This document shows positions 1-64,000 of a stretch of DNA of 64,000 nucleotides, piece by piece. The position numbers and the translations under genes are program-made. Position 1 is the stretch's first letter, and every line of letters starts with the position of its first letter. The stretch is taken from NCBI GenBank assembly GCA_025024175.1, contig QCXZ01000041.1, positions 16,115,786 through 16,179,785 on the forward strand, read 5' to 3'. Origin of the DNA: Rhyzopertha dominica (Eukaryota > Arthropoda > Insecta > Coleoptera > Bostrichidae). The notes beneath the pieces are model-generated. The model saw nothing but the letters and a program-made list of their open reading frames with translations. It was not told the DNA's origin and did not search any database.

Positions 1-2339
1 ATTAAGATAAAAAGGGTAAATTTATAGCACCTACGTAACTTGGAGCATACCTAGTTAAACTAATAAGGTACATAGGCAACACTTCTTCCTATAAAGAAGA
101 AGCAAACAGCAAAGCAAGTAAAAAATACCAAAGAAGTATTTTGCAAAACCAGTTAAATAATTACGAATACGTATTTCGTGACGTTGGCTGTGAACCTTGA
201 AATAAGGGATTTGCTAGACTTCAGGCTTAGTGTAAACATAACACTTGTCGAAACGTTGGTGCACCTATTGCTTCTACCGGTTTTCCCCTGAAAGCGCGAG
301 CTTACACATCTCATATCGATTTCGGCTTCGGCACTTATCCGCACATGCATTATTTGGCGGTCGCGAGCCAAATTCTGTTTTAAAGACCGCCTGGGGAACT
401 CGCATGACTGATCGGGCGTCGAAATCTGCGCGGCGTCGTCGTCGTCCCGTGTAGTCGACGATTCGGTTTCGTTTGTGAAGCCGTGCGAAATCCAATTACC
501 CCACCGACGGGCACGTTGCATCGCCAACCTTGCTCGCTGTTTTGCACGTAGCCCGCGGATTGGGAAACTTCCCAGACGCCTGGAACTTAGAAAAAATTAA
601 CTGTTTTGGAACAACAGGCGGATAAGGGGTGGCGAAGTTCCATACGTGGCTAGTACCATAGTAGTTAACCGAGGAACCGGTATTTTACGATGTACTCGAA
701 AGAATAATTATTAATTAAAAAATGATTGGAAGGGTACGGCGGCGCATGGTGCCACATATAAATCAAATTTTAGATACAAATCTCAAAATTTTGACTTTTT
801 AAACTCAAAATTTTTAGATTTTGCAAGCAAAAAATCAGTCATCAGCCTTTAGTGTATGCATCTAGCTGTAGCCATGCAGTTGGCCTCATTTTGGTATTAC
901 GTTCCATAAGAATGCGAAAAGATCTTCAGGACTGCTTTTTTAATGTTATATTGCTATATTAATATCATAATAAAGAGAATAGAGTTATCAATATGAAAAC
1001 AACCGTTTTTATCACTCACTAATAAGCTGACCCGCGTAACGCAAAGCACTGTTTAATAGTACTGCCACGAAACATACACTGATAGCTTTTAATGACTGAC
1101 TTATTGCTTGCAAAATCTCATAAATTTTGGAAAAAATTCAAAATTTTGAAATTTATGTCTAACAATATCTCAAACATATGAAGCACAAGAAATGGGATCC
1201 ACTGAGGTTGTCAGGAACAAAGAAAGTATTTTGAAAGTTTTAGAATATTTTCGCTTCTTTTAGACTCTAAACGACTACACTCAGAAGAAGGCTGATACTA
1301 TAAGAAGAGGCTGATACAGGTATAGGCGGATTTTACATCCGAATAGAGGTGTGTAGCTCCTGAACGAACTAGTACAACGGAAGAAGCAGGAATCTGGTAG
1401 TTCAGGTTCATAGGTATTACGTTTACGTTGCGTTTAAGACGTGTACTAGATGAACTAATGAACTAGTTCACCCAAAAGAACTACAATTCGCATCTCTATA
1501 CCCCACTAGGTAGCTAGTAATAGAAAGGATGGAAAATAACAACTTTACATACCAAAAGGGTACGGTTTTCGATGTTGGGGTAATGCTCAATCTTCAGTAC
1601 GTATGGCAGATTCCACCAAAGCCATCAACAGTCAGGTCTGTCCGTCGCTCAAGCGTAGTAAATCAATTTATCGGTCAGGCATGGCCAACTAGAAACAAGT
1701 GATTGATATAATGCGAGTAGTTAGCATAAGAAGCACCCAATGGATCCGAGCTTTACATTAAGTCATCGTCCAATCATTACTCGCAAGAGATTGAAGTGTG
1801 CTTAAAGGAACCAATCCAGGCTGTAATTTAAGCATTTTTCAGATAAGTCACGACCGCTAAGGTTTCTGTAAACTGCTTTCTCAGATTGAGCAAGCCGCTA
1901 AACAAGTTCAGCAATACGGACCTATTGAAAATAAAATTATTCAAATAGCGGATTTTAATCCAGCGCTTTCTTGACCTTCAACCAGAGTTCGGTGTCGACC
2001 GTCTTAATGAACGCACGCAACCGAGCTGTCCTCTGAGTTTTACACTTCTATTTGTATGAAAAGTAAACCACCAAACTATATACCTAGTGAATGTTGCACG
2101 GTTTTGTGTGANTCAACAGGTGGNTGATTTTGTGAGAAGTAGCAAAATCGTTGACTACGATAATTACGCTTGTGCGTGATTAGCAATAGCTTTTTACCTG
2201 TGTAATCAAAATCAGCATGGTAAAAATAAACACAACAAAGATAGGGCAATTTTTTTGTTGTTGCAGTCAAAGCAACAAGAAGTCAACGCAAGCAAATAGG
2301 ACAAGATAAATTTAAGAAAAAGCAAAAATGCTTAAAACG
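1..2339. other. No confident gene; GC-richer block at about 240-640
   Basis: I see no coding region here that I can support. Roughly 240-640 is clearly richer in G+C and CpG than its surroundings and contains a short CGT microsatellite near 430-446. Open frames on both strands overlap there, as expected of GC-rich DNA with few stops, and none has a recognisable domain or a convincing splice structure. The block could be a promoter or first-exon area of a host gene. The rest is AT-rich unique-looking sequence with scattered N. Confidence 0.4.
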
Positions 2340-3275
2340 GTGTATATAAGAAATCCCGGGAGATGGAACTGCACACTGGCAGACCAAATATACGTGCAGA
2401 ATATTACACAGCAAGAACACAAAAAACCTACAAATTAAATAAGATAAAAAGCTGTAAATCACATTAGATAAAGCATATTGTACAAAAATAGCTTAGAAAG
2501 AACTATTCAAGAACTACTACCAAAATACAATGATAAGGGTAAACAGATTCCTGGCACTCTTAAACGACCTCAAACAAGATGGCTTCTGAGGAACAGACGA
2601 AATCATAGCGGCAAGAGTACAAAGCTACACGAGAAAATATTAGTCCAGATGGAATAGGGAGACATTCCAGTGAAGAGGCAGGGAGGAACAAATAAACGTT
2701 ATCTACAGACTTCAAGGAGAAGTAACAAACCACTACGATAGCGTGACAGTATTATACACAAACCAGGAGGGCATGGAAACAAGCCCAGCCACAGAATATC
2801 GGGATAGCGGCATAGAATATAAGAAAACTAATGCACACAGGACACAAATATCGCGTAGAACAAAGTCACCCCATTTAATCAAACGGAATAAACACATACG
2901 AAATCACCTAAAGGAGCGTCGACACCATCACGTAAGAGCAACCTAAGCAACACAACGGAATCATAACTGCCACTCGCAAAAGACCAGGAAATATAAGTAA
3001 AGATATCGTAAATCTGTACACAACTCAAGACAACAGTTCATACGAGCTAAGCCTATTGACTTAACACAGAAACATCTGAAGAAAGCATTCACTGATTGAG
3101 TACACCTTACCATTCTTTCGCATCCCTTAACAGACACTAGCAACAAGCCTGTAACTCCTTCAACAGAGCGTAGACAGCCGGTCCAACAGTTTATAGGGGA
3201 GCGGTAGAAATGCTTACCGTACGCTGGCTCAAACAAACAATCAATGAACACATCGGTTAGTTGCAAGAATTTGGT
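2340..3275 (+). repeat. Decayed LINE-like 3' fragment (family copy 1)
   Basis: This stretch shares two blocks with other loci in the window. A conceptual translation near 2880-3030 reads INTYEIT, RSVDTIT and IVNLYT, matching INTYDIT, RSIDRIM and VLNLYT at 63.75-63.87 kb. The following roughly 200 bp, ending in TACCGTACGCTGG near 3215-3230, matches the 3' untranslated part of the RT fragment at 56.5-57.47 kb. The frame is broken by stops. I infer a dead non-LTR retrotransposon 3' end. The 5' limit is a guess. Confidence 0.5.
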
Positions 3276-4037
3276 AAGAACCTAACAACAGCTACTAAAA
3301 ACTTTCTCAATTTACTGAAGCATAACAGATTTGTTTGACTTATTTAAATTTTCATTTACTCGAGGCAATCGTTCTAGAAATTAGGAGAGTAATACTAGTT
3401 GCAATATACCAAAAATAGAGTGAATCTGAAGCAGTAAGGCGTAGAACTTTTCTCCGAGCATCAGCTCCTGAATAGTGATGCACCGGCAGTCATGGATACG
3501 AAGATGCGTTTATCGGTCAACATCTTGGTGCGTACTACAATACTGAGTCCTCTAAGGTGGCACTAACATAATACGCAATTTTATTCGAATCCTTTTAGTT
3601 AGTTCCTGTATTCTTTTGGGATAACTCCAGCTAGCTTCACAATTCCAAAGGTTAGTTCCACTTCCCTTTTTGTAATATCCGGTAAAATATGTTAGACAGT
3701 GAACTCTGCGGCTTTGTCTTTACTACAGGAAAACCTAGCTTGGTATTCTTTACGGCCAAATACCTCCACTATTTCTGAAGCTCCGCTTTTGTGATATAGT
3801 TAATCGCCAGGTACGTTTTCCTGAATATTGAGAAATTGAAAGTGAATAGTGGAAGAGCTGCAGCTAGCTTATGACCCAATTTTCGACTAATATATGGATT
3901 TCGTTGTTAACTTTGCACGTTTTGAATTTATTAAACTACGAGGGTCATGCCATAATTCCGGTACATATCAAGGTGGCGCTGAACTGGCGATGGTGAAAAC
4001 ATAAATGCTGTCAAATTATAAAGGTCTATCATTGAGA
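3276..4037. other. No gene seen; possible decayed transposon end
   Basis: Unique-looking AT-rich DNA. Near 3938-3960 the sequence ACGAGGGTCATGCC resembles the outer end of some mariner elements, which often begin with CGAGGGTCAT. I found no matching inverted end downstream, so this is only a hint. Confidence 0.25.
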
Positions 4038-4079
4038 CATCACTTAGCTATANAATATATAATATATAGCTAAGTGATG
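4038..4079. repeat. Short perfect palindrome (15-bp arms)
   Basis: CATCACTTAGCTATA at 4038-4052 is exactly reverse-complemented at 4065-4079, around a 12-base AT-rich centre containing one N. It lies beside the possible mariner-like end near 3940 and may be part of a MITE or a replication or assembly junction. No function can be assigned. Confidence 0.7.
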
Positions 4080-6036
4080 ATTATAGAGTGCAGATATTTC
4101 AATGTTTATGTGGATTAATGTGCGTATATAAAAATTCAAACACTGCGCGAAAAAACGGTTGCCGAAGTTGAGGGTGCGTTACAACAAGCTTGCCAGGAGT
4201 CGTGTGTGGATGGTTCAACAGTAACTTGATCAAGTAAGCGTTCCAGAGCGTTGAACTAGTGTTAAAGATGACCACATAAGTTGAAGACCTCATACTGCTA
4301 CCGATAACACTTATGCTGCCATTGCGGCTACAATAATGGAAGAGGACCGCATGGACAAACAAAAAGGAGAATTTCGTGAAGTCCGATTTATTGACTTGGA
4401 AATATAAAAGCCCTGCAACAGCAAATGAGTTCCAACTGCTGAAACATCTTGACAAAGATGTCGTAGTTAACGACATTACATTACTGCCGAAGCAACGGCA
4501 AAGTGTTTTGAATGTGCAAGGGGATTATAATGAACGACTTTATTGCAATTTTAAAAAATACATATATGTTTTATTTGCGAGCTGTGTTTTTGTGTGCAGG
4601 AATTTAGTTATTGTATTTGCATACAAGTACAGAACAGATACAATTGTGCTTGGTGGGAATGCACAAACTTTTGGGTCTTATAACCAATCGAAGCGTCAAG
4701 CTTCTAGGTAGGGTTCTAGAGCTGTANCGTACACTAAAGTTAATATTTGACTGGCTTAATCACTTTTATTGATTAAAGTGCATCGACGTGGTTATAACAT
4801 AACATCGATCTTAATCCATATTTTACGAGCATTAGAACTGATGTTCTTAGTTGTAATCCCATTCCCCAACGCAACACGACAGATGCATAAAATAATGTTA
4901 AAAGTCCCTAAAAGAAGCAAGACAAACAAATATGTTTTCCAACTTCCCAACGCATTATGGGGGTGCACTGGTCTCGTCCTCGGATACATCTATTCTGCAC
5001 TCCCGGAGGTCTTAAAAACAAAATCCAGCTCGGGACCAATAATGCATCCGCAGTCAGCAATGTCGGGATCGATAATCGAGATAAGCCGTTTCCTTAAAGG
5101 TTCCAAACGGTGCGATACACGGGCGGCTGTTGACTCTTCCCCCTCGACAAGAGGCTTATCTGCACCTGCGTTCGCTGTTTTCCCAGGATAATCCAATAAA
5201 GGCGTCAAAGGTCAGCACGGAGCGTCTGTGGGTCCGCACGCGCGCGTTTTGTTCCATTTGCATTCAAGGCGAGGGGGGTAAAAAGCGGAATTTCGAGAAT
5301 CGTGACCTACGTCAAGGGTCTTAATTATACCACCTCACAGAGAGGCGTGTTTGTGGTCTCGGACGTCTCCGAACCTGCAGAGGATTCCTGAGGCCCCACT
5401 CGCTCTGTTGCTTACAAGCATATACGAATAGCGCGGCTTTTGCCTGATGAAGTTTTACCGGAGGGGTGTCCCTTGTGGAACAGAACTTCTCTTTTACACG
5501 GAAATTAGGAACCTCTATGCTCGCAGTTTCGTTTGACAAAGCGAAATTAGTATTTTCTGGATATAATAATCTCACAGACAACATTTGCGTAACCAATTAA
5601 AGTGAGCATGTATGTCTTTTTCCAATTCCTCCATTTTGTTCAAATCAAGTCGTAATGCTTTTTGTTCATATTACGTATCGGTTTTGGGAAGTGCAAATAT
5701 TTGAGTCATTCGAGAAGGTAGGTTTTTAAGTGGAAATGACACAGATGCGTTTCAGTTTAAGTTCAGCTTCTTAAACTGCTCATTTATGTTTTTTTATGTT
5801 TTTAATATTCAATCAAATTATTTTTGTAGCATAGATAGGAACAAGCATAATTTCCATTCAATTAGTTCAATTATTTAAGCAAAACCGTTTTGGTTAATCA
5901 CCTAATTAGAAACGCTAAATGTTCCATTTGGAGTCCCCTTCAACAGTTTGCTAAATACAAAAATCATCTCCACTCTAAAACTATACGAAGCAGTACACAT
6001 ATACAGACAAGTATAGTACCACTAACATGAACTATA
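4080..6036. other. Noncoding; GC-richer block at about 4960-5480
   Basis: Open frames at 4099-4476 and 4376-4711 are on opposite strands, overlap and lack recognisable domains. Between about 4960 and 5480 the DNA becomes CpG-rich, in sharp contrast to its surroundings, with overlapping frames on both strands and no clear splice sites. Conserved regulatory DNA is one explanation, but composition is the only evidence. Confidence 0.35.
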
Positions 6037-6460
6037 CAGGGTGTCAGTTAAATGATGTCATTAATTTTAGATGGCCATTCCTGAGCGATTTTATGAAGAA
6101 AACCTTTATAAACGTATGTCCTAACTTGTTTCGTTTTCGACTTACAGGGTGTCAAAGTTTTGATTTTTTATTTGTTTTTTGTAAATACTTTCCGATCTAA
6201 TAACCATATCTCGATGAAATTCGGTATATGGAGGTTTTTCGGGGCGAGCAATTCAAAAATGTTATCGAATTTGTGAAAACTCGTAGAGGACGCCAGCTGC
6301 ACTAATATCATGGTCAAATCGGTCATAACTTTTTAGCGCGCTATGTTTCGACAAGCAGCACTCTTGCAACTTATTCCCCTGGCAATTCTAAGCAAAAAAG
6401 ATACTCTTTGTCGAAAGCTCTCGGAGCAACCGTTTTTAAAATAATGGCGATTAAAAGTTG
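6037..6460 (+). repeat. Left terminal inverted repeat of the DD41D element
   Basis: About 424 bp, reverse-complementary to 7782-8213 with a few substitutions and one-base indels. The outer 106 bp (6037-6142) is separated from the inner part by TA and a second CAGGGTGTC terminus at 6145. Confidence 0.9.
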
Positions 6461-6611
6461 TTATGAACTCATGAGAAGACCTATTCATTTTACTAATCAA
6501 CAGAATCATGGCTGGCCATGACTGACCTGATGGGTCAGTTTGACGTTTTCAGACGCCAGTTTGACGCTTTCAATTTTGTTTGAAGTAGTTTATCTTAGCA
6601 AATTTAGTAAA

Positions 6612-7679
6612 ATGAATTTTGTTGAACAAGCTGAAATGCATTTTGTTTATGGACTTGCGGATGGAAACGCTGCAGAAGCCAGAAGAATTTATCAAGCACG
6701 TTATCCTAACAGAGCCGTTCCATCAGAAAGAACTTTTGTAAGATTGCATGCTAGATTGTGTAATACTGGATCACTAAATAAACACGATGAACGTCCTGGG
6801 AGACCTAGAGTCCTAATGACGCCAGAGTTGGAGGAAGCAATTCTTCGAGAAGTTGAAAATAATCCTTCAACAAGNACTCGAAAATTAGCGTTACAGTTTA
6901 ATGTCTGTCGCCACAGTATTCAATCGGTGTTGCATGCAGATTTATTGTATCCCTACCATGTGCAAAGAGTACAGGCATTGCTGCCAAGAGATTTTCCTAC
7001 ACGACTGGGCTTTTGTCAGTGGTATCTCCAACACCTTGGAAACAATCCCAACTTCACGTCATTAGTTTTATTTACTGATGAAGCAAATTTTTCACGGGCA
7101 GCTATTATTAACTTCCACAACAATCATTTTTGGAGTCATGAGAATCCCCATGCTGTTGTGGAACGAGGATTTCAACAACAATTTTCAGTGAACGTTTGGG
7201 CGGGAATTATTGGTGATTATATCATACGGCCACATTTTCTCCCTCTGCGACTAAACGGTGAGACATACAGACAGTTCCTAGAAGAAACATTGCCTCAATT
7301 GCTAGAAAATATCCCACTGCAAACGAGGCAAAATATGTGGTTTATGCACGATGGGGCACCTGCTCACTTTAGTCTTACCATCCGTGAACACCTTAATGCA
7401 ACTTTTGGTCAACAGTGGATTGGCTGTGGAGGACCTCAACTTTGGCCACCAAGATCGCCCGATCTTAATCCACTGGATTATTTCTTTTGGGGTCATCTCA
7501 AATCCCTTGTTTATGCAACGCCAGTGGTGGATGAGGAGGACTTGCGAAATAGAATTTTAATTAACGTTAATTTTATACGAAACACTCCAGGAATTTTGGA
7601 ACGTGTGCGGCAATCGATGAGGAGAAGACTTCATGCTTGCATAGCAAGTGCGGGTTCCCACTTTGAACATTTAATTTAA
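6612..7679 (+). CDS. Mariner-like transposase (DD41D)
   Basis: A DDE/D transposase that would bind its own inverted repeats, excise the element and insert it at TA. The 355-residue frame is the usual size for mariner transposases. Residues 1-65 form an insect-type helix-turn-helix (ARRIYQARYPNR, ending RPGRPR) and a second HTH-like region follows at about 70-115. The catalytic residues visible are D156 in LFTDEANF, D247 in MHDGAPAHF and D289 in SPDLNPLDYFFWG, with 41 residues between the last two, hence DD41D. The C-terminal tail SAGSHFEHLI is typical. I chose ATG 6612 because alignable sequence begins at MNFVEQAEMHF; the frame stays open upstream to 6540. One codon, 88, contains an N; otherwise no stop or frameshift is visible, so it could be active. 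Confidence 0.93.
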   Translation: MNFVEQAEMHFVYGLADGNAAEARRIYQARYPNRAVPSERTFVRLHARLCNTGSLNKHDERPGRPRVLMTPELEEAILREVENNPSTXTRKLALQFNVCRHSIQSVLHADLLYPYHVQRVQALLPRDFPTRLGFCQWYLQHLGNNPNFTSLVLFTDEANFSRAAIINFHNNHFWSHENPHAVVERGFQQQFSVNVWAGIIGDYIIRPHFLPLRLNGETYRQFLEETLPQLLENIPLQTRQNMWFMHDGAPAHFSLTIREHLNATFGQQWIGCGGPQLWPPRSPDLNPLDYFFWGHLKSLVYATPVVDEEDLRNRILINVNFIRNTPGILERVRQSMRRRLHACIASAGSHFEHLI

Positions 7680-7781
7680 AAAATTTTTTGTTTCGTTTTT
7701 AATTTTTTTTGTGATTATCTTAAATAATTGTAAATTAAATTACGTTATTGAATTATCGATAATCTTTTTGATGATATTTAT

Positions 7782-8213
7782 TGAAACTTTTAATCGCCAT
7801 TATTTTAAAAACGGTTGCTCCGAGAGCTTTCGACCAAGAGTACCTTTTTTGCTTAGAATTGCCAGGGGAATAAGTTGCAAGAGTGCTGCTTGTCGAAACA
7901 TAGCGCGCTAAAAAGTTATGACCGATTTGACACCATGATATTAGTGCAGCTGGCGCCCTCTATACGAGTTTTCACAAATTCGATAACATTTTTGAATAGC
8001 TCGCCCCGAAAAACCTCCATATACCGAATGTCATTGAGATATGGTTATTAGATCGGAAAGTATTTACAAAAAACCAAAAAAAAAGCAAAACTTTGACACC
8101 CTGTAAGTCGAAAACGAAACAAGTTAGGACATACGTTTATTAAAGGTTTTCTTCATAAAAATCGCTCAGGAATGGCCACCTAAAATTAATGACATCATTT
8201 AACTGACACCCTG
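7782..8213 (-). repeat. Right terminal inverted repeat of the DD41D element
   Basis: About 432 bp, the partner of 6037-6460. It runs from the segment containing ATCGCCATTATTTTAAAAAC through an inner CACCCTG end at 8103 to the outer CACCCTG end at 8213. Confidence 0.9.
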
Positions 8214-8215
8214 TA

Positions 8216-11074
8216 TTTACGTATTTATCAAGTTACGTTCATTTGAAAAATGTCAAAAATTAAACATTTTAAACCAGTACCGAAAATATATGTGGCGTAC
8301 AAACTCGTACAACCTCTCATTTTTGACAATTATGAACTTTAGTTTGCATCTTTTTTAGGATCAGATTGGCCCTTTACATTTATTTTGCAATGTATGAGTA
8401 TCTACCTATTGATTAGAATCTAACATAACCCTCAAAACAATGAGGCAGCACGACTATTCTCCACAAAAGGGTATTTTACGCGGGAATTTTTCCGTTTTGA
8501 AAATAATAACAATAACAAGCATGTAAGCCATATTCACGTGTTGATCAATCTAGTTTCAAAAATTGGGAAAATACCCAATTCATGCTATGCTGTTTACACT
8601 ATTGATTTTTAAAGTACTTATCTCATTTTCTTAGCTGTGTTTTTGTATTCTCTATTTTTGCTGTATCTTCGCAGTATCGGTTGTACCCGGTGTGTTGTGA
8701 AAGTAACCGGGTCAAGTAACCCGATGATGATTTTTGTCGTTGTGAACGTAGGTCGAAGTGTTGTTCTACAGCAAACTGAAATGTCACGACCTGTCACTTA
8801 TGTCGATTGTCAAACCCGTTTCGTCTGTTATTTACATTGACATTGCGGTTATCCGCAATAAAACATTCCGTATTAGTGTCAGCTAATAGTAATAACATCT
8901 AATTTTTATCAGTGCAATAAACCACGTATTCGTCAAATGGGCCAAATATCAAACTGGAATTAGATTATACGAACTAATCTACAAGACAGGCGATAAGTTC
9001 GCGTTAAAAGGAGAAAACAGTGGCTTGTTTAGCCCATTTCTAACAAGACTGCTAAAAAGACAAACCATACTATTATTCAAACACAGTTGAGTTGCCTTCC
9101 GCATAGGACCTCACTCGGTCATGCTACCAAAAATCTTTCCAGCTTTGAATCTTGAGAGTGAAATGATGTAGTTTAATTGTGCTAATATACAATTGTTCAA
9201 TAGTTTGTTAAACATCCAAGATCGAATTTTATTTGTTAATAAATTAGGTGTGTTTAAAATTATTTCGTATTATTTTTGATTATGAATACATAAGATCTCC
9301 TCCAATTAATGTGAGTAACTTAGTGCATTCAGGTTATCATATGGCAAAATTATGCACTTTCCTCCACGCGTATCTGAATTCCTATCAATTTTTTCCGCCA
9401 AACAAAAATAAATTAGCAACAAAGAAGTCACTCAGGATAAATTTGGAAGTAAAAAAAGTAACACTTCTATCGCAAACTGGAAATACTATCTATATGATAG
9501 CAATAAAACACGAAAATGTAGATATGCAGATTTATGTTAATGTTAATTTCACTAAACGATTTTGAGTAATATTAGAATGTTTTTGTATTGCAATTTGTGT
9601 ATTATATTATAATGGTTATTAGTGTTCACTAAAAGGTACAAAAAAGGTATTTATAAAAATTAAAATTCAGCGTAAAGTTTGTTAATTTAATAATACTGAT
9701 AATTCTTATTGAATAATTGAAACTCATGTGATGTGTTCGTCTACTTGTGTCTGTCTATTTGTGTTTGACTTGAATGCAGAATGTATTTGTGCACGTATTT
9801 TCAACCACATGTGTATTAGAGTATACCACGGAAACACAATTTTAACGTCTTATTTCCAGATTCGTTGTATACACTTTGACCACAAAATGCTAAACGAATG
9901 CGCCATTAACTATACCAAGAGATATAAATATACAGGCTAATGTGGGAGTGACCCCGCATTTTGCTTAATAGCTATATAAAAGGAACAATGCAAAGTTGAC
10001 AAAACGTCACGGCAGCCAAATGAAAAGATTCCTTTGTGTTTTTTACAGGCAGTCATATTTCACTTTGTACCTGAAAAGTAAATGAAAGTGAAATGTGAAA
10101 AGGCTTTTGTAACGAGCATCGCACTGCTGTACAATAGACATTTAAAACGTCCTCTTCCCTTTATGCCCGTTCAGAAAGCTCTAACGGACATTAAAGCAAT
10201 ATTTCATAATGGCAACTGTAATTCTTGGCTTTCCGAACTTTACAGTACTAGCAGCAACATTGAAACTGTTTACATCGTTAGCTTTTAATTTATCTTAAGA
10301 AGACAAGCAGAAACGATGGTGCAACCACCACTAATGCCTGATAGTATGGTGTCAACTAATTGAGAGTTAGACACATTTGCCGTAACTTTCAAATTTTTAA
10401 TGCCTTCACTTGCTGAAAATTCCATTATTTCTGATACGTTGACAATCCGCTAAAATGTATTTTATGCGTGGGCATGTGCTCATTATAGTGAACAAATAGT
10501 CCTCTCGTGGTCTCTGTCTAAACCTTGATTACCTATTATTGGTTTTGTGCTCACTGAACATCACGTAGGCGGTACGGACGAACAAATGAAATATAATTCA
10601 AGGACATCACATTTATGCGAGGAACTAATGTCTTGGGGGCTTTGGAGATTACTAGATATAGAATGAAAGACAGATTCATTTTGCACTATGTGGATGTTTA
10701 CAAGCTTACAGTTCAAAATTCTTACCAGGACGATGTTACCACAACTATGTAATAAAGAATTTTTATTAAAGACACATCAATGCTATTATAAGTATCAAAT
10801 CGATTTTCTTGACGGATTCCTCCGACCTAATAATATGCTTTCACTAAGGAGCAAAAATTATTTTTTAAGTTTCTCGTACTTAAGTACATTTATATTTATC
10901 TTAGGTATGTTTTTGTCTTGTAGATATCTTGCAGAAGACAAGCTTTGCTTAGTTACGCCTTGGCTATTGCCTAAGCGCAGTCTGCATGTTTCAAACTACT
11001 TCTAAAAAAGCTCATTTAGCTGTCCATCAGTGCCAGTCTTATAAGATGGACACGTTTTAGCATCATTTTGGTGG
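8216..11074. other. No gene seen
   Basis: About 2.9 kb of AT-rich DNA. Open frames at 8637-8840, 9248-9565, 9728-9940, 10082-10288 and 10688-11005 are short, show no domain, and have the low-complexity composition expected by chance. No repeat family was recognised. Confidence 0.5.
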
Positions 11075-11300
11075 CCATTTTGCGAAAATCGGTTATGAGT
11101 CATCTAGCGGTGGTTTTACGAACAACGCTGTAGGTTGGAAAGGTTGGCACGATTTGTAAGTACTGAGACCTAAAGTACATTTGTAATCGACCGATCACTT
11201 GGTGAAAATCGGTAATGCGTCATCTAGCCCTGGCATCACGAACTACGACGTTACATGTTGGTACAGTCAGTAAGTACAGCGACCTATATTTCGGATTGTC
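11075..11300. repeat. Diverged two-unit tandem repeat, period about 120 bp
   Basis: GCGAAAATCGGTTATGAGTC near 11082 recurs as GTGAAAATCGGTAATGCGTC near 11202, followed in both by CATCTAGC and then ACGAAC and GTTGG blocks. Old duplication; no function evident. Confidence 0.6.
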
Positions 11301-13737
11301 CAACGAATGTTTCAACCCATTGAAATGAAATTAATGACTGGATGATTAAGCTTTGTGATACTTTTCAATTTTAGCTCTATCGTATTTACGATAGACGTCC
11401 ACATCATACTTGCGGGAGTATCAAAGTATCATATATGAATATTAAAATAAAATATTAAAGTTACAGTTCTCAATAGTAGTATTTATAGGTAAGTTAGTAA
11501 CAACCGGTAGTTCTAAAGAGTCTAAAAAAAAACAAAAAGCAGCTAAGGTGGTTTGGTGCACGATCTAATTATGTACAAAAACAAGAGTATTATTACATTT
11601 TCCCAGTAGATAATCCATTCGAAATTACATTACTTAAGGAATGTCTCAAATTCTATCCCGTCAATCCAAAATAAGTACAGCATTAGAGAAGTATTACCGA
11701 AAAAAAGGGGAAGGATGAGAGTGCTGTCTTCCGCCGCTCCCGAAGGATTTAAGTTCGTATGTCCCTATTATAAGCTTTATAAGGGGACCGAATTCATCAG
11801 ACGAGTAGCATTCCTCTAGAATAATGAATCCGCCATGTGCTGTGCAATATAAAAAGGGGATTTCCGAATAAACTTATTTAAACTTAGATTGCGACGTTAC
11901 ACTACAAGCTTTTCGCATCTGCGGTAATATATAAGTTTTAAGACGTTAGCAAACTTTCAATCTCGTAAGAATTTTCCGATATGTTCGTTAATTTATTGGC
12001 ACTTTAAGCTCGGTTATTAGGATTTAGAGCGCCTAAGAGACGATCTTTTATGGTGACATCGAGCGGTTAAAACTTACCCCGTTTAAATCAAAAGCTACCT
12101 TTAAGTTTCAAGAGGTAGTACTTATTCTGTAATGCTGTGTATATACACATTTATGTATGTTACGCCAATTCACATTAATATATTTATGCATCAGATTGAA
12201 GGGATCAACTGTAACTATTTATAGCTCAATTGACACAGGCCGAATATGAGAAAAAACTGGTGATTGAGAAATGCAGGTTTCATTTCGTATACAAATTAAC
12301 GGGTTTGTGTAACACAAAAGAAGTCCTTCCCAAAGCAATTCCCTCGTTCCATTTTCGGATCATAAATGAACCTCTGTTCTATTTCCAAGCCGAGCATTAC
12401 CTCAGCCATTTCATGGAAGTGTGAACCGATTTATTAAACGTTAAATTCTCGTTACGACATGAAACTGTTCCATAAATTTAAAACTTCGTTTATACAATTC
12501 GGAACGTTTGGTCTTTCCGAGAACTTTACGCATTAGAAAATTACGATTGGCTCTAGTTTGGCTGTAAGGTAAAGATAATATAACGAGAAGGTCCAAATAA
12601 GTAGTATAAAAAAACCTGCTTGCGAATTACCTGGTTTAGAGACTTGAAATATTTGAGTTACGGAAAAGTAGACTATAGACCGTTGAAAGATAAATGACAA
12701 TAATATCAAGAAAAGATTGGTTACTAGTTTAAACCAGACATCTATTATAGCTTCTAGCCAAAAATATTTTTTGGAGATCGCCCAGTTGTATCCTATGTTG
12801 TTCTCAAATTAGCTTAATTATTGGAAAAGTCAAGTACTAAAAGTTTCTTGATTGCAGCTAAACCATCTCTTCTTTAAATAGAGCAATCGCTTTTTTATGT
12901 TTCTGTTTAAGCTTAGAAGATATATTTCTTGCTTATTGTGAACGGTTTTTTTTCAGTAAATCGAAATAAAAATAGTACAAGAAGTGAACTTCCACTGCAA
13001 TTCTGTATCGAATATTTAGTGTAGCCATAGGGTTATTGTCTAAGAATAAATCTCAGCCTGAGAGGGAACTACAAGGTCGTTTGTAGTTCTTCGGCACTGA
13101 AGAAAAGGGCAAACTTGAAAAATTACTGGAAAGAAAGGACAAAATTAACCATCAGCAAGGATCACGTCATATTATTTTAATAGCCGACGAATGCAAAAGG
13201 CGTTACAAGTTCTCCAGTTCGATTTTGTATTGTGAAACCCATCAGTAGATACATGCATGTTAATTATTTTGCTGATATTTGCTAATAAGTAAATGTGTGA
13301 GAGCTTTAAAATAGGGAAGGGGGTGAAATTGGAGGGTAACTACTCTTTTTGCAAATTTTTATTTTTTGAATTTTTTCCATTTAGTATATGATTAGCATAA
13401 CTGCGAGTATTATTTGTTCTTATAAATTTTCGGTGCAGCAAACTGTTTAGAAGATATTAGCAAAAAAGCGTCACTTAAAGAAAACGGTTTTTCCTAAATA
13501 TCTCCCAATATATTTAATATATTCAAAAAAATGAAAATACCATCAGATAGGAAATAAAATTTCTCACAAAAAGTGTCTTAGAAAATTTATTCAAAATTTT
13601 GACATTTTCGAAATATTTCCAAAAAACCTATTTTGGACCCTGCTCGTACAATTTTTTTAAATTTTGGTATTATATAGAAAATCAAATTTCTGATCAGAAA
13701 GCACTCGCGTAATTTTTTGTTAAATTATATATTATTG
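11301..13737. other. No gene seen
   Basis: AT-rich DNA without a supported gene. A cryptic donor near 12063-12068 (minus) has no good partner acceptor. From about 13330 the sequence becomes highly AT-rich and internally repetitive, leading into the tandem repeat that follows. Confidence 0.45.
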
Positions 13738-14110
13738 CTAATATCACGAGGACTGTTTTTCTTAGAAAAAATGTGTAGAGAGAAAAAATGCTCAAAACCT
13801 GATTACTAATCGTATAATATAAGAAATAAAAACGTAAATGTCAGTTTGACAATTGGATGTGGAAGTATTGATTCAATTTGCAGCGGTTTTTTTTTAAATT
13901 AAATTAATAATTTTCGAGTTACAAAAAACGATTTTAAAATTTATGTATTTTTGCTAATATTACGAGAACCGTTTATTGTTTCAAAAAAATGTGTAGAGAT
14001 AAAAAACCTCATTATTGATTGTATAATATAAGAAATAAAAGCGTAAATGTCATTTTGATAATTGGATGTGGAAGTATTGATTCAATTTGCAGCGGTTTTT
14101 TTCCAGTTGT
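13738..14110. repeat. Two-unit tandem repeat, period 209 bp
   Basis: The block GATGTGGAAGTATTGATTCA followed by ATTTGCAGCGG occurs twice, near 13856 and 14065. In both units it is preceded by TATAATATAAGAAATAAA and, further upstream, by GCTAATAT(C/T)ACGAG. Matching points such as CGTAAATG at 13833 and 14042 give a 209-bp period. The units are a few per cent diverged. It may be a small satellite remnant. Confidence 0.75.
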
Positions 14111-14389
14111 GATATGAGTATCGATCTGGTGGTAAAAATTTTATGTTTATCAATTAATACACTTATACAAACGACCTCCAAATGCCTAAACTAAAGAAGA
14201 TTGAAAGTATCTAATATAGTTGAATTCTTTTGAAACATGGAATAGTCCAAGATTTAAAACGGCGTTCCTTAACGGGGGAATTATGAAAAATGGTGCCGGA
14301 ATTTCAGCATTATGAAAACAATGTACTACATCGTAGGAATGCAGAAAACAAGAAAAAAACGCGATTCACTCAGTAAACTTCGTGCCGGT

Positions 14390-14790
14390 GTACACCCACC
14401 GCGTCTGGCTATTCGATATGTCTGCCGTATAAATAGCAACCCGTTTTTAATTCGCAGAACTTACGGGTTTCAGGCCGGCCCATTTCATCGCCCTCTGCAA
14501 AACCGCCGCCTTACTGACATCAACCACCACAACATAATCCTCATCGCACGGAATCGCTCCGTTGTCCTCGGACTTTGAAAGTTCGATCAAGTTATCGACT
14601 TCCATGGCACGGACGCGGCTTACTCCGAAGCGGAAAACTGAAGCAGAAAGCCGAAGGAGCGCTCTGGACAAGTTTGATGTGTATATTTAGCGCGTCACGT
14701 GACCTTCGCCGTGTGTTTTCGGGAATCAGTGTGTTTGCAGTGCGAGTTACTTCTGTCAAAGGAGAATCCGGAAAAGTTTGCAGCTGTTTG
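14390..14790. promoter_or_regulatory. CpG-rich block around a host exon
   Basis: This segment is much richer in G+C and CpG than its surroundings. It encloses the 47-codon frame described next and, upstream of it on the minus strand, an E-box CACGTG near 14696-14701. The composition and position suit a promoter plus first exon of a minus-strand gene. Compositional inference only. Confidence 0.4.
14465..14605 (-). CDS. Host coding exon with consensus donor, unidentified protein
   Basis: On the minus strand an ATG in good context (GTGCCATGG) at 14605 opens exactly 47 codons, ending LQRAMKWAGLKP, directly followed by GTAAGT (14464-14459), a perfect splice donor in phase 0. The acidic start (MEVDNLIELSKSED) is followed by DEDYVVVVDVSKAAV. 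The frame extends upstream to a stop near 14690 without another ATG. That extension is arginine-rich (SVFRFGVSRVRA), and a pyrimidine-rich acceptor ending TGCTTCAG lies upstream, so this could also be an internal exon entered in phase 1. I do not recognise the protein. The next exon would lie at lower coordinates; I could not find it. Confidence 0.5.
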
Positions 14791-14861
14791 GAGCTTATCC
14801 AGTCATGAAATATTTTTGCAAGGATAGTTATATATATGAAACAGAGGAAAAGCAAACACAA

Positions 14862-15639
14862 AAGCGCATTCTTAAAAAAAAGAGCTAGAAATGATGTCCA
14901 TTCCAGCAGTCAAAGAATTTTTTTAACGTTTCAGAGCGTTACAGTGCAGAAGTTACTCGAGAACAATCATTAACCATTAACCATTAATGTTATTATTATC
15001 AGTTTTCTCTAAAACCACTGATGATAATCATCTTCATATGCATATTACTACAAAGGCAATAACTTCAACGCGAGGTTCCAAAAAACTGATTGTCGCAATT
15101 TTTCCCATTGCTAACATTCATCACCTTATGGAAAAAAGTATGTCGTATACCTACAAATATATAGAGGTATAGTCTTCGAATTCATATAAGGTTATATTGG
15201 TGGGGGTCCATTTGTGTAAGAATCAATCGCCTCACAATGGGTTTACTATAGGCCCGTGTCTCTACGATAAATTCATATTTATTGCGGTCGTCTACTAGCC
15301 AGTCGCGTATTGGAAATTATCATTCTGTGTGGACAAGAAAATACGGAGCCACTTAGAACAGTTTTAGATATGAATTTGAACAAAATTCCTGTATACTTGT
15401 TTGCTTTTTGTACCTGCTAATGAGGCTTTACCCAGAATTTATAATAAGGGATTACCTTTGGGTATAGTATAGATATATGTATACCAATGGCTTAGAAAGA
15501 TGGACACAGCTGGTGGAATAATTACAAACAAATGTAGTTGGTTGATAACCGATCGTCTTCCGTGAGTGTTATGATTTTTTTAGTGCTTTCGAAATGAATT
15601 TGTTTTTACCTCATGTTTCGTCCATGGTAGAATGTGGAG
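14862..15639. other. No gene seen
   Basis: AT-rich spacer between the CpG-rich exon block and the decayed transposase. The only sizeable frame (14987-15172) has no recognisable feature. Confidence 0.5.
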
Positions 15640-16670
15640 CAACAAGCTGGTTCTTCCCTGATGCCAGAAAAGGTAAGGTCAATCGACAGTGACAACGATG
15701 AACTGGCATCAGTGAAGAAAAGGCGCCATTTGCATCCAGAAAGGTTTGATTAAAATGGGATGTCCTAACTAGACTGAAGTTGCAAACAATCTAAACCGTA
15801 TACGTCTATTCAAAAAAAATCATAAAGAAGATAGTTATGGGTAAAAATAGTGGATAGAAAAGATACGAAAGTTTAGGTCCAGAAACAAAAATTACAACAT
15901 GTGTATAAAGAAAATGTGATATTGAACGTTGTGTTGTGGAATCACCAAGTTAAAAAAACTGAGAAACGAATATATTACATATATAAAAAAGTATCGTGAT
16001 GAAAAGTAGAATATAGTTTACCTCTATGAAACATGGTTTGAATCACATGATATTGTGAAAATGTCTTACTGATGGTAAAATTAATTGCTGTTCAAATAAA
16101 CCTTTTCGCGCGGCAAAATAATTATCATTTTTGCACGCAGATGTAAGCAATGGATGGGACCGTAACGCACTTCTTTTGTCAGCAATAAACACAAAAAAAT
16201 GTTCTGCCGATTATCTTCAAGATATGGATGCTTCACTGTGCGAGACTTGGTTTACAAAATTTCTACCTCCTAATGTCCCAATACTATAATAATAGTTATG
16301 GATAATGCAAAGTACAATTCTAAATAGTCGAAATAAGAAACCGAATCATATGAGAATAAATAAATAACACTGAAGTAGCCAACAAAGCCACCAAAAGCAA
16401 ACCCGAATCGATAAAAAAGGACGTATCCTAGCGAGACTGTCTCCGTCCTACTGCATCATCAATCCCATTGAACTTAATATTTGCAGTGATCTTAAAAAAG
16501 GGAAGTGGTAGACGTTATTAGGAACGATGTCGGCAAAATTACTACCGAAAAGAAGATAAACTGTGAAAAGCATGTTACTGAATTTGGAAACACCTGTAAT
16601 CTCCAAGTGTGAACAGTTTAATAATTAATTTAAATTCTGATTCAGACAGTAGCAGTGAATTTCTTGAAAA
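15640..16670 (+). pseudogene. Decayed DDE-superfamily transposase
   Basis: A three-frame translation recovers ordered blocks of an insect DDE transposase family: VYLYETWFESHDIVKM (about 16018-16065), RGKIIIIFA, then NALLLSAINTKKCSADYLQ (about 16163), DMDASLCETWFTKFLPPN, and IVMDNAKYNS (about 16290). In this family the first catalytic aspartate sits in YLDETW; here that position is Y, so it is lost, while the second (VMDNA) remains. Frameshifts and stops separate the blocks. Terminal repeats were not identified, so the limits are approximate. An old, inactive copy. Confidence 0.75.
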
Positions 16671-17250
16671 CATTGGAGATAGTGATTTAAAATAAATAGT
16701 CTTAATAATAAATGTACCTAAATATATCGACAATCATAATTACTGGTTGCTACATGTGATAACATTTTTATGTACCTACATAAACATAAACTGTTATGGC
16801 CAAATGGACTGAATACGATCCTGAAGCAATAGCCTGTATTTTCTAAAGCGACCTGAAGTAGTAAGTATTAAGACAGAGTACGAAATTCGGTAAACTCCAT
16901 CCCTTAGTTTTGTATCATTCAGCGTCTTAGCTAAATTTGTGCATTTCGGTCAGAAACGACTTTTATTTTCAACTTTAGAATACATACATTATTATACATT
17001 TCATATATCTACGAGGTATATTCGTAAAGCAAGGGCCGCTTGCGCATATTTAAATACTGGCAAGTAAGAATAAAGGTTATGCATACATCCCCATCTATTG
17101 ATGGCCTGCGAAGGCAGGAAAATGATTGTGCTGTTTCATTTGTCAATTTACTAGTCAGTGAATACAGTCAACAATACCCGCGACAATCGTGTTTATCCCG
17201 CGCCAATTGCGAAGCGCGACCAGCTGTAATGAGTGGAGGAAGGGTTAGAC
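16671..17250. other. No gene seen
   Basis: AT-rich spacer with scattered short frames; nothing recognisable. Confidence 0.45.
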
Positions 17251-18164
17251 CAGTGGTACCCCAACTTTTTTCACTTACCATCCCCTTTCCAGAAAAAACA
17301 TTACTCAGCGCCCCTTAGAATTTTTTTTCAAATTTTAATAGTAAGGTATTAATGTTTCTACATTTTTAGTAAAATATAGTAAAGAAAGCTGTCAATTAGT
17401 AACTTTGAAGTTCGAAATTATGAAACTTTTTATTGAACTCAGAATAGAAAGATAATACAGAAAAGTTAACATTCGAAATCATCTTAATGAGAAGGATGAA
17501 CCTGGTGTGCTGCTACCAATTTAGTAATCTTCGGCTGTATTTTATATTATTATTGTATTAACAGTAAACAATGAATGCCTTTCTACCTATACATAAACTA
17601 ATATTTAAAGCTTTGAACACTTTTTTACATTTGCTCACCTACATGCCCAATTTAAGTTTAACTTATATGTATTGTTATTTCTATTAAAACAAAAATTAAT
17701 ATAAAAAAATATTCTATATTGTGAAAGTACATTTCTGTGTTTTAGCTGTTGCAATTCTTTAAGATCATTTATTTTATGTTCTGTACTGCAAAAATAATAA
17801 AATTAATAAAAGTGAAACAAGAAATATAATACTTAAGAAACAAAAACGTTTAGCACTTTTGTACATTTATTTTGTTTTTATTGTCTGTCAGGACAAGGAT
17901 GAATAAAAATGCTTCCCGTGATAAAATACCAAACTTAATACCCAATTTTCTCTTACCTTGTTACATATTATGTTCGTTCGTTAACACGGTCACAAACAAA
18001 TGTAAATAAGGTATGCCACATAAAACGCGGTGACAAATTAGCATCGTATTACTTTTCCCACACGTTTTTACGAATTCAGATGTTTACTCACAACGTGTGC
18101 CTCAATTAAGTGAAAAGGGCGGGCGAAATGAAAGAACTAGGTTAAGGGGTGCGGTACTCCTACT
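17251..18164. mobile_element. Possible non-autonomous hAT element
   Basis: The left edge CAGTGGTACCCCAACTTTTT strongly resembles hAT termini of the CAGTGGTTCCCAACC type, followed by a CGCCCC block (about 17310-17316). About 0.9 kb downstream, AGGGGTGCGGTACTCCTACT (ending near 18164) reads in reverse as AGTAGGAGTACCGCACCCCT, a diverged partner. The interior is AT-rich without coding capacity. Flanking 8-mers are only half matched, so a target duplication is unproven. Confidence 0.35.
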
Positions 18165-19020
18165 AATTATACTTTTGTCATATATGGCACGGTCGTATCC
18201 ACAGTCCTCATTAAATTCAAAGAAACTGGTCTGGCTCTCGAGAATGTAAAGTACCCGACAGTTCCATGTAGGAGAGATGACATGTTAAGGCGATATGGTA
18301 TTTTGCTGGCAGTTGACAGCAAGAATAAATTCGCAGTAATTGCACTAGATACATTTCTTGTTTGATGAGATGACATAAGATGACTTTAAAGATGAGGCGA
18401 CTGTGTTTTTGGTTATGAAATAACAAGGCTATGGGGAAATCTAAGTAACTGCTTTACTAAATGTTCTGAAACACATCTCTACCTACATACATTTCACAAA
18501 AATAAAATAACACAATGTTCCTGCAACGAACTGCGAGAAGTCTACTTTACCATGTATTATATATAAAATCGATAATATGGAATCCAGGGGGTATTTTTAA
18601 TTTCAGCGTTTAAAGTAAACGTACATTCTGTAACAGCATTCAGGGTGAGGCCATTACTGCAAAATCCGCCCATACTGGGTCTAGCACTTATAATACAGAA
18701 ATGTATGACATATGAATCGGCTTGTGCAAACTAAACAGGCATTTTTCTATATACTCGCATACACTTAGGTACAGGCCGTACTATAACTTCAGGGCAGTAT
18801 ACAGCTTTCTTTTTTTAATACAACTTATTTTATGGTGTATTCCGATACCTCACTTAAATTATAGTAAATGCATATTTATTNTTTAGAATTTTAGCGCAGT
18901 ATTATCAATCTTTTTACTTNCTATAAAAAAATCACGCCCGTCTAAATAAAATTGCATATCTCAATTATACCTAACAGCAAAACAATCANATTGTAAATTA
19001 CTCACCGAAGAATGGCTTTT
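18165..19020. other. No gene seen
   Basis: AT-rich sequence with several N. A donor-like GTGAGT on the minus strand at 19000-19005 is discussed with the MITE copy next to it. Confidence 0.45.
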
Positions 19021-19410
19021 TCTTGCCATATAAATGATTCATGTATCCAGGGCGCTTATGGAAATTGTCCATTAATTCAGTTTGCCACTTCTCAAGAAGG
19101 TGAGCACGACAATTGCTTTGAGGCAAACTTGCCATCTGCCGATTGTTGAATTATTTGATATATTTTAATATGAGAAAGCGCGTGGGAGTTTGTATTTTCA
19201 ACATATCTGTAGTATTGTGTGCAATAATCAACTTTATGCATCGTATTTGCGAGGTCGTGGTTACAGTAAGCACTATCGTGTTCATTGATGTTCAGTGCAT
19301 ATAGTAGCTTGGCGGTAGTTATAAAAAGGCGGCACAAAGAATTCAGAAATCAATGCCGCCCACGCTGCATAAACCATTTATAGAAGCCATGTATTTCAAT
19401 AATTCGAGTA
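19021..19410. mobile_element. MITE-like element, short copy
   Basis: Shares its interior with 60792-61465: CAATTGCTTTGA, CGATTGTTGAATTATTT, ATATTTTAATATGAGAAA and AGTTATAAAAAGGCGGCAC occur in the same order. The right end reads inward TCTATAAATGGTTTATGCA and the left end ATATAAATGATTCATGTA, a diverged inverted pair. It encodes nothing. The left end overlaps a minus-strand frame with a splice donor (see findings). Confidence 0.65.
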
Positions 19411-21405
19411 CGCATAACTTTCTTATATTTAATGGAACACCCTGCATATTTTAAAGGAATTGTACGTATTTCAGTATTTTATTCCATTACGTACGTGATA
19501 AGTCAAAAACACGCGATTTTGCAGTTTTCTTTCTGTACAAAACCGTTCCAACATTGGAATAGTAAACCACGAAATCTTGAAAAAAAATGCAATTTTCTAA
19601 TCCTTCTAAAATTCTTACTACATATACACTGTTTTAAACTTAACGACAAAAAACACGAAAACACTGTTTAAGTAATAACAATTGTTTAATGCATCTATTG
19701 CAACTGTTCTCTAGATCTAAATCATCATAACCGCAGAATAAATTAGATCCAGTTTCCATTTTCTAAATCCGAACTGGCAGAGAATGAAAGTTGTTTTAAC
19801 ATGAAATAAATGAGGTGTCACATACTCTGAGATCAAAACCTGTCACAAAATGCTAAGAAATCAACTATCCTGCTACAAAAAGCTGTAGCATCTTGTTCGG
19901 CAGTTCTGATTAAGATGGTCTCGGGAGTATTTAGTTCAGGTGCAGAAGCAAATGAAGTGGAACCAAAGAAATGAAAGCGAACTTCAGGTCGGTCACTAGT
20001 ACTTTTGCTGGAAGATAATCAGCCTCTTCTTAGTTGGATCATGGTGTGAATCGTCGAAGCACATGCTGGTACCGATCAAATAATCCGCACATTATCAGTG
20101 AAGACTGAAAGGCTGGAATAGTGATGAAATACGCGATAAGCAAAATCTGGGCTTTACCAATAAATAAGGATGATAAACAAAGGTTGATAAACCAGTAACT
20201 TTTAATTTTCCTACTTTATGTGTTAATAATTATTTAATATTCACGTTAACTAAACGAAGAAATAAAAAATACGAAAAGCATAGGTACATTATTTCACGCC
20301 TCCAACTACGATCACACTCCATTACTAAGACAAAACTCACTAACAATGCAGGTGGCATTTTTATAATTTTATATCTTCTATGCAATTGTTACTTCTTAGC
20401 ATCAATTTTTGTTTGCAGGCTGCTAATACTCAAACTAACACCTATCGAAACGTTATAGTTTACTTAAATAATATTCAACACAAACTATCCAAACAACGAT
20501 CACTTTCAGTTTCAGCTCTATCAAATTAAAATTCGTGCATGCTGTTCTGATCTACTTTTTTGTTGTTCTTATATTAGCTTCAGCAAAAACGCCCCTCAAA
20601 ACCCTTATCACATTTTAAATGCTATAATATGCACGAATGCAAGTTAAACTCTCTGCCTTCGTTTTCCTTTTTGTACTTCAAGAAGCCACCCACCCACAGC
20701 CGTGTTTTACTGTTATTCCATGCATCAATGTCCAACTTTTTGCAACTGAACGCGTTCCAGAAAACATCTTACGATACAGTTCCTGTTTACGACGTCATCT
20801 GAGTGCCCGGGGGATCATAATCTAGTCACAACCTAAGCAAATAACAAAGTAATCAGGATGCAAGCAATAAACTTGGCTCATACTGCAGCCACTCCCACCA
20901 ATACGACCGCCTTTAATCCGATTGTATCAGAACGGCTCCAGTATGAATGAGTATGTATACCTCGTTGCGCTACCATGATTGTCAACACGCGGATCATTTT
21001 TAATAATGTTCTCTGCATCTGACCTCCATCGTTTCTTCTCCAGAAAGGAGGCCAAGGTAAGTTGCAGAGGTGTAGTATACGTAAATAAACAAGCAGATCG
21101 GTAGCAACTTATCAACACTCGCTGTAATTTAGAGTAATATTGTAATCCAGTAGGTTGTTGATGGAGAGCTGAAACGCTATACTGTTTTCAGGATAATTCT
21201 ATATTTGGGGCTCGTATAAAGACTACTTGTCAATTTTCAAATCTTCCGATATTGATTATTAGTATAAATACGAAGAAATCTATTTAAATATTAAAGGTAC
21301 AACAGATATAAATTATTGGTAGTTCTACATTGTATTCATAGTCATAATTGGAAGGATAAAAGACAGTAAGAGATTTTACTGGTCTTTATAACGTACCCTT
21401 GCACA
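19411..21405. other. No gene seen
   Basis: About 2 kb with no supported gene or repeat. Frames at 19432-19671, 20637-20825 and 20927-21118 show no domain or splice context. Confidence 0.5.
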
Positions 21406-22335
21406 CTGGTTGGACTACTTCAAGTTTAATTCATCATTAAGTTTAATCCAGAATGTCAATTTATGCGAAATATATAAACTTCTTGATCAATTTTTGCCTA
21501 TATATAAGAGTAAAAAGCATTACAGGTTTCCTTTATGGTACACAAAAGAAATTACCATCACCATTAAATTAAAAAAACAAATAGTGGCATAGCTATAAAA
21601 ATCTTAAAACCATTGAAAAGTTTAATGTGTTTAGGGAACTATGGAATGCTGTTAAAACCCAGATGAAATCGTCATTTAGGATATACTTGAGCAAAATACA
21701 GAATTCTCTGACTAGAGAGCCTAAAAATTTTTGAAAATTTATTTCCAGACTCTAAAATAGTGATGGAGAAAGATTCTTTACGCCTATTGAAGTCATCAAA
21801 ACCTTTCGTAACTAATTTAGCGAAATATTCTCAAATCACTCCCATGATATACTTCTTCCAAATGAAACCATCCTCTCATCAGCATAGAAGTATTCACCGA
21901 TTTCTTCTTGAAAGCATTCGATAAATAAATCATGTTGTTTTATAATAATTAATAAACTTAAAAGATAAGGTTGTTCTCCAAAGCTTGTAACTACACTTGC
22001 TTAGTACCTCTCTAAATGGAAATGCTTGGTTGCCTGCAACGGTTTTAAGTCGTCGCTCTTCGGGTCCGGGGTTCCTCGGGGGTCTAATCAGGGACTCCTG
22101 CTATTTTTGCTGTAATTAACTATCTTTCCACGAAACTGCGTTATTGCAACTTATTATACGCTGATGACGTTAAAATCTTTACAACTATATAAAAAGGGCA
22201 TGACTATGTTAAAATTCAGGACGAAGGCGAAAGTGGGGCACCTAAATCTGTCACCATCTGACGGTCTATTAACATGTCCTTACGTATAATTATTATTTTT
22301 AATTAGTATTCAAAATCAGAAATCTACAATCCGAA
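21406..22335 (+). pseudogene. Jockey-type LINE reverse transcriptase relic
   Basis: Ordered fragments of a non-LTR retrotransposon ORF2 appear in different frames. FPLWYTKEI and LKKQIV (about 21520-21585) match the region before the RT domain in insect Jockey-like elements. This is followed by an ELWNAVKTQMKSSF segment, then the RT motifs GVPRGSNQG-like (about 22070) and LLYADDVKIFT (about 22150-22185), which holds the catalytic YADD box. Numerous stops make it dead. Both ends are indistinct. Confidence 0.8.
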
Positions 22336-23772
22336 GAGGAAAAATTTCTACGCATCCTTTTGATACGCCAATGATTGCTACACACTTTACTTGTCTGTCG
22401 GAGATGTTAATTTCCCTGCCAGATTTTTTCAGCGCTTTGGAGTTTTATTACAGGCTGCCGGTCTCTAAAGTCAATTTAATATGAATTACGTATAAATTTG
22501 TAAGCACCCCAGAAAAGGGTAATGTCCCTAATGAATTATAGCGAAATCCCTTTGCTCATCTTCCATATCAGGTGGAAGGATAATAAAACAGTCACGTATT
22601 AAAATAGCGATCTATATTTAGCAGCTCCGGATAGTGTAAATTTCCGAGGTACTGTACCTAACGTCTTTTTTAAATAATCGTGTTCTGAGTAGGCGGTAGG
22701 CTAAACGAGAAGGTAAACAAAATTTTTTTGAAAGTTAAGTTTTAGAATCTGTAAGCTATGACCTCACAAGTAAAGTTAGTTGTTTAGGAGAATATCAGGA
22801 CTATTTCTGACAGGCATTTTATTAATTTTATTACAATGATCACAGTTTTCACAATATCTGCACCTAATCGTGTTACAGACTCAAGAAACGGGATCGCCAT
22901 TCGTCACAAATGGGTACTGACGTAAGCATACGGTTTTGGTCCATATAATGAAGAAATAAAATAAAAATGATCCAAAATCGCACATAATAAAGATCCATAA
23001 TATTTCATTTATTCAAATATTTATTATTATAATTTTTGCTAAATATTACAATATGTTAGGTGAGATGATCACCAAACATCTAGGTTACTGAATAAAATAA
23101 GTAACAGGTGGATTAAAACGGTAACTAACACCTGACACTCTGAACATGAACGGTTTGAACATAAACGCAGTTAATTTCAGTACCTGTATCAGGCATTTTT
23201 TTTAATTTAAACTTCTTTCAAAGAAATAATTTGTTATTGAGAGGAAAGGACAGATTTGCAAAATTAAGCTTTATAAAATTTAAGCAGATGCATACGTGTA
23301 ATTCCTCCGAAGAAGATCGATATGCATAATTGTGAACCTTCATAATTAGGGGCATATGTATATACACAATAACGTAGACTGTAAATTAGAAAAACCGTTG
23401 TCTAGTGAATGTTATTTTTGATGAGATAATAGATAAACAATGTTCGGGAAAATATGTGTGACCTACCAAAACCACTTGACACACATTTACCCTAGGGATT
23501 CTTATACTCAAGATAAAAAGTAATGATGACTGATGCAAAAGTAACATGATAGCTCCAACGGATGTCGGACACAAATGCAACAAGAAATCAATCATTATCG
23601 ATTTTTTCCAGTACAACGAAACCAGCAAACATATTATTACCCATTAATATGTGTTATGTCGTTTTGTATGCACCGTAGTTTAATTGCAATATAAATATAA
23701 ATAAATAATAAAAATGTTTAACGTTGAATTTGACGTTAAAAACGGCAATGGCGTTCAAACAAATTGACTTAC
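22336..23772. other. No gene seen
   Basis: AT-rich spacer. The frame at 23386-23628 on the minus strand is hydrophobic and unremarkable; I do not consider it a gene. Confidence 0.45.
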
Positions 23773-23862
23773 CCAACTGCACGACATAGAATTCGTCATT
23801 AACAAAGTTTCTATACCTCAATCCTTTGGGCTATTTAATGCGACTGTTATACTGTGGCTTAC
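23773..23862 (-). CDS. Candidate host exon (90 nt) with in-frame stop
   Basis: On the minus strand TTCTTTGTTTCAG ends at 23863, an excellent acceptor, and the segment finishes at a GTAAGT donor (23772-23767). Its 90 nt keep phase 1 in and out. In that phase it reads KPQYNSRIK, then a TAG, then PKGLRYRNFVNDEFYVVQL. The text after the stop looks protein-like, so the TAG may be a sequence error, a true end, or a sign of a pseudogene; the other two frames are also closed. The incoming phase fits the 51.1-kb segment, which would join as EDG then KPQYN. Product unknown. Confidence 0.4.
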
Positions 23863-24973
23863 CTGAAACAAAGAAATAAGGCTTTTTAGGAAATGTCGCA
23901 AATACCTAAAAATGACACCTATTCTACCCTTATTTACTACGTGAAATCTGTTTTAATGTGCTATTGTTCTCGGCCACAATCGTACAACTGAATGTCTAGT
24001 AAACTGAGAGTAAAAAAGAGTTATGTGAAAGCGCTATAATAGTTATTAGCTTAACTCGAAATATATGGTTAATTAAGGAATAAATATAATATGCGATATA
24101 CATATGCTATCTTAATTTACTTGAATAAGATTTATTTTCAAATTGACTTGATAAATAAATAAATAATCTGATACTTATTTATATAAATAAAGCTACTGGC
24201 TACACTAAAACTTAAAGTCCATATTTCAACAAGACATTCGAAAATCAGGATTAACATTAATTAATAACTAATAGACTGCTTGTGCAGCGTACAACTATAT
24301 ATGAATGGCATCCAATGGCACCAACATACTAATGCATGGTGCTGTGATTATCTCGAATTTTATATTGCCAATTGGGGTGCTCTCAGAATAAGCTTCGTAA
24401 GCCCGAAATAAACACTTCGGGCTCTACAATAAACACTGCTCCCCCATTTTTGCGAAAGTTAGACAGGGGCAACAGGGACGTTTTGAACAGGCTCTTATTA
24501 TCTTACGATCTATTAACAAGCAGCAGAAGGCCACAGCCGTGTAAGAAGAGCAAGCCATTTTCTTATGATTTCAACATAAGATTTTTGCTGCCACAGATGC
24601 AATGCGCGCAAGATAAATCTGAGAAGAAGATCAATCATATTATGACGATTAATTTTTTATTATAACAATGTAGCAATATGTTATCACATTCTGATTTTTG
24701 TTGTTTGGATTTATTAAAAGCTATTATGTGTTCAGTATTTTGGATTTGCTGAAGTACTTAAAAAAAAGTTGCCAAACTTTGTAGTCATACTTATGCATAT
24801 TTATGCATCGTGTGCAAGAATAATTTTATTTATTGATTAACGAAACTATTTGTCAGAAGAAATTCATATTAGGCAGTAACAGGATTTAGTAATTAGTGTT
24901 GTACCTGCGTTAAAAAGATTTACGAGGCATTTGCAGTTTTTAAAAGGAACTTAGCAATACAAAAATAATTATA
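23863..24973. other. No gene seen
   Basis: AT-rich spacer. The 24372-24665 frame lacks any recognisable domain. Confidence 0.45.
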
Positions 24974-26757
24974 CAGGGTGATTTTTTGAAAACTTCACAC
25001 CTTAAATAACTTTAAATAGAGGAAAAATTTAAAATTTTGCAAAAACCGGTAAACTTTTGTTTGCAGGGGGACAACTTTTGAGATAAGTTTTTAATGGATA
25101 GCGCTTACCCTCTTAGCGGGGTAGATACCCCTTCAAAAATTTTAAATGAAACTACCCATCTTACGATACATCATTTAAAAGCTTATTACACAAGGAGTCT
25201 TGCCATGTAATTAGTTTTACTATTTTTTACCCATTGACGGGGTAGTGGATCAAAAAGTGCATTGTAGCAAGTGGCTTATAAAATGGAATATTTTGGACTT
25301 TTTTAACAAAATTTATTGTCTTGCAGTTACAATAAAAATTGTCCTTACTTAAGCCTAAAAAAACTTGTTAAAAATAATTGTTACACCTAAGCAAAATGCC
25401 AAAAATACTTAAAATTTTCTTTCGACATTACTTGATATTGCAACTCGTTTATACTGAATTGGCTAAATAATTATCTACTTTGTGTTTCCAATTTTTTGTT
25501 TCAACTTTTTGGCTACTTCTTTGGCATGACCACCTTTATGTTCACATTCCTTTTTATAAATCGCGTGAAATTTTAAAGTGAGAGTCCAAGTGATAATGGT
25601 TTATTCAACTGCCGAAAGGGTAGAAATAATTTTTATTTACGGTGCTGAGCATAGCTGTGCTCGTGCGTCAGCAAGGGTGTTTAACGAACGGCACCCCGAT
25701 AAAAATGTTGACGCTAGGTACATTCTCGATCTCGTGCAGAAATTTCAAGACACTGGATCTGTAGTAAACAAGAAAAGGGCAGGGAATAGAGTCGTTGATG
25801 AAATGGCCCAACTTGAAGTACTTGGTCATTTTGCAATGGATCCAACTAGCTCTTTGCGTAACATTTCTACAGCCACTGGACTTTCTTATTCATCTGTAAG
25901 GAAAGTTACAAAACTGCGCAAATTCCATCCCTATAAGATGAAAACTCTCCAGGAACTCGTCGAAGAAGACTTCGATAGAAGACTGCAATTTTGCGAAATT
26001 ATGACAGAAAAGATTATAGTAAATCCAAATCTAATAAAAAATATCTGCGAGAAAGAATTATTAACGAGTGCAGGAGGATTCCACCTAAAACTTTCCGAAA
26101 AGTGCAGCAGGAGTTCGAGAACCGTCTGTATTATTGTATGGAAAGAGGTGGTGCACATTTTGAGAATCTATTGTAAGGTTTGAATTTCTATGGTTTTGTT
26201 CACACTGTTTTTGGAGTTACAAAAAAATAATTATTCTTTTTCGTGGACATGGACTTTACATTATTACATGATAAATACTTTAATGTTAATAATAATGTTA
26301 AAAGAAAATTTTCAGTATTCTGGGAGTTTTTTTTAAGTGTNATATTATTTACAAGTTGTTTGTTTAAATTTTGGGTTCTCGTAAAGACAAATTTTATTTC
26401 CGCTCTAAAATAAAATACATTTTGTTGAAAAGAGTCCAAATTATTCAATTTAATAAGCAACNTGTTTCCTAGGCACTATTAATCTATTACCCCGTCAATA
26501 AGTTAAACGTGGTAAAACTAATTACATGGCCAGACTCTTTGTGAAATAAGCTTTCAAATGATGTATCACAAGATGGATAGTTCCATTTAAAATTTTTAAA
26601 GGGGTGTCTACCCTGCTCAGAGAGTAAGCGCTATCCATTAAAAACTTATCTCAAAAGTTGTCCCCTGCAAACAAAAGTNTATCTGTTTTTGCAAATTTTT
26701 AAATTTTTGCTATATTTAAAGTTATTTAAGGTGTGAAGTTTTCAAAAAATCACCCTG
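24974..26757 (+). mobile_element. Tc1/mariner element, internally deleted
   Basis: Begins CAGGGTGATTTTTTG and ends with its reverse complement, flanked by TA at 24972-24973 and 26758-26759. Inverted repeats of about 271 bp (24974-25244 and 26487-26757) match well, with a few substitutions and N. The transposase inside lacks its catalytic core, so the element could move only if supplied in trans. It is a different family from the 6.0-kb element despite the similar CAGGGTG tip. Confidence 0.92.
25596..26176 (+). pseudogene. Mariner-like transposase missing the catalytic domain
   Basis: From ATG 25596 the frame reads MVYSTAERVEIIFIYG and an HTH domain (ARVFNERHPDKN, KFQDTGSV), then a second DNA-binding region (SLRNISTATGLSYSSVRK) and the linker FDRRLQFCEIMTEK. 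Immediately afterwards, in another frame at about 26040-26176, comes the family's C-terminal tail (INECRRIPPKTF, YYCMERGGAHFENLL). The roughly 150 residues that should carry the three catalytic aspartates are absent. The junction near 26030 marks the deletion and frameshift. Family members are about 340-360 residues. The first frame itself runs on to a stop at 26183. Confidence 0.88.
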
Positions 26758-26759
26758 TA

Positions 26760-27793
26760 TAAAGGCCAACACACGGACTTATATCTGTTTAAGGATTTGT
26801 GCAACGCAGACATTCCTTTTTATCCAAATGCTATAAATTTGTCGATGCGAGCATAAAACGAGACTGCTAAAATTCCTTCCTCATTCCTGACCCAGCTTTG
26901 TTGAATCGCTTGCGTTACTGACACAGAGGAGAAGCAAACTAGACGACATAATATGTAATTAGAGAACGCCTTAGAAGCGAAACCGCGACGATTGCATAAT
27001 AACAGAGTTTGCGAAATGTGCCAGTGTGCAAAAAACGCAACCTCACTGCGGGGTCACATTATTCCTCGCATTACATTGTGCGCGGAATGAATGCAGAGTG
27101 GAGCGTGGAAATTCAATGCGGCAAAACAACGGAAAATAAACAGAAGCAGAACTGCATTCTCTCATACTTTCTATGCAGTCCGGGATTTTATTATATACGA
27201 AGAAAGATGGGTGGTGAAATGCGGAGGCACCATTTGTTAGCAAAAATTCTGATTTTGCGTATTCCTAACTAGCTAAGTAATTGCTCTAGTAAATACAGGA
27301 AATTTTTGCTGCTTAACGTAATGTCAAGCAGGCTAGTCATTTTTACGATGGCATTGTGGAGTAGAATAATGAATAAACACATTAGAAGTAGTAGTAGTAG
27401 TAGTATTATTAAGACTTGTCGTTTACACAAAAGTATTTTACAGAAAACTTTTCTAACGATTGCTGTGCGCCAGGACAGGCTTAAAACCTCAGCATGTTTG
27501 TCAATTGAACAAAACTTTATTCACGCAGAAATAAGACCTTTTAGTCTAATTGCACTTTATTGAAATAAGATGGAAATGTTTCGACCTTATCAAGAGGTCA
27601 TCAGCACTTACGCTTACAAACACTTAGGAGTGGAAGTTCATTCAGGACACCTCCTTAAATTTTACTTTTAATGCATATTGTAACATATTACAAATTGCAC
27701 GGCACCCACTATATTTATTAATAATATTGCCGCTTCAAAACATTTTTCTTTATAAAGCCTGTGAACTAATGTGTTTTCTGTTAAACTTGATAA
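26760..27793. other. No gene seen; GC-richer block and AGT microsatellite
   Basis: Roughly 26810-27240 is moderately GC-rich with overlapping frames on both strands and no splice evidence. A short (AGT)n tract lies at about 27386-27405. Near 27565-27610 the minus strand carries CTGATGACC and GGTCGAAAC, hammerhead-like but not foldable into an acceptable ribozyme. Confidence 0.4.
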
Positions 27794-27899
27794 TTCCCAC
27801 ATTACTTATTTGACCTTGACGTTTCGATACTCATGTCGGTGTCTTGCTCAGAAGTAGCTCTGAAACTGAAGTGTCCTAGTCCGCTCCGGTATTTATACT

Positions 27900-28560
27900 C
27901 GTCCGGCTCACTAATGAGTGGGCGTTGTTACGTCTGACTGGTTTCCAGATTCCAGGTAGTTCGATGCCTTGGTTTCGGTTATAATTGTGCGGATTCTTCT
28001 GGATTTCGATGACCTCCTTGTACAGTCTCGGCCTGGATTTCGCTTCCCTTGACAGCATTTGTGTCTCGTCGAATTTGATGATGGCCAGTCTCCATTCGGT
28101 ATTCTGTTACAGTCGACCTGTCACATTGACGGTCTCTGGTGTCCCTGATGTGCTCCTTGATTCTCGCGATGATGTGCTTTCCAGTTTGGCCGATGTAAAC
28201 CTCCCCATAGCTGCATGGGATGCTATACACACCCGGCGTTTGTAGCACCTCAGTCGTGGAACCATATTTCGCAAAGGCGTTAGCTATCTTTCCCGGGCGG
28301 TGAAGATAGTGTTTATATGATGTCGTCTCAGCAGCCGTCCGATCTTATCTGTACATCCATTGACGTAGGACAGGTATGCTGCAGCGATGTACTCTTCTGG
28401 TTCCTTCCTCCGTGGTTGCATGTTGATAGCCTTTTCAATCTGTGCCTTAGGATATCCGTTCTTCTGTAGTGCTCTGCGTAGATGTTCTAATTCCTCTTCT
28501 AGGTGGTCTGGTTCGCTGATTAGCTTCGCTCGTTGTAACAGCGTGTTGATTGTGAAATCC
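27900..28560 (-). pseudogene. Penelope-like ORF, C-terminal part with GIY-YIG nuclease
   Basis: The minus strand encodes the end of a PLE reverse transcriptase followed by its GIY-YIG endonuclease, which cuts target DNA for priming. Reading from 28560: FTINTLLQRAKLI, LEHLRRALQKNGYP and YLSYVNGCTDKIGRLLRR (RT C-terminal region), then after a one-base shift near 28287 the nuclease GVYSIPC and EVYIGQTGKH with RIKEH, and after another shift near 28060 the conserved tail KEVIEIQKNPHNYNRNQGIE and LPGIWKPV. The catalytic core motif GVY...YIGQTG is visible. Truncation of the RT N-terminus and two frameshifts make it inactive. Confidence 0.88.
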
Positions 28561-28696
28561 GCACAATCATAACCAAGACCGAGGCATCGAACTACCTGGA
28601 ATCTGGAAACCGATCATGCGCAGCAACGCCCACGCATCAGTGAATCGGACGAGTATAAATACTGGAGCGGACTAGGACACTTCAGTTTCAGAGCTA

Positions 28697-28704
28697 GTCC
28701 TGAG
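28697..28704. repeat. Left 8-bp hAT target-site duplication
   Basis: GTCCTGAG, repeated perfectly at 31872-31879 on the other side of the hAT element. Confidence 0.95.
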
Positions 28705-31700
28705 CAGTGTTGTAAAATGACGGTCATTTTAAACTTTGTGACAAATGACCGTCAAATGACGGTCATATGACCATCATTTTGGTCAATTTGATAATCTTTG
28801 ATAATTCGTTAATATTTCACTTTTTTGATTATATGAGGGCCGTTCCCATTCTATTAAGCTTACTATAGAAAGACACTATCTTTTTTAAAACATTTAAAGA
28901 TAACTACCACCACAGTACAGGTTAAAAAAAAGGTAAGTAAATTAGAATGAAAACATAATTAAACACATTTAGAAATATATTAAAAAAAACAATAAAAAAC
29001 ACAAAGTAAATTATAAGTAAAAAAAATAAAATTATTCTTTATTAACATGCTTAAAAATCTTTCTTCAGTCTGTGTCGGAATCTGTAACCTCGAAGTTTCT
29101 TTCCAAATCTTCGTCTTCTTCAGTTTCGGATTCCGTCTCTGTTTCAGTTCCTGTTTCCGATCCCAATTCGGTTTGCATTTGTTCCGAATTGTGTTCAAGT
29201 GAACTGGGATCAAAGACATAGTCATCACCTATTACAACAGGAGCTTGTAAAGTATGTGCTGATGATGAGGAAGATGCAGCTCCTATACATGCACATGTGT
29301 GTGGATCTTGTGATCTCCCGGACCTGGCCGAATTTATACATTTCCTGACATTGAGCAAATTTAAGTTGTGGTGGATGTAAGTTAATTTTCCAGCTCTGGA
29401 TGTAGTGAGTCTGTTCCTCTTTTTGCTGTGAACGATTCCTTGTGCACTAAATGCTCGCTCAGTGGAAGCAGACATTGCAGGTAGTCCAAGTAAAGCTTCT
29501 GCAACATGTCTTAAAGAGAGATTTGTGCAAATACCTTTCCAGAAATCAAGATGTAACATATTTTTGTTGTTCATTGAGTACTTAACAAACTTATATGAAA
29601 AAAAATCCACTTTCAGAACGATATTCTGCCAACTCTTTGAAGACTGCATCAACTTCCACATTTTTCAAATAAACTGCAAAATCGTGTATATATTGTAGAC
29701 CTTCATTGCACTGAGCATCGTTAAGGTNTTTGCCNCTGAAGGAAGGATCAAGGATATTCGCTGCATAATGCACCGGAGTNAGGCACATTTTTTCCCTTNT
29801 TGTCAATGCATCAAGTACCTTTCCTTCTTCCGATTTTAAAAGTGACGAGTTAGGAATTTCCTGTTCGAACTGTTGCCTAATTTCACAAAAAGCTTCTACA
29901 ACCTGACTTATATTTGGAGTGTCTGACTGCAACTTTATAATCCATTTCTCGATGGACTGTAGCAGTGAAATGAGTTTTTCAACATTTGCCCAAAATTTAT
30001 CTGTGTCTAGAATATGTCGTCGATCATTCGCATCAAGTTCAGTTTGGCCAACATCATTAATCGCTAATGTCTGTAAAACTTTTTTATTTTTCTGTAAGCT
30101 TTCCAGACATAATATCACAGACGCCCATCTCGTCACCACTGGTAATTTTAGAGATTGCCTTCTATTTGCTGGCAACATTTCTGCTTGCAGTTGCACAAAG
30201 GCAGCATTTAAAATTAGTTTGTTTTTAATCATTTTTACGATTGATTTCGCAGCATTGACTATCAAAGCAACCGACTTTAAGTTAAGTAAATTACCACAAA
30301 GCAAATTCAAAGTATGGGCAGCACATCCATAGTATGCGATCATATTATTTGCGTATTTTTCCTTAAGTATTTCCCACGCACAAACCATATTAGTGGCGTT
30401 ATGCGTTACGCAGCCAACTACTCGATCTATTCCAATATCTTCATATACTTGTGAAAGCTGAGTAGCCATAAACTCACCAGTGTGTCGAGAAGTTTTCGTA
30501 GTGAGTGTTCGATAAAACACTGGCTTTGGCGTAGTGACTACAAAATTTATATTACTTTCTCTTCTTAAATTTGACCAACCATCAGCTTGCACACCCAGAA
30601 ACCTGGCATCTGCTATTTCCATTTTAACTTCACTTTTCACTTCTTCAAATGTTTCTTCTAGCAAAGAATTTGACAAAATTGTATCGAGACGGAAGCGGGA
30701 GACTTGGTCGAATATGTTTGAAGGCTTCAGTCCAGTATACATTCTCAGTAATGCTTAACGGGGTGGCAGTTGCATATATCGCGTTCGATAATATTTTCCA
30801 AATTTTTGTTGTTTCCTCGGGAGAAATACTGTGCACAAGAGCTTTCAGTCCGTGTGACTTACTGGATGCTGAAGAAATGCCACTCATATTTTCATTTGCC
30901 GAGTCTATTTTTGAAGGGCCGTCATCGTCAGTGAGTACGTCTTTGCCAACATTATCAGATGTAGGAATCGTTAATGTAAAATTTGTAATAGGACTAGGAA
31001 GAGCCAACCTTTTCTTGAGTTTTAACTTCGTTTTTACGTTTTCTGGACAACGTTGGCATTTTAATAAATGTTTAAGCATTCTAGTCGCACGTAACGCATA
31101 CTTTTGTAGGCAAAAATTGCATGCATACGTGTCTATTTTTCCTTTATTTTGGGCAAGACTAGACTGTTTTGTAAAGTATTTGAAAACATCGCTTTTCACT
31201 CTCATTTTTTGATCTCAAACCACGCACGAGTTGCACTAAGCACCTAAACAAAAATTCGAACAAAATAATTCCTATGTCCTATACTGACATAATATGACAT
31301 GTAAAAATATCTCTGATTGTTCCGCGATTTCCCCTCGAGAGAGAAAGTTTAATTATAAATTCAACTAAAAATTCACAATTGGAAAATCAAAGTTTAAATT
31401 ATACAGTTTTGTTTTTTCCTTATTATTTGTTTTCTTGGTATTGTTGGTGAAGTGGTAATTGAATAAAATAATAATTAATANAACGTTTCGGGAATGGCNT
31501 TTCCCACTTCTCCAAGAATGCCACAAAAACAAATCAAAATTTAATTTAGTACCTTTAAACTTAACCTCAAAAAACCGGGAACTGGAGAGCAAAATGCATT
31601 ATAAACCTTCTACTTTAAACTATAGTAAATTAAGGAATCATTAATGGCAGACACCCGAAACGACTCACTGTAGTTTTATCTAAAGATTGTAATATTCTCT

Positions 31701-31871
31701 ATTTTACTTACATTTATGTCGCAGAACGCACATGGTCTCAACAAAATGTCAACACATGTTTATTTTAAGGTTATGTGCAAAATGACGACGGTCATTTTCG
31801 AATGTGACATGACCGTGACCGACGTCATGACCGCCAAAATGATGTGGTCATATGACCGGCTCACATCACTG
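28705..31871 (-). mobile_element. Full-length hAT transposon (3.17 kb)
   Basis: The ends CAGTGTTG and CATCACTG are short imperfect hAT inverted repeats, bordered by the perfect 8-bp duplication GTCCTGAG. Both subterminal regions carry many copies of an ATGACCGTCA/TGACGGTCAT motif (28717-28775 and 31783-31855), likely transposase binding sites. The transposase gene lies on the minus strand and is broken by two frameshifts. The insertion lies inside a PLE. Confidence 0.96.
29065..31205 (-). pseudogene. hAT transposase (BED finger, DDE core, dimerisation domain)
   Basis: Reading from 31205 in three consecutive frames. A BED-type zinc finger (CNFCLQKYALRATRM with HLLKCQRC) is followed by the pre-catalytic region, then, after a shift near 30685, the core: GVQADGWSNLRRESN with the first aspartate, and GCVTHNATNM, where the usual second aspartate of TDNA is H. 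The conserved YYGCAAHTLNLL follows. A further shift near 29610 leads to the hAT dimerisation block LLGLPAMSASTERAFSAQG and HSKKRNRLTT. An acidic tail (ETETESETEEDED) ends at 29065. The altered aspartate, frameshifts and ambiguous bases make this copy inactive; some shifts could be assembly errors. Confidence 0.92.
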
Positions 31872-31879
31872 GTCCTGAG
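31872..31879. repeat. Right 8-bp hAT target-site duplication
   Basis: GTCCTGAG, identical to 28697-28704. Confidence 0.95.
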
Positions 31880-31929
31880 GGAGACACTGACATGAGCGTC
31901 GAAACGTCAAGCTCAAATAAATGTGGGAA

Positions 31930-33345
31930 GCAACTCGGAAAACAACATGTCACTTCTCATTATGTTGGATTGCAATATTCAATTACAAATGTATTGTCCT
32001 CTGAACCTAAATAAACGCTTCCGTATCCCCCAAAAACTGAAAAACAAGGTGAAACGTTTTAAAGTAAAGGACCCATTTAGTTTGATATTTTAATCTAGTA
32101 TTATGAAAATGTAATATAAACAGGTATATTAACAACTGAAAAACTATATGAAGATTAAGTGTTCGTTACACAAGAAAGAAAATTTGATTCTACTACAGAG
32201 AAAGACCGAATTATGTCATGAAAAATATGTTAATAAGAATAATTTGACAGAGGGCTTGCAGGAAATACTCGGCAAACAAATGTTATGACATAGATCCAAA
32301 AGAATATACGAGCAAGTTTTTGATTCGCGAGAAATCTCCTTTGCAGTTTTAATTATATCGCCACGAAGCAGAGAGCAAGCAGAAACTCGACCTTTCCTTT
32401 CAGTCGTAGCCGGCTAGATTTAAAATCCATTGTACCCGGGAGTGTATTTTGTACCTTTCAGTCACGTGTCGCGATATCGACCACGTACATCAATAAGAGC
32501 AAGAAGCTCGCTCTGCGGCCATTATTATTCCCTTTCAGGGAGTACGATGATATCAAAACATATTGCTGCCTCCGTTGCGACCCTTTCACGTGGTTTCTTT
32601 CAGTCACGAAATTAATTTGGGCGCGCGAGCGGCGCCGACGTTTCGTGCTTTTTTTTACTTCGAACGATCCGCATTTTCTGGTTTATTTGTAACCGATTCG
32701 AGGTGACGTTCTGCTGAATTACCTCGACGGCGGGGCGGTACGAAATAATGATGTAACCCAATTAACTTCCGACCGTGAATTCCGGAAAAAATCCACTACA
32801 CGTTCGCCGTGAAAATTTATTTTATTACTTTGGGCTTATGAGACTGGATGTCGTTCTGTCTGCAAATGTAATAAACTGGGAGGTACCAAAAAGCACAGCA
32901 CTGCACTTTTTAAAAAGGGAAATAGTGGTTTGCGAGCTTTATGGATTTAATTAGTGAACTCGTGTTCCAACGGCGACGAATAACAATAATGCGGAAATAG
33001 TCCACAACTAGCTTCATATAGGTATTTGAGAAATTAAAATGGTCCGGATTTTGAAAAAAAAATCATTGCCACTTATTAATTCATAGATATTACAACATTG
33101 GTATAGAATGTAACTGTACCCGCAGAGTTGTCATGAGTTGCATAAAGAGAGTGCGCATACAAAAAGAATCACAGTAAATCTAAAATTAAATGTAGCTATT
33201 AATGTGTTCAGCGCGGCGACTACGTCCTTAACCACAACTCACTTATGAGGATGACTGTCACAGTAGCAGGCGATATGTCAGAGATATAATAAGAAGATAT
33301 CATATATTGCGCACATCTGATAAAGGTATGCCAACGTGTTTAGTC
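31930..33345. other. No gene seen; GC-richer block at about 32330-32830
   Basis: The middle part is rich in CpG and contains CACGTG/CACGTA-like boxes (about 32463 and 32588) and GGGCGCGCGAGCGGCGCC near 32619-32636. It may be conserved host regulatory DNA. No exon with acceptable splice sites was seen. Confidence 0.35.
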
Positions 33346-34085
33346 TTCCTTGATTATTCAGAACTCTTCAATACCTTGAATCATAATCTGTTGCTTGCTG
33401 CTCCAGACTACATTGTTATTTATCACATCGCTCTCTTCGTATAAAGCTACAGGATGAATTATCTGATATAGGTTATGCCAATAAAGCTGTACTTCAAGGA
33501 TCAATTCCTGGGCCTCCTTTGTTCCCAATCTACACACAGTTTTATGATGACTTGCTTGATCACTATAATTTGCTTTTGTATGCTGACGGTAACCAGATCT
33601 ACCATAGTTTTCCACCTTCTCATATTATCGATGTCACTAAAGACCATATCGGATGCAACCTGCAACCATAGATTAATTCTCAATCCCAGAAAACTGTTGC
33701 TCTATTATTTAGGCCCAGTAATACAAGTTATACAGATTCTGGTGTCACTGTACCTCTACTAAAGGAGCGCGAAATGTTGGTTTTATAATAGATCACTCAC
33801 TTCGGTATGCCATGTACCTATCAAACTGTTTAAAATGTCCTATGCTTTGCATTGGTTACTCTATCTTCACAAATCTTATCTGACAGTCAAGCAAAAAACC
33901 TTGCTAACGGAAACCCAAAGTCTCTCTTATTTTAACTTTGGGGCAGACTTTTTTCACCGCAGCTTGTTTTGCAAACTAAATATAAAATACAGAAAGTGCA
34001 GAACTCGTGCAAGCGCTTTATATTTGGTCTAAGTAAATATGATCACCTGCCACGGAAATTAATTGAAATTGGTTGACTTAGTATG
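33346..34085 (+). pseudogene. Jockey-like LINE reverse transcriptase relic
   Basis: Fragmented ORF2 of a non-LTR retrotransposon. LVFLDYSELFNTLNH (about 33342-33386) is the FxDFSKAFDTVNH motif. VLQGSIPGPPLFPIYT (about 33488-33535) is the GVPQGSxLGPLLF motif. LLLYADGNQIYHSFPP (about 33570-33615) is the YADD box with the second D changed to G. Further on, KVQNSCKRFIFGLSKYDHLP (about 33993-34050, shifted frame) is the typical post-RT tail. Stops and frameshifts abound. Confidence 0.88.
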
Positions 34086-34280
34086 GGGGGGCAGCTCAGG
34101 TTGGTGACGTCAGCTTTCCAATGCAACATTTTATTTAACGAAAATAAATTACATTTAATACGGCCATTCTTAACATTAATATGAGTCGCAAAGGCCAAAT
34201 GTTGTACCTATCGTGATGAGCATAAAGACCCCGGCGTATGAAAAATCTTTCAGTTACAACCTCGCTTGATTCTGGAACTC

Positions 34281-34360
34281 TGCCAGTCCATTGTAAAGTA
34301 AACAATTTAAACAAATCGTCTGCCAGCCCATTGTAAAGTAAACAGTTTAAACAAATCGTA
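34281..34360. repeat. Two-copy tandem repeat, 40-bp unit
   Basis: TGCCAG(T/C)CCATTGTAAAG followed by TAAACA(A/G)TTTAAACAAATC occurs at 34281 and again at 34321 with two differences. Recent local duplication. Confidence 0.9.
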
Positions 34361-36295
34361 CGTTGCTGCTTCTTGTCTTGCATTCTTGGTTCAGTTCCTC
34401 GTCAAGTTTTGATTACATCACCTCTTCTTTCCATTTTTATGAAATTATGCGCAATATACGTTCATCTGTATGGAAATTTCATGTATAGATAGTGCAGGAA
34501 AAGTGTTTATTATTTTTTTAATGTTCTTAATCTTAATACTGATATATAGTCATACTAAGGTCAGGAAGCAGAACAGAGAAGGGTATTATTATAGCCTCCA
34601 CCTGAACCTCGCCCTGAAGTTGCAACTAATTTACTTACCTTATTAATGTTTCTTTCTTTGTAATTAACTGTGTTATTTAATGTAGATGGGCAATAAAGCT
34701 AGAATTTTCTTTGAAAAGCTTAAAGCATTACACGACCGCTGTCTAAAATGTACTGGGTTAAGGATTATTTTCAGCAATAAAAAGTTTTATTAAGAAAATT
34801 TAATCCTTTCTGCACTATGCTTACAACACTGCCTCTTATATTTTATGGGACAGTTATAATTATTAATATGCCGAAATACACCCATGTATATGTTTTGATT
34901 ATTTATTTTGTAAGTTTGGACAGACTATTGCAACTTTAAAACAGTCTGGATAAGCAGTGCCTAAAATGTACAAACTGAAAATATTTGTTAGAGGAGAGGT
35001 AAACAAATTACCTACCAATTTTTTTTATCTTAAAAAAAAATCCGGTTTTCTCGGTTATTGTTAGCCGAAAGCTCTCAAGTGCCCAATGTTACCAAAATCT
35101 TCGTTAAAATTATCGAGAACACTCGAATACTCATTATTATGCGAAACCACTATGTCTGATGTTTAATTTTTCCAACTAAGTCGTTAATGAAACGAACGGA
35201 GCTTATTGAATAATAGTTAACATCTCTTTCGGTTAAATGCACTTCAAATAAACATCCTACTACAATGACAAATATATAGCCTGTTAAACAGTGTTTAATA
35301 AATTGAAGATTATCCTTGCATGTTGTCAATTCAACATGTACACACAATACCAGGTATATTTCAATCGGAGTGATGGTCACGTTTTCTACTCAAGCCACTG
35401 GGACTTGTGTCGGATATCAAAAGGCCAGGCGGAAGTATGTCTCATTTGCAATTAGATGGGAAAGAAATGGCATCTTGACATCCTTGAGAGTAAGGATGAC
35501 ACTACTATAAATACACATAACTGTAATCATAATGAGGATGCACGATGCAACGAGCATTACGGTAAGGGTCCATGTACTTTCATTTATGTCCACGGTCTGC
35601 TGGTCTTAATGGAGGGCAATTACCGAGATTCCTTATAATGACTTCAAGGACAAATTAAAGCTAATAAGTTTGAATTGTAATTTTAGATTTGATTAAATTA
35701 AATGTAATAATTAACTACATTGGGTTACTAATAGCTATATTCTGGTTGAAAGTGTATTTAAGCTACTTTGGCCTATGAAAAATATCTTTTACAATGATTG
35801 TTGGTAGTTGGACGTGGTCACCGTTGAAACAAATGAAGAGTTGTATAATATCAAATCTATGTATATTAAACTATGTCGAATATTTCAGGAAAGATTAAAT
35901 TAGATTAAGACATCACTATCTTCAGGTTGTTTGAGGAGAGATACATAAACTATTGCCGTAATTAACAAGCCCTTGTAATTGAAACTCTATGGTGCCACAA
36001 GGACAATTTTGCTGTGTATATAAACTGGTATCCTAACAAAGCTGACTGTGTTGTGTGAAAACTGAAGTGAAATCTTAAAAGCATAAGTAGTAGAGTTGAC
36101 TACATTATGTGTCGAATTTTAGAAGATATTGATACTATTTATAGAGCTAAAATTCTGGATGGTATATTTCATAACAATTTTTAATTATAAATATAATAAA
36201 CAGCAATTTTTTAGGCGAGAACATGTAGAGCCTCCTATGATTCCAAAATTCTGAAGCCAAATTTAATATATTACGCAATTATTTGGTTTGTACGG
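34361..36295. other. No gene seen
   Basis: About 1.9 kb of AT-rich DNA; frames at 35150-35638 are short and overlap on both strands. A possible donor near 34637 (minus) has no partner. Confidence 0.45.
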
Positions 36296-37400
36296 CTAAT
36301 AGTTGTTAACAATATAGCGGGAAGTAACATGAAACACTTCAAAATAACATTATGATGAAATTTAAATTATTTAAAACCAGTCACACTGACAATGAAAGCC
36401 CATTTTTTGAAAATGTTCTGTTTTAATAAGGAAAGTGGCAATCCAAGATAGTATGAATTAATCAGGATTTACTAGATCTGTGCAGTTCTAGTATATAGGC
36501 ATATGAGTTACTAAGGTCATCAATATCCTTTTGTTACAAAAAATATATATAAATCATGTCTAGAAAAAGACATTTATTAAGTGATCTTTCCGTTGCAGGA
36601 ATCTTGACATTTTCAAAATCCATCCGATGATCATTAGTGATGATATGTTCTGATAGAGCGGTACTATTATTTTCACTGCGAGTGTCTAACGTGATCGCCC
36701 AGTCTCGTTTTTAGTAACTTACAGGCCTCCCTAATGTATTTGTTTCACAGTCATTACAGGATATGCGTATACCGCATACAGGTGATTTATTTAACATGGG
36801 TGTTTGATCTTTTATTTAAGAAAATAGTGTTTTTAGTTAATATAAAGTGCGATATGCGATCCCAGTAATATTTGCTCTACTTCAAGTTTTGGTAAGTTTC
36901 TCACTGTCAGAACATGTCATCACTAATGATCATCAGATGGATTTTGAGAATGTCAAGATACCTGCAACGGAAAAACGAAAAAAACGTCTTTTTCTAGAAA
37001 TGATTCATATGCATTTTTGTAACGAATCTCTTAACAAAAGGACGGATATTGACATTGCCTTAGTAACTCATATACCTATATACTATATAGAAATGTACAG
37101 ATCTAGAAAATCCTGATTAATTCATACTATCTTGGATTGCCATTTTCCTCATTAGAAAAAAGACCTTAAAAAAAGCTCTGTTTGACTTTCATTGTCATTA
37201 TGACTAGTTAATTTAATTATCATCGTATTGTTATTTAGAAGTGTTTTATGTTACTTCCAACTATATTGTTAACAACTATTAGATGTAACCTCAACATGAA
37301 TGTAAGTTTTTTACTGTCATTGAAAATATTCTAAGATTGCATTACATTTAAGGTCCTGACGAAGGAATAGATAAATTTTCGGAAACCTTGACACTCAAAA
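36296..37400. mobile_element. Second Penelope-like element, head-to-head inverted copies
   Basis: Left arm 36296 to about 36670 is the reverse complement of about 36905-37282; the outer edges CTAATAGTTGTTAACAATAT match exactly. The plus arm encodes SEHVITNDHQMDFENVKIPA, KKRLFLEMIHMHF and SLNKRTDID, the conserved C-terminal tail of PLE proteins. The minus arm encodes the same tail plus CNDCETN and KRDWAI from the GIY-YIG domain. Both copies have their 3' ends outward. The plus-strand 3' region continues to about 37400 and contains a hammerhead-like relic. Confidence 0.82.
37353..37398 (+). ncRNA. Hammerhead-like relic in PLE 3' region
   Basis: CTGACGA at 37356-37362 is followed 18 nt later by GGAAAC, with AAGG before and CCTT after able to pair. 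PLE terminal regions are known to carry hammerhead motifs. The stem II strand pairing is poor and the sequence before GAAA is altered, so this is probably inactive. Confidence 0.35.
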
Positions 37401-39479
37401 GAGTCAACTTGTGCTTGTTAGACTGCTTAACCCGCTTATAATTTACATTGACAGTCATGATTCCTCTGAATTTTAATAAATGATATTATTATTGTATAAT
37501 GCTCATATAAAGGCCTTACTCGTAGTGATATGTTTTATATCCGTATTCATGATGATCATCTCTTAGTTTTTCAGTTTTTAATAATGATTGAAGGGTTTTT
37601 TAAGCTTTAAACATTTTCCCCAAGAATAAAGTTGACACAAAGTTAATAAAGTGTGTAATGTTTTAACAATAAGATACGTCTCGCTCATTTCAGAATTGAA
37701 GCTGACTAGTGAAACCCTTCGATTTACAAGGCTGCTGTAATTCAATCAATGCTCTTGTATATACGGTTTCTGCGCATTCAAGTGCTATTTTTGCGTGCTG
37801 CTGCAATGAATATGTACAAAGACTCGACTATCTGGCTTCCTGTTTCCTGGCATGTTCCTGTTTCGCATGCGTTTCCGCCATTCGTTACACCTGCCCCGGG
37901 TATACGTTCCTGATAACAAAATAATTTAGACATGCAGACGTTGAGTTAAGCGCGAAAAAAACAAAAGGTGCCGCAGTACGGAATGAACTTCTGAAGTTAG
38001 GTGTAGAATTAGACATGCCAAGCTATTGTGTTACCGGTGGCCAAAGCAGAACTTTACATGTATGACATTTCACAGTCCCTTTCGTTGAATTATGGTTATT
38101 GCAGCTTTCCATGCTATCACGCTGACAAATTAGGTCCTTAACAAAATAATTAATAAATAATTAAATTATTTATTATACCACCATAAGAAATTGTCAGTCA
38201 AATCTGAATTCAAATTTGCTTCATTGTAAAAAACTGCTAAAATTAAATAAATCGTGAACGAAAAATTTTTGATAGACAACTCGCGGTATCCGAAATCGTC
38301 AATTTTGAATTATTAAAAAGTTACGCCATCTAAAATTCATTTGTTCTACTACTAAGCTCTCTAAAACGAAAACGTACTATTATGAGCCCAAAAATACATT
38401 ATTGCATTGTATTTCTCGCCAAGACAACTTGATATCAGGGGAAAGCAGAACTCAATTACCGAATCCCACACCAGTTATCCAAGAAGTTGTCACACCCTCC
38501 GATTTTGACGTCCCGTTGTCCGCGAAGTTCATCTAAAAGTTAGAAGAGGACTTTAGGCTAACATCTAAGGGCTTAAGGCCTTACTTGAGCCCTAGCGTCG
38601 GCTTTAATGGTCATCCACTCGAGTGCGAAGCTATTATTTTCCTACTACCCTGCCTGTCGGACTGCTCCATATTTCATACACTGCTGTCCCCGACGATGAT
38701 CGGCATAAGTCCCGCCGGAATTGGATTTCTCCAAAGATAAGACGTTAATTTAGAAGTTCTAGCGGAAAGATTTGCTTTGATAAATGGTGATAGTAAGAGA
38801 TATGGGTATTCGGGGACTAATCCTTGGTAATTATAAAGCTTTTATGGATGTATTACTTCGAACGCAATTAAAAAATTAAGACATTCACATTACATGTAGA
38901 AATTACCTATATTTTGTACGACATACTTTAGATATCTAATGAATAATGGTGCCTGATTACAGGCATGCTACCGTTTTATATATTATATACATATTTATTA
39001 TATGATTATGTATGGAATGCTAAAGCAACTTTTATCGCGTTTCTTTACCGTTATTAATAATTACGATTAATAAGCAGAAAGCTTCGAGAAATTCTACTTT
39101 GGCAAAAGCTATTGGTATAAATACAACCAAGAAACTAAATTTTCAGAAACGCTAATTCAAGCCTCTTGAAAATAATGAGTGAAACATCTAAGGCACTAGG
39201 TGCACTCATTAACCTCGTTTGGTCACTCAATTAGATGGTTGACTTTCTTAAGGTGTCTCTTTTCAGGCTAATTTCACAGCACATGAAGTGTCACCTACAG
39301 TTAGTAAAGGCTGTGGCAAAATTTGTGGTAATATATTGTCATGAATAGTAGGTCTCTACGGTGCACTGTACGTGCGTCTTTCACCACATCGCCTTCTCAC
39401 ACTTGTTTACCCTAATGTGTATCCAGGCAGAAACTAGATTGTCTTTAAAAACAATAGCCATTCCCGGTTCCACACTTCC
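37401..39479. other. No gene seen
   Basis: The frame at 37709-37924 is cysteine-rich but has no recognisable domain. About 38380-38740 is somewhat GC-richer without clear coding features. Confidence 0.4.
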
Positions 39480-39905
39480 TATTTAGCGGTAAACAATCTT
39501 CACCCCAATAGGCCGCCAATGCTCCGGAAACCACTCTTCTGCAAACACCATCGTAGATGCGAAGCCGCTCCTTAGAAGCAAAAATATAGATAACGATCTT
39601 AGCGATCTGAGCTTCTTGCTGACAGCAAAGGAGGTCCTAAGAACAAGAAGAAACATACAAAGGAAACGACAGGAACTACAACACGAAGGATATGCCCACC
39701 TACCATACGTCTCCTGGGTAACAGACAGACAGACTGAAGAAAATACTGCGGAAGAAGAAGATCGCAGTAAGGTACAACGCAGTGCAAAAGACAGGACATA
39801 TTCTACCATCGGGCAAGGACAGAATACCGGAAACTAAACACCAAGAGAAACTACCAGCTCCAGTATCAGTGCGTAAAAGTCTACATCGGGCAAGCTCACT
39901 CTTCA
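39480..39905 (+). pseudogene. Third Penelope-like fragment (RT end to GIY-YIG start)
   Basis: Plus-strand frames give AHLPYVSWVTDRQTEE (about 39697; compare YLSYVNGCTDKIG in the 28-kb PLE), then KKKIAVRYNAVQKTGHILP and SGKDRIPE in the next frame, then KVYIGQAHS (about 39870-39897), the start of the GIY-YIG nuclease. Order and spacing match a PLE C-terminal region. The remainder of the nuclease is not recognisable. Family assignment is by motif order, with frameshifts. Confidence 0.6.
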
Positions 39906-41449
39906 TGTTTAGATTTTCCGAAAATACGCCGGACAATAGAGCCGCCCTTAGACTTCTATTACGCGACTTCCAATCAAAGAAGCTTTTGGAAATGCTGCAC
40001 TGCAAGCCTAAAGTATGTAATATTTGCTTATTTGTTAAATAAATGCAACTTAAAAATAACACAATAACTAATGCACCTATAAAGCTAAAAGACATCGATT
40101 TTGGTCTTAATATTTTTACTTATATTTATTTTATTCAAATGAAACCAGCATTACTAGTTGTTGTTCACATCCTATGTCGGTCAGTTGTCAGCAGTTTATA
40201 TTGAAAATCGTTAGCATCTTCGTCCTTCCATTTTATTTATTTTAGTGAATAGTAAACGTTCCAGTAAGCATTCTACCAACAGGAAAAACATGCCAAGCCC
40301 GGGGACAATTCTAAGAACAATGCAACAAGAGTACTTATATCAGCTTTGTAAACTTTCTTACATTCAACTTATATATGCAGGTTTGTAGATTTTAAGAGAG
40401 CTACCAACGTCACGAAGCGTCGATCAGTCAATAACTGCGAAAAGATGTTTTATCGTTGTATATGCATATGATGCACATTGCATCCATTTACACATTCGAT
40501 ATAAATGTATAGAAGACTTCTATCTACTCGTGCTTTCTAGCCTTACAGCAAAACTTAATAACAGTCAAGGAATCAAGTCTCCACACAAAAAAGAGAAGAC
40601 AACAACAAATAATGCCCGCTTGGAAAAGAAGCGTGCTGGATGAATACAGAGTTAGTATGTATTGAAACGTTATCCGTAGCTTTTATTATATTACAGTTCC
40701 ATACATATTTATATAAAACTGTCTTTAATGAGGCACCTACCAGCACAGTAGGACATAGGACGTCAATTTTGACCCTTATAAAATTTAATATTGCCAGGCC
40801 TTCTGCAAGAATTTGATTACTAGCAGAGATAGGCGGAAGAGTTGAGCTCTGCTGCGCAAAAACCAACTCTATAGCAGTTGAAATGTAGTAGTTGTGGGGT
40901 GTAGAAGGCTTTTTTTGTTCGTCCGGTGTTCAGTGGCATAAAATAAAAATAAACTTTTGGTCGGAGATAGGGTATCCGCCAGTTGTACAATTTATGACAA
41001 TAAAACAGGTTCTATTCCTAGAGTCATCTGATTTCTGGGAACGAATGAATAATGGAGAACGGCAAAGGTCTTTGGTGTACCATTCACTTCAAAATCAAGT
41101 AACATCATATTTGACTAATTTATTTCAATTTAGATTTAACTTACGGTTAACGATAAAACTCTGGCCAAAATACGTAACCACAAAGAATCATTGAAGTCAC
41201 TCCATTCCCAACATTCCCGCCGAAATTTACTCAGGTCAATTCTGGAAATGAACCGGAAGTAGAAGACAAGAATATACGGAGGTACGAAATGACAAGTGCA
41301 CATGTGGAAAATTCAAACCTAGACTGAATATTGTTAGGCGGAAGTTTGAAGGAAAAGATATTTGGCTGCTATGATCAGGTATGAGTTATCACATATTCGA
41401 GAAAATACTTGGTGATATAGCATTCTCCGATGGAAATAACAATTGTTAA
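39906..41449. other. No gene seen
   Basis: AT-rich DNA. Frames at 40573-40866 and 40892-41194 have no recognisable features. The 41-kb end may include the N-terminal part of the neighbouring piggyBac relic. Confidence 0.4.
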
Positions 41450-42120
41450 CTAAACTATCAATGAACTAAAGAATGAAGTCTTCACGCCTGGGTACAAACT
41501 AACAATTGACGAATCAAGTTTGCTTGTCTCGGAAAGAGTAACGGAGAAATATAAATGAAATTAACGAAACCACGAGCAATGGTTGTGAATGCAATATATT
41601 GGTGGATGTTCAGATGGTAGTACCAATACGTCTTGAGCTAAATGAAGGCAAAAACGCAATGGCTTTGAAACGTGACGAAATGGCATGAGAACGAACGACT
41701 GATCGTTTAGTTCTATAAAAAAAGCCCTTGAAGTATACAAACAAGGCTTGCATCATTTGGCATTATCAAGGCAGTCACTAAGCAATACTGTATAAAAGTT
41801 TTGCAGTTTATGTACCCGAATGATCAGTTAAGGCACTGACTTATTGGTAGTAGCCTGGCGCAACAAAAAAGTTTTTCCTGTCATAGGAAGCTGGTCTGCC
41901 AAGAAACGATGGCACAACAGACAATATAATTATAGTTTCACGACCAAAGATTGTGGAGAAATATTTTGAGGGTGTGCCAGCCACACACAATGACAACCAT
42001 ATTCGTCAAGTTGTACTGGCCTTAGAAATTATCTGGAATGCTCAAAGGCGGGATCATAAAATTGTAACTTCATTGCTCGACCTTATTAGGGCCAATGCGT
42101 ACTTAGTATTCAAATATTAA
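41450..42120 (+). pseudogene. piggyBac-like transposase relic
   Basis: Pieces in order: ELKNEVFTPGYKLTIDES (about 41465-41518), the region of the first catalytic aspartate in piggyBac-type transposases (normally PGxxLSIDES); LVVAWRNKKVFPVIGSWSAK (about 41848-41907), matching the WKDKK block; and RPKIVEKYFEGV with NDNHIRQ (about 41945-42010), corresponding to the P...Y...GVD..D signature, here with the GVD aspartate region degraded. It ends LLDLIRANAYLVFKY and a stop near 42120. Multiple stops and shifts. TTAA-flanked ends were not identified. Confidence 0.75.
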
Positions 42121-44505
42121 TAGGATTTCATAAATAAGCTGTTCTACCAATCAGCCAATAATGGACAACTGGGAAGATGAAGAATCTACAAGGAAAGAAA
42201 ACAGAATCGCGAGAGTTAGAAAATCAACCGACGGATAACAACCACAACTTAGTACCTCTAAACAGTAACCTCAAAGGAAAATGTATTATACGCTCAAAAG
42301 TTTATAACAGGCGCCAAATACCAAGTTATTCTTATGATGGGTGGAATACGAAAAAATCTGCACGAGAAAATTTACACAGACAAAAATAAACATAAGGGAG
42401 AATGGCGTCCAGTAGGGTGCACTGGAGTTAAACGATTGCTTTTATGCATTGCGGTGCATAAAAAATAAATCGGAATAAAAGAGTTAGACGGTAGTACAAC
42501 TGGAAAACGTGCACCGAGCAATCCACTTTAGAGCTGGAAACGCCAATTTACAAGTATGAATTGCAGATGAAGTGCAGTCGGGGGAGCAAACTTTGCGCTA
42601 GAACAGCGGTTTGAGATATTTAAATATGAACACAATATGGACTGCTTATGTCCTGAAATATTAAAAGCTCTTCTAGGGCGGAAGTTCACGAGAAAGAGGC
42701 GGAAGGTTCGGTGCCTTTGCCTGGCAGATCAGAGGGACACGGCCGCTTTGCAGGTCCCGCTCGCGCTTTAGTGGCATGCGGCTACTTTTATATTGGAAAA
42801 CAAGACGGCAGCGTTTGAAAGCAAAAACCTGCGACCGCTTACAACCGATCAATTTGTCTTTGAGCGGAACTTAAGAACTCATTAAAATTTATTGACTATA
42901 CCGGGCGACGAATTGCTGATATAATTGACTGATTTTAGGTGCTTGACGAAATGGATTAATTGGGAACCTGCTGCAATAGTTCAAATTAAATTTATTTGTG
43001 GGCCTAATGTCTAAACTTAAGCTTCCGTTAAGAGGATTTTAGGAAATTGAGATGGTAATGCTATGGAAATATTAGATATTGGCGTGACGTACGCACGTTC
43101 CTAAAAGGCAGCCATCTTGTAGAAGCAAACTTTTGTTTAAATCCTTTGACGGCGGTTTGGCATTTCACAAAGTAGCTGACAGCTGTTGACGTATTGAAGA
43201 AGAACTGTTCTTGGTACTGTTTATACGTCATTTACAGTTATACTAGTGTATCATTTTAAATAGAATGTAGCCCTCTTTTCCTTTTTGAATTCCTTATATC
43301 CTTATTCCTTAATATACTCGTATTTTTTTAGATTTCTATTGGTTACAAACATATCTTGATTTTTGTGGAGAACATTAAGTTCGCAAACTAAATAAACTAA
43401 ATAACTACACACACAATAAAATATTATTGTGAAAAGACTAAATACTAAAGTGAATGAAGGTTCAGTTCTAGTCTAATGTGTCGGCTTGCAACTATTATAT
43501 TGTTGCCATAACCGAGTTAAAGGGTAGCGTCTCATTCAGTGAGTTCTTCACGTCAAACTTTACGTAGTGCACATTCGTTGGCTAGAGGGCGAGATGTCAA
43601 TATCATTCTGGCTATTGATTCACGAACCATCAAAATCTTTGAAAATAATGTCTCCTTCTTCGAGTTGTGATATGAGTGATAACATTAGCCTCAACGGAAT
43701 CTTGATATATACATTATGCCATTGTGGCTAAATACGAAGAGGTATTTGATTATTTGGAAATTATGTGCACCGCGGAACATCGTAGCATAACACTAGGTGA
43801 CTTCAAAATACCTCATTACCATGGACAACTTTTGCCATTGACTTCAGCCTATTTAATTCAGTTGCCCAACGTTAGTGGCTTAAGTCAAAATATTTTTTTA
43901 ATATTAATTCTGGATCCTGTATTGACGTCAAAAGATGTAAAATATACTGTAGTACCAACTCAGTCATTGGTGGTAGAGGACACCCATCATTCCTCCTTGC
44001 AGGTGATTTTGACCTGACCTGACCTGACCTGATGATGAGAGCGGAAAATTTATGCACAACCTGCAGGTACAATTTTCACAAAGGTAATTACGTTGCTGGC
44101 GGAAAAAGACAGGACACAAATGCTTTTAAGACATAGACCTTTATTATGAGAATCTTCTATACATAAATATGAAGAGCAGGAAATTAAACTCTTTTGCTAC
44201 ATATTTTGGTTCTATATTTGTTCATGATGACATAAACGATGTGTCGAATTGTTATGAGTGTAGTGAAGATTCAACAAAGTGTTTAACAGTTTAAGATCAA
44301 TAGTAGTTACTTCCAAAGTTATGGGACGGAACGGTGTATACACTGTTTTTCTGAACCTTTGTGCTTTTTGTTTAATCATTATTGCTCTGTGTTGAAAATT
44401 TTGCAAAACTGCGGCGCAACGTGGATTTGTTAAATATCGATAAACTGCAACTAATTTATTACATTATATAGGAATTTGTGCAATATGTTTCACATGCTTC
44501 AGATG
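42121..44505. other. No gene seen; pentanucleotide repeat near 44008-44030
   Basis: No domain-bearing frame. A short (GACCT)n run sits at about 44008-44030. The 42660-42860 part is somewhat GC-richer. The 43724-44017 frame is unremarkable. Confidence 0.45.
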
Positions 44506-45235
44506 CAAATCAACAGGTAGATGTTGTGTATAGTGACCTGACTAAAGCCATCCATGTAGTAAAACAAAGAATTCTAATTAGAAAGTTATCTCCAGCAGGG
44601 TTGTGTAATAATAGTTGATTAGACTTGTCTGCCCCAGTGTTGTTTGATCGCAGACGTTGTGTAGAATATAATGGTTATAATTTATAAATTTAGACATTCA
44701 GTGGTGTAACCCAAGAGTCAATCCTAGGACCAGTTTTCTTTCTTGTATACATATATAAATGATATGTTATTGCTTCTATAGCTGTATTTTCGCATATTGA
44801 GAACTTGAAAATTGTAAAGATCATCTCATATAAGGCAGATCGTGAATCTTTGCAAACCACCTAGACAATTTTACTACAACATGCATAGAAAACAAACTAC
44901 TTATAAATAATGTAATAGATAAGATGATAAAATGTTAAAATTCTTACTTGTTTTTATCATGCTTACAAACTAAATGGTACCACAATTGAGTGTGTGATAC
45001 AATTTATGGACATTGCTATAGCAAAAGATTCCGATCTCTTATTTATACATCATATTAAACACATATGTAACCAGGCGGCTAAGACGCTGGGCTTAATCAT
45101 AAGAAATACTAGAACAACATTAGAAGAAACACTAGAAGAACACAGAATTGTCAAAAAAGGTTATACGTTCGTTACAAGCTTGAGTACTACTCAATCACAT
45201 GGAACTAAAAGTTAGGAAAGTGTTGTTACGTAAAG
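44506..45235 (+). pseudogene. LINE reverse transcriptase relic
   Basis: VDVVYSDLTKAIHVV (about 44519) is the YTDFSKAFDxV motif; FSGVTQESILGPVFFLVYI (about 44698-44752) is the GVPQGSxLGPxLF motif. After the decayed YADD region, DSDLLFIHHIKHICNQAAKT and LGLIIRNT (about 45012-45110) correspond to the post-RT segment with HI...KA..LGFI.R. Frames change and stops intervene. A dead Jockey- or CR1-type copy just left of the hammerhead unit. Confidence 0.85.
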
Positions 45236-45519
45236 TTTTTTTTGTACAAATTACTGCATGGATATACAAATTGCATTAGTTTGTTAAAAATATCGACTTC
45301 CGTGTTACTTGTCAGAATAGCTGAAGTGATACCACATAACGCTGGAACTGGATATCTTCAGGTGGTGGGGTGTACGACACTTCATATATAACCAGAAGTA
45401 ACATAAATAAAAAAATATTTTAGTTCAACTAGCCCCTACAATTTCCTAAAATACTCCTAATGAATTTAGACATACTATATAATACCGCCATGGTTTTTAG
45501 TTTTTTTTTACGAGCAAGT

Positions 45520-45529
45520 TGAGTAAAGA
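45520..45529. repeat. Left 10-bp direct repeat flanking the hammerhead unit
   Basis: TGAGTAAAGA, repeated exactly at 50498-50507. The two copies lie at the limits of the hammerhead repeat sequence, so a target-site duplication is the simplest reading. Confidence 0.65.
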
Positions 45530-45765
45530 AAGTAAGAATTTAGGATGGCAATGCCATCTGTCAGCATTACACTGACATGATGACAAAGCCACCTAGCTGC
45601 CTAAACGGGTACTACTTCCTAAAGGAAGTGACCTGTAGCCTGACAAATTGGCATGCAACTGCATACTTCAATTTGACAGCAGGCCCCCACGGCACTTTTT
45701 GCTAGCGGGCAAGAACCAACATACATTAAAATGCATGTCTATGCTGTGCTGTCTACACCTCAACC

Positions 45766-45814
45766 AACTGCAGATAGTACTATTTCGCTGTCATTACAGC
45801 TCATCAGTGCAGTT
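45766..45814 (-). ncRNA. Hammerhead ribozyme (copy C)
   Basis: Reverse complement of copies A and B, with all 49 nt identical. The core CTGATGA is at 45807-45801. Stem II GCTGT/ACAGC with loop AATG is followed by GAAA, a four-pair stem III closed by a TA dinucleotide, and C17 at 45773. Stem I AACTGCA/TGCAGTT is seven perfect pairs. Predicted self-cleavage lies between 45773 and 45772 on the minus strand. Confidence 0.93.
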
Positions 45815-45819
45815 TAGGT

Positions 45820-45945
45820 CTAGTCAAGATACCTCTATACGTGGTATACCAACTGGCGGCCATTTTCTTACCCAAATCAAGGGCAAGTTAAGCTACATAA
45901 AGGTAACACTAGATGGCCATACGTTAGTTGCGGACTGTCATGTGT
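45820..45945 (-). repeat. 5' block adjoining the left hammerhead
   Basis: On the minus strand it contains GACAGTCCGCAAC, GCTTAACTTGCC and TAGAGGTATCTTG in the same order as 49636-49763 on the plus strand, where the identity is clearly lower than in the monomer itself. It lies immediately 5' of the hammerhead. Its origin is unknown. Confidence 0.65.
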
Positions 45946-45949
45946 AATG

Positions 45950-48900
45950 TCAGGCAGTTGACATCATAAAATTGACATCATAAAATAACACTTGACATCC
46001 GTAATTTCAAATCCCTTGCAATCTGTACAAAATGAAAAAGTGTGGCATTTACGGGCATGTAAAACTATTAAATATTGATAGTTCATTATTTCAAGTGTTG
46101 ATACAAAAGTTATACTTAATTGTGTATGGCACATTTTAACCAAAAATTTGTACAAGAATATTCAGATGCCGGTAGTAAAAATATTAGAAAGTTGTGTCTA
46201 TGCAGTTCCAACAAAGTTCCCATCCAACCTTCCATCTCAAATATTCCGATTGGGTGCACATATCCTCACATACAAAAAAATATGTGCATCAGTTTTAATA
46301 TAGAAAATTATGTGAATACAGGAGGAATACATGTATATACTTCATGTAGGTGATGATTATAATAAGCTCTGGCCCTGGCTTAATACAGGCAACTTTTAAG
46401 ATGGAACAATTATGACGCCCCCACCGCTTGCCCCTAACATACGTGGTGATTCACTAAGCACGAATAAGTAATACATGTGTAAGTTAAAAATATAGAAATG
46501 GTTCAAGTGAGTCATTTAGAATTAAGCGTTTAGCAATCTAAAAATATTTCGTGGACTCCCCATTATACTGGAAGTGAGCACCAGTTTCATTATTTTAAAT
46601 CGAATACCCTGTGCAATTTTGGATTAAGCCTCGGTCATATTGTTCACGAGTTATTTCAAATTTTCTAAATATTGACGTTTGCAGTGTGCGATAATCATTT
46701 GCAGAAGTTAAATTGACGAATCCCAACTTTTACTAATTCAAACAAGATTAACATTTTTTTTAAACAGGGTGCTGTTTTTCATCTCACAGATAGATGCAGA
46801 ATTAAAACCCTTTCTAAAATGATATAAGGTTGTCAGTACCTATTACTATGGTAGTTGCAGAGATATTTATGTTGTTCTTGAAGTTTTTAATACATATCTT
46901 TAGCATGCTAACCGTGCTTCCTGGCATCCGGGATTGTATCTGGTGATTATGTAGAAGGCAAGCAGCACATATGGTAGCTAGCCAGTTTACAAGATGCATG
47001 GTAATGGTGGGAGATACAAAACTACCTATTAATTTTTCTATTATCGCAAGTGCTTTCTAACATTAACTTGGTAGCCAATACATGTGAATATGTAGAATAT
47101 TCTATTTTTTTTGTGAATTGATTTACCTGTAAGATAAATCAGAATCAAAACTGTTTTTTTTTATTTTTACTTTTTGCACTTCTCTCTATTCATTTAAACT
47201 TATGAAAATTAGATTTTTGAAGGTGGTTTAAATATGACAAGAAGGATCCAGTTTTACATTGATAACAGTGTAAAATCATACAAATTAAAGAATTTAACTT
47301 CTTTTGATTGCTACAGTATTTCCTGGGTATGATTTAACAGCAAGTTAATGTTAGGTGATTGTGATGGTCGATTCCATTATTATTAACCTTCATTACAAAA
47401 ATGAGCTTTTAACTTCATACAGGTGTTTGGAGCAATTCTATTTAAATAGCTTTTCGTATGTAGACATTTTGACATAATCTTTATTTTTTATTCTCGAAAA
47501 TGTTAAATTGAGCAACTCCTGATGCATATAGGTAGCTTCTGTTTGTCTAAGAATAATGTTGAACATAAATTCAAGTTAAATACAACACAACAAATGTTTA
47601 ACTAATTTCCTTTAAGGACAATAAAAATACCACATGCATCAGTATATTCTTTGCAAAATTTAATTAGAATATAAATTTTCATTTTTACACACTGTATCCC
47701 ATAATTAAAAACTTCTGAATAAACAACAGCAATTCAAAACTTGAATTACTGAAATTTTAAGCCGTATTTTTTGAAAGTATTTTTTACACAAATACAGTAG
47801 GTATGTAATTTTACAATACAACAATAATCAGTATTTACATAAACAAAACATCTATAATTTAACATTTATTATATTAACATTTTGGTTTAAACATACAGAT
47901 TTAGGTACACTACAAAAGTCTGAAGGTCCTCCGGAACTTGATTTGGTCTCCCTAATACCCAACAAATCCAGATCTCTTCTTTCACCATCTGTTGAAGCAT
48001 CCCATAATTGTCCAGACTGCGTGAAGACACTAGTTGGGCATGGATTGGAATCTTGCAATTTATTCATAATTTTAAGAAGTAGGGGACACTTGATATTTCT
48101 ATCAGAAGGGCTAATAATTCTTCTTCCGGAAGTTTAAACAATTATTGGAGATTATCTGAAACAAGAAATGAAAAACTGATATTTTAAATGCACTGAAAAT
48201 AAAAAAATTCACGGCTGTGCAATACACAAAACTGAACTGTCAAAAAAATTGCATTTACATTTTTGGTAGCAAGAATGTCACTGACGTGCCAGAAAGAGGC
48301 ACGTAAATGTTCGTCAGAACATGCACAGTCAAAGAAGTATTCAAAATTATCCAAATTAGTTTAGCAAACATTGTATTATTAGACAACTGTTGTTGACAAC
48401 TTTTGAGAGTTACCATTTATTGTTTGTCTCTGAAACTGCAGACTATATTCGGTACCTACATCTTTCTGCTCGATCCCGTTAGATAACACTGGTCATATCC
48501 TACCTGTTCAATAAATGCAAGAAAAGTAAATCTGTATCCTTCGGTTTTTCCAAATGGAATTGGCCAGAATTCTTGAGTTAAGAGATTTTTACATTTTCTA
48601 TGCAGTTTACAGATAAACAGTGTAGTTAGCGTGGTCGAGGAATTTACATATTTGATAGTTATTCAGATGATACTAAGAACATAAGACACATCGTTTATTC
48701 GTGACATAATAGCTGGATAACCACCTGATCAAAATCAGTTATGTCTAGCCTCGACTCTAAAATGTAATTACCGAACCTAACTATAAAGCACAAAAATTTT
48801 ATTTATTTTTTGAACATAGGTATATTCGTATTATTTTTAAATATAATAAGATGAGTAATCAAAATTGTGGATCTACCAGATCTACACAATTGTAACTTTT

Positions 48901-49635
48901 AACTCCCTGTTAGAATTAGCACAAAATAAATGGCAGTATAATTTACATTTCACCTCAAATGTATATGGTAAGTATTTCATATCAAGTTGGTGACTTCTCT
49001 TACATTTATTATTAAAAGTGAGATTCGTAACAGATTTTGGCAATGTTACTAATGTTCTACAGAATATTAGAAAGCTTATGGCAGCATATTTTTAACTATT
49101 CATCAACACTTGGAGTATCAGATCCGTGTTAACAACAGAATGCATGCTTTTACGTCAACTGTTGTACTTACTTGCCTGGTAATATAACTATCACACCAAC
49201 AAATATTACTCCATTCCAACAGCACCATTCTATACTGAAGAACATCAACTAGGGAATTGGCTCTCCCAGGTAAACCAGCTAAATTCTCATGCTAATCACC
49301 CAGATACAATACACTCAACCTAAAAAACACATATTATTATCTAAACAGGTTTAAAATAAGGTTTAACTGACTGGAGACTTACGAAGTGATGTTCTCTCCA
49401 TACCCATTTATGTGGTATGTACGTTTTGGCAGCGTAAATATGGTAACTTCACTTTGTTTTTAGCCGCCAACATTTTCAACACAGCTAGTGAAAAGTTTTG
49501 TAGTATAATCACTGCATTATATTAAATATATTAGAAAATTCTGGGGTACACAATATTAAAAACGTAACAAAATAGTGTATAACACATAATAACATAACCA
49601 AAATAACAAGTTTTGACAGATCGTAAATGCTATTC
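45950..49635. other. Interior of the hammerhead unit; no recognised protein
   Basis: About 3.7 kb, AT-rich. A short direct repeat TTGACATCATAAAA occurs twice at 45957-45986. No RT, nuclease or transposase motif was found in six frames. The only structured signal is a possible minus-strand transcript at 47850-49385, described separately. Confidence 0.5.
47850..49385 (-). other. Possible spliced minus-strand transcript
   Basis: Splice-like signals follow one another on the minus strand: donor GTAAGT ending a segment at 49385, acceptor GTGTTTTTTAG before 49319, donor CAAGTAAGT after 49172, acceptor TCTTGTTTCAG before 48155, then AATAAA at 47870-47865. Joining 49172 to 48155 keeps a 34-codon frame starting MVLLEWSNICWCD; a separate 71-codon frame (48067-47852, containing QLWDASTDGERRDLDLLG) also lies in the last segment. 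Neither matches a family I know. It may be a noncoding or small-protein gene carried in the unit, or coincidence. Confidence 0.25.
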
Positions 49636-49763
49636 TGACAGTCCGCAACGAACCTGCTGCCATCTATTATCCATTAATAAAAGCTTAACTTGCCTCTTGG
49701 TCAGAAACGTCAAATTCCATTCATAAATATACGAGCTGACATACCAGTTATAGAGGTATCTTG
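49636..49763 (+). repeat. 5' block adjoining the right palindrome
   Basis: Shares GACAGTCCGCAAC, GCTTAACTTGCC and TAGAGGTATCTTG, in order, with the minus strand of 45820-45945. It is joined directly to an inverted monomer instead of a hammerhead. Confidence 0.65.
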
Positions 49764-50404
49764 GGTCTAGTGTAGACAACACGGCATAGAACTGGTTTTG
49801 CTTATATACCAAAGCAATGGTATGATGAAAGTAAGAATTTAGGATGGCAATGCCATCTGTCAGCATTACACTGACATGATGACAAAGCCACCTAGCTGCC
49901 TAAACGGGTACTACTTCCTAAAGGAAGTGACCTGTAGCCTGACAAATTGGCATGCAACTGCATACTTCAATTTGACAGCAGGCCCCCACGGCACTTTTTG
50001 CTAGCGGGCAAGAACCAACATACATTAAAATGCATGTCTATGCTGTGCTGTCTAAACTGCACTGATGAGCTGTAATGACAGCGAAATAGTACTATCTGCA
50101 GTTGGTTGAGGTGTAGACAGCACAGCATAGACATGCATTTTAATGTATGTTGGTTCTTGCCCGCTAGCAAAAAGTGCCGTGGGGGCCTGCTGTCAAATTG
50201 AAGTATGCAGTTGCATGCCAATTTGTCAGGCTACAGGTCACTTCCTTTAGGAAGTAGTACCCGTTTAGGCAGCTAGGTGGCTTTGTCATCATGTCAGTGT
50301 AATGCTGACAGATGGCATTGCCATCCTAAATTCTTACTTTCATCATACCATTGCTTTGGTATATAAGCAAAACCAGTTCTATGCCGTGTTGTCTACACTA
50401 GACC
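49764..50404. repeat. Perfect palindrome, 291-bp arms with hammerhead in loop
   Basis: 49764-50054 is, as far as I can read, an exact reverse complement of 50114-50404. The 59-bp centre 50055-50113 is the hammerhead ribozyme plus ten bases. An RNA from either strand would form a long hairpin; only the plus-strand RNA would have an active ribozyme in its loop. Confidence 0.9.
50055..50103 (+). ncRNA. Hammerhead ribozyme (copy A)
   Basis: Self-cleaving RNA of minimal type. Stem I: AACTGCA (50055-50061) pairs with TGCAGTT (50097-50103). Core CTGATGA 50062-50068. Stem II GCTGT (50069-50073) with ACAGC (50078-50082), loop AATG. Core GAAA 50083-50086. Stem III: A50086 to G50089 pairs with C50092 to T50095 across the dinucleotide TA. 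C50096 is the cleavage-site residue. Every invariant core base is present. A very short stem III is typical of hammerheads in repeats and retrozymes, which often act as dimers. Confidence 0.95.
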
Positions 50405-50406
50405 TA

Positions 50407-50455
50407 AACTGCACTGATGAGCTGTAATGACAGCGAAATAGTACTATCTGCAGTT
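50407..50455 (+). ncRNA. Hammerhead ribozyme (copy B)
   Basis: Identical to copy A, offset by 352 nt: core CTGATGA 50414-50420, GAAA 50435-50438, predicted cleavage after C50448. Together with copy A it would release a 352-nt RNA (50097-50448) with ends that suit circularisation. Confidence 0.95.
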
Positions 50456-50497
50456 GGTTGAGGTGTAGACAGCACAGCATAGACATGCATTTTAAGG

Positions 50498-50507
50498 TGA
50501 GTAAAGA
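50498..50507. repeat. Right 10-bp direct repeat flanking the hammerhead unit
   Basis: TGAGTAAAGA, identical to 45520-45529. Confidence 0.65.
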
Positions 50508-51054
50508 TCAATTTCGAGGGAGCTGCGTACAACAATCGAATTATAAAGACGCTGCTTGATATGGTAACTAGGAAAGAATAAGATGCCAGTCATTAGCAGA
50601 AAAATCTTCGTTGCTACAACTGTCCTGTAAAAATTCAGTTACTGAATCAAAACTTCTGTTTAGATCTTCAATTGATGACTTTAATCCAGTTCTAACAAAG
50701 TGCAGCGGTAGACACTAACAAATAGAAATAAAAGTGCTTCTTGCATTTGCCTATCTAAGGGGCACTTCATAAAGATTACAATCGTATAGTAATTCGAAGA
50801 ATCCCAGTTTCGCTAAAAACGGAAAGCTCTACAAAATGCAGGTTTAATAATGCTTGTAAGATTGATATCGATTGAATTCCGTGGAGGACGAGGGGCCCTT
50901 GGTGTATTCCGCAAATAGGATTGCGGAGAAGATCCATATTCAGCAGTAAATTTACAATGGTAATCTCGGAGGGACATATTTGGTCTTTGGAAGCATAAGG
51001 AAATGTAAGGCTCGGAAAAGATTTATGTAAGCACGATTAAGTCTCGTGACTTAC

Positions 51055-51084
51055 CGTCCTCGATTGTTATTTTCGCCATTAATA
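51055..51084 (-). CDS. Candidate 30-nt host microexon
   Basis: Minus strand: acceptor AAATTCTGTTAG ends at 51085 and donor GTAAGT starts at 51054. The 30 nt keep phase 1 in and out and read VLMAKITIED when entered after a G, continuing to G. They could also be a first coding exon, since ATG GCG lies at 51079-51074 in good context. The incoming phase fits the 58.4-kb exon and the outgoing phase fits the 23.8-kb segment. A very short exon proves little alone; the chain of compatible phases is the argument. Confidence 0.4.
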
Positions 51085-53059
51085 CTAACAGAATTTATTG
51101 TTTAGGCAATAATACAACCACCCTGAAACGCAGAACCGTGTAAAAATCAGTCAGAATTTAAACTTTACTCAGCAAGTATTAAACGAAAACAAAATGAATA
51201 TGATTAAGCTATATTTCACACTGCAAAAACAAACCTATAATATCACAATTACGGATAAAATAAAACATCCAAACCAAAATTGTGTTGAGCAATGTCATTT
51301 TTAAGTTTGCTCCCGTACAGTCTTCCAGTCAAAAAAAAACAAGAAAGCGACAATTGCTCTCAATATTGCTGGTAAAGTAAGAGTGCAGATGAATATGGTA
51401 AAAATGTTATAATTAAAGAAGCATTAACTACTGAACAATTTATCAGCGTAGTGTGATGGGCCTCGATTATTTTACATATCCATGTCGTTCTTATAAAACC
51501 AACATAAGACAAAATGCCAAGTTTTTAAAGCATTCCTATTTAAAAGCCTGCAATCAATGTGTGCAACGATAACTTTTAAGTTATCGATTAAAATATATTG
51601 TTCTGTAATGTAACTAACTTTGCGACCTTGACAAATCGTTTCCTTTTTTATTCCAATCGTAGTCTCGGCTAGCGACTACACCATTGAATACTTTGACGTA
51701 ATCGCATTAGAGGAATCAGTTAAAAGGCTCATGGAAATGTCGAATAGCATATAAATGATTAACCTTTCCAGATTTTAGTAATTATCTTTAAAAGCGCCGA
51801 AGACTGACCCACAGTATGTGCAAATTTCCCCTTTTACAAGTCAGTATAACTGAACGTGTTTTTAAGTATTGGGAAATATAATTCGCGAAATATTGGTTCA
51901 CTAATTCCACTGCATAATAAGAGGGATACTTTAAGGATGATAATACTATACTAGGATCACCCAACAGATGAAGTGATCACGTGTAGTCCACACATCTATC
52001 ACGTGATCGGAACCCCTTCCCTTTCGAAAAGCGTAACTTAAACCGCACAACAAATTTTAACATTTATTTTTTCTGAGGCAATATAATATCACTTATTTCT
52101 GGACTTAGCGAACGTTCAAGTTTGGAATTTGTAACAGAAAAGCTTACTCAAAGATGCTGCTATACGAGTATGGTGAATATCTACTCGTCGTACGAATATG
52201 TTCCCAAACTAAATTTGTGGTTAAAGAAAAATTTTTTGCTTGTCTTGAAAATGAGAAAATCAGTGATAAATATGAAAAGGGACAGTAGTACAACAAAACT
52301 CTTCATAATTCTTAGGGAACAGCTGGTTGATCTCCTTTGGTTTCAAAGTTTTAATGATGGTGATGGTAACGATGTCCACTGCTACGCAGTAAATGCTGCT
52401 AGATTTACCTTCGCATCGTCCAGTCGTGAAGGCCATAAGTGCGATTTTCAGGGTCAAACTATGAACCAGCTCTTTAAGCCAACGGGTGCATTCAGCAGTT
52501 ATATCAGGAACTGTTATTTTTATAGCTGTTGCATGAGGGCAGTTGGCGGTTTTGTAAAACGTATTTTAGCGTTGCGGGGATATGATTTTATGGTGACTGT
52601 CAGTTGGCATTTAACATGTCTTTGAAGAGAATAACAACTTGGACAAATTAAAAAAATGTACGGTTTTAGAATAATCAGTAAGGAGTAATGGAACTCTTCT
52701 TATTGGATGCTGTAACAGCAAGAAGTTGGGCATGAATTTTGTTGTACAGGTTCTATTCTGTAATATAACAAACCAGCAGCAACATTTATAAAACCTATGC
52801 TGTATCTTTTATTAAAAGCATCAGTTCATATAGTTCATAATGGGGATATAAATTATATCAATTATAATTTAGTAAGAATACCCTGATCTGCATCTTCTAA
52901 CTTTAGAGGCAATCGCCAATAGTCTAAACTATGTATACTTAAACCGATAACGATTGTACAGTTCTACCACTAAAACAAACGGAATGCCACTTCTTACCGC
53001 TGAGAAACATAATATCCTTCATTGTACATCAAAAATAGAGATTGTTCATGTCTTTTTGG
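51085..53059. other. No gene seen
   Basis: The longest frame, 52122-52625 (167 codons from a TTG), has no recognisable domain and is overlapped by a minus-strand frame. I see no splice sites or repeat around it and treat it as chance. Confidence 0.4.
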
Positions 53060-53546
53060 AGGTTGACTGTATCATCTGAAGATTTGCTATAAATGCTATA
53101 AATTTTTAACTTACCAGAAAACGGTAGTTAAACCGAATGTTGCTATCAATATCATTAATTAATATTGAAAATAAAAATGGACTCAAAATGGAGCCTTGTA
53201 GTACTCCCGAAGGCACTGTTATTATTTTAGAAAAATGACTATCTACCTATCTGACTCTTTGAGTTCTACCAGAAAGATAAAAATGAACCATTGTAAATCA
53301 ATTTGTATTGTAAATACAATAAATTGATTAACTTTATTGAAGGCATCATCAAAATNACTATAGAAGGAATCGACTTCAAATCCACTACCCAAAGAACTTA
53401 AAATTGTGATGACATAGTGAAATAGGTAGATTGGAAACTGTCGAGCGCTCTTTAAACAGCGGAAAGGGTTTAGAACTCAAGATAGATTCATCATAGACAA
53501 CTGGCCGATAGTTTTTGAATTTACTAGATGGTCCCGACTTGAAAAC
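53060..53546 (-). pseudogene. Jockey-like LINE reverse transcriptase relic
   Basis: Minus strand, from 53546: VFKSGPSSKFKNYRPV (the KxG....NYRPI block), then VDSFYSxFDDAFNKVNQ (YTDFSKAFDKVNH motif, near 53345) and TVPSGVLQGSILSPFLFSIL with INDI (the GVPQGSxLGPLLF motif, near 53165-53220). Stops separate the blocks and the YADD box is lost. Confidence 0.85.
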
Positions 53547-55385
53547 AAAATAGCAGAGAGTTACAAAGTAAATATAAGCGCTAAATTATAGCTGCACTAC
53601 ACTTAAAAAAACAACAAGTAGATTGTCAGGATCTCGTCCTTCGTTAATGTCAATACTATGCAAAGTTGATTCTATATCGTCAACACTTATTCAAAGGTAA
53701 TTTAAGCTCGCACATGAATTTGAACAAACGTGGAATAACCTCAATTATTACATGTATAAACCGAAGAAAATTGATGTTAATTATAATGAAATTTTCCAAG
53801 CAACCTGTACTATATTAGCAGTTATCTTTGATAACTTTTTATTCCAGGACAGCCGCACACTGAAGGGATCTATAAATATAATACATAAGTATAAATTTGA
53901 GTATCTATAATATCAGTAAAAGTAATATCGGTGGAAAGACGGATTATGTAATCACAATACAAATAATAGTGGTATGTCGATATTAAATCTCCCAGTGTTA
54001 AAAAGACAAGCAAAAGAGGTTTTTTATTTGTGTAAAAGTAAGTCAGTCTTCAGTCATAAGCATGTACTTCCAGACTTGTTTATAGTTACATGTTAAGGAG
54101 AGATAAACAAGGGTACAAACCTTCCCATACATACGTATTGTCTATACTACTGCAATCAATATAAATCTAATCACACCATGATTCCTTTATTACAATTATG
54201 AATACAGGAATCTCCCATTTTGCTGACGGAATTCGTAATACCAACCGGCACTAATGATTGATTTTCTGCTTTCACGACGTGCTCGAAATTACAAAGTGCC
54301 CACAGTTATGATTATCTTGCGTTATTGATGACCAAACAGCATGCTCACTTTATTACTTCAATTTGTCTAGCAAGTACCAAGTAATTACTGGTTGTATGCA
54401 ATAAATATGAAGATGCTATTTATGCCGCACACCATGCAAGGACACAACAATAAGCAGGGTTGCCGTTACAAAGATAAGCCAGCTGTCCTGAACCCGAATG
54501 ATATATAAATTATTAATTAATTCGCTTAGTAGGAGAATTTAATTTTACTACCAAAAATCGACACAACAATCTTATAGGACGGCAAAGTATTGTTTGCGCC
54601 AATTTAAAAAGAGCGTAACTGAGAGTAGCAGCACTGGCGTTACGGCGTAGAAACGTACTGTTGGAAAATGCTACTTAACGTATCTAATATCGTCGGAATT
54701 CAATATAATACAATATGACTTGTAATCGTGGTATATTAGAGCAAGATCCTCCGCCGCGTCTGTCTGTTCGTGATAAACTCAAAAACTACTGAACAGATTT
54801 GTATGCGGTTTTCTCCACTAGATAGAGTGATTCATGAAGAAGGTTTAGGTATATCATTTGTCAAAGTTTTGTGTAAATTGGTTGAAATATAACAGTAATT
54901 GTTGGAAGTGCAGGAAAAAGTCAAGCCACCTGCAAGCTTTCATCGAAAACGCTGCCTATTCCCTTTGAGATGTAACAGAACAATGCATGGTGAGATATTT
55001 CTCCATTATAGATCTACAAAAAAGTTCCGGATGGCATATATTTATCTTTAAGGATACTTACTATACCAATTCTAAGTCACGTAGATTGCGGTAATTGGAA
55101 AGCTAGTTAGACGGATACAGTTTTAATCCTTATCAATTTAAATACGTTAGTTAGAAAAAAAATGTAGAAATAAGGGAAGACCACCTAGGACGCATTAAGC
55201 GCATTACAAAACATTCTAAGGTGCAGCCAAGGAATGAGATGCAGGCGAAACGGAGACACAATTTTTTTAAAGCATCAGAATAGAGTTATATTTCTAAACG
55301 TGTTGCATTAAAAAATCATTATTAATATATAAAGATTAGGACACCGCACTTGCCCTTTTAGTCATTCACTATTATATTAAGCTCC
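53547..55385. other. No gene seen
   Basis: AT-rich spacer of about 1.8 kb, partly perhaps the decayed 5' part of the neighbouring minus-strand LINE. No motif recovered. Confidence 0.4.
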
Positions 55386-55690
55386 TTACTTAAAGTAAAG
55401 TAAAGTAGGAATCATGTGCACCAAGTCATTAAAATCATTGGACGTATAAACAAATTTAAAATTTGCGCATCGTCTGCATATAAATAATACTTGTAGTAGT
55501 TCAACGAACAAAAAAAGACTGGGCGTGTATATACAAGAAAGTATAGGACCTAAAATAGAGCCTTGAGGTTCGAATTTAATCCAATACCCTTCAAACTTCA
55601 AAATAATCGTGGAAGTATTATGATTTATAGTGTCAAATGCTTCCAACTGACTAAACTGCTAAATCTATTTGATTGCAATCAGGATAGACG
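55386..55690 (-). pseudogene. LINE reverse transcriptase fragment
   Basis: Minus strand: EAFDTINHNTSTIILKFEG (AFDTINH motif), WIKFEPQGSILGPILSCIYT (PQGSILGPxL motif) and, after a frame change, YLYADDAQILNLF with an intact YADD box. Ends are ragged. A separate copy from the fragment at 57.5 kb because the motif order along the strand does not fit one element. Confidence 0.85.
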
Positions 55691-56479
55691 TAGCTGATCC
55701 TTTTGTTGATTCAGCATTTATCATGTTAAATTTCAGCAAATGATCTTACAAGTGTGTTGCAAAGCCAACAGCGCACCTTTAAGAAATGCAATCGGGGGAG
55801 GAACTTGGAGTCTCATTCCAGGACTAGGCGGCCTTGAACTGGACAATGTGCATGTGCATCAAGGCCAAGATTCGAAGACCTACATTGTCTGCAGTTGACG
55901 TCGCTATGCAGCAACTAAATGAATTTCGTGCAGGTCTGCGGCTTACAGTCGCCTGTCTTGAATTTGCTACAGGAATAGGAACTTCGTGGCTAGAGGTACA
56001 CAGCATTAACGTTCCATAAAAGTGAACAATTTGTTTACTACAGAAAAATTAGGTCGTCAATTAGTTTTGTCTGTTTACAACTGAATTTTCGCAGATCAAC
56101 ATGACCTCGTATGGTTTGTCTGAAGAAGCGAAATTAGTTGTTATTAATGTAAAATAGAAATGTTATGTTCACAAAGCTAAAGCAGATCAAGAAGACTCTA
56201 AATTTTGTTATCAACTCAATGCGCAGATATCTTCATTCTATCAAACTTTAACTTACTAATGCAGAGGCAATCAAAATTGCATTAGATTTGCAAAACCTTG
56301 TTACTGCTGCGGCGCAGCTAGTTTGGGGGTTTTAAAACATTATCTCATTTAAGGGCAATTTTTGTATCTTTTTGCATCTATTAAATACGTCTGGAGTAGT
56401 TCGAAAAAACACAAATGGGTAATCTGAAAACGTTTTCTTTGTAACATGTAGCAAAATGGTTGGTTTTAGTGCATACGTA
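55691..56479. other. No gene seen
   Basis: Frames on both strands at 55824-56019 overlap and show no domain. Spacer between two LINE fragments of opposite orientation. Confidence 0.45.
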
Positions 56480-57475
56480 GATAAATTTTAAACATTATTT
56501 TGCAGCAAATTCTAAATAACGTAGAAGATAACCTAGCAGAAAACGGGCTAACCATAAACTACAACAAAACCACTGTCATGATAAGACACCCCTTTAACGA
56601 GAAAACGTTAAAGACAAGTGGGGTATATAAACTAGGGAGCCGGAATATAAGGTTGACAAACAAAATAAAATATCTGGGAACCCACATAACAAGCAAACTC
56701 AACCGCAGAGAAACAGTCAAAGAGAGGACAAAAACAGCGTATAGAGTGACAAGAGCTATACTACCATTTGTAGAGAAACACAAACCGGAATGGAGCATCT
56801 TGAAAAGCATATATGCATCGTCAATCCTGCTCATCACGACATACGGAGTCAAAAGCGTCGATAATACCAAAGTTAACAGAACAAGCTTGAGAAACACAGA
56901 AAGAAACATTGTGCAATTATTGGCCAAAGCTGTCAAAGAAACGGAAAATCGAGGGACAACAGAACTCCTAGAGGGAAAGACAATCACAAAAAGAATAGAA
57001 ACATATGTAATGAAATAATAGGGACATATTCAAAGGACAGAAAAAGACGATATACTACAAAAAGCGTGGAAGACGACCATGCTACACGCAGAGATCAACG
57101 GTGGCGGGAAGCATAGCAAAATCAAACATAATTGGAGAACATTGGTCAGAAATCGCAAAATACAAGAAAAAAATAAATAAAGAAGTCTTAAAGCTGTATA
57201 CAATCTCAGGCAGCAACTCGTCAGACGAAGAACAAGATTAATGCAGCCGAACTAAGCTACCATCCAACATGGAGGCTAATAAAAAGTATTTACTAGTTGA
57301 ATGCTCTGAAAACTTCCCCATTCCAGCCCACAAACTCCTGTAACACGCGCTACGTGGCAGCCCACTAGCAACAAGCGTGTCACCCCTCCAACCCAGCGTA
57401 GACGTAGCTGGCCCGTCGGTATATCCGGAAGCGGCAGAAATGCCTACCGTACGCTGGTTCAATCAATTAAGTATC
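56480..57475 (+). pseudogene. LINE ORF2 C-terminal fragment with 3' region (family copy 2)
   Basis: The frame 56500-57018 reads LAENGLTINYNKTTVMIRH (the GLxIN..KT block after the YADD box), IKYLGTHITSKLNRRE (the YLGxxI block) and the thumb region to RIETYVMK, followed by two stops. Translation resumes as GHIQRTEKDDILQKAW, a tail common to several LINE clades, and ends VLKLYTISGSNSSDEEQD and a stop near 57240. The 3' part to 57475 matches copy 1 (about 3085-3240) and, at its start, copy 3 at the window's right edge. The 5' end, with the RT catalytic motifs, is missing. The clade is uncertain. Confidence 0.85.
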
Positions 57476-57690
57476 TATATTCGAGCAGGGACCATAATAG
57501 CTGAGCAGTACAAAAATGAGACAAAACAATGCTCTTGCGCAAGATAGTTTGAATGCTTTTTGAAAAATACGACGTATGTGGATAAATTTTCTCCAAAGCC
57601 ATATACCTATATGCTTTACGAATACACCACGCAATGTGCTCTGTAAGGCGTAAATTAGAATACATATTAATACCTAGATTTTTAGCATGC
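57476..57690 (-). pseudogene. LINE post-RT fragment
   Basis: Minus-strand frame beginning near 57665: LRLTEHIAWCIRKAYRYMAL (H..I..KAY.. block after the RT) and SIQTILRKSIVLSHFCTAQL with LW, the usual tail L..slVLSh..Y. Cut off by the plus-strand LINE to its left. Confidence 0.75.
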
Positions 57691-58391
57691 TCAACAAGGG
57701 GAATACTAACTGATTCACAATAAAAATTAGTCTAAGATGATGCCTAAAAGAGTGCACGTTTCTGCGTCGGATTCATCCATTAAACATACATCACACATGT
57801 GCCGACGCGGTTTAACCCAGAAAGATTCGTCTTAAAATTCTACGGCAATTATGTACGGCATTATCTATACCTCCCTTCAGCTGTTTGTGATAAGATGGGG
57901 AATGTATATTAAAATTGAAAAGAAATGTTTTTGTTTTTAAGTTATACCACTGTGATTCAGTTCTCTAGGCTTACTTTAATTTTCTTTCCCAATCGTAATA
58001 ATAATTTCTATAACTATTCATTATAATGTCTGCATATTATGTTGATACAATTTTGTGTATATACTGAGGAAATATTATTAATCAATAGAAAGTAATCAAA
58101 ATTTGAATTACCGAACCCAGCATGTATTAGTTTTGAATCCTTAAAGTACAGACAGTGGCAAGTGTTTAGTGTATGATCAATAATAATAAATGCCGTTCCA
58201 CTAAAAAGGCTGTTTTGAAATACCTATACTATCACGAAACAAAAATGCTTCATGTGAAAAAATCTAAACAGGAACGTGTAAACAATTAGAGGCTATTAAT
58301 ATTACTTCGATTCAATTGCGAGGTTTCTAAAATCACACTACCTGTACACAGAATCACTAATTTAATAAGAATAAATAAATCTGTTACTCAC
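57691..58391. other. No gene seen
   Basis: AT-rich, no recognisable repeat; intron of the proposed host gene if that model holds. Confidence 0.4.
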
Positions 58392-58447
58392 CGTTTCGCT
58401 GAAGTGATCGGGCTCCTTCATACCATTTCTCTTTTCTATAGTCCCAC
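58392..58447 (-). CDS. Probable host internal exon (56 nt), unidentified protein
   Basis: Minus strand: acceptor TGTTTCATTTTAG ends at 58448, donor GTGAGT starts at 58391, both close to consensus. Entered in phase 2 the exon reads WDYRKEKWYEGARSLQRN and leaves in phase 1. Entered in phase 1 it would read GTIEKRNGMKEPDHFSET; the first is preferred because it continues the ATG segment at 61.86 kb (MSEL then V). G+C is higher than in the flanking DNA. I do not recognise the protein. Confidence 0.5.
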
Positions 58448-59889
58448 CTAAAATGAAACAGTAGCAATTAGAATGATTTAACCCTTGTTTACGACGACAA
58501 TCACAAATTATAGTTGATACGCGGTTCCATTAGAGGTAATAAGAATTGAGTAAAATTGCGGTGGATATCCGTCTTTGACTTTAGATTTAGAAGTTCTGAA
58601 AGAAATTTGAAGTTTACGGAATTTAAGCCGCTTTATTAAAGACGGATTGAACCTCCATAACTGTGGAAGCATTCACTAAACGATAAATCAAATTATAAAG
58701 GGAAGTTTCTGAAAGTCTCCGTATTGATTGTCAATTATTAGAGATGTTGTCAAAAGATAAGTAAAATGACGGTTACACTGAGATCTTATTCCTCATTAGA
58801 TAAGTTGATTAATTTGAATTGCTGTACCAAACACTTTTCATTTATTTTCAAATATTGATCTTAAAAAATTGATTTGATTTTTTTGCCTCCTCCAATAAGT
58901 CTAGGTTATGCTGCGCCCAAGGCGTAACTAACAACAATTCAAACAATGCAGTAGTACGCGACAACGAAAGCATTTGCTACGCAACAATTAAAGGTCATTA
59001 GATATGCAAACGATATCGATCGTTATCCCGCTAATCATTATTTCATAAACAAATCATAGTGTTTTGCGTCCAAACGAGTACGTATACGAAAAGGTTAACA
59101 ACTTGAACTTTTATGATTTACTGCAATATACAGAACCTTTGCGTGCATGCACGATATACAACGAACTTAACGTTTTGTATTTTTAAATGAGGTAGAGACA
59201 AGTAAACTGTAATAGGTAGATAGAACAGCTTTTCTCCAAAGAGAGTTCTCCAAACATTTAAAACGTGGAGATTGAAAAAACTGAATAATTATTTATAAAA
59301 AATGTCGATTGCGTTCGCACTGAGCTCTATAATATGTGTTAAGTTATTATCATCCAAAAGTACGTTAATGTTTTATTTAATAATGGCTACAAAATGATCA
59401 TATTATAAGTTTTATAAAGTCTTATAAAGAGCTATGCTATTGCTTTCCAATTACAGCAACAATCTAATATTTCCGACGTTTCTATTGCTGTTCTAGTGCT
59501 AGTGAATATATAATGATGCGCCCGTGTCTTCTTAAACTGATTTCGGATCCTGCTGACGACATAATAATAACAGATAGTTAGGGTAATTTATCTAAATTAT
59601 TAATGTACAATCAATAACTTCAACTGAATGGTACGTGCTTTAATGCCTTTTGTAGTCAAATGAAAATTATTGGCAGACAATTAATAAAGAAAAAAAGAGT
59701 TATAAACTGACAGAATGAAAAAGGAAGATATGTAGCAAGTACTCACAAGCGGAACGGTTAAAAGCAAATGTGTAGATAATGTACACACTAATAAAAAAAA
59801 GAGAAAAGAGGACCCGCACTGTGGAAGAAGGGTTACTAAGACATAAAAAATAGATAAATTATCGACCAAACATCAGTAACGATTTAGAC
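58448..59889. other. No gene seen
   Basis: AT-rich DNA without recognised elements; a donor-like sequence near 59741 (minus) lacks an acceptor. Confidence 0.4.
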
Positions 59890-60060
59890 AAAGCAGTCCA
59901 AATATATACGGACACTGAGAATATAATGAAACAAACACTAGAATGACAAAGTTAACCTTATGTTATTTTTATAGACTTTAAACGGGAATTTGACACAGTC
60001 AGCAGAAAGCGATTATGGAAAGTTAGTAGGATGTATGGAATACTATGAAATACACAAGAA
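59890..60060 (+). pseudogene. Small LINE reverse transcriptase fragment
   Basis: DLDKAVQIYTDTENIMKQTL then, after a stop, VIFIDFKREFDTVSRKRLWK, the clear FIDFKKAFDSV motif of a non-LTR RT, and VSRMYGI. No further RT motifs follow. Confidence 0.75.
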
Positions 60061-60670
60061 TAATGCAGGTTGCCTTAGCCCACCATGCGAGTTGGGTCCC
60101 AGCTGCTTTTTCTCAGAACTTTCATAATAGCTTGTTAGTCTGTAACAAGACTAAAGAGCCCTTAGTAGGGCCTCAGCCTACATGTGAAGTAGCATATTAC
60201 GGTGGGAAGTTAGAGAACCACTAAGAAATGAACATCAACTTTAACGGATGGACGTTCCCGGAATGTTCATAGTAAGTTCGTCCCAAGTAAAAGCTACATA
60301 ACTGCTGCAGTTATATAAGCAGACCTCATCTAAGAACAGTAACAGGACTGCTTACGAGTCATTGCTGTTTAAAGAAATATTTCCCTACCATCTTCTATGT
60401 TAATGCCCAGTACTTATGAAAAAGATAAACTTTCTTTGGGATACTACTCTGTTATAAAGCAAGAAACAAATGCAGGAATTAATAACGCACAAAATGCTCT
60501 TTACATGCTCTATCAAATATGGGAATTATATAACACAAAAATGAAATAAAATATTTATATCCTATACCGCCGCTGACAGAACTTTCAAAGTACTTCATCA
60601 GTTAGTGTGAACTCTTCCTTGTTACCGACTGGGTGAAGACCAAGGCATACCAAGTTTAACAACAAAAGCA

Positions 60671-60750
60671 GGCGCGGTAGTTCAGTGGGCAGCGCGGTCA
60701 AGCGCGGATGTCTATGTCAACAGAGGCTGAGGGTTTGAGCCGTCTAGGGC
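60671..60750 (+). repeat. tRNA-derived SINE head
   Basis: GGTAGTTCAGTGGGCAGCGC (about 60677-60696) matches the internal A box and GGTTTGAGCC (about 60732-60741) the B box of RNA polymerase III genes. The rest does not fold as a full tRNA. The following tail runs into the MITE at 60792. Confidence 0.55.
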
Positions 60751-60791
60751 ATGGATGTTGGTGTATGTCTCTTTATGTATGTGTGTTACCC

Positions 60792-61466
60792 AGGGTTTCT
60801 ATAAATAATTCATGCATTGATTGCCGCCTCTCAGGAAGGTGAACACAACAATTGCTTTGACGTATACTTGTCATCTGTCGATTGTTGAATTATTTCATAT
60901 ATTTTAATATGAGAAAACGCGCAGGAGTGTTCAACATTCTGGAGTATTTTGTGCAAGAAACAACTCTAAGGTTGCATAAAGCTCACATTTCGGAGTTGAG
61001 GGGTAACACGGTTTCATATAACTTTTAGGTTATGTATCGTATTTGTGAAGTTTTGGCTATAGTAAGCCTATTAAATAATTGTACTATGATGGACTGAAAG
61101 ATGTTTTTAGCATGCAGCAATTGTGTAGAATTCACAAACTAAGTGGTAATAGCATTAGCTGCACTACACAAAGCTTCCACAGCGCAAGGGNGTAGGCTGT
61201 AGAGTAGAGGTTATTACAAGCCTACTATACCAATAAATATTGTTATTTCTTACCTTTTAAAGAACAAATAGAACCGTAAATTGTTGGAATATCTTTACAA
61301 AGCCATCAATTTCGTGACTAACTTGATCTGCAACCTTCAGTATTATCGTGCACATTGATGTAATCACCGTGTATATTGTAGCTTGGCAGCAGTTATAAAA
61401 AGGCGGCACGGAGAATTCAGAAATCAACGCCGCCCTCGTTGCATGAATCATTTATAGAAACCTTGT
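60792..61466. mobile_element. MITE-like element, long copy
   Basis: Inverted ends: the left reads inward TCTATAAATAATTCATGCA (from about 60798), the right TCTATAAATGATTCATGCA (from about 61459). The interior shares ordered blocks with 19021-19410, but about 300 bp are absent from the shorter copy. No coding capacity. TA follows the right end; the left flank is unclear. Confidence 0.7.
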
Positions 61467-61849
61467 ATAATTTATTAATAAAGAACTATGCAACTAATGA
61501 GCTGACTAATTGCAAAAACAGGCAGGGCCAATAATAATTCATAAAAATAACCTCAAAATTGACGCTGAAAAGATTGACATGTCATAATGCAAGCGTAATG
61601 CCAGGTAATACTACCTACTTAATACGTTATAGTATTATAGTTACAGGTACGCAGTTCAGTTATGTCCTGATGTATGTACATATACAAAAAAAACTTTGAA
61701 ATCTTTGAACATAATATATTCAAAGTTTGATATTAATAGTGAAAACCGAAGCGTTGATTTTCAGTGTCAGCTGTCATGTCAACCTCACACCTATCAGCAT
61801 GCTATGTACTAAAAGTATTTAACAATATTGTAAAGTGATGCCTACTTAC

Positions 61850-61863
61850 ACCAGTTCTGACAT
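61850..61863 (-). CDS. Candidate first coding exon: ATG plus splice donor
   Basis: Minus strand ATGTCAGAACTGGT is followed directly by GTAAGT (61849-61844), leaving phase 2. A TATAAAA box lies 26-32 nt upstream of the ATG (61895-61889), which would place the RNA start almost at the ATG. Joined to 58447 the reading continues MSELV then WDYRKE. Fourteen coding bases are weak evidence alone. Confidence 0.35.
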
Positions 61864-61888
61864 TCTCTCTGCGTTGTTCTCACGGGTA

Positions 61889-61895
61889 TTTTATA
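61889..61895 (-). promoter_or_regulatory. TATA-box candidate
   Basis: TATAAAA on the minus strand, about 26 nt before the candidate ATG at 61863. Confidence 0.25.
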
Positions 61896-61951
61896 TGATA
61901 TTTTAACTAGTTAACAGGCATAGATTTATATATGAAAAAGTATAATAATCA

Positions 61952-62023
61952 GCTTTGACCGCGATTTGAACCCGTATCCTTTTGAACACCAGTCAAACGC
62001 AGTAACTACTGAGGTATGAAGGT
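61952..62023 (-). repeat. tRNA-like unit, decayed, inverted relative to its partner
   Basis: Minus strand: CCTCAGTAGTTACTGC, GTTTGACTGGTGTTCAAA and GGGTTCAAATCGCGG align with the 62308 unit. Stems are less complete. Its left flank (about 61895-61950) resembles the left flank of the other unit (about 62247-62300) in direct orientation, although the units themselves are inverted. Confidence 0.6.
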
Positions 62024-62307
62024 TCTATTCAAAATCGAGCTCAAAGAAGCGTAATATACGTTAAAGTTTTACTGCAACGGTGCTGAACTCCATCAGGCAC
62101 ATTTGCAGCTGAATCGCTCGTCGCTCAGTATTTTCGAGCTTCAGAGCGTAATTCGTTGTGGCGACCAGCAGCTAACTACAACCCAAATATATCATATATA
62201 ATGAAAGATAATTATTGCCTGAATTCATTTTTAATGAACACACGTGATATTTTAACAGGTTAACATGCATATATATGAAATGAAAAAGTATTTCCAGCTT
62301 TGACCTT

Positions 62308-62380
62308 ACCTTGATAGCTCAGTAGTTAGAGCGTTTGACTAGTTTTCAAAAGGTCCCGGGTTCAAATCCCGGTCAAGGCT
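62308..62380 (+). tRNA. tRNA-like gene or pseudogene, anticodon AGT (Thr)
   Basis: Folds as a full cloverleaf: acceptor 62308-62314 with 62373-62379 (first pair A-C mismatched), D stem GCTC/GAGC, anticodon stem TTTGA/TCAAA with loop CTAGTTT, T stem CCGGG/CCCGG with loop TTCAAAT. A and B boxes are good. The D loop AGTAGTTA lacks the usual GG, and the base after the anticodon is T instead of a purine; a second decayed copy sits 290 bp away. I think it more likely a tRNA-derived repeat or pseudogene than a working tRNA-Thr. No intron. Confidence 0.45.
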
Positions 62381-62384
62381 GAAA

Positions 62385-62989
62385 ACAAATCTATGAAGGT
62401 ACTTAATACATCTGGCACAATAAATAATAAATATGGAATTATGGAGGAAGACAGTGCATGAAGTGGAGGTTTATTGGATACCTACTTAGGCAAAACGAAG
62501 TCAGTCAAGAACCACCATGGAAACGTGGAAAAAGAATGTAAAAAAAAATTTAGGCGGACGTCAAAGCTTTAGTGATTTATGTAATGAAGTTACTCAAGGG
62601 AGAACATAAAGATTAATTTTAACTTTAACCACTAGGGCGACTCAAAGTTGGCCTTCCAAAAACTTGTTTTAGTACAAAACAATTTTCCGTTTTAAATCCG
62701 TACGCCTTCCAAGATTTATTCCTCGTATTCTTTTGAGCAGTGTAGATTAAATCTACATTGAAGACGTCAGTAAATAAATTTATAAAAGTTTAACAATACG
62801 TAACGACAGATAGTGTATATATAAACCATATTTCAGTACGATGAACTCGAACCAAAATACGATGAACTTTGTACCCTGTAAACACAAGAAGCGTGGAATA
62901 CATTATAGATGCTATGGACCCTCTCTCGTATAAACTAGAAATACATGAACGCAAACAGAAATAAGGCCATATATTTTGGAGTGAGGGGT
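62385..62989. other. No gene seen
   Basis: AT-rich spacer. A 15-bp palindrome GTAGATTAAATCTAC lies near 62743. Confidence 0.45.
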
Positions 62990-63480
62990 GTTCAACTAAA
63001 CGTATCTTCCCAGAAATTTCCGCGAACCAGGAAATCCTGTCGTACCGATGGCATAGGGCGCAACGGCTGAGTCTGGGGACTTGAGAGCGTGGTCCACAAC
63101 TTAACCGTAATTGACATAAATACCGCTAATACTAACAATAATGATATAATGGGACGAGCTGCGTACACCGTAAACATGCCCGCCACGTTATTTATGTCTG
63201 CAAAGAGACCAACCCGTTTTCCGCGTGAGTCCTGCATGGCGTCCCGCGTCCTGCTCCGTGCCAAGGCTGTCTGCGATGCGGAGAACGCTGCGGAGTCGTT
63301 CTTTTGCATAATTTATAATAATGCTTCTAATGAAGTGCCCGACCGTGACGCTGTGAAATATCCAGGTGAAAATTACTGCTGATCCGTACACGATAATCGT
63401 ATTAACTCGGAGACGGTAATGTGTCATATATCAATGATTGTTATTATTGGCGTGAAACGAACTTGAGGCGATGGCGCCGA
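62990..63480. promoter_or_regulatory. GC-rich block, possible regulatory DNA
   Basis: Markedly richer in CpG than its neighbours. Overlapping frames on both strands (62992-63427) reflect the lack of stops; one minus frame has a hydrophobic stretch IISLLLVLAVFMSI, but there is no splice context or family match. A conserved host noncoding element or exon remains possible. Confidence 0.3.
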
Positions 63481-63699
63481 GGAAGGGATGCAATTCAAAT
63501 CGGTATAACTCACATATTGCAATATGCCATTAGAGCAACTTGCTAATTTTTAGTACAGTTTTGAGGTATGGCGTCTGTACTTGGGTATTTGACTTCAGTA
63601 AAAAATGTAGAATTCAGAACACATGCGCCTTTTAACATAGGTACATGCTGTATGTTATACATGTTGCAAAAATTTGTTATCCGGTGATCAGAAATATCC

Positions 63700-64000
63700 A
63701 GTAGAGTACCATAACTCCATCTAGAGATCGAACAAGCTAACCGAATAAACACGTACGATATCACCCTAAGAAGCATCGATAGGATCATGCAAAGGAACCT
63801 CAGTAAGACACATGAATCAGAACTACCACCTGAAAAAGATGACAAAACAGTTAATAAGGTCCTAAATCTATACACAATTCCTGAAACTTATTCGAGGAAG
63901 AAGAATAGTACAACCAAAATAAGCCGTCATCATACACAGAAATACTAAAAGAGGGTATCCACTGGTTGGGTGTACCCTACAAACTTTCCCATTCCAATCC
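63700..64000 (+). repeat. LINE-like 3' fragment (family copy 3), cut by window end
   Basis: Reads ANRINTYDITLRSIDRIMQR, SKTHESELPP and KVLNLYTIPET before a stop, matching copy 1 (2.88-3.03 kb) and the VLKLYTI end of copy 2 (57.2 kb). The trailing AACTTTCCCATTCCAATCC matches AACTTCCCCATTCCAGCCC in copy 2. It continues beyond the window. Confidence 0.55.

What the first reader, a model, noticed from the sequence alone, without database searches (positions are those of the whole stretch)
45766..50455. Three intact hammerhead ribozymes in one interspersed repeat
Seen: three identical 49-nt segments (45766-45814 minus, 50055-50103 plus, 50407-50455 plus) satisfy every hammerhead requirement: CTGATGA, GAAA, a C before the cut, 7-bp stem I, 5-bp stem II and a minimal stem III. 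Known: short-stem-III hammerheads occur in retrozymes, PLE termini and some animal satellites. Inference: these are active self-cleaving RNAs in an insect repeat family.
Basis: partly seen in the sequence, partly recalled or inferred. Interest (0 to 1): 0.93.

Follow-up and report, generated by a model that had tools for sequence, protein, structure and literature searches.

The report
Ribozyme retroelement inserted as a palindrome
A small non-coding element that carries a self-cutting RNA (a hammerhead ribozyme) appears to have been copied into this animal genome as a back-to-back pair and later split by another transposon; such elements are already known in animals, but the scar it left hints at which enzyme may move them.

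Summary
The three 49-nt hammerheads are real, identical and at the stated places. They are not three interspersed copies but parts of one insertion. A 3,939-bp DNA transposon with an 8-bp target duplication (45825-49763) splits that insertion; joining its flanks restores an uninterrupted element. What remains is about 1.02 kb of a 352-nt unit without a long reading frame, each unit with one type I hammerhead, arranged head to head: 579 nt on the minus strand and 444 nt on the plus strand, both with 0 mismatches to the unit. A 10-bp direct repeat, probably a target-site duplication, flanks it. The unit folds as a compact circle (-141 kcal/mol; shuffles -96 +/- 5.7). This is most likely an animal non-LTR retrozyme, a class already reported from insects. 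The palindromic stem III lets two copies form a perfect double hammerhead; a single copy is predicted to misfold. The head-to-head layout, short target duplication and internal ends match the published footprint of Penelope-like elements, the suspected but unproven movers of retrozymes; LINE-type twin priming is not excluded. Self-cleavage, expression and genome copy number could not be tested: the own-genome search did not complete.

The parts
45520..45529 (.). Left copy of the probable 10-bp target-site duplication (TGAGTAAAGA) of the retrozyme insertion; its last 2 bases also fit the element
   Evidence: left edge shares 10 bases with right edge; 10 of 20000 random 14-nt pairs share 9 or more
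45529..45816 (-). Minus half of the retrozyme, distal part (ending at unit position 244), includes one hammerhead
   Evidence: 0 mismatches to the unit
45766..45814 (-). Type I hammerhead 1; predicted cut between 45773 and 45772 (minus strand)
   Evidence: Rfam HH9 28.0 bits, below gathering score
45817..45824 (.). 8-bp target-site duplication GGTCTAGT of the nested DNA transposon, left copy (retrozyme sequence)
45825..49763 (.). Nested DNA transposon, 3,939 bp, imperfect terminal inverted repeats beginning CAAGATACCTCTATA; no transposase domain recognised; not part of the retrozyme
49764..49771 (.). 8-bp target-site duplication GGTCTAGT, right copy (retrozyme sequence)
49764..50054 (-). Minus half of the retrozyme, proximal part (from unit position 18)
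   Evidence: 0 mismatches
50052..50054 (.). Head-to-head junction with 3-nt overlap CTA shared by both halves
   Evidence: read from the edges of the two halves printed
50052..50495 (+). Plus half of the retrozyme, 444 nt, 1.26 units in direct tandem
   Evidence: 0 mismatches
50055..50103 (+). Type I hammerhead 2; predicted cut 50096/50097; sits at the centre of the 297-nt inverted repeat 49761-50057 / 50111-50407
   Evidence: Rfam HH9 24.1 bits
50097..50448 (+). Complete 352-nt unit from cut site to cut site (predicted self-cleaved monomer / circle)
50407..50455 (+). Type I hammerhead 3; predicted cut 50448/50449
   Evidence: Rfam HH9 28.0 bits
50496..50497 (.). Two extra bases (GG) between retrozyme end and right target duplication
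50498..50507 (.). Right copy of the probable 10-bp target-site duplication (TGAGTAAAGA)

Best explanation
This is one insertion of a non-autonomous animal non-LTR retrozyme with a 352-nt unit. Proposed cycle (inferred): multimeric transcripts cut themselves at each type I hammerhead, perhaps most efficiently as a double hammerhead joined through the palindromic stem III. The 352-nt monomers are ligated by a host ligase into compact circles, which a borrowed reverse transcriptase copies round more than once. In this insertion two multimeric cDNAs, apparently primed from the two opposite ends of the target break, met head to head at a 3-nt overlap and left a probable 10-bp target duplication (the anatomy is seen in the sequence; the priming is inferred). 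The likeliest mover is a Penelope-like element (inferred, about 0.45). A DNA transposon later landed in the minus half (shown by its 8-bp target duplication and the restored join).
For: Three motifs meet the hammerhead rules, 0.017 expected per random window. Two are in direct tandem 352 nt apart. The unit folds as a circle at -141.2 kcal/mol against -96.1 +/- 5.7 for 40 shuffles, with 71% of bases paired and no ATG-started frame beyond 42 codons. A circle constrained to hammerhead stems I and II costs only 2.2 kcal/mol. Both halves match the unit with 0 mismatches over 579 and 444 nt. Removing the nested transposon plus one copy of its 8-bp duplication restores continuous unit sequence. A 10-bp repeat flanks the insertion. 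Two 49-mers fold into an exact double hammerhead at -35.0 kcal/mol; 0 of 500 shuffles give that structure, though 8 of 500 reach that energy. Published animal retrozymes share size (150-450 bp), type I hammerhead, GC below 50%, target duplications, when present, above 4 bp, and compact circles, and are reported from insects. Published rotifer Penelope insertions often show head-to-head inverted copies, several with 8-10 bp duplications, and a lizard Penelope protein cleaves and extends both target strands and starts inside the RNA.
Against: No Rfam hammerhead model reaches its gathering score. The lowest-energy fold of a single copy is not the hammerhead; the predicted share of the hammerhead fold is 0.0002-0.003 for copies 1 and 3 and lower for the middle copy (0.00008-0.0009). 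No other copies could be examined because the own-genome search did not complete. The target duplication is exact but has 2 extra bases on one side and a 2-base overlap on the other. The Penelope assignment rests on one insertion; LINE twin priming would give the same layout; some rotifer Penelope insertions lack a duplication, and the authors of that paper prefer self-priming on antisense RNA. In the lizard system hammerhead cleavage was not needed for insertion in vitro. The only Penelope-like piece noticed in the window is a degraded fragment without a detectable target duplication.
Confidence: 0.85

Rival explanations
1. The same retrozyme was inserted by a LINE-type enzyme through twin priming: one long multimeric RNA was primed at its 3' part by the first nick and internally by the second strand, giving an inverted 5' part joined to a 3' part.
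For: Twin priming gives the same outward-facing layout, microhomology junction and target duplication (recalled). Anemone repeats with hammerheads and 15-bp LINE-like duplications are reported. On the minus strand a run of nine A lies about 10 bases beyond the left duplication, outside the insertion as I delimit it.
Against: No poly(A) between either end of the element and its duplication. Both outer ends lie inside the unit (positions 244 and 47). Head-to-head is described as the most frequently observed inverted layout of rotifer Penelope elements.
Confidence: 0.35
2. The palindrome is a DNA-level rearrangement (fold-back repair or strand switching) of an ordinary tandem hammerhead satellite, not the product of one retrotransposition.
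For: Hammerhead satellites exist in animals. The junction has only 3 nt of overlap, as in microhomology repair.
Against: A 10-bp direct repeat flanks the whole inverted structure. Only about 2.9 units are present, no long array; Tandem Repeats Finder lists no row with a period near 352, though two-copy arrays this short could be missed by it.
Confidence: 0.15
3. The motif is a decayed or inactive hammerhead look-alike: it has the consensus but does not cleave.
For: Rfam scores below gathering. A single copy is predicted to misfold.
Against: Core bases and three stems are intact. The double-hammerhead fold is the unconstrained optimum for two copies. Type I hammerheads of amphibians with weak stem III cleave efficiently as dimers.
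Confidence: 0.1

Closest known systems
Metazoan non-LTR retrozymes with type I hammerheads (Cervera and de la Pena 2020, PMC7229834)
   Same: 352-nt unit without a long reading frame in direct tandem, type I hammerhead with weak stem III, GC 44%, probable target duplication above 4 bp, compact predicted circle
   Different: Found here as a head-to-head inverted pair of short multimers rather than only direct tandem; unit sequence not compared with published units (none fetched); expression unknown
Penelope-like elements and their insertion layout (PMC3846280 and PMC11167929, passages read)
   Same: Head-to-head inverted copies, direct tandem copies in the same insert, short target duplications (8, 9 and 10 bp in the passages seen, none in others), starts internal to the RNA
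   Different: No reverse transcriptase or endonuclease gene; hammerhead has a complete, if short, stem III, unlike the minimal Penelope motifs described
Rfam Hammerhead_HH9 (RF02275)
   Same: Full-length model match for two of three copies, same core and helix order
   Different: 28.0 bits against a gathering score of 52; shorter internal loops in stem I (alignment)
Dolichopoda cave cricket pDo500 hammerhead satellite (PMC2837043, passages read)
   Same: Insect hammerhead repeat with a proposed double-hammerhead form
   Different: Described as a satellite DNA family; in its double form stem III stays within one molecule, whereas here stem III would join the two

Membership tests
Type I hammerhead ribozyme | Invariant core CUGANGA ... 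GAAA ... UH with stems I, II, III and stem I open | tested here: met
Type I hammerhead ribozyme | Curated covariance-model threshold (Rfam gathering; a detection level, not a defining feature) | tested here: not met
   28.0, 28.0 and 24.1 bits to RF02275 against 52; low E-values for two copies only at window scale
Type I hammerhead ribozyme | Catalytic fold preferred by energy | tested here: inconclusive
   Single copy no (0.0002-0.003 for copies 1 and 3, lower for the middle copy); two copies yes
Type I hammerhead ribozyme | Self-cleavage | not testable with these tools
   needs in vitro transcription
Type I hammerhead ribozyme | Loop I - loop II tertiary contacts | not tested
   no model of the contacts was applied
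Metazoan non-LTR retrozyme | 150-450 bp units in tandem, one type I hammerhead per unit | tested here: met
   352-nt unit; 1.26 units in direct tandem (plus) and 1.64 (minus)
Metazoan non-LTR retrozyme | Non-coding, GC below 50% | tested here: met
   longest ATG-started frame in the circle 41 codons (plus) and 42 (minus); GC 43.8%
Metazoan non-LTR retrozyme | Highly self-paired circular RNA (prediction) | tested here: met
   71% paired, z -7.9 against 40 shuffles
Metazoan non-LTR retrozyme | Target-site duplication, when present, longer than 4 bp | tested here: met
   10 bp flanking the composite; no empty allele seen
Metazoan non-LTR retrozyme | Absence of LTR, PBS, PPT | not tested
   no dedicated search
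Metazoan non-LTR retrozyme | Multiple genomic copies | not tested
   own-genome search unanswered in 16 attempts; one locus in this 64-kb window
Metazoan non-LTR retrozyme | Expressed linear and circular RNA | not testable with these tools
   no RNA reads available
Penelope-like element | ORF with reverse transcriptase and usually GIY-YIG endonuclease | tested here: not met
   no ATG-started frame beyond 42 codons in the unit
Penelope-like element | Insertion layout: head-to-head inverted copy, short target duplication | tested here: met
   searches compared with passages; works like, not a member
Hammerhead satellite DNA | Long tandem arrays | tested here: not met
   about 2.9 units in all; no tandem-repeat row with a period near 352

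The most novel reading that the evidence does not exclude
The insertion records a Penelope-type enzyme acting on a retrozyme in trans: both broken target strands primed rolling copies of a 352-nt hammerhead circle, and the two cDNAs were joined head to head. That would be structural evidence for the proposed but unproven Penelope mobilisation of animal retrozymes.
Probability: 0.4. Interest if true: 0.7.

Novelty: new member of a known kind. Interest (0 to 1): 0.48.

Why it matters
Animal retrozymes make abundant small RNA circles, but in the 2020 paper that defines them the enzyme that inserts them is only inferred from features shared with, and co-occurrence of, Penelope-like elements. An insertion with readable edges, zero divergence between its halves and a head-to-head layout gives a concrete footprint that can be counted across a genome and set against LINE and Penelope footprints. 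It also warns against reading identical neighbouring hammerheads as independent, conserved copies.

Tried and rejected
Rejected: three interspersed copies. The restored join and zero mismatches show one insertion.

Rejected: a shared 5' region of the retrozyme ('TATAGAGGTATCTTG' before two copies). It is the terminal inverted repeat of the nested DNA transposon.

Rejected: microRNA matches mir-4796, mir-214 and mir-592 (mir-4796). They fall on the long inverted repeat and are far below their gathering scores. One search also listed snR78, MIR1520 and SNORD49 at E 0.96 to 8.3; not pursued.

Looked for and not found: other hammerheads in the window, including minimal ones (one search did print one partial core at 36897-36936 on the minus strand without the rest of the motif) and beside the Penelope-like fragment; an exact 31-base piece of the hammerhead in viral contigs and a 35-place hammerhead pattern in prokaryote contigs; a transposase domain in the nested transposon (nine of the 22 ORFs were scanned, with two sub-threshold matches, FNIP repeat E 0.0063 and PSME4_C E 0.025); papers holding both 'hammerhead ribozyme' and 'twin priming'. 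Among the titles and abstract starts listed (11 of 11; 12 of 12; 20 of 67; 25 of 25; 20 of 76; 12 of 47) I saw none on head-to-head retrozyme insertions; one search found 0 papers. That library lacks most subscription papers, and the 2014 paper on Penelope hammerheads is not held.

Not achieved: copy number, consensus and insertion-edge statistics in the own genome.
Full report
Observation. The three segments are present, identical and at the stated coordinates. A rule-based scan of both strands found these three and no other type I hammerhead; random windows generated with the same dinucleotide frequencies gave 0.017 per window by the loose rule and none by the strict one, in 60 windows. Read along the RNA: stem I AACUGCA/UGCAGUU, core CUGAUGA, stem II GCUGU-AAUG-ACAGC, GAA, then AUAGUACUAU as stem III, and C before the cut. 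The order of helices makes it type I. Rfam gives no hammerhead match at gathering thresholds; with E-values shown, RF02275 Hammerhead_HH9 matches two copies over its whole length at 28.0 bits and the middle copy in part at 24.1 bits, gathering score 52; at window scale only the first two are listed, E 0.0081.

Anatomy. The middle hammerhead lies at the centre of a 297-nt, 99% inverted repeat; hammerheads 2 and 3 are 352 nt apart in direct repeat; and 290 nt around hammerhead 1 recur without change on the other strand. The sequences just before hammerhead 1 and before the inverted repeat were alike only in part (77% over a 65-nt match and 91% over 23 nt; alignment score 61 against at most 30 in 300 shuffles), while the retrozyme parts were identical. 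The reason is a nested DNA transposon, 45825-49763, whose ends are imperfect terminal inverted repeats starting CAAGATACCTCTATA, bounded on both sides by GGTCTAGT. Removing it with one GGTCTAGT gives exactly the sequence of the unit across the join. Nine of its 22 ORFs of 45 codons or more were scanned against Pfam; no transposase domain was recognised, and I do not assign a superfamily.

The insertion. After that correction the element runs from about 45529 to 50495: a minus-strand half of 579 nt (unit positions 18 to 244, 1.64 units) and a plus-strand half of 444 nt (positions 308 to 47, 1.26 units), each with 0 mismatches to the unit. The halves meet 5' end to 5' end with a 3-nt overlap, CTA. 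The outer edges carry the same 10 bases, TGAGTAAAGA, with GG extra on the right and a 2-base overlap with the element on the left. In 20,000 random pairs of 14-nt stretches, 10 shared nine or more bases. I read this as one recent insertion with a target-site duplication; no empty allele was seen.

The RNA. The cut-to-cut unit of 352 nt has 43.8% GC and no ATG-started frame over 42 codons in either strand of the circle. As a circle it folds at -141.2 kcal/mol, 40 shuffles -96.1 +/- 5.7, z -7.9; imposing stems I and II of the hammerhead costs 2.2 kcal/mol; the opposite strand folds at -119.3. A single hammerhead is not the predicted optimum: the calculated share of the catalytic fold is 0.0002-0.003 for copies 1 and 3 and lower for the middle copy. 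These energies ignore tertiary contacts and folding during transcription. Two copies together give, unconstrained, an exact double hammerhead in which the palindromic stem III becomes a 10-bp helix, -35.0 kcal/mol against -13.2 for one. Of 500 shuffles none gives that structure, though 8 reach that energy. A transcript of 49764-50500 is predicted at -619.8 kcal/mol with neither hammerhead formed, so at this locus plus-strand RNA from upstream may be trapped as a long hairpin; that is inference.

Known relatives. In PMC7229834 (abstract, results parts 1 and 2 of 3, and discussion read) animal type I hammerheads lie in 150-450 bp tandem repeats called non-LTR retrozymes, made as about 170-400 nt circles; insects are named among the hosts, and Penelope-like elements are proposed as movers because both share type I hammerheads, tandem copies and co-occurrence. 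The element here meets the features that I could test. PMC4918200 (passages) reports 15-bp duplications around anemone repeats and more than 70% paired bases in such RNAs; here 71%. Amphibian hammerheads with a very weak stem III, one of them capped by a palindromic tetraloop, cleave efficiently only as dimers (passages of PMC7761336 and PMC6155905), which is what the palindromic stem III here suggests.

How it moved. Both halves are longer than one unit, so the template was a multimer or a circle copied more than once. Both outer ends lie inside the unit, away from the cut site, and the sense strands point outwards. This is expected if both 3' ends at the target break primed reverse transcription. 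Passages of PMC3846280 describe rotifer Penelope insertions with direct copies plus an inverted copy and duplications of 8, 9 or 10 bp (others have none), and call head-to-head the most frequently observed inverted layout; those authors favour self-priming on an antisense RNA. Passages of PMC11167929 show that a lizard Penelope protein cuts and extends both strands and starts inside the RNA at a site not homologous to the cut DNA; hammerhead cleavage was not needed there. The match is good, but it is one insertion, and LINE twin priming (recalled) predicts the same layout. On the minus strand nine A lie about 10 bases beyond the left duplication; I take them as flank, but they are told here because a LINE reading might use them. 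The window also holds a degraded Penelope-like fragment, 27845-28706, with a GIY-YIG-like reading frame (29 relatives, two with PF01541 and two named GIY-YIG endonuclease; Pfam itself gave no match) and 151-nt inverted ends at 88.7%.

Limits. The own-genome search did not complete in 16 attempts, so copy number, consensus, other insertion edges and conservation are untested. Cleavage, circles and expression need experiments.

Noticed in passing
window 45825-49763: DNA transposon of 3,939 bp with imperfect terminal inverted repeats of 116 and 128 nt (CAAGATACCTCTATA...), 8-bp target duplication GGTCTAGT and no recognised transposase in the nine ORFs scanned; superfamily unassigned.
   Followed up: partly
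window 27845-28706: Penelope-like fragment with a GIY-YIG-like frame on the minus strand (27979-28344) and 151-nt inverted ends, 88.7% identical; no hammerhead or target duplication found.
   Followed up: partly
window 6034-8216: DUF4817/DDE transposase ORF (6531-7679) inside long inverted repeats of 95-99%, a rather complete and probably recent DNA transposon.
   Followed up: no
window 29065-31214 (-): hAT-like transposase remnants: two of three neighbouring minus-strand ORFs match DUF659 and the hAT dimerisation domain, the third has no Pfam match.
   Followed up: no
window 24969-26762: Second DUF4817 transposase fragment between 79-94% inverted repeats.
   Followed up: no
window 28742-28779: Short palindromic run of ATGACGGTCAT-like repeats just outside the Penelope-like fragment.
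   Followed up: no
window 36897-36936 (-): A partial hammerhead-like core (CTGATGA, 5-bp stem with a long loop, GAAA) without the rest of the motif, inside an inverted repeat; probably chance.
   Followed up: no
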